64,000 nucleotides of DNA, from NCBI RefSeq assembly GCF_018595675.2, contig NZ_CP092333.1, positions 1,264,001-1,328,000 on the forward strand, written 5' to 3'. The stretch comes from Flavihumibacter fluvii. Lineage in GTDB: Bacteria > Bacteroidota > Bacteroidia > Chitinophagales > Chitinophagaceae. Position numbers and translations under genes: made by a program. Below the pieces are notes generated by a model. That model was not told the DNA's origin. It saw only the letters and a program-made list of their open reading frames with translations, and did not search any database. Every line of letters begins with the position of its first letter. Position 1 is the first letter of the stretch. Shown here piece by piece: positions 1 to 64,000 of the stretch.

Positions 1-1
1 A

Positions 2-178
2 AACGTATTGTTATCTGTTCAAAAGTATGGTACGATCCGGGGTAAAATCATAAAATGGGTTTTCGTGAAATCTGGTTTGATCCGGCTGTATAATTTATGC
101 AGCATTTGGATCGATAAAAAATATTTTGATGATGGATTGACATTGAACTACATAGTTATAGCCTGTAAACCCACATAA
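2..178 (+). CDS. C-terminal fragment, probable SAM-dependent methyltransferase
   Basis: An open frame runs from the window edge to a TAA at 176-178, giving 58 residues of a protein whose start lies outside the window. The visible part is basic and hydrophobic (motifs such as GKIIKWVF and LNYIVIACKP). Its ending resembles the C-termini of class I methyltransferases found in polysaccharide clusters, which finish in a short hydrophobic strand with a basic or proline tail. The stop lies only 9 nt before the first glycosyltransferase, so it is probably the upstream member of the same operon. The family call is weak because no SAM-binding motif is in view; that this is the tail of a real gene is fairly likely. 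Confidence 0.5.
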   Translation, partial: NVLLSVQKYGTIRGKIIKWVFVKSGLIRLYNLCSIWIDKKYFDDGLTLNYIVIACKPT

Positions 179-187
179 ACTAATTCA

Positions 188-1051
188 ATGAGTAATGTAG
201 CAGGCGTTGTTATTTTATACTTCCCTGATGTGGATCAGGTATTAAAAAATATTTCTACTTACATAAATGATGTTTCCGAATTATTAATAATTAATAACAC
301 GCCGGGTAATGATACTGACCTGCGGGATAAGCTTGCAGGTTTGAAGAATAATGATTTGTACTGGAAGAATGCAGAAAATGAAGGCATTGCAAAACCATTA
401 AATGCTGCGGCGACCTGGGCATTGGAAAGAGGGTACCAATGGCTGCTGACAATGGACCAGGATAGCTGTTTTAAACCGGATGAAATCAGAAGGTATATGG
501 AGTGGGTAAGGCATGGTGTTCCCGGAGATATCGCTATTGCAGGTCCTTCCTATGAGGCTATTACCGAAACAGGTGAAGCCGGGACAGTACGCATTTCATC
601 AGTGAATAAAGTAATTACATCTGGTAGCATTATCAATTTGCAGATTTGGGAAAAATTGAAAGGATTTGATGAGCGGTTTTTTATAGATGAAGTTGACCAT
701 GAATATTGTTACCATGCCATTCAGGAAAGGTTTAAAGTGGTTTGTTTACAGAATATTCACCTCACCCATAAAATGGGTAATCTGGTGACCAGGGGGTATT
801 TTGGGAAATTTGCCAAACGCCCAAGAATGGTTCATTCCCCATTAAGGATTTATTATATGGTAAGGAATTATTTACTGGTCAGGAAAAAATACCGGCAGTT
901 AATGCCTGGAGAGATTCACGCAAGGAACAAGGAGATTAAAGTTATTTTAAAGAACAACCTTCTTTTCTCCGGTCAATTTGTACAAACCTTAAAAATGGCG
1001 GTTAAAGGCTATCTTGATTACAGGAAAGGTGTCTTTGGAAAATATTCCTGA
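188..1051 (+). CDS. Glycosyltransferase family 2, rhamnosyltransferase-like
   Basis: This 287-residue protein has the GT-A fold layout of family 2 glycosyltransferases. It has an N-terminal beta strand with VVILYFPD, an IINN segment near residue 35, and a metal/nucleotide-binding DQDS motif at residues 90-93 in the context LLTMDQDS, which is typical of WbbL/RfbF rhamnosyltransferase-like enzymes. The acceptor-side acidic stretch FFIDEVDHEYC follows near residue 180. No signal peptide or membrane segment is evident, so it probably acts at the cytoplasmic membrane face on a lipid-linked sugar. It is followed after 7 nt by a second and then a third GT2 gene, which indicates a polysaccharide or O-antigen operon. 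The sugar donor and acceptor cannot be told from sequence. Confidence 0.88.
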   Translation: MSNVAGVVILYFPDVDQVLKNISTYINDVSELLIINNTPGNDTDLRDKLAGLKNNDLYWKNAENEGIAKPLNAAATWALERGYQWLLTMDQDSCFKPDEIRRYMEWVRHGVPGDIAIAGPSYEAITETGEAGTVRISSVNKVITSGSIINLQIWEKLKGFDERFFIDEVDHEYCYHAIQERFKVVCLQNIHLTHKMGNLVTRGYFGKFAKRPRMVHSPLRIYYMVRNYLLVRKKYRQLMPGEIHARNKEIKVILKNNLLFSGQFVQTLKMAVKGYLDYRKGVFGKYS

Positions 1052-1058
1052 AATTTGA

Positions 1059-2021
1059 ATGAAACAATTAATGCCCCCTTTTTTTTCAATATGTATTCCT
1101 GCATACGAGCGAGTAAATTACCTGCGTCGGTTGTTAGATAGTATTGCAGAACAGACTTTCCGTGATTTCGAAGTGATCATCAGCGATGATAGTAAAACTG
1201 ACCAGGTTCTTGCTTTAGTTAAGGCCTATTCAGATAAATTGACCATCCGGTATTTTCAAAACTCTCCTTCACTTGGCACGCCTTCTAATTGGAATAATGC
1301 TATATCGAAAGCTGCGGGACAATGGATCAAGCTGATCCATGATGATGACTGGTTTGCCAGCAGGGACAGCCTTAAAAAATTTGCGGAAAACGCCCATGAA
1401 CAGTCTCCTTTTGTTTTTTCAGCGTATGCCAACCATTTTGAGGCTGGCCACCTGAAACCGGAAATAAAGCGACTTTCGCCTGCCTGGTCTCGTCGAATAA
1501 TCCGGCAGCCTATGGCATTGCTGGCTTATAATGTAATAGGTCCACCCAGCGTAACACTTATTCACCGTACTGTCCTGGAGCAATATGACCCGCGATTTAA
1601 ATGGCGGGTAGATATGGAGTTTTATGTGCGCTTAATCAAGGAATTGAACAGGTTCAAATACATTGATGAGATCCTGGTTAATGTCGGTGTCAGCGAGTCG
1701 CAGGTGACTCAATCCTGTATTTACCAGCCAACGGTTGAATTACCCGAAGGGTTGTTGTTACTCCGCAAACATGGGGACAAACCCCTGGATAATGTTTGGG
1801 TCTATGACGCTTGGTGGCGATTGTTACGCAATATGGAAATCTTTACCCTGGAAAAACTGGAACAATATACGAACGAGCCATGGCCGGCTATTATACAACA
1901 GATGGTCATTGACCTGGCGGGGATACCAGCTGCTTTCCTTAAATTAGGCGTACTTTCCAAAGCTTTTATGTTTGCTTCCTATTTAAAAAACAAGTCATTA
2001 ATAAGCCATCCCGTATCTTGA
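1059..2021 (+). CDS. Glycosyltransferase family 2
   Basis: This 320-residue GT2 enzyme opens with FSICIPAYERVNYLRRLLDS, the classic first strand and helix of the family. SDDS follows at residues 42-45 and a DxD-type HDDDW at residues 94-98. The C-terminal third is more variable and hydrophobic (AFLKLGVLSKAFMF) and may touch the membrane. The start ATG lies 7 nt after the preceding gene's stop, and its TGA overlaps the TTG start of the next gene, so the three GT2 genes are very likely one translationally coupled unit. The donor sugar is unknown. Confidence 0.88.
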   Translation: MKQLMPPFFSICIPAYERVNYLRRLLDSIAEQTFRDFEVIISDDSKTDQVLALVKAYSDKLTIRYFQNSPSLGTPSNWNNAISKAAGQWIKLIHDDDWFASRDSLKKFAENAHEQSPFVFSAYANHFEAGHLKPEIKRLSPAWSRRIIRQPMALLAYNVIGPPSVTLIHRTVLEQYDPRFKWRVDMEFYVRLIKELNRFKYIDEILVNVGVSESQVTQSCIYQPTVELPEGLLLLRKHGDKPLDNVWVYDAWWRLLRNMEIFTLEKLEQYTNEPWPAIIQQMVIDLAGIPAAFLKLGVLSKAFMFASYLKNKSLISHPVS

Positions 2022-3013
2022 GCTTATCCATCATCATAGTTAATTATAAATCGGAGCAACTGATCATTGATTCTTTGCAGTCGTTCCTGCCTGCATCGGT
2101 AATTGATCCGGAAATCATCATTGTTGACAATGATTCCGGGGATGAGCGCCTGGCAAAACTGATCGACGCATTCCCGCAAATCAGGCTGATTAAAATGGGC
2201 TATAATGCCGGTTTCGCCCGTGCAAATAATGAAGGCATAAAACAATCATCTAATGAGGTGGTTTTACTGCTGAATCCTGATACCCTGGCACCCAACCAGG
2301 CTATTGATCGATGCTACACGCAATTCAGCCAGGATAAATACGTTGCCTGCGGCGTTCAGTTGTTGAATGCAGATGGAAGTCCCCAGATCTCTGGTAACTA
2401 TTTTATGAAGGGCGGACTGAACAACCTTTTGCCTTTGCCTATCCTGGGCGAGTTCCTCAAATGGCTGGGGGAATCATTCGGGGTAAAAAAGCCCAATTTG
2501 CCAGATAGTAATGCACAGGTAGAAGTTGACTGGATCAATGGTGCTTTCCTGATGGTCAGGAAAAGCATCATTCAACAGGCCGGGCTGCTTGATGAAGATT
2601 TCTTCTTGTATGCCGAAGAGATCGAATGGTGTTCCAGGCTAAGGAAAACCGGACCGTTGTGTATTTATGGCGAAATAAAAGTTACCCACCTGCAGGGTGA
2701 AACAGCCAATGAAAACTTCGGCTCATCAGGAAAAGGCTATTATAACCTGTATGACAAAAAAGGATTGCAGATCCTGGTATCGAATTTCCTGCGCATCAGG
2801 AAACAATTTGGGATTGCCTGGTTTCTCTTTCACTTAACTATTTACTTACTTGAAATTCCGGTTTTATTGCTGGGCTATTTGGTCAGGCAAATTTCTGCCA
2901 GGAAAACATATTCCTTTTCCATGGTTCAGGGGTACATGGCTAATATGGTCAGGCTGGCCGCACTTACCCCCCGTATCATCAGGAACAGGCCTTACTTCTA
3001 TAAAGTGCTCTGA
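2018..3013 (+). CDS. Glycosyltransferase family 2 (WbbL-like), TTG start
   Basis: This 331-residue GT2 protein begins SLSIIIVNYKSEQL. It carries VDNDS near residue 37, NAGFARANN at 63-71 and the nucleotide-binding LLNPDT at 84-89, all typical of WbbL-like rhamnosyltransferases. An EE pair in FFLYAEEIEWC (about residue 200) matches the usual catalytic region. A hydrophobic segment near residues 265-290 may anchor it to the membrane. The only start giving a complete first beta strand is TTG at 2018, which overlaps the TGA of the upstream gene in the sequence TTGA, so expression probably depends on translational coupling. It appears to be the last gene of the cluster. Confidence 0.87.
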   Translation: MSLSIIIVNYKSEQLIIDSLQSFLPASVIDPEIIIVDNDSGDERLAKLIDAFPQIRLIKMGYNAGFARANNEGIKQSSNEVVLLLNPDTLAPNQAIDRCYTQFSQDKYVACGVQLLNADGSPQISGNYFMKGGLNNLLPLPILGEFLKWLGESFGVKKPNLPDSNAQVEVDWINGAFLMVRKSIIQQAGLLDEDFFLYAEEIEWCSRLRKTGPLCIYGEIKVTHLQGETANENFGSSGKGYYNLYDKKGLQILVSNFLRIRKQFGIAWFLFHLTIYLLEIPVLLLGYLVRQISARKTYSFSMVQGYMANMVRLAALTPRIIRNRPYFYKVL

Positions 3014-3172
3014 TGCCTGGAAAGATGCCAACGGATTACATCTGCACCTCGTTGATTCCTCCGCGTAACCGGTAACCAGCACTTAATGATTCCGGTTATG
3101 CCAGATTGACGGCTAATAGCCGGGCGGTTAACCTGGCAAATTATGGAAGGGTGATGTGTGTCTTTTGAGAGT

Positions 3173-3205
3173 AAATGAAGACCACATGAAGACCATGTGA
3201 AGATT
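3173..3205 (+). repeat. Three tandem 11-bp repeats, core TGAAGACC
   Basis: Three consecutive 11-mers (AAATGAAGACC, ACATGAAGACC, ATGTGAAGATT) share the core TGAAGAyy at exactly one helical turn spacing. Direct repeats with an 11-bp period are the typical layout of binding sites for OmpR/PhoB-type winged-helix regulators. The next annotated gene downstream encodes a phosphoesterase, but it starts 320 bp away, so a regulatory link is only inferred. Confidence 0.5.
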
Positions 3206-3275
3206 TCCCAAATTGGACGTCATCTGCCCGCAAAAAACAGTACATCCAATTTTTGAAAAACTAAAAAATGACAAA

Positions 3276-3410
3276 ATGTCAAACGCGAAGGATAACCTGA
3301 TCACTAGAAACATGAGTGGCTCCCTTGGACAACAGGTCGTTTTTTGTAACGGGGGGCGGGCAGATGACCTGCATTCCGGAAGGTCGGTATCAACTGGTGC
3401 TTCGCCATAA
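3276..3410 (+). CDS. Doubtful 44-residue ORF, possible truncated small-protein remnant
   Basis: An ATG frame encodes a short protein beginning MSNAKDNLITRN, followed by SGSLGQQVVF. This opening pattern (charged start, then SGxLGxxVVF) recalls a family of small Bacteroidota proteins usually over 100 residues long. Here the frame loses that character after about residue 25 and ends at residue 44, so it could be a frameshifted remnant. There is no clear promoter or ribosome-binding site. The family resemblance is from memory only and may be coincidental. Confidence 0.25.
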   Translation: MSNAKDNLITRNMSGSLGQQVVFCNGGRADDLHSGRSVSTGASP

Positions 3411-3524
3411 TGATAAGATAATACTACTATTGTGCTGTTTACAGTCAAATATTTATTCGGTTTAAGCCTACTTTTAAATGACGAATAACCGAATGTTTCA
3501 GCTTCTAATAATAAATATAACCGG

Positions 3525-6500
3525 ATGAAGCGCCATCTTTTAATTGGCTACTTATTGATTTCAGTAAGTGCTTTTACGCAAACCCAACCTGCCTTTGTTG
3601 TTAATGCACATTCTCATAACGATTATGAACAATTGCACCCTTTTGAATCTGCCTATAATGAACAATTCGGCTCAATTGAGGCGGATGTTTTTTTGAAAGA
3701 CGGACAATTGCTTGTTGCCCATGAATGGAATGAACTTAACAAAAATAGAACACTTAAAAGCCTCTACCTAGATAAGCTAAGCAGGAAAATAGCGGAGCAT
3801 AAGGGTTCTGTTTATGCCGATCCAAAGAAGTCCTTGCAACTGTTGATTGATATTAAATCAGCATCAGGGCCTACCCTGGATACTTTAGTTTCCTTATTAC
3901 GATCTTACCCGGCGGTCATCAATAATCCAACTATCCGGATCGTTATCAGTGGCAATAAGCCCGACGAACATTTATATTCAACCTATCCATCCTTTATTCT
4001 TTTTGATGGCAGGCTGGGCGGGGAGTATAGCCCGCAGGCCCTGGATAAAATAGCGCTCCTGAGTGATGATTTCTCTCAATATTCTTCATGGGATGGCAAG
4101 GGTATATTGCCGTATGCAGACAGCCTTAAAATTGCCAGCCTGGTCGGGAAGGCACATGGATTTAAAAAACCAGTTCGCTTCTGGGCCAGTCCGGATTCAC
4201 CAAATTCCTGGAACCAGTTGATCCGATTGGGGGTAGATTATATCAATACAGATCGAATTGGTGAGTTGTCTTCCTTCCTGCAAAACCCGGCAAGGTATTT
4301 CTATGAAGAAAAACTCGATAACCTCAGCCTTCACGATGATACAGTTTCCTTAATGCCCTACAACCGGATCATCCGGTCAGCTGGTTCGGTGATTCGTTTT
4401 GGAGACCCCAACCTGGAAAATCATGCTCTCGATGTGGCCGCTTTACCTGGCGGTAAACATGTTGTGGTTGAAGACAGGTATGGCATTTTTATTCTTGACC
4501 TGGCCCAAAAAAAGATCTTTCAAAGATGGTCTTACAGTGACCAGCCAGGCTACCAATCATATATCAGTACCTACTCTGGAATAAAGGTTTTTAATAGTGG
4601 TGGAAAGACCTGGATTACCTGGGGAGCATCTTCGCACGATAGTGACGCTGCAGTGATGCTTGCGGAATGGACGGATAGCCTGAAAAACATATCAGGGATC
4701 CCGGTAATTAAAAGGGATCCTGCCTCAAATGCTTTACCCAATGAGGTATTGGTTCAAAACGAAGGTGCTGAAACCTTCCTGTATGTGGTCTTAAATGGCA
4801 ATGATCAGCTGTTGAAATTAAGACTGCGGGATAAACAAATCATCTGGCAAAGCAATACGGGTATGGCACCTTATGGCGTCACGATGGCAAACCAGAAAAT
4901 TTACGTTACGAACTGGGCAGGCCCCAGGGCAACCGATAGTACCAGGGAAAGAGCAGGAATTCCCTGGGGAATGGTCTACACTGATCCACGGACGGGTGCA
5001 ACTGCTGCTGGTACTGTTTCCGTCATTGATCCTGCCACCGGCAAACTGTTGAAGGAGATTTCAGTGGGACTTCATCCAAATGCGATAAAAGCCGGGCGAG
5101 GTGGCCGGTTTGTATACGTAAGTAATGGTTCAGATGACAAGGTTTCGGTGATCAATACGCGAAAAGATAAGGTCATTGAAAATATAGGGGTTGGACTAAT
5201 CAAAGGGTCGAAAGCATATACCGGCAGTACTCCCAATGGCCTGGAACTAAGTGCTGATAATACAAATTTGTATGTATCAAACGGCCTGGACAATGCAGTA
5301 GCGGTGGTAAGCCTGGGAAAAAAATCTTCAGTGGCAGGGAAAGGAAAATCTTACATAAAGGGCTTTATCCCAACAGAAGCGTATCCGGCTGGGTTAGTGC
5401 TGGTAAATAATATGCTGGTAGTAACGAATCTTGAGTCGGGTGGGGCTGATGTAATTCAGCCATCGAAGAATGCTCGGTCAATCCACAATCAACTTGGTTC
5501 GGTAAGCCTTATCCCCCTTCCTGATAATAGCCAACTTGAAACCTATACCGGGCAGGTTTTTGAAATGAGCCTTATGGGCCGGGTGGATGCATTTCAACAA
5601 CCGGTTCGCAGCGGAATTGCTCCGGTACCGGTTCCAGCCCGGCTAGGGGAACCCTCTACATTTAAGCACGTTGTTTATATCATCAAGGAAAACAAGACCT
5701 ATGACCAGGTATACGGGGATTTGCCTGCCGGTAGGGGTGATAGTTCCTTGTGTATTTTTGGGAACCTGATTACACCGAATATGCATGCCCTGGCCAAACA
5801 ATATGGCTGGATGGACAATTACTATGCCTCGGGTAAATCTTCTGCTGAAGGACACCAGTGGACTGATGCTGCAATGGTTTCGGATTATGTTGAAAAAAAT
5901 GTGCGCGCCTGGTTCCGAAGTTATCCGCACCGCCAGGAAGATGCACTGGTCTACAATAAAAGTGGTTTTATCTGGAACCAGGCCCTTGATCATGGTAAAT
6001 CGGTGCGGATTTTTGGGGAAGCCTGCAAGACCATTTATGATGAAAAGCTTGGCTGGTCAGATATCTATTCATCCTATAAAGCCGGACATGCCCCTGCCTG
6101 GTATAACACCAGTACCATTGCCCGAATCCGCCCCATCATTTCTCCTTATTACCCCGATTGTGATAATATCGCTTTCAACGATCAGCAGCGTGCCGATGAA
6201 TTTATTAAAGAGTGGAAAGCCTATGAGGCCGGCGACAGTTTACCGAACCTGATGATCCTTTCATTGCCGAATGATCACAGCGCTGGCACGTCCCCGGGAT
6301 TTCCTACACCCAATGCAATGGTAGCTGATAATGACCTTGCTGTTGGTCGGATCGTAGAAGCAATTACTACCAGCAAATATTGGGATTCAACGGTCATATT
6401 TATTACCCAGGATGACTCACAGAGCGGATGGGACCATATATCCGCTTATCGCACTATAGGTTTGGTGATCAGTCCATATAGTACCGGCAAACTTGTTACT

Positions 6501-6830
6501 ACCAACTATAACCAAACCTCCATGCTGCGTACGATTGAACAAATCCTTGGCATCCCACCCATGAATATTATTGATGCTACAGCAAAACCCATGTTCGATT
6601 GCTTTGGTGAAGTAAAAAAAATATCCCGGTATACAAATTTGCCAAATAATATACCACTCGATGAAATGAACAAAGGGCTCAACTCATTAAACGGGAAAGC
6701 CAGGAAGTTCGCACTTCAGTCATTAGATGAAGTATTTAATGAAGTTGATGGTGGACAAGATGATAAAATGAACCGGATATTATGGTTTTACGCGAAAGGC
6801 AATCAACCTTATCCGCTTATCAGGAAGTAA
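3525..6830 (+). CDS. Secreted three-module phosphoesterase: GDPD-like + YncE propeller + alkaline-phosphatase-fold domain
   Basis: The 1101-residue protein starts with a signal peptide (about residues 1-20, ending AFTQTQ). Residues 25-260 form a GDPD/PI-PLC-like domain of the AIM6-related type: HSHNDY at 29-34, IEADVFL near 50 and a following AHEW supply the histidine/acidic active-site pattern. Residues 275-700 look like a YncE/YVTN beta-propeller (for example GRFVYVSNGSDDKVSVI). From about residue 713 comes a PF04185-type phosphoesterase domain with KENKTYDQ, SAEGHQW, LPNDHSAG near 915 and a metal-site QDDSQSGWDH near 961. Propeller-phosphatase proteins are common in Bacteroidota; the extra N-terminal GDPD-like module is unusual. 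It probably acts in the periplasm or outside the cell on phosphate esters. The substrate is unknown. Confidence 0.85.
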   Translation: MKRHLLIGYLLISVSAFTQTQPAFVVNAHSHNDYEQLHPFESAYNEQFGSIEADVFLKDGQLLVAHEWNELNKNRTLKSLYLDKLSRKIAEHKGSVYADPKKSLQLLIDIKSASGPTLDTLVSLLRSYPAVINNPTIRIVISGNKPDEHLYSTYPSFILFDGRLGGEYSPQALDKIALLSDDFSQYSSWDGKGILPYADSLKIASLVGKAHGFKKPVRFWASPDSPNSWNQLIRLGVDYINTDRIGELSSFLQNPARYFYEEKLDNLSLHDDTVSLMPYNRIIRSAGSVIRFGDPNLENHALDVAALPGGKHVVVEDRYGIFILDLAQKKIFQRWSYSDQPGYQSYISTYSGIKVFNSGGKTWITWGASSHDSDAAVMLAEWTDSLKNISGIPVIKRDPASNALPNEVLVQNEGAETFLYVVLNGNDQLLKLRLRDKQIIWQSNTGMAPYGVTMANQKIYVTNWAGPRATDSTRERAGIPWGMVYTDPRTGATAAGTVSVIDPATGKLLKEISVGLHPNAIKAGRGGRFVYVSNGSDDKVSVINTRKDKVIENIGVGLIKGSKAYTGSTPNGLELSADNTNLYVSNGLDNAVAVVSLGKKSSVAGKGKSYIKGFIPTEAYPAGLVLVNNMLVVTNLESGGADVIQPSKNARSIHNQLGSVSLIPLPDNSQLETYTGQVFEMSLMGRVDAFQQPVRSGIAPVPVPARLGEPSTFKHVVYIIKENKTYDQVYGDLPAGRGDSSLCIFGNLITPNMHALAKQYGWMDNYYASGKSSAEGHQWTDAAMVSDYVEKNVRAWFRSYPHRQEDALVYNKSGFIWNQALDHGKSVRIFGEACKTIYDEKLGWSDIYSSYKAGHAPAWYNTSTIARIRPIISPYYPDCDNIAFNDQQRADEFIKEWKAYEAGDSLPNLMILSLPNDHSAGTSPGFPTPNAMVADNDLAVGRIVEAITTSKYWDSTVIFITQDDSQSGWDHISAYRTIGLVISPYSTGKLVTTNYNQTSMLRTIEQILGIPPMNIIDATAKPMFDCFGEVKKISRYTNLPNNIPLDEMNKGLNSLNGKARKFALQSLDEVFNEVDGGQDDKMNRILWFYAKGNQPYPLIRK

Positions 6831-6839
6831 TCATTCCAG

Positions 6840-9353
6840 CTAAGTTTTCCTTGACCGCCAGGCTTGCCAGGCCGTCAGGGCCAGCAGCAGGTAAACCAAT
6901 ATTGCACAAACAGTAGTAATGGTTTTACTGATGGTTACTGATGCAGGTTCAAACCTGAATTCAATCGTATGGTCTCCAGCTGGTATGGCCATGCCACGCA
7001 ACACGTAATCGACCTTTACATAGGGTGCCAGTTTTCCATCGACATAGGCGTTCCATCCTTTGTCGTAATGGATTTCACTAAAGACGGCAAACTGGTTGCT
7101 GGCAGATTTTGTTTTGTAAACGATCTTATCATTGAGGTTCTCTACCCACTGGATACTTGCTGTTGAATCATAAGTGGGGGATTGCCCGCCGATTGAAGCG
7201 TATTTCTGTTGGATGACTGCGATATCCTTAAGGTTAGTGCTATCCAAAGCCTGCATTTCTTCATCAGCATTCTTAACATATTTGATGGATTTCACCAGCC
7301 ATGCTGCGCCAAATGCACCTGTATTAAGCTGTGCCACCGGTTGGTTATTGGCCGGGTTGGTACCGATGAAATACCGTGTATTCAACATATTGAATACATT
7401 CATATTTCCTTTTGATAATTGCTTTTCTATAAGGTCGTTATATAGGCTGAGTTTAGCCGGACTATACCCGCCAACTGAATTGTGGAAATAGGATGCCCTG
7501 GATCCATTGAAAGGCCCCTGGTTGTCAATCTGGTCAAATACCCGGAAAGGTTTATTGGTATCTTTTAAAATTTCCAGGTCAGCAGCTGTGGGTTGGAAAG
7601 AATTTTCAAATGCTTCCTTTTCTACATAATTTTCGGCATTCAGGTACCTGGCTGCCACGCCAATAAGGTCAAAAGAACTGGCCACCAATACCCCTGCCAA
7701 CAATACCTGCTGCGTGATTTTATCTTTCAGGTATGCGCCTATCAATACTACAGCAATGGCAATTAATAAAAAACTCCTGAGCAGGTCGCTGGTAAATAAT
7801 CCCTGCCTGTCGTCCTGCAAACTTCTCACAACAGTCTGGCCAAAAGCAGCAGCTTGTTGCTGGATTTGCGGGGTTACGTTGCCCTGGGCGCCATTTAACA
7901 TCATACCCGATAATTGTTCCTTCAATGCGGCATCATTCGGTCCTGCAAAATCTGCCGTCAGGTAAAAAGCAAGCAGTAAGGCAAATACACCACCAGTAAT
8001 ATAAACAGCAGTTTTGAATTTTTTCCAGGCTAACTCTTTTGGCATTTTTGCAGCTATCAATTCCTGTAATCCAAGTGCCGCCATTAAAGGGAACAACAAT
8101 TGCGGAATGACAAGGGCCATGGAAGGCGCCCGGAATTTATTATACAAGGGGAGATAATCGAAAATAAAATAATTGAGTGAGGAGAAGTTTTTGCCCCAGG
8201 ATAAAAATATCGCAAATATCACGGCTGCTACTATCCACCATTTGTGCCAGCTCCTGGTAAAAACCAATGCTACTATAAAAAGGAAGCAGATGATGGACCC
8301 CAGGTAAACCGGACCAGCATGGCCGGGTTGGTTGCCCCAATAGGCGTAGCTGTTTGCAAACTGGATAGCACTTTCTTCAGGAACACCTGCTTCTGTTAGT
8401 TTTTCCGCAAAGGCCGATTTGCCTGGCTTAAATGCCCTGCCAGCGCTTCCGCCACCATAGATGCCAGGTGTAAATATTGAAAAGGTCTCCGCTATGCCAT
8501 AACTACCGTAAAAAAAGGCATAATCTTTATTCAATCCACCTTTCGACTTATTAGTACTGTCAGAAAGGGTAAGTTCTGATTTACCACCGCGCATGGACTC
8601 ATGCGAATATTCCTGCAGCGGAAGCCAGGTTACTGCATAGGTACCCAGGCCAACCAGGGCTGCAACGAGGGCCACTCCTAAAGCTGGAAATATTTCCCGT
8701 AATTGTTTTTCACGGACACTATTCACCAAATAGGCAATGGTGATCAGTGCCATAATAATACTGGTATAATACACTACCTGAACGTGTTGTGTACTGATCT
8801 GAAGCCCAAAGAACAAAGCCAGTAGTGCAGCACCCGCCAAATATTTGCGTTGATATATGAGGATAAGTGATCCAATTACCGCAGGGGCATAAGCTATGGC
8901 CATCATCTGTGTATTATGGCCCACTGCTATGATGATGGGGTCGAATGTGGCATACGCATAGGCAATTGCCGCCATTGCACTGATATAAGGATTGATCCTG
9001 AAGACCAGGCACATAAAATAAAAAGCTAAACAAGCCAGGAAGAAAAAACTGATGGGAACAGGTAATCCAAGCGTAATAATTGGTTGCAGTATAATGGTTT
9101 GGATAGCCGGGCCATCATAGGCAATGGTATATGCAGGCATTCCGCTAAATAAACTATTCGTCCATAAAGGGAAATGCCCATATTTTTCCTTGAATTCAAA
9201 GGATTGCTGGGCCATTCCTTTCCAACCGATAATATCGTGCTGCTCCAAAACTTTGCCCTGGATTGCTGGCTGGCAATAAATAACGGCGATCAGCAGAAAC
9301 AGGACAATTGCAAGAATATGGGGGATTGCGGTTTTAAACCAGGTTGATTTCAT
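6840..9353 (-). CDS. YfhO family multi-spanning membrane protein
   Basis: The 837-residue product has about a dozen hydrophobic segments (first at residues 8-28, last near the C-terminus) and large extracytoplasmic loops. It matches YfhO, a GT-C-like family linked to glycosylation of cell-wall polymers such as lipoteichoic acid in Firmicutes. QDIIGWKGMAQ-like and LWTNSLFSGMPAY segments near the N-terminus are characteristic of Bacteroidota members. The start was moved to the ATG at 9353 (MKSTWFKTA), because the 19 extra residues of the longest frame are not family-like. It follows a GT2 gene on the same strand, so both may serve surface glycan assembly. The donor is probably a polyprenyl-linked sugar, by family inference. 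Confidence 0.85.
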   Translation of the reverse strand: MKSTWFKTAIPHILAIVLFLLIAVIYCQPAIQGKVLEQHDIIGWKGMAQQSFEFKEKYGHFPLWTNSLFSGMPAYTIAYDGPAIQTIILQPIITLGLPVPISFFFLACLAFYFMCLVFRINPYISAMAAIAYAYATFDPIIIAVGHNTQMMAIAYAPAVIGSLILIYQRKYLAGAALLALFFGLQISTQHVQVVYYTSIIMALITIAYLVNSVREKQLREIFPALGVALVAALVGLGTYAVTWLPLQEYSHESMRGGKSELTLSDSTNKSKGGLNKDYAFFYGSYGIAETFSIFTPGIYGGGSAGRAFKPGKSAFAEKLTEAGVPEESAIQFANSYAYWGNQPGHAGPVYLGSIICFLFIVALVFTRSWHKWWIVAAVIFAIFLSWGKNFSSLNYFIFDYLPLYNKFRAPSMALVIPQLLFPLMAALGLQELIAAKMPKELAWKKFKTAVYITGGVFALLLAFYLTADFAGPNDAALKEQLSGMMLNGAQGNVTPQIQQQAAAFGQTVVRSLQDDRQGLFTSDLLRSFLLIAIAVVLIGAYLKDKITQQVLLAGVLVASSFDLIGVAARYLNAENYVEKEAFENSFQPTAADLEILKDTNKPFRVFDQIDNQGPFNGSRASYFHNSVGGYSPAKLSLYNDLIEKQLSKGNMNVFNMLNTRYFIGTNPANNQPVAQLNTGAFGAAWLVKSIKYVKNADEEMQALDSTNLKDIAVIQQKYASIGGQSPTYDSTASIQWVENLNDKIVYKTKSASNQFAVFSEIHYDKGWNAYVDGKLAPYVKVDYVLRGMAIPAGDHTIEFRFEPASVTISKTITTVCAILVYLLLALTAWQAWRSRKT

Positions 9354-9413
9354 GCCGTTATGCGGTTTTGGCCGGCAAAATAATACATATTTTGCTACCG
9401 GGAACGCCAATGG

Positions 9414-10331
9414 TCAGAACCATAAACGCGCCTGGACCTGCTTTAAATAAGCGCTGCTGGTATTTTTAATAGGTCTGCGCAGTTTTGTAAAGGGAATTTT
9501 AACCACTGCTATCCAGCCTTTTAAAAATCCCGGGAGGTCAAACCGCGAATTTCTAAGGTAAAATGCTGACCAGCCCAAAGCCGTCGTAAAAAAATATAGC
9601 AGGGGTAGGTAAGTCCAGGCAACCACCGATTTATTGACCCACATCATGCGCAGCTTTTCTGCCTTTGGTGCTCTGCCCAAAGGTGATTCCTTGTGAAAGA
9701 CTTCAACCGAAGCATCATACCCTATGGCATAACCTGCATCCAGTACCCTGTAACTCTGGTCATATTCTTCCATTCCGTAAAAGAAATCTTCCGGATAATT
9801 TCCAGCTTCCAGCCAGCATTTCCTTAAAAAAGCATGGGCACAGCCAATATAATACCCGGTCAGGAACCAGGGCGCATCCTTGAACTGTTCGTAACGCTTA
9901 TGCGGGAATGCATTTACCTGTACTTCCCTGTTTTCGGTATACCTGACTTTACAACTGATCACCCCTAATCGTCTGTCGATTCCCGTTGACCTCGAAAATG
10001 CCCTCACAATTCCAGGCAATATTTCGGGGTCCTCCAAAACTATATCATCATCCAAAAAAAAGAAGATATCACCAGTAGCCATAGCCGCAGCATAATTACG
10101 CCCCTTCGAAACACCCAGGTTTTCTGGTGCCTCTATATACTTTACACGGGTTTGAGGATGCTGGTTGATAAAAGCAACAACAGGCGCATAATCACTGGTG
10201 GAAGCATTGTTCAGTAAAATTACTTCCTTCAGGATGTCCATTTTATGATGCAAATGTTCAATGGTCTGGAGTAACTCAAGGGTATCCCCGGGCCTGTTAT
10301 AGGTAATAATTATTATACTGATATCCTGCAT
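9414..10331 (-). CDS. Glycosyltransferase family 2
   Basis: The 305-residue GT2 protein begins with ISIIIITYNRPGDTLELL and has NNAST near 41. NLGVSKGRNYA follows at 71-81, and the metal-binding FFFLDDD motif has its aspartates at 94-96. The acceptor-domain stretch FFYGMEEYDQSYR around residue 190 carries the usual acidic pair. It lies about 60 bp upstream of the YfhO gene and is co-oriented, so a joint role in a surface glycan is plausible. Divergent transcription of the small membrane protein gene starts 33 bp away. Confidence 0.87.
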   Translation of the reverse strand: MQDISIIIITYNRPGDTLELLQTIEHLHHKMDILKEVILLNNASTSDYAPVVAFINQHPQTRVKYIEAPENLGVSKGRNYAAAMATGDIFFFLDDDIVLEDPEILPGIVRAFSRSTGIDRRLGVISCKVRYTENREVQVNAFPHKRYEQFKDAPWFLTGYYIGCAHAFLRKCWLEAGNYPEDFFYGMEEYDQSYRVLDAGYAIGYDASVEVFHKESPLGRAPKAEKLRMMWVNKSVVAWTYLPLLYFFTTALGWSAFYLRNSRFDLPGFLKGWIAVVKIPFTKLRRPIKNTSSAYLKQVQARLWF

Positions 10332-10364
10332 TGCTTGGCAAAATAAACTGATTTTTACACCAGT

Positions 10365-10670
10365 ATGAATTTTTCAGTACTTAATAAACTGGCTTTTATT
10401 GCCAACCTGGCATTTATCCTTGCCCTAATGATGCGATTCTTCCCGGTTGCGCAGGGAACCAGGGTAGAATCCATGATCCTGGTAACCGGACTGGTAATTT
10501 CTCCTTTGGTTAACCTTGTTGTAAACTTTTACAATGCTTTCCTGTTTTTCAAAGGCACAAGGCCCTTTTCTCATTTTGTTCAGGTTTTTAATGCTTCTGT
10601 CTTCGGATGTCAAATCATCATATATTTATTCTTTTCCGGTTGGCTACCTTTAAATAATATCATTTCATGA
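10365..10670 (+). CDS. Small membrane protein, unknown function
   Basis: The 101-residue protein is almost entirely hydrophobic with three likely membrane segments (about residues 8-28, 37-62 and 75-95) and short charged loops. I do not recognise a named family. Its stop overlaps the start of the next gene in the sequence ATGA, so it is very likely translated together with the queuosine-precursor transporter. That makes it a candidate accessory subunit or simply a co-expressed membrane protein. Both the clean overlap and the divergent neighbour support it as a real gene. Confidence 0.75.
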   Translation: MNFSVLNKLAFIANLAFILALMMRFFPVAQGTRVESMILVTGLVISPLVNLVVNFYNAFLFFKGTRPFSHFVQVFNASVFGCQIIIYLFFSGWLPLNNIIS

Positions 10671-11452
10671 TTCATAATATCATTAGAGACAAGCCTACCC
10701 GCTTATTTATATTCTTAGGCGGATTTTTTATTGCCAATGCTGTTATAGCAGAAATCATTGGTGTAAAAATATTTTCACTGGAAGATACCTTTGGATTTAC
10801 AAAAGCCAGTTTTACTTTGCTGGGCGAATCCGGATTATCGTTCGATCTTACGGTTGGCGTTTTGCCCTGGCCTATCGTATTTATTATGACTGATATCATT
10901 AATGAGTATTATGGGGTGCGTGGCGTACGGTTCCTTTCTGTTCTTACTGCTGCTTTGATTGCTTTTGCATTCATCGTATTTTATTTTTCAATACATACCA
11001 GCGCCGCCGGCTGGTGGCGTGAATCACAGGTGGCTAATGGCGTTCCTGATATGCAGGCCGCCTATTCCCAGATACTGGGGCAGGGGATGAATATTATTTT
11101 TGCTTCACTTACTGCATTCCTGGTTGGCCAGTTAACAGATGCCCTGGTATTTAAGAAAATCAAGCAATTTACCGGTGAAAAAAGAATCTGGATGCGCGCA
11201 ACCGTATCCACCTTATTTTCCCAGTTGGTCGATACTATCGTGGTCTCTTACGTATATCTCTATTTTTCATTGGGGTTTTCATTTCCAAGGGTAACCGCAA
11301 TTGCAATGGTTGGCTATACTTATAAGTTTACTATAGCTATATTGTGTACACCCCTTATTTACCTGATTCATGCAGTTATTGAAAAATACCTGGGCCGGGA
11401 GCAAGCGGCAAACATGAAAAAATCAGCCATGGAAATGCAAAAGATTAGTTAA
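10667..11452 (+). CDS. Queuosine precursor transporter (VUT/YhhQ family)
   Basis: The 261-residue protein has six or so membrane segments and the signature features of the VUT/YhhQ family: FIANAVIAEIIGVKIF at the first helix, DIINEYYGVRGVRFL near residue 75, and SQLVDTIVVSYVY near 185. E. coli YhhQ imports 7-cyano- and 7-aminomethyl-7-deazaguanine for tRNA queuosine synthesis. The Bacteroidota version is usually somewhat longer than E. coli's, as here. It is coupled to the upstream small membrane protein by an ATGA overlap. No preQ1 riboswitch was seen upstream, and no queuosine enzyme gene lies nearby, so the substrate rests on family membership. Confidence 0.88.
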   Translation: MIHNIIRDKPTRLFIFLGGFFIANAVIAEIIGVKIFSLEDTFGFTKASFTLLGESGLSFDLTVGVLPWPIVFIMTDIINEYYGVRGVRFLSVLTAALIAFAFIVFYFSIHTSAAGWWRESQVANGVPDMQAAYSQILGQGMNIIFASLTAFLVGQLTDALVFKKIKQFTGEKRIWMRATVSTLFSQLVDTIVVSYVYLYFSLGFSFPRVTAIAMVGYTYKFTIAILCTPLIYLIHAVIEKYLGREQAANMKKSAMEMQKIS

Positions 11453-11520
11453 ACCGAATTTTAGGATTAAACTTTTGAGTCGCTGGTTTCTCTTACAAAT
11501 GGCAACATAAATGCCGTCGT

Positions 11521-13608
11521 ATGAAGAATTCATCTAACCGGATCTTTTCCTTCTTTATCCTGTTCCTTGTAAACGCACCGGTATTTGCCCAAAGTTGGCC
11601 TGTTACAGTAATCATGGAGAACGACCAGGTAGTTAAAATGTATGCACCCCAAATTAGTGCCTATGCAAACGACCAATTAGTGTTCAGGTCTGCAGTTTCT
11701 TTGCAAAAAAAAGGGGATGATGACCCCGTTTTTGGAATGGTCTGGGCGAAAGCCCAAACCCGGCAGTCGGGCAACTTTGACCGTATTGAGATGCAGTCAA
11801 TCGCTATTACTGATATCCGGTTTCCATCATCTGTAAATTCCAAAACTTCAAAGACCATTGAATCCCGGCTTGAATTGAAAGTTCCGGACCTGGCTCCACC
11901 CGTATCAAAAAAAGAGATTAATGATGCAGTGAAACTGGACAAGGATAAACTAACCCTGGACCAGGGCTTTTCCAATAAGGCTCCCAGGGTCATTTATCGC
12001 AATAGTCCATCCATGCTGGTATTGATTGATGGGGATCCTGTTTGGCAAAGAAATGAGGAATGGGGTGTTGAGGCTGTGGTGAATTCACCTAATACGATCG
12101 TCAGGAATGGAGATGGCAATTATTATATTTATGGTGCCCATCGCTGGTTCAGTGCAGCCAGCCTTGGTGGGCCATATAACGCTGTATTATCAACGCCAGG
12201 CGATTTCCGGAAAATTGAATCTGCCCTTGCTGCAGCCGACAAGTCCAGCAATTCCTTTGATGCTGATTACGCCGATAACGCTTCCCATTCAACTGTTTCT
12301 GAGATTATCGTGAGTACTGAACCCGCTGAATTGATCCAGAGTGATGGTGAAGCCACCTTCAGTCCAATTGCAAATACCAGCCTGATGTATGTGGATAATT
12401 CACCAAATGATATTTTCATGGATGTAAATTCCCAGCAATATTTCATTTTATTATCCGGGAGGTGGTACGTAGCAAAAACACTAAAAGGTAACTGGACCAA
12501 TATAGGGGCGGACCAATTACCGGAAGATTTTGCCAATATCCCTGCAGGGTCGGAAAAGGATAATGTCCTGGCCAGCGTTGCCGGGACGCCTGCTGCGAAA
12601 AATGCATTGCTGGATGCCCAGGTACCGCAAACGGCAAGGGTTAACCGCAATTCTGCCTCGGCTACCGTGAACTATGATGGCGACCCTGAATTCGAGGATA
12701 TTACAGGTACTCGGTTGGCATATGCCCGTAACACATCGTCTCCTGTGATCAGGTACAACAGGCGATATTTCATGGTAGATAATGGGATATGGTTTCAGTC
12801 ATCTTCGCCAGCGGGTCCCTGGATAGCCAGCAACTACCGTCCGGATGACATCGACCTGATTCCCCCAAGTTACCCGGTGTATAATGTTAAATATGTTTAC
12901 ATCTATGATGTAACCCCTGAATATATTTATACAGGATATACTCCGGGTTACCTGAATACCTATATATATGGTCCAACCATTGTATATGGCACCGGATACT
13001 ACTATCGTCCATGGCATCGCCGTTATTATTATCCGAGGCCATATACCTGGGGATTCAATATGCATTATACCCCGTGGACGGGCTGGTCATTTGGTTTTAA
13101 TTTTTATGGTGGATGGTTTTATGGTGGGTATTATGGTTATAATGGCTGGAATAACTGGGGTGGCGGATGGTGGGGGCCAACCAGGTATCGTCCATCTTAT
13201 TGTGGCCCATCATACCGTAATAATGGCTATTATGGTCTTCGGAACAATCACTTTTATGTAAATGACAGAAGCAGGTACTATGCGCCCCGCAATTATTATG
13301 GAAATGTGTACAGTGAAAGGAGGGATGTAGTAACCAGGGATCGGATAGCCAATTCTCGTCCGGGTTCGGTTCCAAATAACAGGAATAATCCATCTCCACC
13401 CAATACAAGACCTGATTCAAGAACATACCCATCGCGGGAATACCGTCCACAACCGGATTACAGGCCTGCAGAACGTAGCCGTCCGGAAAACAGACCACAA
13501 AACCGGGTGGAGAGAAATCCGAACGGACAAAGACATGCGCCGCAAAGGATGGAAAGGAATGAAAGGAATGAAAGGCCATCCATTAACAACAGGCGGGTAG
13601 GTGGTTAA
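11521..13608 (+). CDS. Exported aromatic/Gly-rich protein, unknown function
   Basis: The 695-residue product has a clear signal peptide (MKNSSNRIFSFFILF..., cleavage after VFAQS). Residues 25-480 contain repeated short motifs (for example SPSMLVLIDGDP, NTSLMYVDNSPN, NGDGNYYIYGAHRWF and RYFMVDNGIWFQSSSPAGPW), indicating tandem beta modules in which a YYxxxxGxWF-type strand recurs. About 480-570 is extremely rich in Tyr, Trp, Gly and Arg, and the tail (570-695) is Pro/Arg/Asn-rich and basic. Similar proteins in Bacteroidota carry labels such as carbohydrate-binding, without experimental support. The last codons overlap the convergent GNAT gene by 4 bp, both stops lying in TTAA. The function is not known; cell-surface or periplasmic location is likely. 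Confidence 0.8.
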   Translation: MKNSSNRIFSFFILFLVNAPVFAQSWPVTVIMENDQVVKMYAPQISAYANDQLVFRSAVSLQKKGDDDPVFGMVWAKAQTRQSGNFDRIEMQSIAITDIRFPSSVNSKTSKTIESRLELKVPDLAPPVSKKEINDAVKLDKDKLTLDQGFSNKAPRVIYRNSPSMLVLIDGDPVWQRNEEWGVEAVVNSPNTIVRNGDGNYYIYGAHRWFSAASLGGPYNAVLSTPGDFRKIESALAAADKSSNSFDADYADNASHSTVSEIIVSTEPAELIQSDGEATFSPIANTSLMYVDNSPNDIFMDVNSQQYFILLSGRWYVAKTLKGNWTNIGADQLPEDFANIPAGSEKDNVLASVAGTPAAKNALLDAQVPQTARVNRNSASATVNYDGDPEFEDITGTRLAYARNTSSPVIRYNRRYFMVDNGIWFQSSSPAGPWIASNYRPDDIDLIPPSYPVYNVKYVYIYDVTPEYIYTGYTPGYLNTYIYGPTIVYGTGYYYRPWHRRYYYPRPYTWGFNMHYTPWTGWSFGFNFYGGWFYGGYYGYNGWNNWGGGWWGPTRYRPSYCGPSYRNNGYYGLRNNHFYVNDRSRYYAPRNYYGNVYSERRDVVTRDRIANSRPGSVPNNRNNPSPPNTRPDSRTYPSREYRPQPDYRPAERSRPENRPQNRVERNPNGQRHAPQRMERNERNERPSINNRRVGG

Positions 13609-14105
13609 ACATCCTTGCCCATTACGTAATCATCCATGACATACCCATGTCCAATATCGATCACTTGTTCCTTTTCAATGCTGAATCCCAATGATTCATA
13701 AAAGTGGATAGCGGGATTATTTTTGTTTACATTCAGGACAAGGTGCGCACCGTTATGGGTGCGGACTTCTTCTTCAACCATATCCACCAAGGCTCTTCCA
13801 ATACCCTTTCCCTGCAAACCAGGCAATACATACAGTTTATGCAATTTCCAGGTAGCATCATTGATGGCACTAAAAGAAGCGAATCCAACTTCTTCCAGAT
13901 CTATTTCCGCAATAATAAACCGATGGTCAGATTCCAGTATCTGGTGTTCAAGAGCAGCAGGACTGTAAAAAAGTTGCAGCATATATTCCAGCTGTTCCGG
14001 AGATAAGATATCCTGGTAGGCACTTGGCCATATCTGGTGGGCGAGATAGCCAATGGTGGAAATATCATCCTGGTCAGCGGTTCTGATCACTAAAGCTTCA
14101 CTCAT
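13605..14105 (-). CDS. GNAT family N-acetyltransferase
   Basis: The 166-residue protein has the GNAT core. An N-terminal strand and helices (IRTADQDDISTI) lead to the strand LHKLYVLP, followed by the acetyl-CoA pyrophosphate-binding loop LQGKGIGRALV (about 97-107), then VLNVNKNNPAIHFYESLGF near 125, the conserved C-terminal Asn/Tyr region. Acetyl-CoA is the expected donor, and the acceptor cannot be inferred. It is followed by no close gene on its strand and lies 3 bp downstream of the PrsW gene, which suggests co-transcription. Confidence 0.88.
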   Translation of the reverse strand: MSEALVIRTADQDDISTIGYLAHQIWPSAYQDILSPEQLEYMLQLFYSPAALEHQILESDHRFIIAEIDLEEVGFASFSAINDATWKLHKLYVLPGLQGKGIGRALVDMVEEEVRTHNGAHLVLNVNKNNPAIHFYESLGFSIEKEQVIDIGHGYVMDDYVMGKDV

Positions 14106-14108
14106 AAA

Positions 14109-14840
14109 TTATGTGACAGGGTTATCTTTTGAAATAAAACTATTTTTCGATATGGACTGGTGCATCTTAATGGCTTGCCAGGATAACTTTACAGCAACAA
14201 GATAAGATAATATGGCACTGCCAATTAAAAATCCGCCTGGTATCTGTTTGGTGATGCCGGGGTCACCCTGGACGAATAAAAACAGATCAAAAAGGCCATG
14301 GAACAATATGGCCAGCAGCAATCCGCGTATTATATAAAAATCGGACTGTGCATTATGTGTGAACTTTGCCAGGCCTACATAATATCCCATTAACACACCA
14401 AAGGTAGCATGAGCAGGTACGGATAAAAACATCCTGGCAAATGCTGTTCCAATTCCACCTGTCATGACGTATGAAATATTTTCTAAAGTCGCAAACCCCA
14501 TGGCCACCATCACGCCATAAATGATACCGTCAAAAGGCTCATTAAAAAAAATCCTTGGATATGCATAAAGCCGCAACATGGCAAATTTGCTTAATTCTTC
14601 TGTTAAGGCAACAACGCCAAAGGCAAACAAGATAAAATAGGTCCATCCGCTTGCTGGCATGATCCATTTTAATAAGTAAGATCCGGCCAGTTGTAAAAGA
14701 ATGGCCGGTAATGTTGCCAGCATACCCAGGAAAAAAGATTTAACCAACGCTTTTAATGGCTCCCTGTCAAAGCGATCTTTTGAATAAATGAACCACATTA
14801 TCGCTATGCCTGGCGCCAACGCTAAAGCAAGAAGTTCCAT
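14109..14840 (-). CDS. PrsW family intramembrane metalloprotease
   Basis: The 243-residue protein has about seven membrane segments and the catalytic signatures of PrsW-type (CAAX-protease-related) enzymes: EELSK at 81-85 for zinc/catalysis, a later PAHATFGVLMGYY and HGLFDLFLF. In Bacillus subtilis PrsW cleaves the anti-sigma factor RsiW, releasing an ECF sigma factor; the target here is unknown. The N-terminal MELLALALAPGIAIMWFIYSKDRFDREP is typical of the family and supports the start at 14840. It is probably co-transcribed with the downstream GNAT gene. Confidence 0.88.
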   Translation of the reverse strand: MELLALALAPGIAIMWFIYSKDRFDREPLKALVKSFFLGMLATLPAILLQLAGSYLLKWIMPASGWTYFILFAFGVVALTEELSKFAMLRLYAYPRIFFNEPFDGIIYGVMVAMGFATLENISYVMTGGIGTAFARMFLSVPAHATFGVLMGYYVGLAKFTHNAQSDFYIIRGLLLAILFHGLFDLFLFVQGDPGITKQIPGGFLIGSAILSYLVAVKLSWQAIKMHQSISKNSFISKDNPVT

Positions 14841-14844
14841 GGTA

Positions 14845-14852
14845 TATCTTTG
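14845..14852 (+). promoter_or_regulatory. Bacteroidota -7 element TATCTTTG
   Basis: An exact match to TAnnTTTG in the 57-bp gap between the divergent PrsW gene and the gluzincin-like gene. It would give a leader of about 40 nt before the ATG at 14898. Confidence 0.55.
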
Positions 14853-14897
14853 TAGTCCTGAAATTAGTGAATTAATATTGTCCCAGAATTTCCATAC

Positions 14898-17729
14898 ATG
14901 CCTAATCGCTTTGCATTCTTCCTGTTATTTCTATTACCCCTCACCGGATTTTCCCAAATATTTGGTGGCAACCCAGCCAAAACAAGATGGAGTTATTTTA
15001 CGGATCAACAGGCAACCCTCATATACCCAAAAGGAGCAGACAGTTCCGCTAACCGGATTGCCCAATTAATTTCCCGCATTAATGCCAGAACCGACAGTAG
15101 CATTGGTGTGAAAAGAAGGCCCATTTCCATCATAATTCAAACTGGCACTACCAGGTCAAATGGTTATGTTGCCTTAGCACCTTACCGGAGTGAATTTTAC
15201 CTTACGCCACCAGCCAACCCTTTTAGTTTGGGGGCACTTGATTGGGTTGATCAGTTAGCCTTGCATGAGTACCGGCATGTACAGCAGTATAGTAATTTCA
15301 ACCTGGGCGGCGCAAAAATATTTAAATTTCTATTGGGAGAGCAAGGGCAGGCATTGGCAAATGCATTAACGGTTCCGGACTGGTTTTTTGAAGGCGATGC
15401 TGTTTTCCAGGAAACACAATTCAGCCACCAGGGCCGGGGCAGGACGCCTTCTTTTTTTAATGGTTACCGGGCACTCTGGGATGCCGGGATTGACTATTCT
15501 TTTATGAAACTCCGGAATGGGTCCCTTAAACATTTTGTGCCCGATCATTACGAATTGGGATACCAACTGGTTGCTTATGGTCGTGATACTTATGGCACTG
15601 CTTTCTGGAAGAATACGACCAGCAAAGCGGCCGCTATGAAAGGCTTGGTGTATCCCTTGCAAAAAGCAGTAAAACAAGAAACAGGGTTGTCTTATCCGGC
15701 TTTTATTGAGCAGGCTTTAGCAAATAGCCGGAAACGCATCGGAAGGGAATCCGCGAAGGTGCATCAAAAGCCTCCGGTAGTAGTGAATACGGAAAATACG
15801 GTGTTTACTGAACAAGGCGATTTGGTTTATCTGAAAAGCAGCTACAGGAAAATACCTTCCTTTTTCATCCAAAAAGATGGTGTGGAACAAAAGATCCGGA
15901 CAAAAGACCAATCACTGGATCACTATTTTGGGTATGCGAAAAATAAAATAGTTTATGCTTCTTACCGGCCTGATATCCGCTGGGGCTGGATAGATTACAG
16001 CGAATTGCAATTGTTGGACGTCAGAACGGGCCAACAAAAAAGAATCAGTCACAAATCACGGTATTTTTCCCCATCCCTTTCAGTTAATGCAGATAGTATT
16101 GTAGCGGTCCATATTCCTGTAAATGGACAGCAGCGGCTTGAACTGTTGCTGCAGGATGGGCATAAAATTGTTTCAATTCCCAATATTGGGAATTTTAGTT
16201 TTTTCCATCCTGTTTTCTGGAAGGATAAAATCCTGGTGGTGGCAAAAAATGATCGGGCCAGGATGAATCTATTGTTGGTGGATATACCCAACGGTGGATT
16301 TACCAGCCTGCTACCATGGACAGAAAATGTCCTTGGTTTTCCAACTGCTAAAGGTGATACCATATATTTCACCATGTCATACAAGGAAAAAGACAGGATC
16401 ATGGCTTTTGATGCCGGATCACAGAACTTGTATTTGCTGCAGTCAGGCAGCGACAGTGCATACACGGGCCTTTACCAACCAGCCGTTTTCGGGAAGGAGA
16501 TCGTGCAAACAAGATTTACTGCAGCCGGATACTCGTTTCGAAAGGAAACCGTTGACAGGGAAAACTGGTTGCCAGTAAATGACCTATCTGTTGACACTGC
16601 ATCAAATTTCCAGGTACATTCCCTAAATGACCCGGTCAATGCATTAACTGAAAATAATGACCATAAACCATACATCATCCACAAGTACAGGAAAACTACC
16701 AGGTTTTTCAATTTTCACAGTTGGCAGCCATATTATGAAGACCCGGAATTCAGTTTTAGTCTCTTTGGCCAGAATGTGTTGAATACATTTCAAAGCCAGC
16801 TTTACTTTAAGTATAACCGGAATGAAGGATTTAAACAATTGGGTTATACGGGTATTTTTGGCGGGTTTTTTCCTTTGCTGAAGGGTGACTTGAATTATAC
16901 GCTGGACCGCCGTGGCATCTTCGAAAACAGGACCATTTACTGGGACCAGTTTCAATCAAGCCTTGGATTTACTATCCCTTTAAATTTGAGCAAAGGAAGA
17001 AGCATATCCTTTCTTCAGGCTGGATCAGACCTTGTATTTAATCAGGATAATTTTAAAGAACCTGAACGGTCCAAGCTTGGAACCAGGTCTTACTGGTATT
17101 TTGACCATGATATCCGTTTTAGCCACCAGGTTCAACAAGCACGGCAGGAATTTAATCCACGTTTTGCGCAGACCCTCCACCTGAATTTCAGGCAGGCGAT
17201 CAGCCAATTTGATGCTCGCCAATTCATGGAAACATCTGACCTGTATTTCCCGGGATTCTTCCTTAACCATAGTTTTGTCGTCAACCTGGCTGCTCAGCAG
17301 CGGGATTCCAGCAAGGGACTGCGTTTTACCAATGATTTTCCATTCGCCCGGGGATATAGTTCTGAAAATTTTTACCGGGTAATAAAATGGGGCATAAATT
17401 ACCAGTTACCCATAATATACCCGGATTACGGCGCCTGGAATATTGTGTATCTCCTGCGGGTCAGGACGAATTTCTTTTATGACCAGGCCATGGTAAAAGA
17501 CCAGCAATTGCTGCCTGGTGTTACCCAAAAAATGTTCAGATCAGTGGGAAATGAATTATTTTTTGATACGAAATGGTGGAACCAGCTTCCGGTTAATTTT
17601 GGCATACGGTATGCCAGATTATTAGATGAAGATATTTTCGGAGGGAGTGGTAAAAATCGATGGCAATTTATTTTGCCTGTAAGTCTTATTCCTGCCGGAA
17701 TTAACGCAAAGCGGTCATTGGGTTTTTAG
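14898..17729 (+). CDS. Gluzincin-like peptidase fused to outer-membrane beta-barrel
   Basis: The 943-residue protein has a signal peptide (cleavage near GFSQ, residue 20). A zinc-metalloprotease HExxH motif, HEYRH, lies at residues 123-127, with a downstream glutamate in DWFFEGDA (E165), the arrangement of gluzincins (peptidase MA-like). Residues 290-570 look like WD40/TolB-like repeats. From about 620 the sequence turns into alternating amphipathic strands rich in Tyr, Phe and Gln, ending in a terminal Phe (RSLGF), as expected for an outer-membrane beta-barrel. The barrel ends in the region of the convergent PAP2 gene (29-bp overlap). Function is unknown; it is probably an outer-membrane peptidase or an inactive scaffold. 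Confidence 0.8.
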   Translation: MPNRFAFFLLFLLPLTGFSQIFGGNPAKTRWSYFTDQQATLIYPKGADSSANRIAQLISRINARTDSSIGVKRRPISIIIQTGTTRSNGYVALAPYRSEFYLTPPANPFSLGALDWVDQLALHEYRHVQQYSNFNLGGAKIFKFLLGEQGQALANALTVPDWFFEGDAVFQETQFSHQGRGRTPSFFNGYRALWDAGIDYSFMKLRNGSLKHFVPDHYELGYQLVAYGRDTYGTAFWKNTTSKAAAMKGLVYPLQKAVKQETGLSYPAFIEQALANSRKRIGRESAKVHQKPPVVVNTENTVFTEQGDLVYLKSSYRKIPSFFIQKDGVEQKIRTKDQSLDHYFGYAKNKIVYASYRPDIRWGWIDYSELQLLDVRTGQQKRISHKSRYFSPSLSVNADSIVAVHIPVNGQQRLELLLQDGHKIVSIPNIGNFSFFHPVFWKDKILVVAKNDRARMNLLLVDIPNGGFTSLLPWTENVLGFPTAKGDTIYFTMSYKEKDRIMAFDAGSQNLYLLQSGSDSAYTGLYQPAVFGKEIVQTRFTAAGYSFRKETVDRENWLPVNDLSVDTASNFQVHSLNDPVNALTENNDHKPYIIHKYRKTTRFFNFHSWQPYYEDPEFSFSLFGQNVLNTFQSQLYFKYNRNEGFKQLGYTGIFGGFFPLLKGDLNYTLDRRGIFENRTIYWDQFQSSLGFTIPLNLSKGRSISFLQAGSDLVFNQDNFKEPERSKLGTRSYWYFDHDIRFSHQVQQARQEFNPRFAQTLHLNFRQAISQFDARQFMETSDLYFPGFFLNHSFVVNLAAQQRDSSKGLRFTNDFPFARGYSSENFYRVIKWGINYQLPIIYPDYGAWNIVYLLRVRTNFFYDQAMVKDQQLLPGVTQKMFRSVGNELFFDTKWWNQLPVNFGIRYARLLDEDIFGGSGKNRWQFILPVSLIPAGINAKRSLGF

Positions 17730-18342
17730 TCGTGTGTTTTCTCCTGATCCATTCATTTGCTTTATACGTCAGCCAGGCGCTGCCAACACCTACTACCGCC
17801 CCGGCCAATATATCACTCGGGTAATGAACGCCCAGATCCATCCTGGAGTAACTTACCAATCCTGCCCATGTAAATGCAGGAACTCCGATATACCATTTCG
17901 GCCAGGCCATATATAAAGCAGTTGCTGTTGAAAAAGCCAATGATGTATGACCTGATGGAAATGAGGGACTTCCACCGGTACTGGCGGCGGCAATTTCTCC
18001 AGGATATTGGGCGGCCGGCCTCGGCCTGTTGATGCTGTATTTTAAGCCCCATGTAATAACACTGGATACCGCAATGCTTTCCCCAATGTATAATGCCTTT
18101 TGAACCATCGGTTTATCACCTTTGATCTCGCCCGCAATCAATAAAACAGCCGGAATGAAAGCACTAATTGCCCCTGTTGAATTGGATACAGCCTGAAAAA
18201 ATTTGGTTTGTCCATTGGTGCGGTCTTCAGATAATTCAATAAGCGTCGATTTATCCAAACCCGTGATTTGGGCGTAGGCCGAGTAATTAAGTATGATTAA
18301 ACAGGCTATAAAGGGTACCGGAATGCCAAATATTCGAAACAT
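17701..18342 (-). CDS. PAP2 family phosphatase
   Basis: The 213-residue protein has a signal or first membrane helix and the three PAP2 signatures: KYSINRPRPA, PSFPSGHTSLAF and SRMDLGVHYPSDILAG, containing the conserved Arg, the catalytic Ser-Gly-His and the final His-Asp. Family members dephosphorylate lipid phosphates such as phosphatidic acid or undecaprenyl pyrophosphate. It overlaps the convergent upstream neighbour at its 3' end by 29 bp. It could recycle polyprenyl carriers, but the substrate is not evident. The start at 18342 gives a good hydrophobic N-terminus. Confidence 0.9.
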   Translation of the reverse strand: MFRIFGIPVPFIACLIILNYSAYAQITGLDKSTLIELSEDRTNGQTKFFQAVSNSTGAISAFIPAVLLIAGEIKGDKPMVQKALYIGESIAVSSVITWGLKYSINRPRPAAQYPGEIAAASTGGSPSFPSGHTSLAFSTATALYMAWPKWYIGVPAFTWAGLVSYSRMDLGVHYPSDILAGAVVGVGSAWLTYKANEWIRRKHTTKNPMTALR

Positions 18343-18412
18343 GCCAGAAAACTACCTAATAAATAGCATTCATACCTGTTTTGAAGCCGATTTTCACCTG
18401 TTTAACGAGCAG

Positions 18413-21076
18413 TTAAGATTTAAGGCTTTCTTCTATCACTTTTATTTTGCCCAGGGCGTCTTCCTTTTTCCTTTTTTCCATATCCACCACCTCCGGTTTA
18501 GCCTGCTGGACAAAACGCTCATTTCCCAGTTTTTTCTCCACGCTCACCAGGAATCCTTTAAGATATTCCAGTTCCTTTAATAATTCTTCCCGCTGGGTCC
18601 CCATTTCGATGGGCTTTTCGGTTTCAATATAAAACTGGTGTTTCCCGATCACCGTACTGATGGTATTCGGTATCGAAGCCTGTCCGAATTTGATTTCTTT
18701 GGCATTTACCTGCCTGGACAGTATTGGCCGGATGATTTCATAAACAACGGTATCTGGACTAATGATGTGCAGGTTGATGGTTTCTTTTGGTTTTATCAGG
18801 GCCTTATTTCGTGCATCCCTTATTCCGCTGATTACTTCTTTCAATAATTTCCCTTCTTCCAGGTAAGCGATAGTCGATTTACCGGCTATTGCTGTGGCCA
18901 ATGATTCAAGCCTGGAAAACTGGCGGATGCAGAGGTCATCACCATTATGCCTGCTGACCAGCTGGCTATAAATTTCTTCTGTAATAAACGGCATGAACGG
19001 ATGAAGCAATTGCACCAGTTCTTCCATGAAAACCACAGCCTGTTGAAGGTGGATGGTATTAACAGGTTCATCAAATCCGGGTTTTATCCATTCAAGGTAC
19101 CAGCTGCAAAAATCATCCCATACCAGGGAGTACAAGGTTTTAAGTGCCTCGCTCAACCTGAATTGTTGCATTAGTTGGTCCACATCCTTTCTGGCTTCAT
19201 TCAGGCGACTCCTGAACCAGTCATTGGCCCAGTTCAGGGAAGCGGCATCAGCAGTGTTCAGGTCGGGTGTAAATTGTGGTTTTTCCTGCCACATGCGGAT
19301 CAGCTTCAGGGCATTCCACATTTTATTATTGAAATTTCTGCCCTGCTCCAACGCCGACTCATCAAACAAGAGATCATTGCCTGCGGGTGAGGATATCATT
19401 ATACCAAAGCGAACTGCATCAGCGCCATATTTGTCTATCAATTCGAGCAGGTCGGGGGAGTTTCCCAGGCTCTTGCTCATTTTCCGCCCCTGTTTATCCC
19501 GCACCATACCGGTGAAATACACATCATTAAATGGTTTAACATGCTCGTATTCAAGTCCGGCCATGATCATCCTTGCTACCCAAAAGAAAATAATATCCTG
19601 TCCAGTTACCAAGACAGAAGTGGGGTAGTAATACTTTATTTCAGCATTTTCGGGCTGGGTAATGCCATTAAATACTTCCATTGGCCAAAGCCAGGAGGAG
19701 AACCAGGTATCTAAAACATCCTGGTCCTGTGTAAACTGTTCTGCCTGTATGGAAACTCCAACCTGTTTATAGAATTCTTCTGCGGCTTCCTCCCGGGTTG
19801 CGGCGACAACGCAAGTGCCATCAGGTGCATACCAGGCCGGGATCTGCTGGCCCCACCAGAGTTGACGGCTGATACACCAATCCTTTACATTTTCCAGCCA
19901 ATATTTGTAAGTGGCCAGGAATTTATCACCCGGATGTATTTTTATCTCACCTGATACAACGGCATTTAAAGCCGGACCAGCCATTTCTTTCATTTTCAGG
20001 AACCATTGGGTTGAGATCCGTGGTTCAACCACTGCACCGGAGCGCTGGCTGTACCCTAACCTGGTAGCGTATTCCTCCTCCTTCAACAGGAAGCCTTTTT
20101 CATTTAATTCCACCAGGATTTGTTTGCGGGCCTTAAAGCGGTCCATGCCCACAAAAATCTCAGCGGCAGAACTTAAGGTTCCATCTTCATTGAGGGTATC
20201 TACAACTTCGAGGTTGTGTTTTAATCCCAGGTTATAGTCATTGATATCATGGGCTGGCGTTACTTTTAAGGCCCCTGTTCCGAATGCAGGATCAACATAC
20301 TCATCAAAAATGATAGGAATACGCCGGTTGATCAGGGGTACAAAAGCGTAGCTGTTTTTCAGGTGGGCATACCGGTTATCCGAAGGGTGCACGCATATGG
20401 CCGTATCACCCATAATAGTTTCAGGCCGTTGGGTGGCAATGATAATTTCCCCGCCGTTTTCAAGTTGGTATTTCAGGAAGTACAATTTACCCTGGATATC
20501 TTTATATTCCACTTCCTCGTCACTAAGGGCTGTTTTTGCGGCAGGATCCCAGTTAATCATCCTGGCGCCGCGATAGATCAACCCTTTTTTATACAGATCG
20601 ATAAAGACCTTAATTACTGCCTTATAATAGTGGTCATCCATCGTAAAAGTTACCCTGTTCCAGTCAACACTACAGCCCAAACGTTCTATTTGGTTATAAA
20701 TGATGCCACCATATTTTTCTTTCCATTCAAAAGCATAACGCAGGAATTCTTCCCGGCTCAGGTCAGCTTTCCTGATCCCTTTCTCCTTTTCCAGCATCTG
20801 AACCACTTTGGCTTCGGTCGCAATTGAAGCATGGTCACTTCCGGGTACCCAGCAGGCATTAAATCCACTCATCCTGGCCTTTCGCACCAAAATATCCTGC
20901 ACGGTTTCATTGAGTGTATGCCCCATATGCAACACGCCGGTTACATTCGGTGGTGGAATAACCACGGTAAAAGCTGGACGATGATCGGGTTGGCTACTAA
21001 AATACTGCTGCTTTTTCCAGTGTTCCGTCCATTTTTTTTCTGCATCAGCAGGTATAAAATTCTTGGTCAGTTCCAT
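18413..21076 (-). CDS. valS: Valine--tRNA ligase
   Basis: The 887-residue class I synthetase has HMGH at residues 50-53 (after PPPNVTGVL) and KMSKS near residue 530 (GRKMSKSLGNSPD). The large editing domain lies between them (for example TQRPETIMGDTA), with a C-terminal anticodon-binding region and coiled-coil arm. It charges tRNA-Val; two tRNA-Val genes lie in this window. The start at 21076 (MELTKNFIPADAEKKW) was chosen over a 14-codon-longer frame, because a TATTTTTG promoter element at 21108-21115 lies inside that extension. Confidence 0.97.
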   Translation of the reverse strand: MELTKNFIPADAEKKWTEHWKKQQYFSSQPDHRPAFTVVIPPPNVTGVLHMGHTLNETVQDILVRKARMSGFNACWVPGSDHASIATEAKVVQMLEKEKGIRKADLSREEFLRYAFEWKEKYGGIIYNQIERLGCSVDWNRVTFTMDDHYYKAVIKVFIDLYKKGLIYRGARMINWDPAAKTALSDEEVEYKDIQGKLYFLKYQLENGGEIIIATQRPETIMGDTAICVHPSDNRYAHLKNSYAFVPLINRRIPIIFDEYVDPAFGTGALKVTPAHDINDYNLGLKHNLEVVDTLNEDGTLSSAAEIFVGMDRFKARKQILVELNEKGFLLKEEEYATRLGYSQRSGAVVEPRISTQWFLKMKEMAGPALNAVVSGEIKIHPGDKFLATYKYWLENVKDWCISRQLWWGQQIPAWYAPDGTCVVAATREEAAEEFYKQVGVSIQAEQFTQDQDVLDTWFSSWLWPMEVFNGITQPENAEIKYYYPTSVLVTGQDIIFFWVARMIMAGLEYEHVKPFNDVYFTGMVRDKQGRKMSKSLGNSPDLLELIDKYGADAVRFGIMISSPAGNDLLFDESALEQGRNFNNKMWNALKLIRMWQEKPQFTPDLNTADAASLNWANDWFRSRLNEARKDVDQLMQQFRLSEALKTLYSLVWDDFCSWYLEWIKPGFDEPVNTIHLQQAVVFMEELVQLLHPFMPFITEEIYSQLVSRHNGDDLCIRQFSRLESLATAIAGKSTIAYLEEGKLLKEVISGIRDARNKALIKPKETINLHIISPDTVVYEIIRPILSRQVNAKEIKFGQASIPNTISTVIGKHQFYIETEKPIEMGTQREELLKELEYLKGFLVSVEKKLGNERFVQQAKPEVVDMEKRKKEDALGKIKVIEESLKS

Positions 21077-21107
21077 ACAATTGCGGGATAGATAAAAGTT
21101 TGGGGTG

Positions 21108-21115
21108 CAAAAATA
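21108..21115 (-). promoter_or_regulatory. valS -7 element TATTTTTG
   Basis: The minus-strand reading is TATTTTTG, matching TAnnTTTG, about 31 nt upstream of the chosen valS ATG. A CAA on the plus strand (TTG on minus) at 21132-21134 gives a 16-nt spacer to a possible -33 TTG. It decides in favour of the shorter valS start. Confidence 0.6.
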
Positions 21116-21202
21116 CAAAATCGGGTTGGAGCAAACGGCTAAAGCAGGCAGAAATGCTTAAATTGATGCTAAGTATTGGTCCAGACTCCAAACTAACATG
21201 GT

Positions 21203-23656
21203 ATGTGCTATCGTTTACTGGTTGTTTTATATTGCTTAATTTTTATTGTACCCCCCATTAAGGCCCAGCAACCTGCAGATAGCCTGCTGCAAAATACATT
21301 GGTTGACAGTTTGTCACACCAGCTTAGCATAGATACTGCAGGGCAGGATCCTTTTTTCGGGATGGATTCAACCTCCGGTAAAATTGCCCAAAGCCTTGAA
21401 CAACTAACAACTGACCTGAATATGGTCAATGGTGTTTTGAAAAGAGGGCTGGATACTGTGGAAATACATGATGAGTTGCCCGAGGTGACACGTTTGTTGG
21501 AAAGCATTAAATTGAACATTTTTGGTCCTGATATTTCACCTTCCCTGCGTGGGTTAAATGCTGCAAAAGTACTGCTGATCCAAAATGCGGCGAGATTAAA
21601 TGGTTGGCAGAAAACCCTTGAAAAATACAATTCTAACCTCCAGGATCTCCGAAAGGAGATACTGGAAGGACTTAAGGTTGGTGAATTCAGGGATACAACT
21701 GTTTTATTGTTATATAAGGCTGAATTGGTTGAGCTGGGAAAAAAATGGCAGGCAGTCAGATTGGAATTTGATAGCCAGAATGAAAATATTGGATTGCTTT
21801 TACAACGTGTTACACGTGTTGCTTTAATAAATACAGACCTGCTTGATGAAGTGAATTTTCGCATCCGGACTATAAAACGGAAAATGTTGTATAAAACAGA
21901 TTCGTATTTATGGGAAAGAATGCCACCCCAGCAGGTTGGTTTCATTACACTACTTTCAAGATCCACCCGGCTTGGCTGGCGGATGTTTGTGTTCTACGTT
22001 AGTGATCACTGGAATTATATTCTTCTATTGATCCTCATTGCAGTGATTTTTTATTTGCTCGTAAGTAAAGGACTGCGCGAAGTTGAGAAAAAACAACAGG
22101 CCATCCTGTTGGATCCTGTAAAATACCTGGCGCGTAATACAGCATTTTGTGCTGCAATACTGGCATTCACCATTATTCCATTTTTATCTTTTAGTCCACC
22201 TGCAATATATATAGAGTTATCCTGGTTTGTGATGTTGGTGGTCGCTACTAGATTGGCCTGGCCCGATTGGTCTGCAGAATACCGGAAATATTGGTGGGGA
22301 GTTGTAGCATTGTTTTTTCTTTTCGGGTTCGATAATATTATTATCCGTATTACAGCCGTTGAACGATGGTCTGTCCTGCTATTAACGGGTTTTGCGGTTT
22401 ACCTGGGCTGGAAATTGATCCGGGAGGTTCGAAAGGAACCCGGGCGCTATCCGGTTTTCCAAAATGAAGTTATCTGGTTATTTATTGTGGCCAACGGTAC
22501 GGCTTTCCTGTTAAATATTTTTGGAAGGTTTACTTTGGCAAAAGTGATCTGTAATAGTGCCGTGATTGGGCTGGCCCATGCTTTATCCTTTTTCCTGTTG
22601 GTGGAAATTTTAATTGAAGCCTTATACCTGGTGCTGGAAGGAAATGATAAAAATAAATTAGCTGCCTATTTCAAGTTTTCGGAAATCAAAATAAGTATCA
22701 GGAAAATTTTAGTATTTACCGGTATAGTACTTTGGTTAATGGCATTTTTTTGGAGTCTGAATGTAATGGATAGTGTTGTGGAAACTATTCAAGATTTCCT
22801 GCAGAAGGAACGAATGATCGGCACTATGGAGTTTACACTTGGGAGTATCGTTGTGTTTGTCGTGGTTTTCTGGTGTTCATTTGCTGTATCAAATGTGCTG
22901 CGTTTTTTCTTCGGGGGAAATGCTGATAACCAAATCAATAGTGCAAGAAAGAGTAAAATAGGTTCAAGGATCCTCCTGGTAAGACTCTTGGTCATTTCTG
23001 TTGGATTTTTATTGGCTATGGGTGCTGCGGGAATTCCATTAGATAAGTTGGCTATTATTATTGGTGCATTGGGTGTTGGTATTGGTTTCGGGTTGCAGAA
23101 TATCGTTAATAACCTGGTGAGCGGAATCATCCTCGCATTTGAAAAACCAATGGACGTAGGTGATGTGATTGAAATCGGACCTGACACAGGCCGGGTAAAG
23201 GAAATTGGGATACGAAGCAGTAAAATCAGCACTTTTGACGGAGCCGATATAATTGTTCCTAACGGGGATTTCATTTCACAACGGCTAACAAACTGGACCC
23301 ATAATAATACTTATCGAAGAATTGAATTGGTTGTTGGGGTTGCCTATGGGACTGACCTGGATAAAGCACAAAAGGTTGTTCAGCAGGTACTGGATGGTGA
23401 TAATGAAATTGAAAACCAACCCGCACCTTCGATAATTTGGAATGAAATGGGAAGTAGTGCGATAAATATGAGGGTACTTTTCTGGACTAGTGATTTTGAT
23501 AATTGGGTTTCCCTGAAGAGCAAGATATTGAAAGCCATTTACCTGGAATTTAATAAGGCTGGTATTTCAATTCCTTTCCAGCAACAGGATTTGCACCTGA
23601 AAAGCATTGATCCGGAATTGATCAGGCAATTCATTCCCCCGGGTCAACAAAAATGA
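21203..23656 (+). CDS. Mechanosensitive ion channel (MscS family, large form)
   Basis: The 817-residue protein has a signal peptide (ending near PIKAQ), a periplasmic region of about 250 residues rich in helices and coiled coil, then about ten membrane segments. The MscS pore and beta domain lie near residue 610-720, with GVGIGFGLQNIVNNLVSG and PMDVGDVIEI as the family signature. Large MscS/MscK-like channels gate under membrane tension and protect against osmotic downshock. It reads away from valS (divergent). No neighbour indicates a more specific job. Confidence 0.9.
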   Translation: MCYRLLVVLYCLIFIVPPIKAQQPADSLLQNTLVDSLSHQLSIDTAGQDPFFGMDSTSGKIAQSLEQLTTDLNMVNGVLKRGLDTVEIHDELPEVTRLLESIKLNIFGPDISPSLRGLNAAKVLLIQNAARLNGWQKTLEKYNSNLQDLRKEILEGLKVGEFRDTTVLLLYKAELVELGKKWQAVRLEFDSQNENIGLLLQRVTRVALINTDLLDEVNFRIRTIKRKMLYKTDSYLWERMPPQQVGFITLLSRSTRLGWRMFVFYVSDHWNYILLLILIAVIFYLLVSKGLREVEKKQQAILLDPVKYLARNTAFCAAILAFTIIPFLSFSPPAIYIELSWFVMLVVATRLAWPDWSAEYRKYWWGVVALFFLFGFDNIIIRITAVERWSVLLLTGFAVYLGWKLIREVRKEPGRYPVFQNEVIWLFIVANGTAFLLNIFGRFTLAKVICNSAVIGLAHALSFFLLVEILIEALYLVLEGNDKNKLAAYFKFSEIKISIRKILVFTGIVLWLMAFFWSLNVMDSVVETIQDFLQKERMIGTMEFTLGSIVVFVVVFWCSFAVSNVLRFFFGGNADNQINSARKSKIGSRILLVRLLVISVGFLLAMGAAGIPLDKLAIIIGALGVGIGFGLQNIVNNLVSGIILAFEKPMDVGDVIEIGPDTGRVKEIGIRSSKISTFDGADIIVPNGDFISQRLTNWTHNNTYRRIELVVGVAYGTDLDKAQKVVQQVLDGDNEIENQPAPSIIWNEMGSSAINMRVLFWTSDFDNWVSLKSKILKAIYLEFNKAGISIPFQQQDLHLKSIDPELIRQFIPPGQQK

Positions 23657-23691
23657 ATACTAAATATTTTAGTTTTGTGTTGCTTGATTAG

Positions 23692-23699
23692 TATATTTG
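23692..23699 (+). promoter_or_regulatory. -7 element TATATTTG next to a GTG start
   Basis: An exact TAnnTTTG match ends only 4 nt before the GTG start of the exonuclease-GIY-YIG gene. It would place transcription start at or near the start codon. A second match, TAGTTTTG, lies upstream at 23670-23677. Confidence 0.5.
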
Positions 23700-23703
23700 G
23701 ACT

Positions 23704-25029
23704 GTGTATGCAATTGTAGATATAGAAACTACTGGTGGCTTTGCTGCTAATCATGGTATAACCGAAATCGCCATTCTATTGCATAATGGTGTGGAAGAGG
23801 AGGGGAGGTTTACAACTCTGGTGAATCCCGGACAATTGATTCCCCGTTACATCATCGCCCTTACGGGCATTACCAATGAAATGGTACAATCTGCGCCACG
23901 CTTTGAAACTGTTGCCGGTAAAATTCATGAATTATTAGCTAACAGGGTCTTTGTTGCGCACAATGTTAACTTCGACTATTCTTTTGTAAAATCTCACCTT
24001 GAACAATGCGGATTTGATTTACCTGTAAAAAAGTTATGCACGGTACGGATGGCAAGGAAAATCTTTCCCGGACTTGCCAGTTACAGTCTGGGTAATTTAT
24101 GCCGGTCCTTAGAAATACCTGTAGAGAACCGGCACAGGGCCGCAGGAGATGCAGCAGCGACAGCAGCTTTATTTAGTAAAATGGTTAAGGAAGACCACCA
24201 GGCAGTTATCGCAAAAATGTTAAAAGGTAAAAATGCAGATCAATATCTCCCCCCGCAGGTTCCAGTAGAAATAATTGAGAAAATTCCGGGTAGTCCGGGC
24301 GTTTATTATTTCGAAAATGCAAAAAAGGAGATTATATATGTTGGCAAGGCGATCAACCTGGTAAAAAGGGTAAAGAGCCATTTTTCCAATAATGACAATA
24401 GTAAGAGAAAGCAGGACTTGTTGCGGCAGGTGAGCAACGTTCGTTACAAGGTTTGCTCCAGTGAATTAATGGCCCTGATACTGGAGAGCCAGGAAATCAG
24501 GCGGATCTGGCCTTTATTCAATCGCAGCCAAAAAAAATACCACCATAAATATGGGTTATACGCCTATGAAGACGGCAGGGGATACCTGCAACTGGCTATT
24601 GATAAGAAAAAAAATCACCTTCCTGCTATCTATACTTTTAATTGGTTAACTGAGGGGCAGGCACATATCAGGAAGATACTGGGAAAGACAGAGGAAATTG
24701 AGGCAACCCCAGGTCACTCATTAGCAGCTGAACAACCTGCAGAATATAATCAACGCATTGAATTGGCAATAGCCAACCTGCGACAGAATCTGCCAAGCTT
24801 TGCTTTAGTAGAAAAAGACCCAATAGCAACAGGTCAATTCGCCGTTTATCTTATGGAAAAAGGACAGTTTTATGGTATGGGCTTTTTGGAAGCACCATTT
24901 TCATTACCATTAAAGTTGCAAACATGGAAGCAAATCATTGAACCCTCACCGGATAATGATTATATCCGGGGACTACTGTATCAGTTTGCAGCAAAACCAG
25001 ACCTTTCCCGGCTGGACTTACAGGATTAA
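23704..25029 (+). CDS. DnaQ-like exonuclease fused to GIY-YIG endonuclease domain
   Basis: The 441-residue protein begins with a DEDD-type 3'-5' exonuclease domain: DIETTGG with Asp6 and Glu8, HNVNFDYSF near 93, and HRAAGDAAAT near 143. A GIY-YIG domain follows from about residue 196 (PGVYYFENA then YVGKA), related to UvrC/Cho nucleases, and the rest is a C-terminal region without a recognised motif. This two-domain form is widespread in Bacteroidota and is thought to act in DNA repair, by analogy to Cho. The GTG start at 23704 gives the exact family N-terminus (YAIVDIETT); no in-frame ATG is available nearby. A promoter element ends 4 nt before it. Confidence 0.9.
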   Translation: MYAIVDIETTGGFAANHGITEIAILLHNGVEEEGRFTTLVNPGQLIPRYIIALTGITNEMVQSAPRFETVAGKIHELLANRVFVAHNVNFDYSFVKSHLEQCGFDLPVKKLCTVRMARKIFPGLASYSLGNLCRSLEIPVENRHRAAGDAAATAALFSKMVKEDHQAVIAKMLKGKNADQYLPPQVPVEIIEKIPGSPGVYYFENAKKEIIYVGKAINLVKRVKSHFSNNDNSKRKQDLLRQVSNVRYKVCSSELMALILESQEIRRIWPLFNRSQKKYHHKYGLYAYEDGRGYLQLAIDKKKNHLPAIYTFNWLTEGQAHIRKILGKTEEIEATPGHSLAAEQPAEYNQRIELAIANLRQNLPSFALVEKDPIATGQFAVYLMEKGQFYGMGFLEAPFSLPLKLQTWKQIIEPSPDNDYIRGLLYQFAAKPDLSRLDLQD

Positions 25030-25362
25030 CTGCTATTCACCAGGGTGCCTAAAAAACAGTCATTATTGTTTATTGCCAAACAAAATAGGTTACAATTGCA
25101 ATTGTACCATAAAGGGCTAAAACAATCAACAATAATTTACCGTTACTTGCTTTCGATAAATCAAATATACGCTTCATAGAAAACCATTTATTCGTGATAA
25201 AATGATTGCACGTGATTATATGGGTTTCAGGGGATTAATGGAACGGACTGAATAAGGTTCAGGTAATTGTTACTAATATATGAAATTCTACTGAACCGCC
25301 AATTTTTTTTTGTGGTATTTTCTATATCAATTTTTCGTGTATTTTAGGCCAAAGCTCCTTAC
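25030..25362. other. 333-bp intergenic region
   Basis: The region contains a possible 35-residue membrane protein on the minus strand (25070-25177) and a 16-bp perfect palindrome (25091-25106) inside that frame. Beyond these I see only AT-rich sequence and a near-match to the -7 element (TATTTTAG, about 25316-25350) ahead of the esterase. Confidence 0.6.
25070..25177 (-). CDS. Possible 35-residue single-pass membrane protein
   Basis: A minus-strand ATG frame encodes MKRIFDLSKASNGK followed by a continuous hydrophobic stretch (LLLIVLALYGTIAIVTYFVW) and a stop. This layout, a short charged basic N-terminus then one membrane helix, is common in bacterial small membrane proteins. It lies alone in an intergenic region, with no exact promoter element upstream. 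Support is compositional only, so it could be chance. Confidence 0.4.
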   Translation of the reverse strand: MKRIFDLSKASNGKLLLIVLALYGTIAIVTYFVWQ

Positions 25363-26094
25363 ATGGATAGACACCTTACATCATGGTTTAGTCCGTCATT
25401 GCAGAAAGAAATGCCGATAGCAGTTTATGGGCATTATGGATTTGCATTGCTATTAATTCCAACTGCAGCGGCAGATTACCTGGAATATGAACGCTTTCAG
25501 TTAATAGATGCGATCAAGCCGTATATTGAATCAGGTAAAGTAAAGGTGTTTTCCATTGATAGCATCAATAATGAAAGCTGGATGAACCGGCATATGGATG
25601 GCCGGCATCAATCCATCCGCCACCAGCAATGGAATGATTATGTTTTTAATGAAGTGATTCCCTTTATTAAAACGCATACGAGCGGCGATACACCCATTAT
25701 AGTTTCCGGTGCTTCATTTGGGGCACTGCATTCTGCCAACCTGTTTTTTAAGCGGCCAGACCTCCTCAATGGATGCCTGGCTATGAGTGGGGTTTATGAT
25801 CTTACCGAGTATACCCATGGTTATTTTGATGAAGATGTGTATTATAATAGTCCGGCTCACTACCTCCCCAATCTTTCCGATCACGGCGTTTTGGAACAGA
25901 TCAGGAAAAGCCACCATATCCATTTCCTGAGTGGAAGTGGCGCCTATGAAGATCCTGATGCCAGCAGGCGCATAGCAGGAATTCTGTATAATAAAGGGAT
26001 TTGGTATGAATTGGATATCTGGGGAAATGATATGAAGCATGACTGGCCAACCTGGCGGGCCATGTTACCACATTACCTGGCTACCCGATTTTAA
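25363..26094 (+). CDS. Esterase family alpha/beta hydrolase
   Basis: The 243-residue protein resembles PF00756-type esterases. It has the nucleophile elbow GASFG within VSGASFGALHSANL near residue 118, a preceding NEVIPFIK helix, an LSGVYDL strand and a C-terminal histidine in MKHDWPTWR (near 227) placed as the third triad member. No signal peptide is present, so it is probably cytoplasmic. The substrate is unknown. It converges on aat with a 14-bp overlap. Confidence 0.85.
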   Translation: MDRHLTSWFSPSLQKEMPIAVYGHYGFALLLIPTAAADYLEYERFQLIDAIKPYIESGKVKVFSIDSINNESWMNRHMDGRHQSIRHQQWNDYVFNEVIPFIKTHTSGDTPIIVSGASFGALHSANLFFKRPDLLNGCLAMSGVYDLTEYTHGYFDEDVYYNSPAHYLPNLSDHGVLEQIRKSHHIHFLSGSGAYEDPDASRRIAGILYNKGIWYELDIWGNDMKHDWPTWRAMLPHYLATRF

Positions 26095-26752
26095 TAGCAT
26101 CAGTATCGTCTAAATTATCGGCGAGGATTTGTAAAAATTTGCCCCTGCTGATCATTTTTGCCCCTAAGCTTGCCAGGTGTTCAGTATATACCTGGCAGTC
26201 AATCAGTTTAACGCCTTGATTTTGCAGGTGATTGACCCATTTGATAAATGCAAATTTACTTGCATTGGGTTGCAGGGAGAACATGCTTTCACCAAAGAAT
26301 AACCTGCCGATGCCAATACCATACAATCCACCCACAAGTTGGTCACCCTGCCAGGATTCTGCAGAAAATGCATAACCCATTTTATGCAGTCTGGTATATG
26401 ATTCGATCATATCCGGATTGATCCAGGTGCTGTCCTGGTCTGACCGCCTCACTTTTCCGCAGTGTTCCATTACATCCTGAAAAGCAGTATTCATGCGAAA
26501 ACTGAACCTGTCCTGGTTCAGTACCGGCCGCATACTTTTGCTGATTTTCAGGTCAGCAGGAAATAGAACAAAACGCGGATCCGGGCTCCACCAAAGAATC
26601 GGACCTTCATCATACCAGGGGAAAATTCCGGACCGATACGCTTTTAAAAGTCTCTCCGGAGAAAGGTCGCCCCCAATAGCGAGTAAACCATCTGGTTCGG
26701 CATCCTGAACCGGTGGGAAAATTGGCTGTTCATCCAGAATAAATACCGGCAT
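26081..26752 (-). CDS. aat: Leucyl/phenylalanyl-tRNA--protein transferase
   Basis: The 223-residue enzyme carries the diagnostic Aat segments: DGLLAIGGDLSPERLLKAY, SGIFPWYDEG and WWSPDPRFVLFP at the N-terminus, later GGLYGIGIGRLFFGESMFS, and IDCQVYTEHLASLGA. It transfers Leu or Phe from tRNA to N-terminal Arg or Lys of proteins, creating N-degrons read by ClpS. It starts 3 nt after the clpS stop, and the two form an operon for one pathway. Confidence 0.96.
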   Translation of the reverse strand: MPVFILDEQPIFPPVQDAEPDGLLAIGGDLSPERLLKAYRSGIFPWYDEGPILWWSPDPRFVLFPADLKISKSMRPVLNQDRFSFRMNTAFQDVMEHCGKVRRSDQDSTWINPDMIESYTRLHKMGYAFSAESWQGDQLVGGLYGIGIGRLFFGESMFSLQPNASKFAFIKWVNHLQNQGVKLIDCQVYTEHLASLGAKMISRGKFLQILADNLDDTDAIKIG

Positions 26753-26755
26753 AAG

Positions 26756-27061
26756 TCAGGCGGTAATTTCAATTGTTGCCCCTATACCGCGATCAGTAAT
26801 TGCATCACACATGGGTTTTAGTTCATCATATTCCCCACTCTTAACCCCATACTTCCCTTTAGTATGAATGAACATGGCACATTGCTCAGCCTGTTCGGGT
26901 TCATGGCCACATACAGTGATCAGGGTTTCAATTACCCATTCAAAGGTATTGACCTCATCATTCCATACAATCAATTGATAGGGGGTTCCTGTATCTGTTA
27001 ACACATCAACCTCTTCATGGGTGGCATGGTCCTTGTCTTCCTTAAAATTGAACATCTGCAT
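26756..27061 (-). CDS. clpS: ATP-dependent Clp protease adapter ClpS
   Basis: The 101-residue protein has an acidic, flexible N-terminus and the ClpS core: YQLIVWNDEVNTFEWVIE with the NDxxxTF motif, CGHEPEQAEQCAMFIHTKGK, and a C-terminal strand. ClpS binds proteins with N-terminal Leu, Phe, Tyr or Trp and hands them to the Clp ATPase. It is the first gene of the clpS-aat pair. A promoter element TAATTTTG lies 10 nt ahead of the ATG. Confidence 0.96.
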   Translation of the reverse strand: MQMFNFKEDKDHATHEEVDVLTDTGTPYQLIVWNDEVNTFEWVIETLITVCGHEPEQAEQCAMFIHTKGKYGVKSGEYDELKPMCDAITDRGIGATIEITA

Positions 27062-27071
27062 TTCTTTGGTA

Positions 27072-27079
27072 CAAAATTA
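27072..27079 (-). promoter_or_regulatory. clpS -7 element TAATTTTG
   Basis: The minus-strand reading is TAATTTTG, matching TAnnTTTG, ending 10 nt before the clpS start, so the leader would be only a few nucleotides long. Confidence 0.55.
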
Positions 27080-27177
27080 AAAAATATGGGCAAAGCGCAT
27101 AATGCAGCAACAAATCCCCACCAGGAATTGTCTTCTCTATGTAATTTTAAGTCGATCTTGACACGGTAAGTATATTT

Positions 27178-29199
27178 ATGGAGAAAATCGGAGTTAACAA
27201 TAGAAATGAGCTACCCGCAATCCCTGGAGGAAAAGCAGTAGTCCTGCCTATTCTTTTAGCAGACCGCGGACTCGATTACCTGATTGACCTGGTGAAACAA
27301 ATCAGGCCTGGTTCCCCGCAAAACACCGAAGTTGCTGAACTTCGTTTCAAATCGCTTCTTTTCCAATTGCAGCAGGATACCAGTTCCCTGATTTCATTGC
27401 GGGCTGCTATCCGTTCGCAATTTGTAAAATGCGAGGTACTTCCTGCCCTGATTGAAAGTGGTCTTATCAGTTCGCGAGGGTTTGTCCAGGAACTGGGACG
27501 GAAGATGAAACATAAAATACTTCCTGAATTGCAGGAGAAATCAGATTTCCTTTATGTGATCAGCAGGGTATTTTATAAAAAATCTGATTTTATCTGGGTC
27601 GGAAATATTGACCGTGATCTTTGGAAAAAATTATTTAAGCTGCTTAGGGTCAATATAAATCTGAATGACCAGCAGCTTATTGATCAATTACGAAATGCAT
27701 TACGCATATTATCCTTTAGGGTGGCAACACTTGGGCTTGAGAAAGAAGTTGCCCGAAGATTTGGTAACAATATAGACGCTGTTGCTCCATTCCTGGAACA
27801 AAACAGGTTTGTGACCCGTTTCCTGGGTGACCAGCAACTCAGCGAATATGATATCAGGGTTTTATTAAATAATTTCCAGGAACAGCTGCACAATTGCCGG
27901 CAAAGTGTGGTTTGGCTGCGGGACCAACGGGTATACCATGGCACCAGTTTATCCCAAACCTTTTTGACTACCCGCATATTACAGATGATCGACCGCATGA
28001 TGATCATTTCGGATGTACTTGACCGCGATAACCAATTTGATGAGGACCGCTTCATTGATTATTTCATTACCGTGGTCACTAATGAGAACAAGAAGAACAG
28101 TATCCGTGAGTTTCTATCAGATAATCTGGGCTTGCTGGCATACCAGATTGCAGAGCATAAGGGAAAGAAAGGAGAAAAGTATATCACCACAAATGCCTAT
28201 GAATTCAGCCAACTTTTCTGGAGTGCTGTTGGTGGAGGATTTATTGTAAGTTTTGTAGCCGTCATAAAAAATTTATTGGGGAAGCTTCCCTGGACGCCAT
28301 TTTGGTTAGGGGTAAGCTACAGTGTGAATTATTCAGCGGGTTTTGTATTGATGGACAGGACCCATACCACCCTGGCTACCAAACAACCAGCATATACTGC
28401 ATCTGCCGTGGCAAATTCCCTGGATAGTAAAAAGCACAAAGGCAAACCTGATCTAAAAAATCTCGCTATTACCATCGGGAATATTTCACGCAGCCAGATT
28501 GCATCATTTGCCGGAAACCTTTTGGTTGTTTTTCCATTCACGTATTTGTTGGTGTGGGTGATGGACCATTTCCTGAATTACAAGATGGTGAATGGCGAAC
28601 AGGCATTGAAACTACTGGAAAGCCAGCATCCTTTTCATAGCCTGTCCTTGCTTTATGCCTGCTTTACAGGATTATTCCTCTTCCTGAGTGGTATTATTTC
28701 AGGTTATGTGGAAAACCACCTGATCTATGGTCAATTAAGTGAGCGGCTGCGGAATCATCCAGTGCTTAGTCATACAATGACCCCAAGACGATTGAACCGG
28801 CTGGTCGATTTTCTGAATACCTATTCAGGTGCGCTCACCGGAAGTGTTGCCCTTGGATTTTTCCTGGGAATGTCTGCAGCGGTTGGCAAGATCTTTGGAA
28901 TTCCTTTTGATATCAGGCATATTACCATTTCTGCCGGTAATACAGCCATCGGTTATTTTGGGCTCGAACAGCCATTACCCTGGACCTACCTGCTAACGGT
29001 TTTTTTGGGTGTTCTTGGAATTGGATTCCTGAACTTCTTTGTGAGTTTTTCTCTCGCGTTTTTTGTTGCCGTTAAATCAAGGGGCATATATTTACGGGAA
29101 TACCCTGAACTGATTGGGTTTATCTGGCGCTATTTCAGGAAATTTCCAGGTGATTTTCTGTTCCCTCCATTACAGGTTAGAAATCCTGAAGATATTTAA
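27178..29199 (+). CDS. Membrane protein of the 'site-specific recombinase' (Gcr-like) family
   Basis: The 673-residue protein matches PF10136-type proteins named after Neisseria Gcr. The N-terminal 330 residues are soluble and helical (for example SFRVATLGLEKEVARRFG). The rest has six or seven membrane segments, with conserved NYSAGFVLMDRTHTTLATKQPAYTASA near 385 and TISAGNTAIGYFGL near 600. Despite the family name, no recombinase catalytic signature (Ser or Tyr recombinase) is visible, and the membrane topology argues for another role, perhaps transport or cell envelope. Its ATG starts right after a TATATTTA sequence. The function is unknown. Confidence 0.8.
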   Translation: MEKIGVNNRNELPAIPGGKAVVLPILLADRGLDYLIDLVKQIRPGSPQNTEVAELRFKSLLFQLQQDTSSLISLRAAIRSQFVKCEVLPALIESGLISSRGFVQELGRKMKHKILPELQEKSDFLYVISRVFYKKSDFIWVGNIDRDLWKKLFKLLRVNINLNDQQLIDQLRNALRILSFRVATLGLEKEVARRFGNNIDAVAPFLEQNRFVTRFLGDQQLSEYDIRVLLNNFQEQLHNCRQSVVWLRDQRVYHGTSLSQTFLTTRILQMIDRMMIISDVLDRDNQFDEDRFIDYFITVVTNENKKNSIREFLSDNLGLLAYQIAEHKGKKGEKYITTNAYEFSQLFWSAVGGGFIVSFVAVIKNLLGKLPWTPFWLGVSYSVNYSAGFVLMDRTHTTLATKQPAYTASAVANSLDSKKHKGKPDLKNLAITIGNISRSQIASFAGNLLVVFPFTYLLVWVMDHFLNYKMVNGEQALKLLESQHPFHSLSLLYACFTGLFLFLSGIISGYVENHLIYGQLSERLRNHPVLSHTMTPRRLNRLVDFLNTYSGALTGSVALGFFLGMSAAVGKIFGIPFDIRHITISAGNTAIGYFGLEQPLPWTYLLTVFLGVLGIGFLNFFVSFSLAFFVAVKSRGIYLREYPELIGFIWRYFRKFPGDFLFPPLQVRNPEDI

Positions 29200-29201
29200 C
29201 C

Positions 29202-32200
29202 CTACCTCGCAATGATTACCCTGTTCTGTATTTGAGTTTTTCCATCGCTTATGATTAAATGGTAAACACCCGCCGGTAGTTTTGATGTATTCACTGTATT
29301 TGTCACTCCATTTAAAGCCTGGCTTATAACTCTATGACCATATAAATCATACAGGTTGATCAATGCATTTTTTGGGTAGACCTGGTTAACTTCAATATGC
29401 AACTGATCCCTTGCCGGATTTGGATAATAGCGAAATGATGGTTTTAATGAGAAGGCGTTCATTGTTGCCGGTGTTCCCAGGCTGAATTCTTCTGAAAGTG
29501 AACTACATCCTTCTGGATTTATTACAAGTACTGTATATAAACCGCTTTCCTGGGATGTATAGACATTTGTTGTTGCCCCTGTGATTTCTATTCCGTTGCG
29601 GTACCATTTATAATTAGCGTAACCCGCTATAGTCCTCAGATTCACGCCATCCCAGCTAATAACAGGTTGTAGTGGATTTGCTGCAAAGCTGATGAAAACC
29701 GCAGTAGAAATCTGGAAACACCCTGTCGCGTTGGTTACCATAACTGTATATTGGCCAGCTGAAATCGCCTCATAACTGGTTCCTGTTGCTCCGGTTATGG
29801 TAGCACCATTTTTGAACCACTGGTTACCAGTCGCTGCATTTGAATTCAAAACTACTTTATTGCCTGAACAGCTTAATAATGGACCTTCAGGGGTTATTTT
29901 TGGGAAATCAGGTAACGGGTTAACTGTTATGGCCAAGGGTACTGAAAAACTGGTACATCCAGACTCATTTGTTACTGCAACTTTGTAAATTCCGGAACTA
30001 TTAACCATTAAGGTTGTTCCAATGGCTCCTGAAATTGGCAGCTCATTCTTATACCATTGATTGGCTGAAAGTGCATTTGACGTTAAGGTGACAACCTTTC
30101 CAGTGCAAAAGTTGAGCACACCATTTGCCGAAATCCGCGGAATAGCCGGAAGGGGATTAAATCTAATTTCAAAAGTATCAGATATGGTTGAACAACCTGC
30201 TGCATTTGTCAGCTTTAAACTGTATTTGCCTGTTGATTTAACGAGTAGCGTTTTTGCTACCGAATCAATAATAGGTTTACCGTCTTTAAGCCATTGATTT
30301 CCGGTAGATGTATTTGAGGTTAACAATACAGAATTACCTGTGCATAAGGTCAGCGGGCCACCAGCCTTAACAATCGGTTTTGCCGGCTTTGCCAATACTG
30401 TAACAGATCTTGGTAAGGAGGTTGATTTGCATCTGGTTGAGTTGCCAACAGTAACTGTATATTTTCCAGCTGCACTGGTGGTATATGATTTAGAAGTTGC
30501 GCCTGTGATTATAACATTATTTTTATACCACTGGTAGGTTGTAGCTGTGCTGGAAGTGAGTACTATGGATTTTCCGGAACAAATACTATCGGATCCGGTA
30601 AAGCTAATGGTCGGTATTAATGGCAAAGCATACACAATTGATGTGACTGCAGCTGACAGGGTAAAACAGCCGCCGGCATTTGTTACTTTAACAGAATACT
30701 TACCCGACTGTGTTACTTTATATGTCCTTGAAGTTGCACCTGTTATAATTAATCCATTTTTGAACCATTGATTTCCTGATATTGCGTTTGATGTGAGCGT
30801 AACAGAACTGCCAATACAAAAATTTAATGATCCGCTGGCAGTGATCAAAGGTTTGGCCGGATTGGCAGATACTGTGACAATTGTTCCCGGGGAAGTTGAC
30901 AAACAGCCGTTTAAATTTTTTACCTTAACCGAGTAGGTGCCAGCCCCAACAGCTTTATAGGTTCTGGCAATCGCTCCGGCAATAACAATATTGTTTTTAT
31001 ACCATTGATTCCCGGTAGTTGCACTGGAAGAGAGCGTTACGCTGCCACCCGGACATAATTTAAGTGTTCCGCTAGCTGTGATTTTAGGGACAGGAGGTAA
31101 TGGATTGACAACGATGGTCAATGTGTCTGAAATAATTGAGCAACCACCAGAATTCGTATTTTTTACTGAATAAAGTCCGGCTGTTTTTGTTGTATAGGTT
31201 TTAGATGTTGCCCCTGAAATAACTGAGCCATTACGCAGCCATTGATTACCACTTGATGCACTGGAGCTCAATACAATACTACTGCCATTGCAAATTGTCA
31301 ATGCACCTGAGGCAGTTAATTTTGGTTTTGCAGGATATGCACTTACAGTAACTTTTATTGCCTGGGAAGCAATTAGACATCCTTTTGTCGTAATTGCTTT
31401 TACGGTATAGGAGCCTGAGATTGTTGTAATGTAGGTCCTGGAAGTAGCACCTGGAATGGCAACATTATTATTATACCATTGGTTCCCGCTGGAAATACTC
31501 GAAGTAAGGGTAGCTGTTTTTCCAATACAAAAACTGGTGGAACCACTTGCCGTTATCGTCGGAATGGATGTATTTAGAATTTCTGCACCAGTAAATCCAC
31601 CGATTTGCCCGCTACTACAAATTTTTGCCAATTCAACCCGGTATACTTTACCGGCATTACAAGGTAGATCTATATCATAGCTTTTGGCATCAGCATTCAA
31701 TGTGACATTATTTACAGTCGTATTACCAACCAACCACCACCGTAAAATATACCCATTAAGGCCAGGTTCATTTGTCCAGGTATTTTGGATCTTACCAGTT
31801 GCCGTATTAAAAACTGGTTTGAAATTCAAAGGTGCAGCGTTTTCACAATCTCCCAAAGCGCAGTCATTGATACAGGCCATCATTCCTGATTGAAAGTAGG
31901 ATGAGAAGGCTGCCTTACTCTCCGGACTGAAATCGACATTCCCGGGATTTACCGATGGAGCCATAATGTATGGAGCACCGGCTGCATCGTGATTCAGGCT
32001 GAAATTATGGCCGTGTTCGTGACTCAGCAGGCAACGCATTGCTTCTGCTGTACCAAAGTATTCACGTATGGCAGCATCCCCTGGGCTGGTACAGGTAAAT
32101 CCGAGATAGGCCAAGCCAACAACACCACCGGTAAAATTTTTTGTGTAAGACCAATAGGAGGTGAGGTCATTGTTTGATTTAAATCCTATGGCGGCCCAAT

Positions 32201-33047
32201 TATAAAATTGGTCAAGGTTACTATATATGTCATCCGTATGTAACCAGGGATTTGCAGCTGTTGAAGTACTTACGACCAGTTCATTGATCTTAAATTTAAT
32301 GTTTACAGAAAAATCATTTTCATAATCACCTTCAGAGAGATTGTAGATGGACGCTATATATGAAGCAGTTGCAGCAAGGTTAGAGCCGTGAAACGCATAG
32401 GTAGTTGAATTAGCCAACACAGCAATTTCTGTTGTTCTGCAAGTGGTACTGTCACCTGCAGCTAAAATTTTGGGATTATTAGAAGGTGCCACCTGGGTAG
32501 TTGCTGCGGATCCTGGCAATATGCCGCATTTTATCCTGTTATCTTTAATGACTGCTGATTTTTTATACAGGATAATTATACCATCCGGGGCATCAGGATA
32601 CAGGTTTTTTAAATTTTCCAGCAGGTAAATATCCCCGCTTTGCTCAATTTCACCCAATAAAAAATTATCCCCTATTGTTAATCTTGAGGATATCCCATTC
32701 AAATAAAAAAGATCCGGAAATGGCAATTCTTTTCTGCCAGTTTCCGTTAGGGCAACAAGTTTTGAACTTAAATCGGTAATGGATTCATGTTTTCCAGAGA
32801 AAACCAGCGTTTGTGCACCTAATTTTATGGTAACCCGGGTTGTTTGTAATGATGGCGTTTTAAACGCATGTATCAGCGTGAACGTTTTCCAGTTGCTAAG
32901 CTTACTGGAAAGTTGTGGTGTAAATTCGCTGTTAATTAGTTCCTTTGCTTCGATCAGCATTTCTGGTGCCTGCGCCTGAACAACATCTAAAAAAACCGGA
33001 CAGATGATGAATATCCCTGTTAACAGTTTGCATAGCAACCTTTTCAT
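29202..33047 (-). CDS. Secreted metzincin-type metalloprotease with Ig-like repeats and T9SS type A tail
   Basis: The 1281-residue protein has a signal peptide (MKRLLCKLLTGIFIICP..., cleaved near VQAQA). It has a zinc-protease domain with HEHGHNFSLNHD near residue 341 (HExxHxxxxxHD, the metzincin pattern), and SCCTSPGD-like cysteines nearby. A central fibronectin/Ig-like region leads into eight full and one degenerate tandem repeats of about 79 residues. The T9SS type A sorting domain closes it (NPARDQLHIEV, then YDLYGHRVIS). It is exported through the T9SS, probably anchored or released at the cell surface. The start at 33047 was chosen because it opens the signal peptide; the longest frame's 43 extra residues lack one. 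Confidence 0.88.
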   Translation of the reverse strand: MKRLLCKLLTGIFIICPVFLDVVQAQAPEMLIEAKELINSEFTPQLSSKLSNWKTFTLIHAFKTPSLQTTRVTIKLGAQTLVFSGKHESITDLSSKLVALTETGRKELPFPDLFYLNGISSRLTIGDNFLLGEIEQSGDIYLLENLKNLYPDAPDGIIILYKKSAVIKDNRIKCGILPGSAATTQVAPSNNPKILAAGDSTTCRTTEIAVLANSTTYAFHGSNLAATASYIASIYNLSEGDYENDFSVNIKFKINELVVSTSTAANPWLHTDDIYSNLDQFYNWAAIGFKSNNDLTSYWSYTKNFTGGVVGLAYLGFTCTSPGDAAIREYFGTAEAMRCLLSHEHGHNFSLNHDAAGAPYIMAPSVNPGNVDFSPESKAAFSSYFQSGMMACINDCALGDCENAAPLNFKPVFNTATGKIQNTWTNEPGLNGYILRWWLVGNTTVNNVTLNADAKSYDIDLPCNAGKVYRVELAKICSSGQIGGFTGAEILNTSIPTITASGSTSFCIGKTATLTSSISSGNQWYNNNVAIPGATSRTYITTISGSYTVKAITTKGCLIASQAIKVTVSAYPAKPKLTASGALTICNGSSIVLSSSASSGNQWLRNGSVISGATSKTYTTKTAGLYSVKNTNSGGCSIISDTLTIVVNPLPPVPKITASGTLKLCPGGSVTLSSSATTGNQWYKNNIVIAGAIARTYKAVGAGTYSVKVKNLNGCLSTSPGTIVTVSANPAKPLITASGSLNFCIGSSVTLTSNAISGNQWFKNGLIITGATSRTYKVTQSGKYSVKVTNAGGCFTLSAAVTSIVYALPLIPTISFTGSDSICSGKSIVLTSSTATTYQWYKNNVIITGATSKSYTTSAAGKYTVTVGNSTRCKSTSLPRSVTVLAKPAKPIVKAGGPLTLCTGNSVLLTSNTSTGNQWLKDGKPIIDSVAKTLLVKSTGKYSLKLTNAAGCSTISDTFEIRFNPLPAIPRISANGVLNFCTGKVVTLTSNALSANQWYKNELPISGAIGTTLMVNSSGIYKVAVTNESGCTSFSVPLAITVNPLPDFPKITPEGPLLSCSGNKVVLNSNAATGNQWFKNGATITGATGTSYEAISAGQYTVMVTNATGCFQISTAVFISFAANPLQPVISWDGVNLRTIAGYANYKWYRNGIEITGATTNVYTSQESGLYTVLVINPEGCSSLSEEFSLGTPATMNAFSLKPSFRYYPNPARDQLHIEVNQVYPKNALINLYDLYGHRVISQALNGVTNTVNTSKLPAGVYHLIISDGKTQIQNRVIIAR
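29480..31565 (-). repeat. Eight to nine tandem repeats of about 237 bp (Ig-like domains)
   Basis: The coding repeats each span about 79 residues with the pattern ITASG...C.G..V.L.S...GNQW.KN...I.GAT..TY....G.YSV.VTN..GC......V.P. Eight copies are clear and one near the C-terminus is divergent. Two cysteines per unit are positioned to form a disulfide. They likely serve as a spacer or adhesive stalk; boundaries are approximate. Confidence 0.85.
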
Positions 33048-33172
33048 AGATAAGCATTGAAATAAGGGAGGTCCAAAAAGGGATAATAAATAACCGTATT
33101 CAGCAGGGATACCAATCCTTATAAATATATCGCTTCTCTTTGAATAGTAAAAATATTGCCTGTATTTTTTGC

Positions 33173-36100
33173 TCATCGTAACAAGGTCACATTGCCTTTA
33201 AGGTCAATAAACTGGCCACTGTCGCAGACAACCTGCAATGAATAGACAAATTCTCCTGAAGGCAGATTTTGTCCTTTATACCGGCCATCCCAACCTGCAC
33301 TGCGATCATTAATTGCAATGTCTTTTCGTTCAAATACAAGCTGGCCGAAACGGTTGAAAATTCTAAAAAACTTTATACTTCTGACCCCCTTACCCATAGG
33401 ATAAAAGTATTCGTTTATACCGTCATTATTAGGCGTAAAGGCATTGGGTATATAAACATTATCGGAAGAACAGTTAAGACGGACCTCAATTTCATCCATT
33501 GCTAAACAGCCAGCTTCATTTTGAACGGTGATAGTATAGGTAGTGGCTGAATTCGGCATGGCTACAGGCTGGGGACATTTGGAGCAACTTAATGAAGTTG
33601 GTGGAGACCAGCTATACTGATTTACATCTGAACTGGCTTTTATCTTCAGTTGCAAAGAGGTCCCTGCTTTGATGGTGGTGTCATTTCCTGCAACTACGGC
33701 CGGTAAAGCATCTACATGAACATTTACCCGGGCGGTATCTGAAAAGCAATTGTCTATGCCAAAGCCTATAACCTGGTATTCAGTTGATATATTTGGCCGG
33801 GCTATTGGATTTGAAATATTTGGATTACTTAACCCGGTCGCAGGCATCCATTCATAACGGACCGCTCCATTTGCCTGCAGTTGTAATTCATCACCATCAC
33901 AGATATGGTCATCGCCACCTGCGTTTATGCTGATGGGTTGGTTTACCGATATTTGAACGGAATCAATTCCTGTGCAACCGATTGCTGAAGTTACTTTTAC
34001 TATATACCTGGTATCAGTTAGGGGTGATGCTATAGGATTTGAAATACCAGGATTATTTAGTCCGACTGATGGTGACCATTCATATTTGATACCATCATTA
34101 GCGGATAATTGTAAAGAAGCCCCTAGGCATATACGGGCTTCCCTGGTAGCAAGTCCAATAACAGGCCCAGCTTTTACTGTAAGTTGCAGAGCTGCTGTAT
34201 CTGTGCATGTTGATGAGCCACCAATAAGTTGGATGGTATAATTTCCTGCAATTAAATATTGTTGGGCGGGAGGTTGAAGAACATCGGACTGGTTGCCATT
34301 ATTGAAAATCCATTTCAGGTTATTTAATGCAGGATCGCTGGTACTTCCCCGAAATTCTACTAAGCTGCCAATACAAACCTGCTGCGGACCATTGATCGCC
34401 ATCTCAGGTTTTTCAAAAATCCTGATGGTGTCAGTAACCAATGAATAACATCCACCCGGCGAAAACACCGTGAAAGTGACACGGTAAAGACCAGGAGTAG
34501 TATAGGAAAAAATTGGATTTGCCTGGTTGGAAGTGTCTTTTGCATTTCCTGTCCCGAACTCCCAATGGAAACGGAAAAGCTGATCGACCGGCGTGGTATT
34601 CCTAAATGCCATGGTCTGATTGGTGCAGCCTGTTTTTTGGGCAGTGGAAAAACTTGCAACCGGTGTTGAATAGATATTTACCAATACTTCTTTTGTTTCG
34701 GTGTAACAATTATTTGGAGCCTGGCCAACAATAAAATAAGTGCCACTATCCGTAATTGAGGCCGGATCTAAAACCCTGACAGTCAATTCCTTGTTCTTAA
34801 AATAATTAAAGTTCATCGGGGCATCACTGCCTTCTGTCAGCGAAGCAAGCGTCAAGTCAATGGTTGCGGGTTTGCAAACCGGGTCCGGGTTCTTAACAGA
34901 AATTGAAGGCCTTGGAGACCGGGTGACTTTTATTGATCCTTTGTTGCTGCATCCGGTTACAGGATCGTGTAAGGAAACATAGTATGTACCAACTTCCTTT
35001 ACGTAAGCAAGAGTTGAAAAAGGATGGTATTCTGTTTCACCTGGCGCTTTATATTCGGCACTACCGCCACCGTCGCAACAATCTTCCAGGCCGTAGATCT
35101 GTATTTCATGCATTCCAATTGCCAGGTTTGTACTCCATTGAAGCGATTGCCCGGCCAAGTCCCAGTTTCCATTCCACCACATGTCTGCATTATTGAAAGC
35201 GGCAATATTTCCATCCAGGAAAATAGCCCCCCCTTTTCCAAAATCAAATGAAGTCCTGAATTGATAGGTTCCGGTAACTGTTGCAAAAAAACGGATGGTA
35301 TATTTATAGGCAATATCATTTTGAGGGCCATTAAAGATGATATTATTGCTGACAATCCTGTAAACTGGAAGATAGGTGTCACCATACCCTGCAGATGGCG
35401 GGGAATTTACGAGTCCGTCAATATAATTTTTGTATTCTATGGCAGTATTGAATTTGCCTTGCTTACTGAATCTTGTACTGATCTTTACTGAAGAATTTAA
35501 CTGGTAGGTTCTGGCGCTGTCTGAAAAGAATTCAATGACCTTACCCCTTACGCTTTCCACCACGCCATTGTTGAGTAGTACAAGTTCGTCCCCGCAACCT
35601 ACCAGTGGCCTTGTGGTCATTTTAAGGGAATTCTTTACAATTACGGTATCGGTGATACTACAGCCACTGACCAGGCTCGCTAATACATGATAAGGGCCTG
35701 TTTTCGAGACAGATATTTTCCGGGAGGTGGCCCCGGTACTCCATAAATACTGGTCAAATCCAGGCCCGGCGTCCAATTCGACTGATTCATTACACAAGCC
35801 AATTGAGTCCTGGGTAAATAGAGGTTTACCTGCTTCAACATCAACTTGTATGCTATCGGTTTCAGTGATGACCTCACCAAAGAAAATATCATCAAGTCCG
35901 AAATCATTGCCATTGGGCTGGGGAAGGACATCCACTATCTCAATGACCGCCGTTGTCTGGGACCCTGAATTCCAGGAAATAAAAAAACGGTCCCATTGCT
36001 GAAGATTTGTTGGTGCATTATAAATTGGTCCGAGTTGCGTACCATTGATGGAAAACCTGATCTGTGCAGTATTTAAATTGATCAGGGAACTGATCCATGT

Positions 36101-36646
36101 GCCAAATGCATATTGGGTATTGGGTTTCACAGCAATAGTTTGTTGCCAAACAATGAGTGCCGGATTTGCCCCATTTATTATCATGAAATTACCCTTCCCG
36201 GTCGTATGGTCTTTTCCTACAAAGAGGTTGTGGGGGAAACTTGCATCTTTTCCAATGGAGTAGCCATTGTCGGCCAGCGGAAATAAACAATTTCCTGTAT
36301 TGCAATAGGTGTAATTGGTGATAAAATCAGAATTCCAGTTTTCAAAATCACCATTCCTTACAAGGTTATTAGAGATGACAGAACGCTTCAGGTAATACTT
36401 TCTGCTACTATCCGCTTTTATCACCGGATTCTGGATGGAGGGGTCGCTGAAAGTATTGGCAGGGGACCAGCTATAAGAAAATGCCGGTTCAGCAAATAAT
36501 TGAACCTGGCTGTTTTTACAAACACTGGTGTCCTTATTGATGATGCCGGTCTGAGCGGATGCCTCTTTACCGGAAAATATAACCGCCAACAGCCAAAGCA
36601 GGTGGACCAATTTGAAAATGCGGTACTTATGGAAAGAATCAGCCAA
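33173..36646 (-). CDS. Large T9SS type B secreted protein with PKD domains
   Basis: The 1157-residue product starts at TTG 36646 (ADSFHKYRIFKLVHLL, then a signal peptide ending EASAQ); no in-frame ATG exists upstream before a stop. Features in order: an N-terminal beta domain, a PA14-like segment near 420-530 (KYTIRFFATVTGTYQFRTSFDFG, DGGGSAEY), several PKD/Ig-like domains (for example RFHWEFGTG), and a gliding-motility-associated C-terminal domain (YIPNAFTPNNDGINEYF), the type B T9SS tail. It is probably a surface or extracellular adhesin-like protein. It lies directly upstream of the metalloprotease gene (125-bp gap) on the same strand. Confidence 0.85.
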   Translation of the reverse strand: MADSFHKYRIFKLVHLLWLLAVIFSGKEASAQTGIINKDTSVCKNSQVQLFAEPAFSYSWSPANTFSDPSIQNPVIKADSSRKYYLKRSVISNNLVRNGDFENWNSDFITNYTYCNTGNCLFPLADNGYSIGKDASFPHNLFVGKDHTTGKGNFMIINGANPALIVWQQTIAVKPNTQYAFGTWISSLINLNTAQIRFSINGTQLGPIYNAPTNLQQWDRFFISWNSGSQTTAVIEIVDVLPQPNGNDFGLDDIFFGEVITETDSIQVDVEAGKPLFTQDSIGLCNESVELDAGPGFDQYLWSTGATSRKISVSKTGPYHVLASLVSGCSITDTVIVKNSLKMTTRPLVGCGDELVLLNNGVVESVRGKVIEFFSDSARTYQLNSSVKISTRFSKQGKFNTAIEYKNYIDGLVNSPPSAGYGDTYLPVYRIVSNNIIFNGPQNDIAYKYTIRFFATVTGTYQFRTSFDFGKGGAIFLDGNIAAFNNADMWWNGNWDLAGQSLQWSTNLAIGMHEIQIYGLEDCCDGGGSAEYKAPGETEYHPFSTLAYVKEVGTYYVSLHDPVTGCSNKGSIKVTRSPRPSISVKNPDPVCKPATIDLTLASLTEGSDAPMNFNYFKNKELTVRVLDPASITDSGTYFIVGQAPNNCYTETKEVLVNIYSTPVASFSTAQKTGCTNQTMAFRNTTPVDQLFRFHWEFGTGNAKDTSNQANPIFSYTTPGLYRVTFTVFSPGGCYSLVTDTIRIFEKPEMAINGPQQVCIGSLVEFRGSTSDPALNNLKWIFNNGNQSDVLQPPAQQYLIAGNYTIQLIGGSSTCTDTAALQLTVKAGPVIGLATREARICLGASLQLSANDGIKYEWSPSVGLNNPGISNPIASPLTDTRYIVKVTSAIGCTGIDSVQISVNQPISINAGGDDHICDGDELQLQANGAVRYEWMPATGLSNPNISNPIARPNISTEYQVIGFGIDNCFSDTARVNVHVDALPAVVAGNDTTIKAGTSLQLKIKASSDVNQYSWSPPTSLSCSKCPQPVAMPNSATTYTITVQNEAGCLAMDEIEVRLNCSSDNVYIPNAFTPNNDGINEYFYPMGKGVRSIKFFRIFNRFGQLVFERKDIAINDRSAGWDGRYKGQNLPSGEFVYSLQVVCDSGQFIDLKGNVTLLR

Positions 36647-36793
36647 TCTATTGCCTGGTTTAATACGGTGAATAGATTTTTCAAGGAAAGGAAATCATAA
36701 AATACAAAAACATTCCGGAAAACCCGAAAAATGATGAATTATGAAATTACCAGTAGTAGGAAAATTAAACACAAGGCAGAGGATAAAAGGCAT

Positions 36794-36824
36794 AAAAAAA
36801 GGATCTCAATTTTCATTGAGATCC
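36794..36824 (-). terminator. Rho-independent terminator after tRNA-Val genes
   Basis: A perfect 10-bp stem (GGATCTCAAT with ATTGAGATCC, 36801-36824) with a 4-nt loop is followed on the minus strand by seven Ts (plus-strand A-run 36794-36800). It separates the tRNA genes from the type B secreted protein gene. Confidence 0.9.
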
Positions 36825-36831
36825 TTAGTTG

Positions 36832-36906
36832 TGGGAGCACACGGATTCGAACCGCGGACCCGCTGCTTGTAAGGCAGCTGCTCTGAACCAGCTGAGCTAT
36901 GCTCCC
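36832..36906 (-). tRNA. tRNA-Val(UAC), copy downstream in the pair
   Basis: The 75-nt minus-strand cloverleaf has acceptor GGGAGCA pairing with TGCTCCC, a D arm with GCTC, the anticodon stem GCTGC/GCAGC with loop CTTACAA (anticodon UAC), and T loop TTCGAAT. It lies 15 nt downstream of a near-identical copy. CCA is not encoded (discriminator A only). Confidence 0.95.
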
Positions 36907-36921
36907 TGGGGAAAAAATAAG

Positions 36922-36996
36922 TGGAAGCACACGGATTCGAACCGCGGACCCGCTGCTTGTAAGGCAGCTGCTCTGAACCAGCTGAGCTATGCTTCC
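36922..36996 (-). tRNA. tRNA-Val(UAC), first copy in the pair
   Basis: The 75-nt minus-strand cloverleaf is identical to the downstream copy except at one acceptor base pair: GGAAGCA pairs with TGCTTCC, so G3-C70 becomes A3-U70. The anticodon loop is CTTACAA (UAC). CCA is not encoded. Confidence 0.95.
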
Positions 36997-37035
36997 AATT
37001 TTATAAAGAACTGCCTGATTTCCAATTCAGGAGTG

Positions 37036-37064
37036 CAAAGATAAGGGCTGTTTTTGTACGGCAA
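37036..37064 (-). promoter_or_regulatory. Promoter for the tRNA-Val pair
   Basis: On the minus strand TTG (37062-37064) is followed after 18 nt by TATCTTTG (37036-37043), matching both the -33 TTG and the -7 TAnnTTTG of Bacteroidota promoters with a normal spacer. It lies about 40 nt upstream of the tRNA 5' end. Confidence 0.75.
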
Positions 37065-37088
37065 AATTTTTTTGTGTTTATCTATTAC

Positions 37089-38363
37089 TTAAATCGACCA
37101 TTCTACGAGTTCATTCACCCATTCCGCCCTGAAAGGAGTATTAATCCTGATATAATTGTCGGTATACCCCTCCATCATTCCATTCTTTGAATGCCCTTCA
37201 AACAGCACCTTCCTTGTCTTACCGGCTTGTAATTGCTGGAAATATTGCTGCTTCATATAACCCAGGTTGCGCAGGGTTTTATTGCGTTCATTCCTTATAT
37301 GTATGGGCACTATAGGTTTTATATCCAGGGCTGCAGTATTTGCCCGCTCCGAATAAGTAAAAACGTGTAGGTAACTTACATCAAGTGCATGCAGGAAATC
37401 AAATGTTTCCTGGAATGAAGCATCGTCCTCTCCAGGGAAACCAACTATTACATCCACACCGATGGAACAATCGGGCATCAATTGTTTGATTAGCTCCACC
37501 CGTTCGGCATAGAGTTCCCTTTTATAACGGCGGCGCATCAACGATAATATCCGGTTACTGCCGCTTTGCAGGGGTATATGAAAATGTGGCATGAATTTCC
37601 TGCTGTTGGCTACCAATGATATAATGTCTTTTGTCAGCAGGTTGGGTTCAATGGAGGATATGCGATAACGTTGTATACCATCTACTAAGTCAAGCGCCTG
37701 AACCAGGTCGTAAAAACTCTCCTCGTGGCGTTTATTGCCATCCGGGCCCTTTCCAAAATCACCCAGGTTCACACCTGTCAGTACAATTTCTTTCACACCG
37801 CTATCAGCCAGCTTGCGCGCATTCTCCAAAACATTGGCAATGCTGTCACTGCGGCTTTTTCCTCTTGCCATAGGTATGGTACAAAAGGAGCAGGTGTAAT
37901 CGCAACCATCCTGAACTTTTAAAAAGGTCCTGGTACGGTCATTCACTGACCAGGAGCTGTTGAAGCCACTCACTTCTTCGATATCACAACTACATATTTT
38001 GGTTGAATCACCCTTGGTTAGGGAAGCCAGGTGTTCAGGAATATTGAATTTCTCGGCAGCACCAAGAACCAGGTCCACTCCCGGAATTTGCGCAATTTCC
38101 TTTGGCTTTAACTGGGCATAGCACCCAGTGATTACAATCATACTTTCAGGAGATCGGCGTTGAATTCGGCGCACTAACTGCCGGCATTCCTTATCAGCAT
38201 TATCGGTAACGGAACAGGTATTAATTACATAAACATCAGCTGTATCTTCAAATTCCTTTTTTTCAAAACCATCCTGCTCCAGCAACCTGCCCAGTGCGGA
38301 TGTTTCTGAAAAATTCAATTTGCAGCCCAATGTATGAAAGGCAACTGTTCTTTTTTCGGCCAT
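37089..38363 (-). CDS. mtaB: tRNA t6A37 methylthiotransferase MtaB
   Basis: The 424-residue radical SAM enzyme has the UPF0004 cysteines at 14, 50 and 81, and the SAM-cluster motif CDYTCSFC (Cys154, 158, 161). A C-terminal TRAM-like region follows. MtaB converts t6A to ms2t6A at position 37 of tRNAs that read ANN codons, such as tRNA-Lys(UUU). The start at 38363 (MAEKRTVAFHTLGCKLN) gives the family N-terminus; the longer frame's 15 extra residues overlap the promoter region. A TATCTTTG element lies 7 nt upstream. Confidence 0.95.
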   Translation of the reverse strand: MAEKRTVAFHTLGCKLNFSETSALGRLLEQDGFEKKEFEDTADVYVINTCSVTDNADKECRQLVRRIQRRSPESMIVITGCYAQLKPKEIAQIPGVDLVLGAAEKFNIPEHLASLTKGDSTKICSCDIEEVSGFNSSWSVNDRTRTFLKVQDGCDYTCSFCTIPMARGKSRSDSIANVLENARKLADSGVKEIVLTGVNLGDFGKGPDGNKRHEESFYDLVQALDLVDGIQRYRISSIEPNLLTKDIISLVANSRKFMPHFHIPLQSGSNRILSLMRRRYKRELYAERVELIKQLMPDCSIGVDVIVGFPGEDDASFQETFDFLHALDVSYLHVFTYSERANTAALDIKPIVPIHIRNERNKTLRNLGYMKQQYFQQLQAGKTRKVLFEGHSKNGMMEGYTDNYIRINTPFRAEWVNELVEWSI

Positions 38364-38370
38364 AGGGCGG

Positions 38371-38378
38371 CAAAGATA
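38371..38378 (-). promoter_or_regulatory. mtaB -7 element TATCTTTG
   Basis: The minus-strand TATCTTTG ends 7 nt before the mtaB ATG, suggesting a leaderless or nearly leaderless mRNA. It lies in a 30-bp divergent gap. Confidence 0.6.
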
Positions 38379-38380
38379 CG

Positions 38381-38388
38381 TAGTTTTG
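38381..38388 (+). promoter_or_regulatory. -7 element TAGTTTTG of the DUF4258 gene
   Basis: The plus-strand TAGTTTTG ends 5 nt before the ATG at 38394, again implying a leaderless or near-leaderless transcript. It sits 2 bp from the opposite-facing mtaB element. Confidence 0.6.
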
Positions 38389-38393
38389 TCGCC

Positions 38394-38777
38394 ATGCGGA
38401 AGAACCAACTGCTTATGTTAATTTCTGGAATTCTGGTCCTTTTATTGGTCCTGGTCCTTCAGAAAAATAATCGCCAATCCTCTGATAATAAATATTTTAA
38501 CCGTGATATTCATAATTTAGCTTTTAGCCGTCATGCCCGGTGCCGAATGAATTGCCGCCAGGTGTCGGAAGCCGATGTACTGGATATTTTGAAAAACGGC
38601 ACCATTAATCCCCAAAAAACCAGGCTAGATGATCAACCTTGTCCCAGTTTCGCCCTTGAAGGCTACAGCAGCCTTGACAAACAACACCTGCGTATCATAT
38701 TTGCGCAATGTGAAGACCAGACTAAAGTGGTGACCTGTATTGACCTGGACAAAGAATTTTACTGCAATTGCAAATAA
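38394..38777 (+). CDS. DUF4258 domain protein with N-terminal membrane anchor
   Basis: The 127-residue protein has an N-terminal hydrophobic helix (residues 4-22, LLMLISGILVLLLVLVL) and then a DUF4258 domain: FSRHARCRMNCRQVSEADVLDIL near 41-63, a helix-turn, and LRIIFAQCEDQTKVVTCIDL. Four to six cysteines (RCRMNC, QPC, AQC, CNC) could bind metal or form disulfides. DUF4258 is related to toxin-like RNase folds in some contexts, but no antitoxin partner lies here. The start was moved to 38394 because a -7 element sits just before it. The function is unknown. Confidence 0.8.
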   Translation: MRKNQLLMLISGILVLLLVLVLQKNNRQSSDNKYFNRDIHNLAFSRHARCRMNCRQVSEADVLDILKNGTINPQKTRLDDQPCPSFALEGYSSLDKQHLRIIFAQCEDQTKVVTCIDLDKEFYCNCK

Positions 38778-38785
38778 TAACCCTG

Positions 38786-39526
38786 ATGAAAAAATTCGGT
38801 ATCGTACTATTTAGTTTGTATGGTTTTTTTATGTTTATCCTTTTAATGCTCCTGCTGTTGCCCGCATTTTTTGTGGCTTCATTTTTTGGACCTGTTAAAG
38901 GTGGGAATTGGTTTTATTCCATCTGCGGTTTTTGGTCTGATACCTGGTTCTTTTTCATTGGTATTCGGCCAAAAGTCCTTCATGAAGCAATTACCGCCGA
39001 GCATCGTCCATGCATATTTGTGGCCAACCACAGCTCCTATATGGATATTCCCATGCTGGTAAATGTGATTCGCGAACCAGTTCGGGTCCTGGGCAAACAG
39101 GAAATGGCCAGTATACCGGTATTCGGATATGTTTACAGGAAAGCGGTGGTAATGGTGAACCGCAAAGATGCCGCACAAAGGGCAAAGTCGGTGAACACCT
39201 TAAAAAAAGTCCTGAGCCAGGGAATTTCTATTTTTCTTTTCCCGGAAGGCACTTTTAATGAATCAGACCAGCCCTTGAAAGATTTTTATGATGGTGCCTT
39301 CCGGATCGCCCTTGAGACCCAAACACCCATCCAGCCCATTATATTCCCTGATTCGGTGAATAGACTGGGTCATCATTCAGTGTTTTCACTTAGTGCGGGA
39401 ACTTGCCGCGCTGTATATTTACCCATGGTTGAAATGACAAACTTTACAGACCAGGGTATTGCCGATTTAAAGCAATTGGTATACCAGGAAATGGGTGATG
39501 CTTTGGTGCGTTACAGATCAAAATAA
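38786..39526 (+). CDS. plsC: 1-acyl-sn-glycerol-3-phosphate acyltransferase
   Basis: The 246-residue membrane-associated protein has an N-terminal double hydrophobic segment. The PlsC motifs follow: the catalytic NHSSYMD (HX4D-type) near residue 77, then LGKQEMASIPVFGYVY, and FPEGTFNE near 152. It acylates lysophosphatidic acid in phospholipid synthesis. The start at 38786, 8 nt after the DUF4258 stop, is preferred over an ATG at 38768 that would overlap that gene. The upstream and downstream genes are closely spaced, so an operon with priA is likely. Confidence 0.92.
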   Translation: MKKFGIVLFSLYGFFMFILLMLLLLPAFFVASFFGPVKGGNWFYSICGFWSDTWFFFIGIRPKVLHEAITAEHRPCIFVANHSSYMDIPMLVNVIREPVRVLGKQEMASIPVFGYVYRKAVVMVNRKDAAQRAKSVNTLKKVLSQGISIFLFPEGTFNESDQPLKDFYDGAFRIALETQTPIQPIIFPDSVNRLGHHSVFSLSAGTCRAVYLPMVEMTNFTDQGIADLKQLVYQEMGDALVRYRSK

Positions 39527-39532
39527 TAGTAG

Positions 39533-42025
39533 TTGACCAAACTAGAATTATATCATGCAGGCATTCCTGATGAAGGTCTGCCGCTTTTTGTGGAAGTTCT
39601 GATTCCATTGGCATTACCGCGGAATTATACCTGGAAAGTACCAGAACATTTAAGTGTCGGTATTCAGCCGGGGGTACGTGTTGAGGTAATCCTGGGAAAG
39701 AATAAGAAATACGCCGGAATTGTTAAACGGGTCCATCATGAAAAACCCGAAGCTTTTGAACCCAAAGAGATTTTAAATGTGCTGGATGATAGCCCGATTA
39801 TTTTCCCACAGCAATTAAAGCTCTGGGAATGGATGGCACATTATTATATGTGCAGTGAAGGAGAGGTGATGCAGGCTGCACTACCTACACATTTCAAACT
39901 TAGCAGCGAAACAGTATTGTTGTTTAATGAAGAAGCCGGCGATGATTTTACCCATCTTGATGAAGAAGAATATCTGGTTGCGGAAGCGTTATCTATCCGC
40001 AAGGAATTAAAGCTAACGGAAGTCCAGCAACTACTGGATGCCAACCATGTTTACCCGGTGATCAAAAGGATGATCGACAAGAATATCTGCCTGGTTTGGG
40101 AAGAATTGAAACAGACCTATAAAGAAAAAAAGGAAATATTTGTGTTGTTACACCCGGCCTACCAGCATGAGGAAGCTTTGGCGGGACTGATGAATAACTG
40201 GAACAAGGCACCCAAACAACTGGACCTTTTGTTGGCCTACCTGCATTTACTTAAAACGAATGGAGAAGTAATCCAGTCCGAATTACTCAAGAAGTCCGGG
40301 GCTAGTGCCGCACAGTTAAAAGGGTTGGTTGATAAAGGCGTGCTGATTACTGAAAAAAGATCGGTTGACCGCTTAAAACACCTTCCCCGAGAAATCAATA
40401 TAGGTTCTGATCTTAGTCTGGTGCAACAAACTGCACTGGACCAGGTGCGCAGGCAATTCGATGAAAGGAATGTCTGCCTCCTACATGGTGTTACATCCAG
40501 TGGGAAAACACTTGTCTATATCCGGCTTATAGCAGAAGCCCTGGAAAAAGGGCAACAGGTTTTATTTATGTTGCCTGAGATTGCTCTGACCGCGCAGGTA
40601 ATACGAAGGTTGCAACAGAATTTTGGCGGCTATATCATGATTTACCATTCCAAGTTTAACCCGAATGAAAGAATTGAACTTTGGAACAAAGTGAAGAATG
40701 GGGAAGCCAGAATTATATTAGGCGCCAGGTCAGCACTTTTTCTTCCATTCAGGGAACTTGGATTGGTGATATGTGATGAAGAACATGATACTTCATTTAA
40801 GCAACAGGATCCTGCACCACGCTACAATGCCCGCGATGCCGCTATTTACCTGGCTTCACTTTTTTCCGCAAAGGTGTTATTGGGCAGTGCCACGCCATCG
40901 CTTGAATCTTATTATAATGCTTTACAGGGGAAATATGGGTTGGTTGAAATATTCCAGAGATATGGTGATATTGCATTACCTGAAATTGTATTAGTCGATA
41001 CAAAGAATATTCGCACCCCAGATAAAAGCAAGGTGATTGTTTCCCCCGCCTTGCAACAGGCCATAGAGGAAAGTATCGCCAGTAATAAACAGGTTATCCT
41101 TTTCCAGAACCGAAGAGGGTATTCACCTTACCAGGTTTGCCAGACCTGCGGCTGGATACCACATTGTAAGCAATGTGATGTTTCTCTAACTTTTCATAAG
41201 CTGCACAATAAACTGGTCTGCCATTATTGCGGAACCGTATACCCTCCGGTAACGGTTTGTGAAGCATGTGGGAACCATAATTTCACGCAGCAGAATTTTG
41301 GTACTGAAAGGATAGAAGAGAACTTGCTGGAATTATTTCCAAAAGCCCGTATCTCGAGAATGGATATAGATTCTGTAAGGGGGAAGCATGCGCATGATGC
41401 CTTGATACAGTTATTCGAGCAACAACGGATCGATATCCTGGTGGGTACCCAAATGGTAGTAAAGGGTCTTGATTTTGAACACGTTTCACTGGTGGGTATC
41501 CTGGATGCTGATGCTATATTGGGTTTTGCAGATTTCAGGGTGAATGAACGCGGGTTCCAGTTGATGGAACAGGTCAGCGGAAGAAGTGGACGTAAAGGAA
41601 AACAGGGCAAGGTATTGATCCAGGTCAGGAATACGGCACACCCGGTTTTACAATATGTGCAACAGCATGATTATAAAGCTTTTGCTACAGCAGAATTATT
41701 TAACCGGCAGCAATTTGGTTATCCACCCTATACAAGATTAATCCAATTGAGATTTCGCCATAAATTGCCAGAAACTGTGGCTGCTGCTGCCCGGCAATTG
41801 GCTGACTGGCTCAAGCCAGCCTTTGGCGCTTATATGGTTGGACCTGCAGCACCAGTTGTAAATCGGGTGCGTAACCAATACATCATGGAACTGCTGATCA
41901 AACTACCGAAGGATATGCATTTGCTACAACAATGCAGGGACCAGATCCAATTGCTTACGGCTCACCTGCACCAGCAGCCACCATTTAAATCGGTAATAAT
42001 AACCCCTGATATTGATCCGCTTTAA
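39533..42025 (+). CDS. priA: Primosomal protein N' (replication restart helicase PriA)
   Basis: The 830-residue helicase has a DNA-binding N-terminal domain (FVEVLIPLALPRNYTWKVP), Walker A in HGVTSSGKTLVY near 318, DEEHD (near 414) and helicase motifs. Paired zinc-binding cysteines lie in CQTCGWIPHCKQC and CHYCGTVYPPVTVCEACG near 535-585. It reloads the replisome at collapsed forks. The only start that keeps the full N-terminal domain is TTG at 39533, 6 nt after plsC. Its stop overlaps the convergent SDR-like gene by 4 bp. Confidence 0.96.
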   Translation: MTKLELYHAGIPDEGLPLFVEVLIPLALPRNYTWKVPEHLSVGIQPGVRVEVILGKNKKYAGIVKRVHHEKPEAFEPKEILNVLDDSPIIFPQQLKLWEWMAHYYMCSEGEVMQAALPTHFKLSSETVLLFNEEAGDDFTHLDEEEYLVAEALSIRKELKLTEVQQLLDANHVYPVIKRMIDKNICLVWEELKQTYKEKKEIFVLLHPAYQHEEALAGLMNNWNKAPKQLDLLLAYLHLLKTNGEVIQSELLKKSGASAAQLKGLVDKGVLITEKRSVDRLKHLPREINIGSDLSLVQQTALDQVRRQFDERNVCLLHGVTSSGKTLVYIRLIAEALEKGQQVLFMLPEIALTAQVIRRLQQNFGGYIMIYHSKFNPNERIELWNKVKNGEARIILGARSALFLPFRELGLVICDEEHDTSFKQQDPAPRYNARDAAIYLASLFSAKVLLGSATPSLESYYNALQGKYGLVEIFQRYGDIALPEIVLVDTKNIRTPDKSKVIVSPALQQAIEESIASNKQVILFQNRRGYSPYQVCQTCGWIPHCKQCDVSLTFHKLHNKLVCHYCGTVYPPVTVCEACGNHNFTQQNFGTERIEENLLELFPKARISRMDIDSVRGKHAHDALIQLFEQQRIDILVGTQMVVKGLDFEHVSLVGILDADAILGFADFRVNERGFQLMEQVSGRSGRKGKQGKVLIQVRNTAHPVLQYVQQHDYKAFATAELFNRQQFGYPPYTRLIQLRFRHKLPETVAAAARQLADWLKPAFGAYMVGPAAPVVNRVRNQYIMELLIKLPKDMHLLQQCRDQIQLLTAHLHQQPPFKSVIITPDIDPL

Positions 42026-42702
42026 GTGGATGCAGGCGCCAGCTTTTTAATATCATCATAGGTGTAAATAAAAATGCCTTTTTTCTGCGCCTTTGCTGCT
42101 GTTAACATAGCAGCAGCTACCTGAGCGGATGGTATAGGTTTATAGGCTCGCCATTTCCCGAATAACAAAGTAGAAAATAACGGCGCCATTACCTGTGCTA
42201 TCCTTTCCCCGAACCTCTTTTCCTGCCGATGCCCAAGCAGTAATGATGGCCTGAAAATAATGACCTGGGGTATGATTTCTTTGGAAATAGTCTCTTCCAC
42301 AATGCCTTTGAGCTTCAGGTAGAAATTATTGTTATCTGCGGCATTTGCACCAATGGACGAAACAAATACAAAACTAAATACACCAAATTTTGCGGCGGTT
42401 TTTGCGGCATTAACCGGTATATCGTAATCCACTTTACGGTAGGCATCCAGGTCACCTTTTACATTTTTCATTGTGGTACCTATGGTCGAAAAGACAGTTT
42501 CAGCGCCACTGATGGGAGTGTCATAGGCGGCGGGATCGGAGAAATCCCCAATAATATGTTCAGTCAGCTTCGGATGTTTCAACAGACAGGTTTTCCTGAC
42601 CATAATGTGCACTTCCTCGAAATAACCATCATTTAGCAATAAATCCAGTAAAGTTCTGCCAATTAATCCGCTTGCGCCGATCAGTGTTGCCTTTCTAGCC
42701 AT
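42022..42702 (-). CDS. NAD(P)-binding atypical SDR protein (HTATIP2-like)
   Basis: The 226-residue protein has a Rossmann motif GASGLIGR at residues 8-15 and VFVSSIGANAADNNN near 112. A YxxxK-like catalytic pair is absent or degenerate (YLKLKG), which matches atypical SDRs of the HTATIP2/YwnB group. The substrate is unknown. Its ATG (42700-42702) overlaps the murB promoter element on the other strand. Confidence 0.85.
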   Translation of the reverse strand: MARKATLIGASGLIGRTLLDLLLNDGYFEEVHIMVRKTCLLKHPKLTEHIIGDFSDPAAYDTPISGAETVFSTIGTTMKNVKGDLDAYRKVDYDIPVNAAKTAAKFGVFSFVFVSSIGANAADNNNFYLKLKGIVEETISKEIIPQVIIFRPSLLLGHRQEKRFGERIAQVMAPLFSTLLFGKWRAYKPIPSAQVAAAMLTAAKAQKKGIFIYTYDDIKKLAPAST

Positions 42703-42709
42703 AACTTTG
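42702..42709 (+). promoter_or_regulatory. murB -7 element TAACTTTG
   Basis: An exact TAnnTTTG match overlaps the last base of the divergent gene's start codon and lies 15 nt before the ATG at 42725. It excludes the TTG at 42707 as the murB start. Confidence 0.6.
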
Positions 42710-42724
42710 AGGTATTATTATACG

Positions 42725-43750
42725 ATGCAAATTCAGGAAAATTTTCCGCTTCGAGCCTATAACAGTTTTGGTATCGATGCCAATACACGGCACTTTGCCC
42801 GCTTTAGTAATGATGATCAATTAAAGGAGTTGCTGCTGGCGGTACAAAGATCACCACTATCCCAGCAAAACCTGCTGATATTGGGTGGCGGCAGCAATAT
42901 TCTGCTGACCCACGACCTGGATGGCTGGGTCTTAAAAAATGAAATCCAAGGTATTGAAGAGGTGCATGAAGATAATGAGTATGTATTTGTAAAAGCAGGG
43001 GCAGGGGAGAACTGGCATTCATTTGTGCAATATTGTATCAACCGCAATTGGGGCGGATTAGAAAACCTATCACTTATTCCGGGCAATGTTGGTGCGTCAC
43101 CCATGCAGAATATAGGTGCATATGGCATTGAATTGGAAGATGTATTCTGGGACCTCGAAGCATATCACATGAATGATCATGCGATCCATACATTCACACA
43201 GGAGGATTGCCAGTTTGGGTACCGTGACAGTGTGTTCAAGCATAAATACAAAAACCAGTTTGTGATTCTGAATGTTACTTTCCGGTTGCGAAAACACCCG
43301 ATCTACCATACCAGTTATGGCGCGATCTCACAGGAATTGGACAAAATGGGTGTACAGACACTCAGTATACAGGCTATATCTCAGGCCGTTATCAATATCC
43401 GGCAGGCAAAATTGCCTGATCCGGCGGTAATCGGTAACGCCGGCAGTTTTTTTAAAAATCCAATTATCAGCCGCCAAAATTTCGAAGATTTAAAATTAGA
43501 ATATCCAGGTATTGTCGGATATGCATCACAGGGAGATACCGTTAAGCTTGCTGCAGGTTGGTTAATTGAAAACTGTGGCTGGAAAGGGTTTCGTAAAGGT
43601 GATGCAGGATGCCACGATAAACAGGCCCTGGTCCTGGTGAACTATGGCAACGCTACCGGCGCAGAAATATACGCACTCAGCCAGGAAATTGTCAATAGCG
43701 TTGCCTTTAAATTTGGTGTGGAACTGGAGCGTGAAGTCAACGTACTTTAG
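42725..43750 (+). CDS. murB: UDP-N-acetylmuramate dehydrogenase
   Basis: The 341-residue flavoprotein has the FAD-binding motifs LGGGSNILL near 53 and LSLIPGNVGASPMQNIGAYGIE near 115. The catalytic GNAGSFFKNP Ser region lies near 235, and the C-terminal region has CGWKGFRKGDAG and NYGNATG. It reduces UDP-GlcNAc-enolpyruvate in peptidoglycan precursor synthesis. The E. coli-like type I layout and length fit. The start at 42725 rests on the promoter element at 42702-42709. Confidence 0.96.
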   Translation: MQIQENFPLRAYNSFGIDANTRHFARFSNDDQLKELLLAVQRSPLSQQNLLILGGGSNILLTHDLDGWVLKNEIQGIEEVHEDNEYVFVKAGAGENWHSFVQYCINRNWGGLENLSLIPGNVGASPMQNIGAYGIELEDVFWDLEAYHMNDHAIHTFTQEDCQFGYRDSVFKHKYKNQFVILNVTFRLRKHPIYHTSYGAISQELDKMGVQTLSIQAISQAVINIRQAKLPDPAVIGNAGSFFKNPIISRQNFEDLKLEYPGIVGYASQGDTVKLAAGWLIENCGWKGFRKGDAGCHDKQALVLVNYGNATGAEIYALSQEIVNSVAFKFGVELEREVNVL

Positions 43751-43758
43751 GCCATTGG

Positions 43759-45294
43759 TCAGGAAAAATCCTCTGAGTCAAAATCTTCTTCCCTGAATCC
43801 CGTACCCCCGAGGTTAACCATCGATCCAATAAGATCCTTGAATTCTATCTTATTCTCGATCACTTTTTTACTGATCAGGGAATAAGCAGAAAGTCCATGT
43901 AAAACAAATTCCATCAGCAAGGCAGTTTCTTTTTCATTAGCTTTTGGGAAATATTTTTTCACCAATGAGTGCAATCCATCCACGGTGTACAACTTTAAAG
44001 TTTTGTCTGTATCCGTGGCGTTAAAAAAGAGGTTGAGTGAGTTCCCTGCATCAAACCACCGGGTAATTGATTTATAGGGATTCTCCTCCTCTTTAGCGGA
44101 TTCCTTACCTGTATTCCTTCTTTTCTTTAATGTTTCCGGATTAGGAAAAAATTGGTTGAACTGAGATCGGATCGATTTATCCAAAAGGTTCATGGAAACC
44201 TGGTATGGACCTTCCTGTTCGCCTTCATAAACCAACTCGATTTTCCCGGTTAGGGAAGGGATAATTGCAGTAAGGTCACTTACCCAAATTTGGGTGTGTT
44301 TTTCCTTATTAAGTATAGCTCGCCGTTCTGCAGCACTTACTGCATTTTCATATGCACTAATAGTTAAACGCGCAGAAACACCACTTTTCTTATCGACATA
44401 TTCATTATTGCGCGCTTCAAAGGCAACCTGCTCAACGAGCTTTTTGATTAGGTCACTTACATCAATTAGGGCAGATTGCTCCGCATTAATATCGGCCTCC
44501 TGTTCGGTAATGGCCAATGCATGTTCCAGTGTTTTTGGATAATGTGTCAGGATCTGGCTTTCAATACGGTCTTTTAAAGGGGTAACGATAGAACCCCTGT
44601 TCGTATAGTCTTCAGGGTTTGCGGTAAACACAAAGAGTATATCAAGCGGCATTCTCAATTTGAATCCCCTTATCTGGATATCGCCTTCTTCCAGGATATT
44701 GAATAAAGATACCTGAATACGTGCCTGAAGATCAGGTAATTCATTAATCACAAAAATGCCACGGTTACTGCGTGGGATTATACCATAATGGATGACCATT
44801 TCATCGGCAAAACTTAACCTCAGATTTGCCGCTTTAATAGGATCAATATCGCCAATAAGGTCTGCCACACTTACATCTGGGGTTGCCAGCTTTTCGCCAT
44901 ATCTTTCAGAACGATGTAACCAATGAATAGGTGTTTCATCGCCATGTTGTGCGATCAGGTCTTTTGAAAATTTTGAAATCGGACGAAGCGGATCATCATT
45001 GATTTCACTTCCTGCAATTGTTGGAATATACTCATCGAGTAAATTGGTCATCTGCCGGGCCATTCTTGTTTTTGCCTGCCCCCTTAAACCAAGGAATAAA
45101 ATATTATGGCGGCTCAATAAAGCCCTTTCTGTATCGGGTATCACTGAATCTTCATAACCAATTATCCCTTCAAAACTTTGCTCACCTGCTTTTAAATTCT
45201 TCACCAGGTTATCCCTCAATTCCTGCTTAACAGATTTTGGCTGATACCCTGATGCGATTAGTTGTCCAAGATTAGTGATCTGATTAATTTTCAT
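43759..45294 (-). CDS. MoxR/Mg-chelatase-type AAA+ ATPase
   Basis: The 511-residue ATPase has Walker A in LGLRGQAKTR near residue 73 and an Asp-rich IFVINELPDL Walker B near 180. Sensor residues (FVFTANPEDYTNRG) lie near 222, and a C-terminal lid and helical region of about 200 residues follow. It belongs to the sigma54-interacting/Mg-chelatase I superfamily. It is paired with the upstream VWA protein gene (60-bp gap), the usual arrangement of ATPase and metal-ion-binding partner in protein maturation or remodelling systems. The target is unknown. Confidence 0.85.
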   Translation of the reverse strand: MKINQITNLGQLIASGYQPKSVKQELRDNLVKNLKAGEQSFEGIIGYEDSVIPDTERALLSRHNILFLGLRGQAKTRMARQMTNLLDEYIPTIAGSEINDDPLRPISKFSKDLIAQHGDETPIHWLHRSERYGEKLATPDVSVADLIGDIDPIKAANLRLSFADEMVIHYGIIPRSNRGIFVINELPDLQARIQVSLFNILEEGDIQIRGFKLRMPLDILFVFTANPEDYTNRGSIVTPLKDRIESQILTHYPKTLEHALAITEQEADINAEQSALIDVSDLIKKLVEQVAFEARNNEYVDKKSGVSARLTISAYENAVSAAERRAILNKEKHTQIWVSDLTAIIPSLTGKIELVYEGEQEGPYQVSMNLLDKSIRSQFNQFFPNPETLKKRRNTGKESAKEEENPYKSITRWFDAGNSLNLFFNATDTDKTLKLYTVDGLHSLVKKYFPKANEKETALLMEFVLHGLSAYSLISKKVIENKIEFKDLIGSMVNLGGTGFREEDFDSEDFS

Positions 45295-45354
45295 GCTGCT
45301 TGTATACTTATATTGAAATGTTTGTTTTTTACCCTGTTTACGGCCCTTTGATTT

Positions 45355-46452
45355 TTAATAAAGAGTTTTCCTTTTGCCACTTTCAAAATCCTTAAATATA
45401 AATGCGCCCAAATGATCCAATGAGGCAAAATAAGCCTTGCCCTGGTTGGTTTCGGTAAATTCATTCACAAATCTTTGCAGGTATGGGTCTGAAGCGATCA
45501 TAAATGTGGTGATGGGTATCTTAAGTTTTTTACATTGTGCAGCCAGGTTCAGGCAACGCGTGGTGATCTTTCTGTCGAGTCCGAAACTGTTTTTATAGTA
45601 ACGCTTCCCAATTTTCAAACAGGTAGGTTTACCATCAGTGATCATAAAGATCTGTTTATTGGGATTCCTTCTCCTTCGCAGAAGGTCCATGGCTAATTCA
45701 AGTCCGGCTACAGTATTCGTATGGTAAGGTCCCACCTGCAAATAGGGCAGGTCCTTGATTTCTACTGGCCAGGCATCATTACCAAACACCACAATATCCA
45801 AAGTGTCTTTGGGATACCTTGTGGTAATGAGTTCGCTTAAAGCCATAGCGACTTTTTTAGCAGGTGTGATCCTGTCTTCACCATAAAGTATCATAGAATG
45901 GGAAATATCGATCATTAGCACAGTAGATGTTTGTGCCTTAAAATCAGTCTCCCTTATCTGTAGGTCATCTTCCCGAAGATTGAATGCCTCAATACCATGA
46001 TTTATCTGTGCATTCCGGATACTTTCGGTAAAATCGATCTGTTCCAGCATATCGCCAAAACGGAAAGGCCGGGACTCCGGATTTAATTCGTCCCCTAATC
46101 CAGGTTTGAAAGACTGGTGGTTGCCCTGTTTGCTTTTCTTGAGTTTCCCAAAGATTTCTTCCAGTGATTTTCGCCGGATACCCTGTTCGGTCTTTGGCGT
46201 GATTTTAATACTGCCATTGGCCGGATCTTCATCAATATATCCTTTAGCCTTTAAATCATCAATAAAATCCCCCATTCCATAATCCGGGTTGGTGAGTTCA
46301 TACTCCCGATCGAGCTGGTTTAGCCATTTCATGGCTTCCCCCACATCACCATTGGTATAGGTTAACAGTTGCAGGAAAATTTCCAGCAACTGGTCGAAAG
46401 CTGTTTTACCAGAATCATTGGGATTAAACCCTGTAAAAAGATACCCCTTCAT
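45355..46452 (-). CDS. VWA domain protein, partner of MoxR-type ATPase
   Basis: The 365-residue protein has a VWA domain with the MIDAS motif DISHS (about residues 184-188, MIDISHSM), and Thr/Asp elements MITDGKP near 271. The N-terminal half is helical. Proteins of this kind bind substrates through the metal-ion site and are driven by the neighbouring AAA+ ATPase. The ATG at 46452 (MKGYLFTGFNPNDS) gives a family-like start; a longer frame adds 8 residues from 46476. Confidence 0.85.
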   Translation of the reverse strand: MKGYLFTGFNPNDSGKTAFDQLLEIFLQLLTYTNGDVGEAMKWLNQLDREYELTNPDYGMGDFIDDLKAKGYIDEDPANGSIKITPKTEQGIRRKSLEEIFGKLKKSKQGNHQSFKPGLGDELNPESRPFRFGDMLEQIDFTESIRNAQINHGIEAFNLREDDLQIRETDFKAQTSTVLMIDISHSMILYGEDRITPAKKVAMALSELITTRYPKDTLDIVVFGNDAWPVEIKDLPYLQVGPYHTNTVAGLELAMDLLRRRRNPNKQIFMITDGKPTCLKIGKRYYKNSFGLDRKITTRCLNLAAQCKKLKIPITTFMIASDPYLQRFVNEFTETNQGKAYFASLDHLGAFIFKDFESGKRKTLY

Positions 46453-46535
46453 AGTTGATCTACTCCTCTTTATCAAATTACGACGAAATGCTTATAAGGA
46501 ATAACAAAAAAAAGGGCATCCGGTTCGTTAATGGG

Positions 46536-46580
46536 AAAGGCCAGGTACACAAACGGTTTCCCGTGATGTACCTGGCCTTT
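46536..46580 (-). terminator. Strong hairpin between DUF2723 and VWA genes
   Basis: Perfect 14-bp arms (AAAGGCCAGGTACA 46536-46549 and TGTACCTGGCCTTT 46567-46580) enclose a 17-nt loop, inside which ACGG/CCGT can form a small second stem. No immediate T-run follows on the minus strand; eight Ts appear about 22 nt downstream. It lies after the DUF2723 stop, so it may terminate or stabilise that mRNA. Confidence 0.55.
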
Positions 46581-46596
46581 GCTGATAAGGAAAAGC

Positions 46597-49500
46597 TTAT
46601 TTCTTTCCACTGTCGGCCGGTTCCTGAACCGGTGACAAACTTTCGGGGGAAGGTTGGATAATGCTTCCGCCTTTATAGTTTTTGTCGAGCATATCGAGCA
46701 TTTGCATCAATTGTTGTGTGCCGGAAATTTCTGAACGCATTGCTTCTTGTTTCCTTTCGGGTAACTGGCTGTAATATTTGATCTGCTGCTCAAAATCCTT
46801 GTGCAATTCTTTTGAGACCCGGTCAGCCAAATCCTTGTGGCCAGCTTTATAAGCGGCTTCCAGGAATTTGAAGTTGAAATAATTGTGTTGGTTGTTTTTA
46901 CTCACCATCGCATATGGCATATTTACTTCCAAAATCCCTTTATCGGCCATATCCAGTAATTGTTTGGCTTCATCTTTACGGTTCAGGTCGGCAAGGCTGG
47001 CTGCGCCATCCGCATAAGCTGCCCGGATACTATTCAGGTGCAACCTGTTTTGCTCATCAAAATAAACACCTTTTATATCCGCACTGCCAAAACCAAATTT
47101 GGTACGCAACTTATCAACCATCCAATCTGTATTAAAGCCAGTATTATTGGCTACAGGTACCAGCCGATACGTCATCCCATCTTTCCGGACATAATTGGCA
47201 AAGCCCAACTCAGAAGCGGTGTAAGGTGCGGTAAAGCAAATGGGACGTTTCCATTTGTTTGCTGCTATAATGTTCAGTATGGCAAGATCATTCTTTAATA
47301 AAGTGCTTTTGTTTTCAGGTATAACAACCGGTACCTGACTTAACACACTATCATCTTTATTGACTGTTCCATTACCGCGCACCAGACTTTCATCAACACC
47401 CAGGATGAATTTTTTTGCCGGCAGGTAGTTGATTGTTTCGCCACCCTGCAGGGCAACTTTAAAGGCCGGATCCTCACTTCCTACTACATTTTTCATCACA
47501 TCATAGAGGTCATAGAACTTCTCCTGGTTAACATCCGGTCGCGGATTATAAACAATGTAATCACGGTTACGGCCCCTGATCTGTTCTTCAGACCAGATAA
47601 CATCTATTGGTGCACTTTCATTGATTTTGTACCTGAGTTGGTTAATATACCAGTCGATACCCAGTAAACTGTTGTTGATTACACGGATATCCGGACGAAT
47701 ATTTTCAACTTCCTGCGCATACCATAAGGGATAGGTATCGTTATCGCCATAGGTGAATAAAATTGCGTTAGGTGGACAGCTTTCGAGGTAATCTTTAGCC
47801 AGGTCGCGGGCCAGCACTTTTTTACTGCGATCATGGTCATCCCATTCCTGTGAACCCATAATGACGGGTACAGCAAGTAAACACAGGAAGGCGGCACCAT
47901 AATTAGAAATTGGTTCGGAAGCCTTTCGCATGAGCCATTCCCTCACCTGTAAAACGCCTAAACCAATCCAGATGGCAAAAGCATAGAATGAACCCACATA
48001 AGCATAATCACGCTCCCTGGGCTGGTTACCCGCCTGGTTCAGGTATAAAACGATGGCGATACCTGTAAAGAAGAACAGCAGTCCAACCACCAGGAAATCG
48101 CGCCTCTTGGCAAAATATTGGTACATCGCGCCGAATATGCCCAAAATCATAGGCAGGAAGAACAATTTATTATGTGCCTTATTGTTCTTGATACTATCAG
48201 GTAACGCATCCTGGTTACCCAGACGAACATTATCAATCGGAGATATCCCACTTATCCAGTTGCCATCACGGGCATTACCCGGACCAAAGCCCTGGATATC
48301 ATTCTGTTTTCCGGCAAAATTCCACATGAAATACCGCCAATACATCCAGTTCATCTGGTAATTGAAAAAGAAATTGATATTGTCACCCATATTAGGTTTT
48401 TCACCATCAGCCAATCCCAGCCAATCCTTATAGAAATTAGCATGGCCCTGGTCGTTGCTGGCGTCCCAGACACGGGGAAAGATCATTTTATCTTCAGCTG
48501 CGTAAACCGGTTTGATATCATACCCAACTTCCTCATAAGATTTTTCACCTTTACTGTACTTCATTGAAGTTTGTTCGTAATCAGTAGGGGAAGCCGTAAA
48601 AACCTGTCCATATAATAGCGGAAAATCGCCATATTGATCCCGCCCAAGATATCCCACCAATGAGTTGGGGTTATCAACATTATACATGTCCACAGCCGGA
48701 TTGGCATTGGAACGGATCATAGTAGTGATATAACTGGAATACCCCAATAACATGAAGATCACGCACCATATACCCAGGCGTAAAAAGTTCCAGTGGTTCT
48801 TTTTGGCCAATGAAAGGCCAAACCATAATAGAACAGACAATAACACAAAAAAGAAAATAAAGCCAGAAAAGAAAGGCATGCCAAAATTGTTCACAAAACG
48901 GATATCAAACCAACCTGCCAGTTTTACCGTCCATTGGATAACGGCAACCTGAACAAATCCTGTGATCAGGCAGCCAATAATAAATGCCCGGAAAGTACCC
49001 CATGGAGTGGGCTCGTATCTTTTGAAATAATAGACCATTACGATTGCCGGGATGGTCAAAAGGTTCAGCAGGTGAACGCCAATGGAAAGACCCATCATAA
49101 AAAAGATAAAGACAATCCATTTATCGGCACCCGGCTTATCAGCGTTATGTTCCCATTTCAGAATAGCCCAGAATACAAGAGCCGTAAATAATGATGATAA
49201 GGCATAAACTTCACCTTCCACGGCACTGAACCAGAAAGAATCACTGAAGGTATATGCAAGAGCACCTACCACACCGGCACTCATCGCCGCAAATGTCTGC
49301 TGACCGGTTAATGCGGCACTGCCATTTCCGACTAATTTTTTAGCAAAATGGGTAATGGTCCAGAAAAGGAAAAGAATGGTAAAACCACTGCTAAGGGCGC
49401 TCATGATATTTATGGCTCTGGCTGGATTGCCTGCGCCAAAAAGCACAATAAACAGACGGCCCAAAATCACAAACAGGGGGGCACCTGGTGGGTGCGGCAC

Positions 49501-49638
49501 CTGAAGTTTATATACGCTGGAAATAAATTCACCACAATCCCATAAACTGGCAGTGGCTTCCATTGTCAACAGGTACACCGAACAGGCTATGGCGCAAACC
49601 ACCCAGCCGACAATGTTGTTCACTTTGTTAAAATTCAT
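46597..49638 (-). CDS. DUF2723 (TMEM260-like) membrane protein, candidate O-mannosyltransferase
   Basis: The 1013-residue protein has around a dozen membrane helices. The hallmark sequence lies near residue 30-55: WDCGEFISSVYKLQVPHPPGAPLF, with the DCGEF and HPPG elements. A soluble extracytoplasmic domain follows, and the C-terminus (after about 880) has TPR-like helices with DEAKQLLDMADKG and YFNFKFLEAAYKAGHKDLADRV. Human TMEM260 of the same family is a protein O-mannosyltransferase, so a GT-C role in protein glycosylation in Bacteroidota is inferred. A TATATTTG element lies 27 nt upstream of the ATG. Confidence 0.85.
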   Translation of the reverse strand: MNFNKVNNIVGWVVCAIACSVYLLTMEATASLWDCGEFISSVYKLQVPHPPGAPLFVILGRLFIVLFGAGNPARAINIMSALSSGFTILFLFWTITHFAKKLVGNGSAALTGQQTFAAMSAGVVGALAYTFSDSFWFSAVEGEVYALSSLFTALVFWAILKWEHNADKPGADKWIVFIFFMMGLSIGVHLLNLLTIPAIVMVYYFKRYEPTPWGTFRAFIIGCLITGFVQVAVIQWTVKLAGWFDIRFVNNFGMPFFSGFIFFFVLLSVLLWFGLSLAKKNHWNFLRLGIWCVIFMLLGYSSYITTMIRSNANPAVDMYNVDNPNSLVGYLGRDQYGDFPLLYGQVFTASPTDYEQTSMKYSKGEKSYEEVGYDIKPVYAAEDKMIFPRVWDASNDQGHANFYKDWLGLADGEKPNMGDNINFFFNYQMNWMYWRYFMWNFAGKQNDIQGFGPGNARDGNWISGISPIDNVRLGNQDALPDSIKNNKAHNKLFFLPMILGIFGAMYQYFAKRRDFLVVGLLFFFTGIAIVLYLNQAGNQPRERDYAYVGSFYAFAIWIGLGVLQVREWLMRKASEPISNYGAAFLCLLAVPVIMGSQEWDDHDRSKKVLARDLAKDYLESCPPNAILFTYGDNDTYPLWYAQEVENIRPDIRVINNSLLGIDWYINQLRYKINESAPIDVIWSEEQIRGRNRDYIVYNPRPDVNQEKFYDLYDVMKNVVGSEDPAFKVALQGGETINYLPAKKFILGVDESLVRGNGTVNKDDSVLSQVPVVIPENKSTLLKNDLAILNIIAANKWKRPICFTAPYTASELGFANYVRKDGMTYRLVPVANNTGFNTDWMVDKLRTKFGFGSADIKGVYFDEQNRLHLNSIRAAYADGAASLADLNRKDEAKQLLDMADKGILEVNMPYAMVSKNNQHNYFNFKFLEAAYKAGHKDLADRVSKELHKDFEQQIKYYSQLPERKQEAMRSEISGTQQLMQMLDMLDKNYKGGSIIQPSPESLSPVQEPADSGKK

Positions 49639-49664
49639 AAATCGTTGGTTTAGAAAAGGCGAGG

Positions 49665-49672
49665 CAAATATA
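49665..49672 (-). promoter_or_regulatory. DUF2723 gene -7 element TATATTTG
   Basis: The minus-strand TATATTTG matches TAnnTTTG, giving a leader of about 20 nt before the ATG at 49638. Confidence 0.55.
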
Positions 49673-49709
49673 AGAATCTGGCGTTCCTAATCGAAGGCGG
49701 AGGGGTAAA

Positions 49710-50531
49710 TTATGCAAATAAGATCTTAACAGTTTGATAAAATAGGCGATTTTGAAGGTAGGCATTCTGGGCTTGTTCCAGGTAACCTTGCAACCCAAAT
49801 AACCCGGCTGCATTGCCTTTATTGATCGCAATTTCAAGGTAACCGGCCGAATTGAAGAGGGCCAGTTTTTCCCCTTCGGGCACATCGGCATAGGTTTCTG
49901 AGATTTTTTCGATCACTTCGTCACGCTTAAAAACGATCGAAAACCGTCGACCTTTCCGTTGGGCTTCAAATTGTTCCCTGGTAATATTCACAATTACATT
50001 CTCAAAATTATCAATATAGATGATTTGCCCTTCTATCCAGGTATCGCTTAGTAAGGGTTTCAGCGGATTCTTTTCAAGGTAAACCACATCAGGTTCGCCA
50101 ATTGACGTGAGTCTTTCCCCCCGGCTGATAGCTGCTATTGCATTTCCAAAAACGCCGGCACAATATAAAGTGCTGCGGATCGCCATTTTATCGCATGGCA
50201 GGCCAATCACCATTTCCGGCCTTTCTTCCAGGATCATGCCCAGCAACCCGTTATCAGCACAAAGAATATACTGGTTTTGGTGGAAAGCCAGGATCAGCTG
50301 GTCAGGTTTTTGTTCAAACAGGTTCACCATCACCAGGTGGAATGTGAATTCGGGAAAATGTCGGATGGCGTTCCGGCAGATATAAGCGGCCTGAGGATAA
50401 TTGAACGGACTGATCTGGTGAGTAATATCAATAATGGTAAATCCCGGATCGATCTGAAGCAGCTGGCCTTTAATAGCCGCTGCCAGGTAATCCTGGTTGC
50501 CAATATCTGAGGTTAAGGTGAGTAATGACAT
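49710..50531 (-). CDS. SAM hydrolase / SAM hydroxide adenosyltransferase (DUF62 family)
   Basis: The 273-residue protein has the family N-terminus LLTLTSDIGNQDYLAAAIKGQL and DITHQISPFN near 35. A CADNGLLGMI motif follows near 111, then the C-terminal DNFENVIVNIT near 178. The family cleaves S-adenosylmethionine to adenosine and methionine (halogenase-related fold, hydroxide as nucleophile). No signal peptide is visible. The promoter element lies just after the neighbouring SDR gene's stop, with 13 nt to the ATG. Confidence 0.9.
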   Translation of the reverse strand: MSLLTLTSDIGNQDYLAAAIKGQLLQIDPGFTIIDITHQISPFNYPQAAYICRNAIRHFPEFTFHLVMVNLFEQKPDQLILAFHQNQYILCADNGLLGMILEERPEMVIGLPCDKMAIRSTLYCAGVFGNAIAAISRGERLTSIGEPDVVYLEKNPLKPLLSDTWIEGQIIYIDNFENVIVNITREQFEAQRKGRRFSIVFKRDEVIEKISETYADVPEGEKLALFNSAGYLEIAINKGNAAGLFGLQGYLEQAQNAYLQNRLFYQTVKILFA

Positions 50532-50544
50532 GAATGCTTGGGTG

Positions 50545-50552
50545 CAAATGTA
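50545..50552 (-). promoter_or_regulatory. SAM hydrolase gene -7 element TACATTTG
   Basis: The minus-strand TACATTTG abuts the SDR stop codon (50553-50555) and ends 13 nt before the ATG, indicating that this gene has its own promoter despite its closeness to the SDR. Confidence 0.5.
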
Positions 50553-51362
50553 CTATTTCACCAATTTGCCATCCTTGAAAAAAAAGTTGTGCGTCAGTTT
50601 ATCGGCCCATGCCGGGAAAAACTTATTCATGAACACGGTTCGTTTACCCGTAAAGGTTAGTACCTCACTGCGTTTTCTTTTTTCAATAGCATGGAGGATA
50701 TGTTCAGCACATTCGGCTGCAGGCATCATTTTTTCTTCATCCATGGGTGTTTTTCCATGTGACCTGGCAGTTGCATCCAGGGCTGCATTCCTGATATTGG
50801 AAGCAGTAAAGCCAGGTGATACCCACATCACATGTACTTCCTTTTCCAGCAATTCTGTGCGCAATGCCTCCAGCCATCCCTGTAAAGCAAATTTTGAAGC
50901 GGAATAAGCACTTCTTCCCGGTAGTCCCCGGTAGCCTGCAATGGAAGAAATCCCTAATATCACCCCCTGCCGGCGAATCAGCGAAGGAAGGGCATATTTG
51001 GTACAATAAACACTGCCAAAAAAGTTTACATCCATTACTTTCCGGAAGACTTCAGTATCTGCTTCTTCAAACAATGCACGCATGGATATCCCGGCATTAT
51101 TAATCAATATATCAATATCTCCAAAAGTCTCAATCGTAGACTCAATAAATTTCCGGCATTCCGATTCCTTACTTACATCTGCAACCACAGTGTGCAACAT
51201 GACATTGGTATATTCCATCTGGAGATTGTACAACTTGTCATAGTTTCGTCCGCAAGTCGCAACTTTTGCACCAAGTGGGATCAATGCATCGATCAGCGCT
51301 TTGCCGATACCTTCACTACCGCCGGTGATGGCAATTACTTTATTGGTAAAGAAAGAAGACAT
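50553..51362 (-). CDS. SDR family oxidoreductase
   Basis: The 269-residue protein has TGGSEGIGKAL at residues 13-23 for cofactor binding, NNAGISM near 90, ISSIAGYRG near 140 and the catalytic YSASK near 155. The C-terminal helix is extended with positive residues (KLTHNFFFKDGK). Activity type is NAD(P)-dependent oxidoreduction; the substrate is unknown. It has its own promoter element 10 nt upstream. Confidence 0.9.
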   Translation of the reverse strand: MSSFFTNKVIAITGGSEGIGKALIDALIPLGAKVATCGRNYDKLYNLQMEYTNVMLHTVVADVSKESECRKFIESTIETFGDIDILINNAGISMRALFEEADTEVFRKVMDVNFFGSVYCTKYALPSLIRRQGVILGISSIAGYRGLPGRSAYSASKFALQGWLEALRTELLEKEVHVMWVSPGFTASNIRNAALDATARSHGKTPMDEEKMMPAAECAEHILHAIEKRKRSEVLTFTGKRTVFMNKFFPAWADKLTHNFFFKDGKLVK

Positions 51363-51372
51363 AATGGGTAAA

Positions 51373-51380
51373 CAAAATTA
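51373..51380 (-). promoter_or_regulatory. SDR gene -7 element TAATTTTG
   Basis: The minus-strand TAATTTTG ends 10 nt upstream of the ATG at 51362, implying a very short leader. Confidence 0.55.
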
Positions 51381-51479
51381 TTACGCAAACCTACCCAAAA
51401 AAGATGGTTGAAGGATAAGGTGTGCCGGAATTTGGAAAAAGAACAGGATGGCCTTTTTTTAAAAAAAGCCGTAAAAAAT

Positions 51480-51509
51480 TTGGGAACAAATGTTTTATCC
51501 TTATTTTTG
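51480..51509 (+). promoter_or_regulatory. tRNA-Lys promoter: TTG plus TATTTTTG
   Basis: TTG at 51480-51482 and TATTTTTG at 51502-51509 have a 19-nt spacer, matching the Bacteroidota promoter. They sit 44 nt before the tRNA 5' end. Confidence 0.75.
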
Positions 51510-51553
51510 CACTCCCAAAACGAAATAGTTACCTGTTTCGTAGTGTTTTTGAA

Positions 51554-51626
51554 GATCTGGTAGCTCAGTTGGTAGAGCAATACACTTTTAATGTATGGGC
51601 CCTGGGTTCGAGTCCCAGCCGGATCA
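51554..51626 (+). tRNA. tRNA-Lys(UUU)
   Basis: The 73-nt cloverleaf has acceptor GATCTGG pairing with CCGGATC, a D arm GCTC...GAGC, the anticodon stem ATACA/TGTAT with loop CTTTTAA (anticodon UUU), and a T arm CTGGG/CCCAG with TTCGAGT. CCA is not encoded. A37 is the site modified by MtaB-type enzymes. Confidence 0.96.
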
Positions 51627-51633
51627 CAAGTTT

Positions 51634-51668
51634 AAAAATAGCCTGTTGAATTTCAACAGGCTATTTTT
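51634..51668 (+). terminator. Rho-independent terminator after tRNA-Lys
   Basis: An inverted repeat with AAAAATAGCCTGTTG and CAACAGGCTATTTTT arms and a 5-nt loop, ending in a T-run. It begins 8 nt after the tRNA. Confidence 0.9.
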
Positions 51669-53062
51669 ATGGGTTTGATGAAGGTTATTGGTTACAACTA
51701 AAGTTTTCTTGCCGCCTGGCATCAAGCTTGTTTTGGTATCGATTGTTCCAGGCCCATTTTGGAGTACCCGGTGTGTATAAGGATGGATACAATTATAAAG
51801 CGGCAACAAATAATTAAGTTGAAATTGCCGGACTTTACCTGTCAATTACAATTCCCTGTGAGCATAATTGCAGGCACTTAATTTCTTTTTTTAGGAGGTG
51901 GCACTGCAGGTGCAGTAAATGGTTTTGTTTTCAGTAAGTTTTTGTTTCAACTATGGCCCGTTCCAGTTGAGCATCTTTACCTCTGGCCAATGTTACTAAA
52001 TCTTCAGTTACTTCTATATCAGGATCCACACCGTGCCCTTTTTAAGCAAGGTGCCATCCGTATTGTAAATTTTACGGTGCATGGCATTACAAATCTTCAT
52101 GGTGCCGGGGCTTCCTGTAATACAACTGCGGCAGCACCGAATCCGACCCTAACCTGTATTGCATTAAGTTTAAGGCTTTCGGACAAAATAAAATCTATTA
52201 TGAATAATTTTTAAACCAGGCTTTATACATAGATTTTCCTGTTTTGCAGAAAAACCACTGTCCTTAAATAGTCCTTATAGTTCTGTGGTCTATTAATGGC
52301 AGCAGCATTAAGGATGTCTTATAAACGGAATGTTTCTAAATTCTCTTTATACCATGGGCTTTCCAGCATATCAGCCTGTGATTTATAACAGGCAATAACT
52401 TATTGTGAAAGAATTAAACCTCCCTGCTAAACCCAAAGGTGTATCTACATCAAGAACAAATGTTGGTATTTATTTCATCATGATGGTTTAAGGAAATACT
52501 GCCAGTAAGGTAAAACTTTCCTATGTTTCATTTTGTCGTACTTCAGGCTAATATTATAGGTTTCGTATCTATGATTAACTGCTGAACTGCCTTCTGGGAA
52601 ATGATTACAGCAGTTTTGTGGTATCCGTATTGTGCCATAGACGGAGGTATAGCGATGACGAAATCAAGCTTGTCCGCTGACAGAATTTAGTTTAAAGTAA
52701 TATCCTCAATGCAATATCCAAACTTTGGTCCCTGTTAAAATGTGCCGTGCCCAGGTGGTTATACTTATCTTTTGGTCAAGAAAAAAATATTGTCTGATAC
52801 CAATTATGTTACCAGCCTCCTTAACTGCATTCTTGTGGATGCTTGGAATTTCTTAACTGCCGATAGTTGAATCTGTCGGGTTTAAGCAATAAAAGACCGA
52901 TCCTGATTCTGATCCATTGAAATCGCCTTGTCCACTTGTGATCAAGGCAAGTGCAAAGGTTCCATGTTGAATGACAGCAGGCATTTGAAAGACTGTTTGT
53001 GCCGGATAATAGAAAAAATTCTGGTTTAAGGATTAAGATTTACAATTGTACATTTCAGGAAA
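51669..53062. other. 1.4-kb stretch without intact genes
   Basis: No intact gene is visible. The minus strand carries an eroded peptidase C-terminus (51878-52260) and, further upstream in the same orientation (52300-53040), short open stretches with protein-like composition interrupted by many stops, as expected of a decayed gene. The plus-strand 90-codon frame at 51942-52214 is antisense to the remnant. Confidence 0.7.
51878..52260 (-). pseudogene. Degraded C-terminus of S41/tricorn-like peptidase
   Basis: Reading the minus strand across two one-base deletions gives a continuous C-terminal tail. Upstream KIYNTDGTLLKK joins, by a frameshift near 52036, to GHGVDPDIEV, then DLVTLARGKDAQLERAI, and by a second frameshift near 51934 to LKTKPFTAPAVPPPKKRN and a stop. 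The GHGVDPDIEV...QLxxAI...KTxP pattern is the conserved end of S41 tricorn-like proteases. Both shifts break the frame, so no functional peptidase is made. The peptidase core upstream is no longer recognisable. Boundaries of the remnant are approximate. Confidence 0.7.
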
Positions 53063-53998
53063 TCATGCATTAAAAACCCTGGTCAGGGAAAGCAATCGCT
53101 CTACATCCTGCTGGTTGCAAAGTGCTGTACCAGCATTCAGGCACGCAGCCGTTCCGCAGGCCACTGCATAACGGATTGTATCTTCAAATGATTTGCCTAG
53201 GTTTAAGCTGATAACCAGGCCAGCTACCATGCTATCTCCGGCACCAACGGTACCTTTAATTTTAACAGCTGGTGGGATAGCCCTGAACACCTTGTCTTTA
53301 GTGACCAGCATGGCTCCGGTGGAACCGATTGAAACAACCATCATTTCACAATACCCATTAGCGATCACCTCTCTTGCCACGGATTCAATTTGTTCAAGGT
53401 GGATTTCATTTCGACCAGCCAGCATACTCAACTCTGAAAGATTGGGTTTTAACAGGAAAACGCCACAATCTTTCAACTGTAATAAAGCCTCCCTGGAAGT
53501 ATCGACAATCAGCCTTGCTTTTTTTTGCCTGGCAATTCCAGCAATCTGATGGAATATATCAATTGGGACCCCGGGTGGAAGACTACCGCTAACAATTATA
53601 TAGGATGGATCTTTTATACTATCAATCGCATTTAGGCATGCTTGCCACTCACCAGGCAGTAATTCAATACCTGGCATTATAAAGCGGTACTGAAGGTTGG
53701 TGGCCTCATTAAGTACGTTCAGATTCACCCTCATCTCATATTTGCTTTCAATCACAATAACAGGAACATGTTCTGTGGCTAGTATACTGCTGAATTGAGC
53801 ACCGGTACATCCGCCCGCCGGGTAAATGGCAGTGGCTGAATAGCCAAGTTTATTGATGGCCCTCGCAATATTAATACCACCACCTCCAGGCTCAAGTATG
53901 GGTTCAGTGCAATGCAATTTCTTTTCAGGAAGCAATACTGGAACCGTAACACTTTTGTCGATACATGGACTAAACGTTATTGTAACCAGGTTTGGCAT
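53063..53998 (-). CDS. pfkB: 6-phosphofructokinase II-like PfkB family kinase
   Basis: The 311-residue ribokinase-fold enzyme begins LVTITFSPCIDKSVTVP, and has EPGGGGINIARAINKLG near 36-52. The GGGGIN rather than GGKGIN pattern is characteristic of E. coli PfkB-type 6-phosphofructokinase II. Further motifs are IVSGSLPPGVP near 135 and the catalytic GTVGAGDSMVAGL near 245. 1-phosphofructokinase or tagatose-6-phosphate kinase activities are alternatives. The ATG at 53998 was chosen; a TTG at 54013 would extend it by 5 codons. It overlaps the ppsA stop by 29 nt, so the two are translationally linked. Confidence 0.88.
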   Translation of the reverse strand: MPNLVTITFSPCIDKSVTVPVLLPEKKLHCTEPILEPGGGGINIARAINKLGYSATAIYPAGGCTGAQFSSILATEHVPVIVIESKYEMRVNLNVLNEATNLQYRFIMPGIELLPGEWQACLNAIDSIKDPSYIIVSGSLPPGVPIDIFHQIAGIARQKKARLIVDTSREALLQLKDCGVFLLKPNLSELSMLAGRNEIHLEQIESVAREVIANGYCEMMVVSIGSTGAMLVTKDKVFRAIPPAVKIKGTVGAGDSMVAGLVISLNLGKSFEDTIRYAVACGTAACLNAGTALCNQQDVERLLSLTRVFNA

Positions 53999-56360
53999 GG
54001 ATGATATTTTCAATGCCTTTTACAATGGCATCTGGGTTAAATGAAATACTATTAATGCCCTGTTCTACCAGGAATTGCGCAAATTCAGGATAATCACTTG
54101 GTGCCTGCCCGCATAAACCGATTTTCACACCTGCTTTAATCGCTTTTTGTATAACTATGGCGATCATCTCCTTAACTGCTGCGTTTTGCTCTGAAAACAG
54201 ACTGCTGATAAGTGCCGAGTCACGGTCAATACCTAAAACTAATTGGGTGAGGTCATTAGACCCGATGGAAAATCCATCAAATATTTTAGCAAATTCTTCA
54301 GCAAGAATAACATTGGATGGAATTTCGGCCATCACATATATTTCCAATTTTTTGTCCAGGTTCCTGTCAAGCCCATTTTTTTGCATTTCCGCAATCACCT
54401 TGTTTCCCTCTTCAATAGTGCGGCAGAAAGGAATCATCACTTTAATATTATAAAACCCCATTTCATTCCTAACCCTTTTGATGGCTTCGCATTCCAGTTG
54501 GAATCCTTCCCGGTAAAGTTCATTATAATATCGTGAAGCCCCCCTGAAACCCAGCATCGGATTTTCTTCTTTCGGCTCAAAATCTTTCCCACCAACCAGG
54601 TTGGCGTATTCATTTGTTTTAAAATCACTCATCCTTACAATGACTGTTTTTGGGAAAAATGCTGCTGCAAAACTGGCAATACCCTGTGCTAACTTGTCGA
54701 CAAAATATTCTTTTTTATCTGGATATAGCCGTGTCAGGTTGTCAATTTTTGTAATGACCTCTTTGTCTTTTAATGCTGAAAATTTAACCAGTGCCATTGG
54801 GTGCACTTGCACCGCATGGGTTATAATAAATTCCATGCGCAGCAAACCAATGCCATCATTTGGATAAAAAGATAGTTTGAAAGCCTGGTCCGGATCGCCG
54901 GCAATCAGCATTACTTCCATGCTCTTTGGTTTTTTCGTAGTTGTAAAATCAAGCGCTGTCTCAATGTGTTTTAACTGGCCCCGGTAGACAAATCCGGTCT
55001 TCCCTTCAGCGCAGGATACAGTTATCATTTCCCCGTCCTTTATTGCGTTGGTTGCATCACTGCATCCCACTACTGCCGGTACACCAAGTTCCCGCGCAAC
55101 TATTGATGCATGGCTGGTTCTTCCTCCTTTATTGGTAATTATTCCCCCCGCATTTTTTAAGATCGGGTCCCAGTCGGGGCTGGTGATATCGGTTACCACA
55201 ATATCACCTTTACGAAGCTTGAATGCATCTTTGGGAGATGATAGTACCCGGGCCGTTCCATGCGCTATTTTTGTCCCAATGGCATTGCCCTTGGTCAGCA
55301 GGGTTCCTTTTTCTACCAATTTATATTCTTGTATTAGGTATGGATTCTTCAGGGAATGAACTGTTTCTGGCCGGGCCTGTACAATAAATAGTTCATTGGT
55401 CAATCCGTCTTTAGCCCATTCGATGTCCATTGGCTTCTGGTAATGTTCTTCAATTAGCACACACCATTTTCCTAAACGGGTTACCTCTTCATTACTTAAT
55501 ACAAATTCATCTTTTTTCTCAATAGGGGTTGGGATGTTAATGGTAGTATTCAGGTGTTCATCTAATGGTTGGTAGATCATTGTTCTGGCTTTCTCTCCCA
55601 GTTTTTTCTGGATAATGGCAGATTTTCCTGCCTTTAATGTGGGCTTGAATACGTAAAATTCATCTGGTGTTACTGCACCCTGCACAATATTTTCTCCTAA
55701 ACCCCAAACGCCGCTGATTAATACTATATCCCTAAACCCAGATTCTGGTTCCAGTGTAAAAGCTACACCAGCAGCTGCAATATCACTCCTGACCATTTTC
55801 TGGACGCCGACTGACAGAGCAACTTTTTCGTGTTGAAACCCATTATCTTCTCGGTACTTTATGGCCCTGTCTGTATACAGAGAAGCATAACACATTTGGA
55901 TAGCCCGTAGCAAAGCCTCTTCACCAGTAATATTTAGATAAGATTCATGTTGCCCGGCAAAACTTGCCTGTGGAAGATCTTCTGCAGTTGCACTGCTCCT
56001 GACGGCAACGGAAATGGGAGTCTGACCTGACAAGAACTGGTAGGCATTTCTTACAGCCAGTGTAAATGAAGGAGAAAACTTCCCACTTAATATTAATCCA
56101 CGCGCCTTTTCTCCGATAAGTTGTAAGTTAGAAAACTGTTCGTGATCTAATTGCGTCATTAATTGGCGAAGCTGAAGATGTAAAGAGTTATTCTCCAGGA
56201 ATTCTTCAAAAGCAATTGAGGTTGTGGCGAAACCATCCGGAACAGCTATTCCTTTCGCCCCCAACTTAGTAAACATTTCGCCCAAGGATGCATTCTTGCC
56301 ACCAACGGATGGAATATCTGCTATACCAATGGCGGCAAATTGCTTAATATATTCTTTCAT
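53970..56360 (-). CDS. ppsA: Phosphoenolpyruvate synthase
   Basis: The 796-residue enzyme has the N-terminal nucleotide-binding region (GGKNASLGEMF), the phosphohistidine loop GGRTSHASIVARELG near 415, and the C-terminal PEP/pyruvate-binding TIM barrel with SIGSNDLTQLVLGIDRDS and GLCGQAPSDYP. It converts pyruvate and ATP to PEP, AMP and Pi. It follows the baeRF gene after 16 nt and overlaps pfkB, all on one strand, so it is in a single operon. Confidence 0.97.
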   Translation of the reverse strand: MKEYIKQFAAIGIADIPSVGGKNASLGEMFTKLGAKGIAVPDGFATTSIAFEEFLENNSLHLQLRQLMTQLDHEQFSNLQLIGEKARGLILSGKFSPSFTLAVRNAYQFLSGQTPISVAVRSSATAEDLPQASFAGQHESYLNITGEEALLRAIQMCYASLYTDRAIKYREDNGFQHEKVALSVGVQKMVRSDIAAAGVAFTLEPESGFRDIVLISGVWGLGENIVQGAVTPDEFYVFKPTLKAGKSAIIQKKLGEKARTMIYQPLDEHLNTTINIPTPIEKKDEFVLSNEEVTRLGKWCVLIEEHYQKPMDIEWAKDGLTNELFIVQARPETVHSLKNPYLIQEYKLVEKGTLLTKGNAIGTKIAHGTARVLSSPKDAFKLRKGDIVVTDITSPDWDPILKNAGGIITNKGGRTSHASIVARELGVPAVVGCSDATNAIKDGEMITVSCAEGKTGFVYRGQLKHIETALDFTTTKKPKSMEVMLIAGDPDQAFKLSFYPNDGIGLLRMEFIITHAVQVHPMALVKFSALKDKEVITKIDNLTRLYPDKKEYFVDKLAQGIASFAAAFFPKTVIVRMSDFKTNEYANLVGGKDFEPKEENPMLGFRGASRYYNELYREGFQLECEAIKRVRNEMGFYNIKVMIPFCRTIEEGNKVIAEMQKNGLDRNLDKKLEIYVMAEIPSNVILAEEFAKIFDGFSIGSNDLTQLVLGIDRDSALISSLFSEQNAAVKEMIAIVIQKAIKAGVKIGLCGQAPSDYPEFAQFLVEQGINSISFNPDAIVKGIENIIHAKPGYNNV

Positions 56361-56376
56361 AGCATCATCATCTGTT

Positions 56377-57465
56377 TTAATAGTATTGTATCAGGGCAAT
56401 TTGGCCATACTGTCCCAAACTGCCCGCATCCACAAATTCAACGTCACCGCCATCCTGCAGTATCTTTTCAATCAGGTCATCTACGACATCGTGGATACAG
56501 GAATTTTTGTTGAATGGCGCAATAGGAATTTTTACATTTTTATCTTTTACAGATGGATACATATAGTTTTTTTCCACAATCAGTTTCCTTCCTTTATGTA
56601 AAGCGGCCTGAGCATAAACTTCCTTAATACCAAGAGCCAGTTTTCCATCATTTGCTGCCTTTTCCATCTGCCGTAAAAGTTCAGTCATCTTTAACCTTTT
56701 CCAATCTGCTATAAAAGGCGTAAGTGCCAGTTTCAGGGTGTGTTCAGAAGCATCATCAAAATTACCATGAACATAGTCAATTATCGCCGATGTGTTTTTT
56801 GTCAATGCTTTAAAGTATCCAGCCACTTTCGGCACTCCCAATACAAAAACCGGTAAGGGGTAAGACTGTAAGATGTACGTTAAGCCTTCATCGGTCTGGT
56901 GTAAGAACTTTTTCAGTAATATTTCTTTCCGGGCTGCCGGATCTGAAAAATTGCTGGTTCTTTCCGGTTCATCATGATCAAATGCCTCTATGTGATCCGG
57001 AACATTCGATTTTATGCGGATAAAAGTGGATGAATTACCAATGAAAACTTTAGAGCAACGGCCGCTGATTTGTAAAACCAGGTATTTGTGTAATTCCTTC
57101 TTGGCATACACCAGGTCCCGGATTTCAAAGGAATCGTTAACAATTATTTTTTCTTCCACAGGAATATCAAGGTACAATACTTTCTCAAATACCAGCGACA
57201 GGTAAATGGCCAGCGTTCTTTTGTGGGTATCAAAATTCAGGTGCGAAAAAATCGACCTGATCCTTTCTATCATTGGAACTGCTATGCCTTTTTCATATCG
57301 CTCCTGAATTCTGTGTGTTACTGTTTCTAACGCCTGTTTCAGGTGAATGTTTAATTCTGCCTTCGACATCATTTTGGGTTCAAATGGAAGGATCAGGGAA
57401 ACTGCAGGTTTAGCTGGAATAGTTTCAATGACCTCGTCAATTTCAGCAGTTAAATTTTTTAACAT
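56377..57465 (-). CDS. baeRF family protein (bacterial eRF1/Pelota-like)
   Basis: The 362-residue protein matches bacterial archaeo-eukaryotic release factor-like (baeRF) proteins in layout. The N-terminal domain has VSLILPFEPK near 20-30. The middle domain (about 120-240) has KYLVLQISGRCSKVFIGN. The C-terminal domain, from 260 on, has eRF1-domain-3-like LLRQMEKAANDGKLALGIKEVYAQAALHKGRKLIVEK and the ending GDVEFVDAGSLGQYGQIALIQYY. The peptide-release GGQ motif is absent (only QDGGD occurs), so it is unlikely to terminate translation. Related GGQ-less proteins include Balon-type ribosome hibernation factors, so ribosome binding under stress is inferred. It leads ppsA by 16 nt. Confidence 0.75.
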   Translation of the reverse strand: MLKNLTAEIDEVIETIPAKPAVSLILPFEPKMMSKAELNIHLKQALETVTHRIQERYEKGIAVPMIERIRSIFSHLNFDTHKRTLAIYLSLVFEKVLYLDIPVEEKIIVNDSFEIRDLVYAKKELHKYLVLQISGRCSKVFIGNSSTFIRIKSNVPDHIEAFDHDEPERTSNFSDPAARKEILLKKFLHQTDEGLTYILQSYPLPVFVLGVPKVAGYFKALTKNTSAIIDYVHGNFDDASEHTLKLALTPFIADWKRLKMTELLRQMEKAANDGKLALGIKEVYAQAALHKGRKLIVEKNYMYPSVKDKNVKIPIAPFNKNSCIHDVVDDLIEKILQDGGDVEFVDAGSLGQYGQIALIQYY

Positions 57466-57546
57466 AGCCAGATTATTTAAAACCTGAAGCTATTTGATTC
57501 CTTGTCTAAGCCATATGACCCGCATCAAGCATTTCTTTGATTATTA

Positions 57547-58305
57547 TCAGGCCATTATTCCACCATCCACAGTTAGCGATGTTCCGGTAACAAATGAAGC
57601 TGCTTCTGAAAATAGCCAAACAACAGCTTCAGCTATTTCGTCAGGATAGCCCATCCTTCCTATTGGCTCCATAGCTGTGTATTGAGCAGCAGCCTGTGGG
57701 TCATTTTTAGTTAACCGGTCAATCATGGGGGTATGTATAACACCCGGACAAACTGCATTTACCCTGATACCGTCTTTTGCGTATTCCAATGCAGCTGTTT
57801 TGGTCAATCCAATAATACCGTGTTTACTAATGACATATGCCGGAAGTCCAGGGAATCCCTTTAATCCGGCAATTGAAGCACAATTCACTATAACTCCTTT
57901 TCCATGTTTCAGCATTTCAGGTATTTCATATTTCATACAAAGCCAAACGCCCTTAAGGTTAACCGCAATGGTTTTATCCCAGTTCTCTTCTGAACATTCA
58001 TGTGTTTTAGCATTTATACCTTCAATGCCTGCATTGTTAAATGCAAAATCCAGCCTGCCAAAGCTGGTGATGGTTTGTTCAATAAGTTGCTGAACTTCCT
58101 TGGCAATAGATACATCGCAACGTATAAAAATGGCTTCGCCACCAGCTCCAACAATAGAATTTAATGTTTGGTGGAATGGATCTTCAATAATATCGGCAAT
58201 CACCACTTTAACACCTCTTTTTGAAAGGGCAATGGCTGTGGACTGGCCAATACCATAACTACCACCGGTGACAATGGCAACTTTACCGATCATGCTTTTT
58301 TCCAT
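57547..58305 (-). CDS. SDR family oxidoreductase (glucose dehydrogenase-like)
   Basis: The 252-residue protein has the classical SDR signatures: TGGSYGIGQS near 14, DVSIAKEVQQLIEQT, NNAGIEG near 90, and NCASIAGLKG followed by YVISK near 155, with C-terminal TSLTVDGGIMA. It is an NAD(P)-dependent dehydrogenase of unknown substrate. It starts 14 nt after the PNPOx-like gene and reads toward the baeRF gene (81-bp gap), so it probably belongs to the same transcription unit. Confidence 0.92.
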   Translation of the reverse strand: MEKSMIGKVAIVTGGSYGIGQSTAIALSKRGVKVVIADIIEDPFHQTLNSIVGAGGEAIFIRCDVSIAKEVQQLIEQTITSFGRLDFAFNNAGIEGINAKTHECSEENWDKTIAVNLKGVWLCMKYEIPEMLKHGKGVIVNCASIAGLKGFPGLPAYVISKHGIIGLTKTAALEYAKDGIRVNAVCPGVIHTPMIDRLTKNDPQAAAQYTAMEPIGRMGYPDEIAEAVVWLFSEAASFVTGTSLTVDGGIMA

Positions 58306-58319
58306 GGTTCAACTATTTT

Positions 58320-58793
58320 TCAGGAAGCGAAGAAATTATCGCTTGTCGTCTTTTCAAACCTGCCTGTTTTTTGTTCAAGGCCTATTCTGAAAACAATGCC
58401 TTTCACATCTTCGAGGTTATCAGGTATGAAAGGCCATTGCGGACTTAATTTCATAGTGGAACTGGTTACTTCGGGTAATTTTCGGTCATTCAATTTTTGG
58501 AGCGCTTTTGCGCGATCAGACGGGTTTGTGATTTCTTCATAATCACCCCATGCCACCACACTTTGCCAATTTGCCAGGTTCCTGGTATCGTCAACCTGGA
58601 AACAAACCTTCGGGTTTTTTCGCATCATGTCGATCTTCTTTCCTTCATAACCCAGGCAGTATACGTATGTTCCATCGTAAGCATAACTAACCGGCACTAC
58701 ATAGGTAATTCCATCAGCATGACAACCAATCCGGCCAATAAATTGTGTATTGATTAGTTGTTCGATTTCGCTTGAATCTAAGGTTCCAAACAT
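58320..58793 (-). CDS. Pyridoxamine 5'-phosphate oxidase-like flavoprotein
   Basis: The 157-residue protein fits the PNPOx-like/NimA-related split-barrel family: GRIGCHADGITYVVPVSYAYDGTYVY near 20-45, GKKIDMMRKNPKVCFQVDD near 52-70, and WQSVVAWGDYEEI near 76-89. Such proteins bind FMN or F420-like cofactors and act in redox or nitro-compound metabolism; the substrate is unknown. A TAATTTTG element lies 16 nt upstream, making it the likely first gene of the operon running to pfkB. Confidence 0.88.
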   Translation of the reverse strand: MFGTLDSSEIEQLINTQFIGRIGCHADGITYVVPVSYAYDGTYVYCLGYEGKKIDMMRKNPKVCFQVDDTRNLANWQSVVAWGDYEEITNPSDRAKALQKLNDRKLPEVTSSTMKLSPQWPFIPDNLEDVKGIVFRIGLEQKTGRFEKTTSDNFFAS

Positions 58794-58809
58794 AACAATT
58801 GGTTATATC

Positions 58810-58817
58810 CAAAATTA
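58810..58817 (-). promoter_or_regulatory. -7 element TAATTTTG ahead of the PNPOx-SDR-baeRF-ppsA-pfkB group
   Basis: The minus-strand TAATTTTG ends 16 nt before the ATG at 58793. No similar element was found in the 81-bp gap ahead of the baeRF gene, which supports transcription of the whole group from here. Confidence 0.55.
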
Positions 58818-58871
58818 ATTGAGCAACAAGGCAACGGAGCTGACAAATGTCAGATCCTGTGCTGATAATGG

Positions 58872-59765
58872 TCAGGCTTCGGCAAGTGCTGCTGCTAAGG
58901 TAGGCCGGGCTTGTTCGCGGTAAACCCTTGGAGACAACCCTGTTGTTTCTTTGAAAAGCTTATTGAAGTTGGAGATGGTCTTATAGCCACAGCTGTACGC
59001 GATTTCAGAAACAGTCCAGTCACTGTCAAGAAGCAGTTTGCAGGCATTGTTAATTCGCACCTGGTTTAAAAATTCTACAAAGTGCATATTATTTCTTTTC
59101 TTAAACAACCTGCAAAAACTTTGTGGGGTTAAATTGGTGAGACGAGCTACATCTTTAAGCTGTATATCATTCCGGAAGTTTTCATTGACATAACGATAAA
59201 CATCACAGAGACGGTCTTTTTCCGACCTGCTTTCTGCAGAATTAAAATTGTCAGAATTGATATATTCAAGGTCCTGTGATGAAGAAAGGAGGTGCAGGAT
59301 TTCCAGCAAGCCCATTACTTTTTCAAATCCCTTCAGAGTAACCAGGGCTTCCATTTTTGAAGCAATCAGGTTCCTTGTGCGATGCTGGATTAAAATGCCG
59401 CTACGGGATTTGTTCAGAAGGTCTTTAATATGTGCAGCTTCTTCAATGGCAAAGATGCCGGCGTCAAAAAGGCTGGGATGGAAGTATACAACAATTGCTC
59501 TTGCCCTGGTGGTACTCAATCCTTGGTGGAAACTTTCATCATTAATCCAGATATGGGGAAGGTTCGGGCCGATCAGCACCATATCACCCGGTTCAAATGA
59601 AGTGATAAAATTCCCGACGATCCGTTTGCCGTAGCTTTCCTTAACGAAAACCAGTTCAAACTCAGGGTGTACATGTAGGGGAGAGCTAAAGAAACTATCA
59701 TTCCTTTCAACCACTGAAAATAAACTGTTCAGTTTAATCGCGATTTCGGTTTGCAGAATCTTCAT
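58872..59765 (-). CDS. AraC family transcriptional regulator
   Basis: The 297-residue protein has an N-terminal cupin-like sensor domain (HVHPEFELVFVKESYGKRIVG near 35) and a C-terminal double helix-turn-helix (VARLTNLTPQSFCRLFKKRNNMHFVEFLNQVRI, then VSEIAYSCGYKTISNFNKLFKETTG). It is divergent from galK and is the obvious candidate to control it, though its own ligand is unknown. The start at 59765 (MKILQTEIAIKLN) was chosen because a promoter element at 59857-59864 lies inside the longer frame's 61 extra codons. Confidence 0.9.
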   Translation of the reverse strand: MKILQTEIAIKLNSLFSVVERNDSFFSSPLHVHPEFELVFVKESYGKRIVGNFITSFEPGDMVLIGPNLPHIWINDESFHQGLSTTRARAIVVYFHPSLFDAGIFAIEEAAHIKDLLNKSRSGILIQHRTRNLIASKMEALVTLKGFEKVMGLLEILHLLSSSQDLEYINSDNFNSAESRSEKDRLCDVYRYVNENFRNDIQLKDVARLTNLTPQSFCRLFKKRNNMHFVEFLNQVRINNACKLLLDSDWTVSEIAYSCGYKTISNFNKLFKETTGLSPRVYREQARPTLAAALAEA

Positions 59766-59856
59766 GTCACAATCGGTTATTTGGCTACAGCCAGGTACGC
59801 ACTTAATAATATTATCTAATCTGTTCCTAAAATAAGTCAAATAAAATATACTTGGC

Positions 59857-59864
59857 CAAAAATA
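59857..59864 (-). promoter_or_regulatory. AraC regulator -7 element TATTTTTG
   Basis: The minus-strand TATTTTTG gives a leader of about 85 nt to the ATG at 59765. The galK start on the other strand has only an imperfect element (TAATTTAG). Confidence 0.55.
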
Positions 59865-59954
59865 GTACTTGTTTTTGGGATGGGTAAAACTGCTTTTTTT
59901 ACCATTAATCAAACTTTCCCTTAATTTAGATGCCCTTAGCGCAATCAACGATTA

Positions 59955-61160
59955 ATGACACCTTCTGCCAACAAACCGAAAGTGCCCAATCTCTTATCTT
60001 TACAGAGAATGGTGGAACAGCAATTTGTGGAACATTTCAAAACTGCCCCTGACTTCTTAGTGAGCTCACCGGGAAGGATCAACCTTATTGGTGAACATAC
60101 CGACTACAATAACGGATTTGTATTACCGGCCGCGATCGATAAACAAATGAACATAGCGGTCAGCAAACGCCAGGATGATGAACTGCATTTTGTGGCAGCT
60201 GACTTTAAGGATAGTTATACCGGATCTGTCCAAAAACTGGCCAAATCTTCGAAACAATGGCCGGATTATATTAATGGTGTTTTGAAGGAATTGCAAAACA
60301 AGGGGTACCGCTTAAGTGGAATGAACCTCGTAGTAAACAGTAATATACCCGCTGGTGGCGGATTGTCTTCCTCAGCCGCTCTTGAATGTTGTGTGGTATA
60401 TGCGATGAATGAGATCTATGGTTTAGGACTCTCTAAGTTGGAAATGGTGAAAATAGCTCAGTCTGCTGAAAATAATTTTGTAGGACTCAATTGCGGCATT
60501 ATGGACATGTTTGCCAGTATGTTTGGCAAAAAGGACCAGGCCATATTGCTGGATTGCCGGAGCCTGAAATATGAATATATTCCGCTGGAACTGCACCAGT
60601 ATTCCATTTTATTAATGGATACCAGGGTAAAACATTCCCTGGCTTCAGGTGAATATAATGTCCGGCGAGAGCAGTGTGAAATGGGGGTTCGGGCTTTACG
60701 GAAAATATATCCGCAAGTGCTCAGCCTTCGCGATGCGAACCGGGCTATGATTGAATATACTTTGAAAGATACCGTGCCTGACCTGGTCTATACCCGTTGC
60801 AAATATGTAGTGGAAGAGAACCTGCGGTTGCAGGTCGGATGCGAGGCACTCCGGCGAAATGACCTGGTGGCTTTTGGTAAAAAAATGTTTGCTTCCCATA
60901 TTGGCTTGAGCAAATTATATGATGTGAGTTGCCCGGAACTGGATTTCCTTGTAGAGCTTGCCCGGGAAGAGCATGCAATCTTAGGGGCTCGCATGATGGG
61001 CGGCGGTTTTGGGGGTTCTACCATCAACCTGATAAGGAAACCATTCATAAATGAAGTAGTGGAAAGAATGGGGAAATCATATAAAAACCGTTTTGGCCAG
61101 GAACCGCTGGCACATATCTGTAATATTTCAGATGGGACGCAGGTGACTTCTGCTTTTTAA
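59955..61160 (+). CDS. galK: Galactokinase
   Basis: The 401-residue GHMP kinase has the galactokinase signature PGRINLIGEHTDYNNGFVLPAAID near 40-63, the ATP-binding PAGGGLSSSAALE near 130-142, and MGGGFGGSTINL near 353. It phosphorylates galactose for the Leloir pathway. The ATG at 59955 is taken; an internal ATG at 60009 (MVEQQFVEHF) would also give a plausible start. No galT or galE lies nearby; an AraC-type regulator is divergent. Confidence 0.95.
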   Translation: MTPSANKPKVPNLLSLQRMVEQQFVEHFKTAPDFLVSSPGRINLIGEHTDYNNGFVLPAAIDKQMNIAVSKRQDDELHFVAADFKDSYTGSVQKLAKSSKQWPDYINGVLKELQNKGYRLSGMNLVVNSNIPAGGGLSSSAALECCVVYAMNEIYGLGLSKLEMVKIAQSAENNFVGLNCGIMDMFASMFGKKDQAILLDCRSLKYEYIPLELHQYSILLMDTRVKHSLASGEYNVRREQCEMGVRALRKIYPQVLSLRDANRAMIEYTLKDTVPDLVYTRCKYVVEENLRLQVGCEALRRNDLVAFGKKMFASHIGLSKLYDVSCPELDFLVELAREEHAILGARMMGGGFGGSTINLIRKPFINEVVERMGKSYKNRFGQEPLAHICNISDGTQVTSAF

Positions 61161-61187
61161 AAAATATGTGTATTTTACCTGCTCCTT

Positions 61188-61634
61188 ATGTTATCTGCTA
61201 AAGCACAATATGCCATCCATGCCCTGACTTTCCTGGGGGAAAATTTCCAAAAAGGATATATTCCCATCAACCAGATTGCAGAAAAAAGAAAGATTCCGCC
61301 TAAATTTTTGGAGGCCATTTTACTTGAATTCAGAAAAGCAGGTCTGCTAGGCAGTAAGGCCGGAAAAAATGGGGGTTACTACCTGTTGAAAAATCCAAAG
61401 CAAATTGAAATGGTCCAGATATTGCGGTTGATGGATGGCCCCATTGCCCTGCTGCCATGTGTATCAAAAAAGTTTTACGAACCCTGCCGGTTATGCCCAT
61501 ACGAGGAGGCAAACTGCAATATCCGGCGAATTTTCCTTGAAGTAAGGGACGCAACCCTGCAAGTTATAGAAGGAAAATCTTTATATGATCTCATGCAAAA
61601 GGGCGACCTTTTTAATGGGGATTATGTGATTTAA
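61188..61634 (+). CDS. Rrf2 family regulator with Fe-S-type cysteines
   Basis: The 148-residue protein has the Rrf2 winged-helix N-terminus (LSAKAQYAIHALTFLG, PINQIAEKRKIPPKFLEAIL, AGLLGSKAGKNGGYYL). Cysteines lie at 91, 100, 103 and 110, close to the positions that bind Fe-S clusters in IscR/NsrR. It precedes cysJ-cysI, so regulation of sulfite reduction is inferred. Its own leader is short with no exact -7 element (TATTTTAC is the closest). Confidence 0.9.
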   Translation: MLSAKAQYAIHALTFLGENFQKGYIPINQIAEKRKIPPKFLEAILLEFRKAGLLGSKAGKNGGYYLLKNPKQIEMVQILRLMDGPIALLPCVSKKFYEPCRLCPYEEANCNIRRIFLEVRDATLQVIEGKSLYDLMQKGDLFNGDYVI

Positions 61635-61691
61635 TGTTTTAAATATTGATAATCAACCACTTAGTTAAATGATAAATTGCTATATAATATA

Positions 61692-61708
61692 CCTATTAAA
61701 ACTATAGG
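61692..61708. promoter_or_regulatory. Inverted repeat CCTAT-N7-ATAGG, candidate operator
   Basis: Perfect 5-bp arms (61692-61696 and 61704-61708) lie about 20 nt upstream of the cysJ -7 element, over the expected -33 region. A second 11-bp palindrome, TTGATAATCAA, is at 61647-61657. The position suits a repressor such as the neighbouring Rrf2 protein. Confidence 0.4.
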
Positions 61709-61727
61709 AATAATGATATTTGTATTT

Positions 61728-61735
61728 TATCTTTG
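61728..61735 (+). promoter_or_regulatory. cysJ -7 element TATCTTTG
   Basis: An exact TAnnTTTG match about 120 nt before the cysJ ATG. The resulting leader has no riboswitch that I recognise. Confidence 0.6.
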
Positions 61736-61855
61736 CTTCCTGGACAATCAACTGAAACGGGAATGCGTTATACGTCACTCCGATACGTTGGATGTATATA
61801 ATAAATCACAATTGATGCCAGGTCCAATTATTGGGCTTTTGAATAAAACCATTGT

Positions 61856-63718
61856 ATGAGCGCTGCAAACGTAGTACTGCCTACCAGTTTGTTCTCCCCA
61901 AAAGAACAGGAACAGGTGCAGGAATTGATTCAAAAATTCTCCACCCAGCAACTGCAATGGCTGGCAGGATACCTGACTGGACTTCAGCATAGTAATCAGC
62001 AGTTATTGCAATTGATCAACCGTATACCGGTTACCCAGGAATCCATTACAACAGAGCCATTGGCAGGCCAGGATAGTATCACCATATTATTTGGTTCCAA
62101 AAGTGGCAATAGCAAGAAAGTCGCCAAAAACCTCCATGATAAACTGATCGCACGGGGGTTTACTGCCTCATTGCAGGACATGAACCAATACCAGCCAGCC
62201 AGGTTAAAGGAAGAGAAATGGCTTTTTGTGGTGGTTAGTACGCATGGTGAAGGTGATCCGCCTCCGGCAGCGGAAGATTTACACGCTTTTATTAATGGCA
62301 GGAAAGCACCGGCTCTCAAGGATACCCGTTATGCTGTACTTGCTTTGGGAGATAAAAGTTATGCCAGCTATTGTCAAACGGGTAAAGATTTCGATGCGCG
62401 CCTTTCTGCCTTGCAGGCAAATCGAATTTTAGAAAGGGCTGATGCTGACGTAGATTATGAAGATACAGCCGAATCCTGGATTGAAGCCGTACTGGCCAAA
62501 GTGCAGGAATCATTTTCTTCATCCCCTGTAAAACAGTCATCCCCTGCAACATTATCCTCCGGAAATGGTGCTGCCACAACTAAAACGGCCGTCAGCTATT
62601 CAAGGAAAAACCCCTTTACAGCTACTATCCTGGAGAAAGTACAGTTAAATGGCCGGGGGTCTGCTAAAGAAACCTACCATGTGGAAATATCACTGGAGAA
62701 TAGTGGCTTGAATTATTTGCCGGGAGATACCGTTGGGCTTTGGGTGGAAAATGAACCCTCACTTGTCGAAGGCCTCATCGCCTATAAGAATTGGGACCCT
62801 AATACAATTATTATACATAAGGACACGCCATATACTTTATTTGATTTTTTTCGGCAAAAGGCGGAACTAACAACCATCAGTGGTTCATTCCTTACATCGT
62901 ATATTGCTTTTATCAATGATCCGGCTGATGCACATGCCTTAATTAATATCCTGGGTGATAAACAGGAACTTGGCGCTTTTGTTTATGGGCGGGATATATG
63001 GGATGTGCTGCAGCAATTCCCGGCTGCAATAACTGTTGAAGACCTTTGTTCAATACTGCTTCCACTTCAACCAAGATTATATTCCATTGCCAGTTCCATT
63101 CAGGCGCATCCAGAAGAAGTGCATATAACTGTTGCACGGGTGAAATACCAGCATAAAAACCGGATACATCGTGGTGTAGCATCTAATTATATTGCCGATA
63201 TCCTGGAACCAGGAAAGGAAATAAAATTGTTTATTGAATCCAACGAATCATTCCGGCTACCCGAAAGTCAAGGTACACCGGTCATAATGGTTGGCCCAGG
63301 GACTGGGATAGCACCGTTCAGGGCCTTTGTGGAAGAGAGGAGCGAAACAGGTGCAGAAGGCAATAACTGGCTCTTTTTTGGCGACCAGCATTTTAGTACA
63401 GATTTCCTTTACCAAACTGAATGGCAGCGTTTTATTAAACAGGGTAGCCTTACCCGAATGAATACTGCATTCTCAAGGGATGGTAAAAATAAAATATACG
63501 TCCAGCACAGGATGCAACAGCATGCAGCAGAACTCTTTAAATGGCTTGAAAATGGTGCTCATTTTTATGTTTGCGGCGATGCAAAACGGATGGCAAAAGA
63601 TGTAAAGCAAACCCTGGTTGATATCGTTCAGCAGGAAGGAAAATTGTCTGAAGAAGCAGCTGTAGATTATGTGAAACAATTGATTAAAAAAGGCCGTTAC
63701 CAGGAAGATGTGTATTGA
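61856..63718 (+). CDS. cysJ: Sulfite reductase [NADPH] flavoprotein alpha-component
   Basis: The 620-residue diflavin reductase has a helical N-terminal extension (about 1-70) and an FMN-binding flavodoxin domain (FGSKSGNSKKVAKNL near 77, STHGEGDPPPA near 128, LALGDKSYASYC near 162). FAD- and NADPH-binding domains follow (RLYSIASS near 404, VGPGTGIAPFRAF near 480, FFGDQH near 508, FYVCGDAKRMAKDV near 568). It passes electrons from NADPH to CysI for sulfite reduction to sulfide. The gene leads directly into cysI (31-bp gap). Confidence 0.96.
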   Translation: MSAANVVLPTSLFSPKEQEQVQELIQKFSTQQLQWLAGYLTGLQHSNQQLLQLINRIPVTQESITTEPLAGQDSITILFGSKSGNSKKVAKNLHDKLIARGFTASLQDMNQYQPARLKEEKWLFVVVSTHGEGDPPPAAEDLHAFINGRKAPALKDTRYAVLALGDKSYASYCQTGKDFDARLSALQANRILERADADVDYEDTAESWIEAVLAKVQESFSSSPVKQSSPATLSSGNGAATTKTAVSYSRKNPFTATILEKVQLNGRGSAKETYHVEISLENSGLNYLPGDTVGLWVENEPSLVEGLIAYKNWDPNTIIIHKDTPYTLFDFFRQKAELTTISGSFLTSYIAFINDPADAHALINILGDKQELGAFVYGRDIWDVLQQFPAAITVEDLCSILLPLQPRLYSIASSIQAHPEEVHITVARVKYQHKNRIHRGVASNYIADILEPGKEIKLFIESNESFRLPESQGTPVIMVGPGTGIAPFRAFVEERSETGAEGNNWLFFGDQHFSTDFLYQTEWQRFIKQGSLTRMNTAFSRDGKNKIYVQHRMQQHAAELFKWLENGAHFYVCGDAKRMAKDVKQTLVDIVQQEGKLSEEAAVDYVKQLIKKGRYQEDVY

Positions 63719-63749
63719 CCTACCTTAAAACCACTAACCCAAACAGACC

Positions 63750-64000
63750 ATGTCGCTTAACCAGGATAAATCAAAACTCAGTGAAGTTGAACACATCAAG
63801 GAAAAAAGTAAATTCCTTGAAGGAACTATTCAGGATAGCCTTAAAGATGAGGTTACCGGTAATCTCTATGCGCAGGACCAGCACCTGATTAAATTTCATG
63901 GCAGTTATGTACAAAGTGACCGTGAGCTGGATAAGGAGAGAAAGGGACAAAAACTGGAGCCATTATATTCATTTATGATCCGCGTCCGTGTACCAGGTGG
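63750..64000 (+). CDS. cysI: Sulfite reductase hemoprotein beta-component, 5' part
   Basis: The first 83 residues begin [20 protein letters not shown]. They contain the sulfite reductase hallmark [23 protein letters not shown] and [12 protein letters not shown], matching the N-terminal domain of assimilatory CysI. The gene is truncated by the window end, so the siroheme/4Fe-4S cysteine motifs are not seen. It is co-transcribed with cysJ. Confidence 0.93.

Follow-up and report, generated by a model that had tools for sequence, protein, structure and literature searches.

In F. johnsoniae, the alkaline phosphatase PhoA1 (Fjoh_3249, pf00245 and pf13653) is described in the text of PMC8115612 as phosphate-starvation-induced, with a gene that adjoins the SusCD-like uptake pair PusCD2, and its authors propose a wider substrate range that includes diesters (PMC8115612); both PhoA1 and PhoA2 restore phosphomonoesterase activity (PMC8812569). 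The PF13653 domain is assigned to Fjoh_3249 in the 2020 text (PMC8115612) and to Fjoh_3187 in a 2022 table (PMC8812569), and our use of Fjoh_3249 follows the 2020 text. For serine phosphatases of the PF04185 type, active-site roles are given for E43-N44 and S175 of AcpA and for S95 of SapM (PMC6635428), while a plant PF04185-type phospholipase C is treated in PMC9837106.

Domain organisation of the three-module protein

The window analysed here (the whole stretch of 64,000 nucleotides from Flavihumibacter fluvii) holds at 3525-6830 on the + strand a single ATG-started frame of 1101 codons without an internal stop, laid out as follows:

3525..3584, + strand: signal peptide (residues 1-20), judged by eye, without a lipobox cysteine
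3585..4286, + strand: GDPD-like TIM-barrel, PF13653 (residues 21-254)
4287..4373, + strand: linker (residues 255-283), the proposed fusion joint
4374..5531, + strand: YncE-type beta-propeller (residues 284-669)
5592..6827, + strand: PF04185 phosphoesterase domain of the AcpA / phospholipase C superfamily (residues about 690-1101)
5688..5693, + strand: E722-N723, proposed metal ligands, matching E43-N44 of AcpA (46/46 rows)
5841..5843, + strand: S773, proposed nucleophile, matching AcpA S175 and SapM S95 (46/46 rows)
6411..6416, + strand: D963-D964, aligned with AcpA D386-D387 (46/46 rows)
6828..6830, + strand: stop codon

The frame is no chance read-through, since the 46 aligned three-module rows (41 distinct, window protein included) keep 51-65% identity to the window protein. 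The full-chain model (pLDDT 85.8, pTM 0.78) and the Pfam and NCBIfam searches agree with the first-pass annotation that three modules lie on one uninterrupted polypeptide. Within the linker, residues 260-271 have pLDDT <50, and the linker end resembles in sequence the mature N-terminus of a two-module protein (L072). Only propellers were among the matches listed in a fold search with the whole chain, and the GDPD-like domain was therefore modelled separately.

The N-terminal domain, called AIM6-type in the first-pass annotation, is indeed GDPD-like. PF13653 (GDPD_2) was detected in the whole protein (E 2e-9, 38.0 bits against a cut-off of 27) and in the first 271 amino acids alone (E 3.9e-10), while the classic GDPD family PF03009 stayed below its gathering score in the N-terminal domain (17.2 against 23.6 bits). 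Modelled alone (pLDDT 93.4), the domain exhibits the TIM-barrel fold of GDPDs, and the solved GDPD 3no3 heads both structure lists (Z 16.1, with an rmsd of 2.8 for the 194 aligned residues), tied within one Z unit with other GDPDs, the beta-1,3(4)-glucanase barrel 7ww4 (Z 15.9) and the bacterial PI-PLC 5fyr (Z 15.4). A PDB search with the single domain sequence gave no match; with a domain profile, the significant matches were GDPDs (3no3, E 0.0018; 9f49, E 0.0063). The domain carries the motifs H29-S-H31-N-D, E52-x-D54, H66, D109-x-K111, R218-x-W220 and N241-x-D243, of which H29, H31, E52, D54, D109 and K111 are kept in 46/46 aligned rows (41 distinct) and H66 in 44/46, with Q in its place in one lineage (L070, identical to L125). 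Two catalytic histidines with E-x-D metal ligands are what we take to be the GDPD motif set, and H31, E52, D54 and H66 fit it.

The middle region contains YVTN repeats (TIGR02276, E 9.9e-13), and the YncE equivalog NF052280 of NCBIfam scored 23.8 bits against a cut-off of 400. YncE-like propellers are seven-bladed. In the model, residues 284-669 match Lp49 at Z 33.3 (3bws) and E. coli YncE at Z 32.4 (3vgz, aligned over 299/321 residues), which supports a YncE-like fold, with other propellers scoring nearly equally, including unrelated WD40 proteins (Z about 31).

The phosphatase-fold C-terminus was likewise borne out by PF04185, which scored 47.6 bits (cut-off 23; E 1.8e-12). The best match of a profile of this domain was the acid phosphatase AcpA (2d1g, E 1.4e-13), followed at a distance by the phospholipases C 8yk5 (E 1.6e-5) and 9gy2 (E 1.7e-4). 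E722, N723, S773, H777, H918, D963, D964 and H971 are kept in 46/46 aligned rows (41 distinct), the E722-N723 and D963-D964 pairs align with AcpA in the profile, and the AcpA/SapM-type set of active-site residues is present as E722, N723, S773, H918, D963 and D964. S773 is invariant also in a 36-row alignment that includes distant paralogues, and the loop around it (770-777) has pLDDT <50 in the full-chain model. From this alignment we infer that S773 acts as the nucleophile and that the conserved histidines have active-site roles. NCBIfam scores do not divide monoesterases from phospholipases C here, with the Burkholderia-type acid phosphatase TIGR03397 at 33.9 bits (subfamily cut-off 362.75) and the phosphocholine-specific phospholipase C TIGR03396 at 30.9 bits (equivalog cut-off 580.25).

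The first-pass annotation had described the chain as secreted, of which export stands. The protein is most likely exported and periplasmic rather than extracellular, because the N-terminus resembles a signal peptide without a lipobox and no type IX C-terminal sorting domain (PF18962/PF13585) was found in the window protein (Pfam, E up to 1). A lipobox-like pattern occurs in 2/47 three-module frames (duplicates counted). As a separate observation, PF18962/PF13585 domains are present in two other proteins of the window.

Distribution and origin of the architecture

Public genomes were scanned and the 80 best loci by similarity retained; 39 of these carry the complete three-module architecture and 29 the two-module propeller-PF04185 arrangement without GDPD. 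Of 394 genomes sampled from the same family, Chitinophagaceae, at least 8 have the three-module architecture, as do 3/395 genomes of a phylum-wide sample, all three within that family. It is thus a clade-wide trait inside one family; the rarity implied by the first-pass annotation holds as restriction to a family, not as a one-off.

All 43 three-module rows in the protein tree fall within one clade of 49 (SH-aLRT 100), with a clade of two-module proteins as its sister, and a single change of architecture suffices once rows of undetermined architecture are set aside. In the GDPD-domain tree, 45/46 three-module GDPD domains form one clade with one stand-alone domain (98); the placement of the window's own domain inside this clade is not firm, and the GDPD half of a broken relative (L061) lies outside it on a long branch. 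One locus (L100) has the parts as an unfused pair, a GDPD frame at 5791-6759 and a two-module frame at 6898-9603 on the same strand, followed by a sodium:solute symporter gene and a GH92 gene. The two-module match of genome G302, which is this same locus, had been listed with an open frame of 1271 amino acids, but five stop codons lie between both genes and the locus is counted as unfused. Apparently, a single fusion event took place in Chitinophagaceae, in which the signal-peptide junction of a propeller-phosphatase gene would have been joined in frame to an upstream GDPD gene.

Parallel fusions and genomic context

In many other Bacteroidota the fusion partner of this GDPD domain is PhoA, with PF00245 found by Pfam in 5/5 such proteins and a PhoA partner found by BLAST in 44/44 GDPD frames of 450-700 amino acids (some loci fetched twice); PF00245 is absent from the window protein (Pfam, E up to 1). 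Two of these GDPD-PhoA genes close a row of sigma factor, FecR, TonB-dependent receptor and SusD genes. Replacement of GDPD-PhoA by the three-module fusion, or mutual exclusion of the two, was considered and set aside: 0/8 three-module genomes had a GDPD-PhoA-sized frame, against about 58/394 family genomes (listed rows, by frame length), and at that frequency 0/8 would arise by chance in about 28% of cases, which is not significant.

The window gene is surrounded by glycosyltransferase and YfhO genes. No partner common to the loci in general emerged when the genes around 70 of them (41 three-module, with the window) were clustered, a conserved operon around the three-module gene was set aside, and the immediate neighbours across loci are diverse. 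The flanking genes include a SusC-like receptor at 11/41 three-module and 6/29 two-module loci, raw counts without a background rate and hence not taken as support. By Pfam, ten nearest neighbours comprised 8 TonB-dependent receptors (8 of these 11), a PhoD-like phosphatase (L069) and a metalloenzyme-superfamily protein (L064). Promoter and terminator scans showed no excess over shuffled sequence, and Rfam identified only three tRNAs, none close to the gene.

Proposed function and alternative readings

We consider it probable that the protein is an exported, likely periplasmic, bifunctional phosphorus-scavenging enzyme that converts a diester to a monoester and this to phosphate. The GDPD-like barrel would hydrolyse a small alkyl phosphodiester, glycerophosphodiester-like or other, to an alcohol and a phosphomonoester, from which the PF04185 domain would remove phosphate by an alkaline-phosphatase-type serine/metal mechanism (S773, E722/N723, D963/D964 and histidines), with the propeller as a possible spacer or binding platform between both active sites. 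Sequential hydrolysis had been suggested in the first-pass annotation, and the diester-then-monoester division of labour is plausible and strengthened by the finding that this GDPD domain has been joined independently to PhoA as well, while the activities themselves are predicted from domains and residues. Of the substrates named there, phosphatidic acid as the preferred one was not supported, nor was a teichoic-like polymer, to which nothing points in the domain, tree and neighbourhood analyses made here. More tentatively, the chain may be a convergent pipeline: Bacteroidota would have tethered the same PF13653-type diesterase at least twice, each time to another branch of the alkaline-phosphatase superfamily, with the propeller channelling or holding the monoester between both sites.

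It is unlikely that the PF04185 domain acts as a diesterase of the phospholipase C type or on phosphonate esters, with the modules working not in series but on different substrates or on opposite sides of the phosphate. The family covers phospholipases C besides AcpA, and 8yk5 and 9gy2 were matched by the profile, but the E-value of the AcpA match is lower by eight orders of magnitude, and PhoA, to which the GDPD domain is joined in the parallel fusion, is a monoesterase family. The same genome also has a tandem pair of distant propeller-PF04185 paralogues within a cluster of PhnA-, PhnY- and PhnW-type phosphonate genes and a SusC/SusD pair, and this position hints at phosphonate-ester substrates for some members of the family; however, among 59 genomes searched, phnW is present in only two (G000, G013) of the five with a close paralogue, and a phosphonate substrate is a lead only.

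An improbable reading of the N-terminal domain is that it works as a phospholipase D/sphingomyelinase D-like or PI-PLC-like lyase producing cyclic phosphates, or as a binding domain. Spider phospholipases D occupy Foldseek ranks 2, 3 and 6, the first of these almost equal to the top GDPD, sphingomyelinase/phospholipase D enzymes including Arcanobacterium phospholipase D reach Z 12.9-14.2, the PI-PLC 5fyr is tied with GDPDs, and the D109-x-K111 pair presumably resembles that of the phospholipase D group. Against a lyase, GDPDs head both structure lists, if narrowly, PF13653 passes its cut-off and the significant profile matches are GDPDs, and a pure binding role is disfavoured because the catalytic residues are invariant.

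A neutral fusion, of adjacent genes joined by chance and kept by descent with unrelated jobs, would agree with the one origin and the lack of a generally conserved operon but is very doubtful, given that the same GDPD family is joined also to another phosphatase class, that 41 distinct sequences at 51-65% identity retain the fusion and both active sites, and that the unfused pair is adjacent in L100.

Phosphodiesters make up a large share of the organic phosphorus in soil and water. If the two-step reading is true, repeated tethering of diesterase to phosphatase would mean that phosphate is taken from diesters in one complex; the fusion would then be a genomic marker for a diester-phosphate trait and would assign a function to some of the propeller-PF04185 proteins, a large family that has been little studied.

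Comparison with known systems

The two-module Bacteroidota proteins, whose NCBI name we take to be 'bifunctional YncE family protein/alkaline phosphatase family protein', align in propeller and phosphoesterase at residues about 260-1097 and lack the GDPD domain. The top fold match of the GDPD-like domain (tied with several), Parabacteroides GDPD BDI_0402 (3no3), is a stand-alone protein and is 20% identical to the domain where the two align. E. coli YncE (3vgz, Z 32.4, 299 residues) also stands alone, with 16% identity to the propeller. Francisella AcpA (2d1g) and Mycobacterium SapM have active-site E-N, S, D-D/E and H residues, as described in PMC6635428, with counterparts in the window protein, but both lack propeller and GDPD and their sequence similarity to it is weak. 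No report of a GDPD/PF13653 and PF04185 fusion was found in our literature search, which does not imply absence from print. By its published domains, F. johnsoniae PhoA1 shares with the window protein a PF13653 domain and an alkaline-phosphatase-superfamily domain on one periplasmic chain. Notwithstanding this likeness, PhoA1 has, as published, a PhoA phosphatase, no propeller and a phosphate-regulated SusCD locus (PUSII), whereas the window gene combines PF04185 with a propeller instead and is without SusCD-type neighbours.

Domain architecture and predicted folds

Our analysis found the frame unbroken over 1101 aa, with the following layout:

3525-6830, plus strand: gene of the three-module protein
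residues ~21-254: GDPD-like barrel
residues 255-283: linker
residues 284-669: YncE-type propeller
residues 690-1101: PF04185 phosphoesterase

Pfam matches above cut-off were PF13653 (GDPD_2; residues 216-243, E 2e-9) and PF04185 (E 1.8e-12, best stretch residues 894-1011), with sub-threshold matches only to propeller families, while the NCBIfam YVTN repeat was above cut-off. The full-chain AlphaFold2 model (alignment of 103 sequences; pLDDT 85.8, pTM 0.78) had low confidence at residues 15-20, 260-271, 770-777, 782-784, 967-974 and the final three. Its propeller matched YncE (3vgz; Z 32.4, rmsd 2.6) level with Lp49 (Z 33.3), with unrelated propellers close behind. For the GDPD domain modelled alone (pLDDT 93.4), the GDPD 3no3 headed both structure lists (Foldseek E 1.5e-6; Z 16.1). 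In Foldseek a spider phospholipase D came next (E 1.7e-6), and in the fold comparison further GDPDs, PI-PLC (Z 15.4) and a glucanase entry (Z 15.9) were tied with 3no3; by sequence profile, GDPDs were the best solved relatives (3no3, E 0.0018). The intact frame, the two passing domains and the YncE-like propeller fold bear out the uninterrupted three-module chain proposed in the first-pass annotation, and PF13653 and the leading, though tied, 3no3 match uphold its GDPD-like N-terminal module.

Active-site residues

Across 46 aligned three-module rows, the window protein among them and 41 of them distinct, H29, H31, N32, D33, E52, D54, D109, K111, R218, N241 and D243 of the GDPD domain were kept in all 46, H66 in 44 and W220 in 40. 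The phosphoesterase residues E722, N723, S773, H777, D917, H918, D963, D964 and H971 were likewise kept in 46/46, and an alignment of 36 rows that took in distant paralogues still left E722, N723, S773, H777, H918, D963, D964 and H971 invariant. This domain's profile matched AcpA best (2d1g, E 1.4e-13), phospholipases C coming next (1.6e-5 and weaker), and aligned E722-N723 with the E-N pair of AcpA and D963-D964 with its D-D pair. Among active-site residues given roles in PMC6635428 are E43, N44, S175, D386 and D387 of AcpA and the SapM counterparts E59, N60, S95, D238 and E239; we infer that S773 is the nucleophile. One diverged three-module protein (L070 5962-9222, the same as that of L125) carries Q at the second GDPD histidine, H66, through which its GDPD activity could possibly have been lost.

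Distribution

Even samples of genomes, which overlap, yielded the three-module architecture in 6 of 294 genomes of the same family (two candidates scored per genome), in at least 8 of 394 (frame length >1000 aa) and in 3 of 395 phylum genomes (E up to 1e-20), all three within the same family; the architecture is clade-specific. This family is presumably the Chitinophagaceae, since rows from two of its members were identical to Chitinophagaceae loci. Contigs of public genomes, when scanned, yielded 131 confirmed relatives, the best 80 of which comprised 39 complete three-module frames, four GDPD-bearing frames cut by a contig end, one copy broken by a frame change (L066), one broken by a stop (L061), 29 two-module loci (propeller and PF04185) and six whose contig ended before the architecture was visible; 39/80 is not a frequency, since the 80 were picked by similarity to the window protein. 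By the count proposed earlier as a check, few sampled genomes carry this architecture, yet it is a trait of a clade within one family and not a one-off.

Origin of the fusion

In a tree of the propeller and phosphoesterase (97 rows, GDPD domain left out), all 43 three-module rows fell within one clade of 49 (SH-aLRT 100). The other members were L072, a true two-module protein, and five rows whose contigs end too early to show the architecture; leaving such rows aside, one change was counted. The 600 bases upstream of L072 present on its contig held no GDPD match, and L072 may represent either a pre-fusion sister or a GDPD loss. A second tree, built on the GDPD domain (113 rows, 108 of them different), united 45 of the 46 domains from three-module proteins and the long-branched stand-alone L026 in one clade (98), near which the window domain branched without firm placement; L061, whose gene is broken, had its GDPD half outside on a long branch, and PhoA-fused and stand-alone domains intermingled. 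Compared by eye, the linker of the window protein is similar to the N-terminal start of mature L072, and the fusion joint therefore probably lies just behind a former signal peptide. At L085, a complete three-module gene is followed after 229 bases by a second GDPD-like frame (9053-9550), of which 166 aa precede the end of the contig.

Gene neighbourhood and paralogues

Comparison across three-module loci revealed no generally conserved neighbour. A SusC-like receptor gene was in the flanks of 11/41 loci (a raw count), as immediate neighbour in at least eight of these and mostly divergent. In the window, glycosyltransferase-2 genes and a YfhO-type membrane protein adjoin the fusion gene, and the 511-base gap upstream (3014-3524) gave no Rfam match and no convincing promoter. 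On the minus strand of the window, at 29202-36643, a long gene for a PKD protein adjoins another for a reprolysin-like metallopeptidase bearing Ig-like domains; both products carry type IX sorting domains.

The same genome also holds tandem propeller-PF04185 genes (L116, G000:C1:4192000-4211900; 8361-11081 and 11069-13519 of the locus), which follow a SusC/SusD pair within a phosphonate cluster comprising PhnA- (partial), PhnY- and PhnW-type genes upstream and, downstream, a Phn-HD oxygenase-like gene (just below cut-off), a PhnX-like hydrolase (below cut-off) and a TIGR03364 oxidoreductase. Only two of five genomes carrying the close paralogue have phnW. At L120 (G022; 7943-18935), a distant propeller-PF04185 gene adjoins both a TIGR03364-like oxidoreductase, which shares 30% identity with its L116 counterpart, and a SusC/SusD pair with 53%/47% identity to the pair of the phosphonate cluster.

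Proposed function and comparison with known fusions

The window protein likely releases phosphate in two steps, judging from its domain families: the GDPD-type module would split a diester into an alcohol and a phosphomonoester, from which the alkaline-phosphatase-type module would remove the phosphate, converting diester to inorganic phosphate in the periplasm. This order is derived from the family chemistries; phospholipase C products would make poor GDPD substrates. The headgroup-then-phosphate part of the original proposal is plausible, while nothing was found pointing to the teichoic-like polymers it offered as one example of a substrate.

Counterparts of the two halves of the window protein are separate genes at L100: one frame encodes the GDPD domain and another, in the same orientation and set apart from it by five stops, the two-module protein. 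An endonuclease/exonuclease/phosphatase-family gene precedes them, and a sodium:solute symporter and GH92 follow; as one case among 29 two-module loci, this pair is suggestive only.

Among relatives, the GDPD domain also heads ~610-aa proteins that otherwise consist of PF00245 alkaline phosphatase, as scans of five such proteins showed (E no higher than 1.3e-49). In the fetched loci, some duplicated, PhoA matches were present in 44/44 GDPD frames of 450-700 aa and in 0/27 of up to 450 aa. At the two loci read in context (L115, L118), the GDPD-PhoA gene comes last in a gene row that also includes a sigma-70-type factor, FecR, a TonB-dependent receptor and SusD. The GDPD match at G026:C49:30886-31587 and six more (frames <300 aa, among the matches listed) each cross one in-frame stop, and such stand-alone genes might be what is left of former GDPD-PhoA fusions.

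For F. johnsoniae PhoA1 (Fjoh_3249), PMC8115612 reports induction by phosphate starvation, PUSII, and the domains pf00245 and pf13653, and PMC8812569 reports that PhoA1 and PhoA2 restored phosphomonoesterase activity; Table 1 of the latter assigns PF13653 to a different gene than the former, 2020 paper. PhoA1 and the window protein both join PF13653 to a domain of the alkaline-phosphatase superfamily, which is PF00245 in PhoA1 but PF04185 in the window protein; the latter is a second, independently assembled version of an idea already known.
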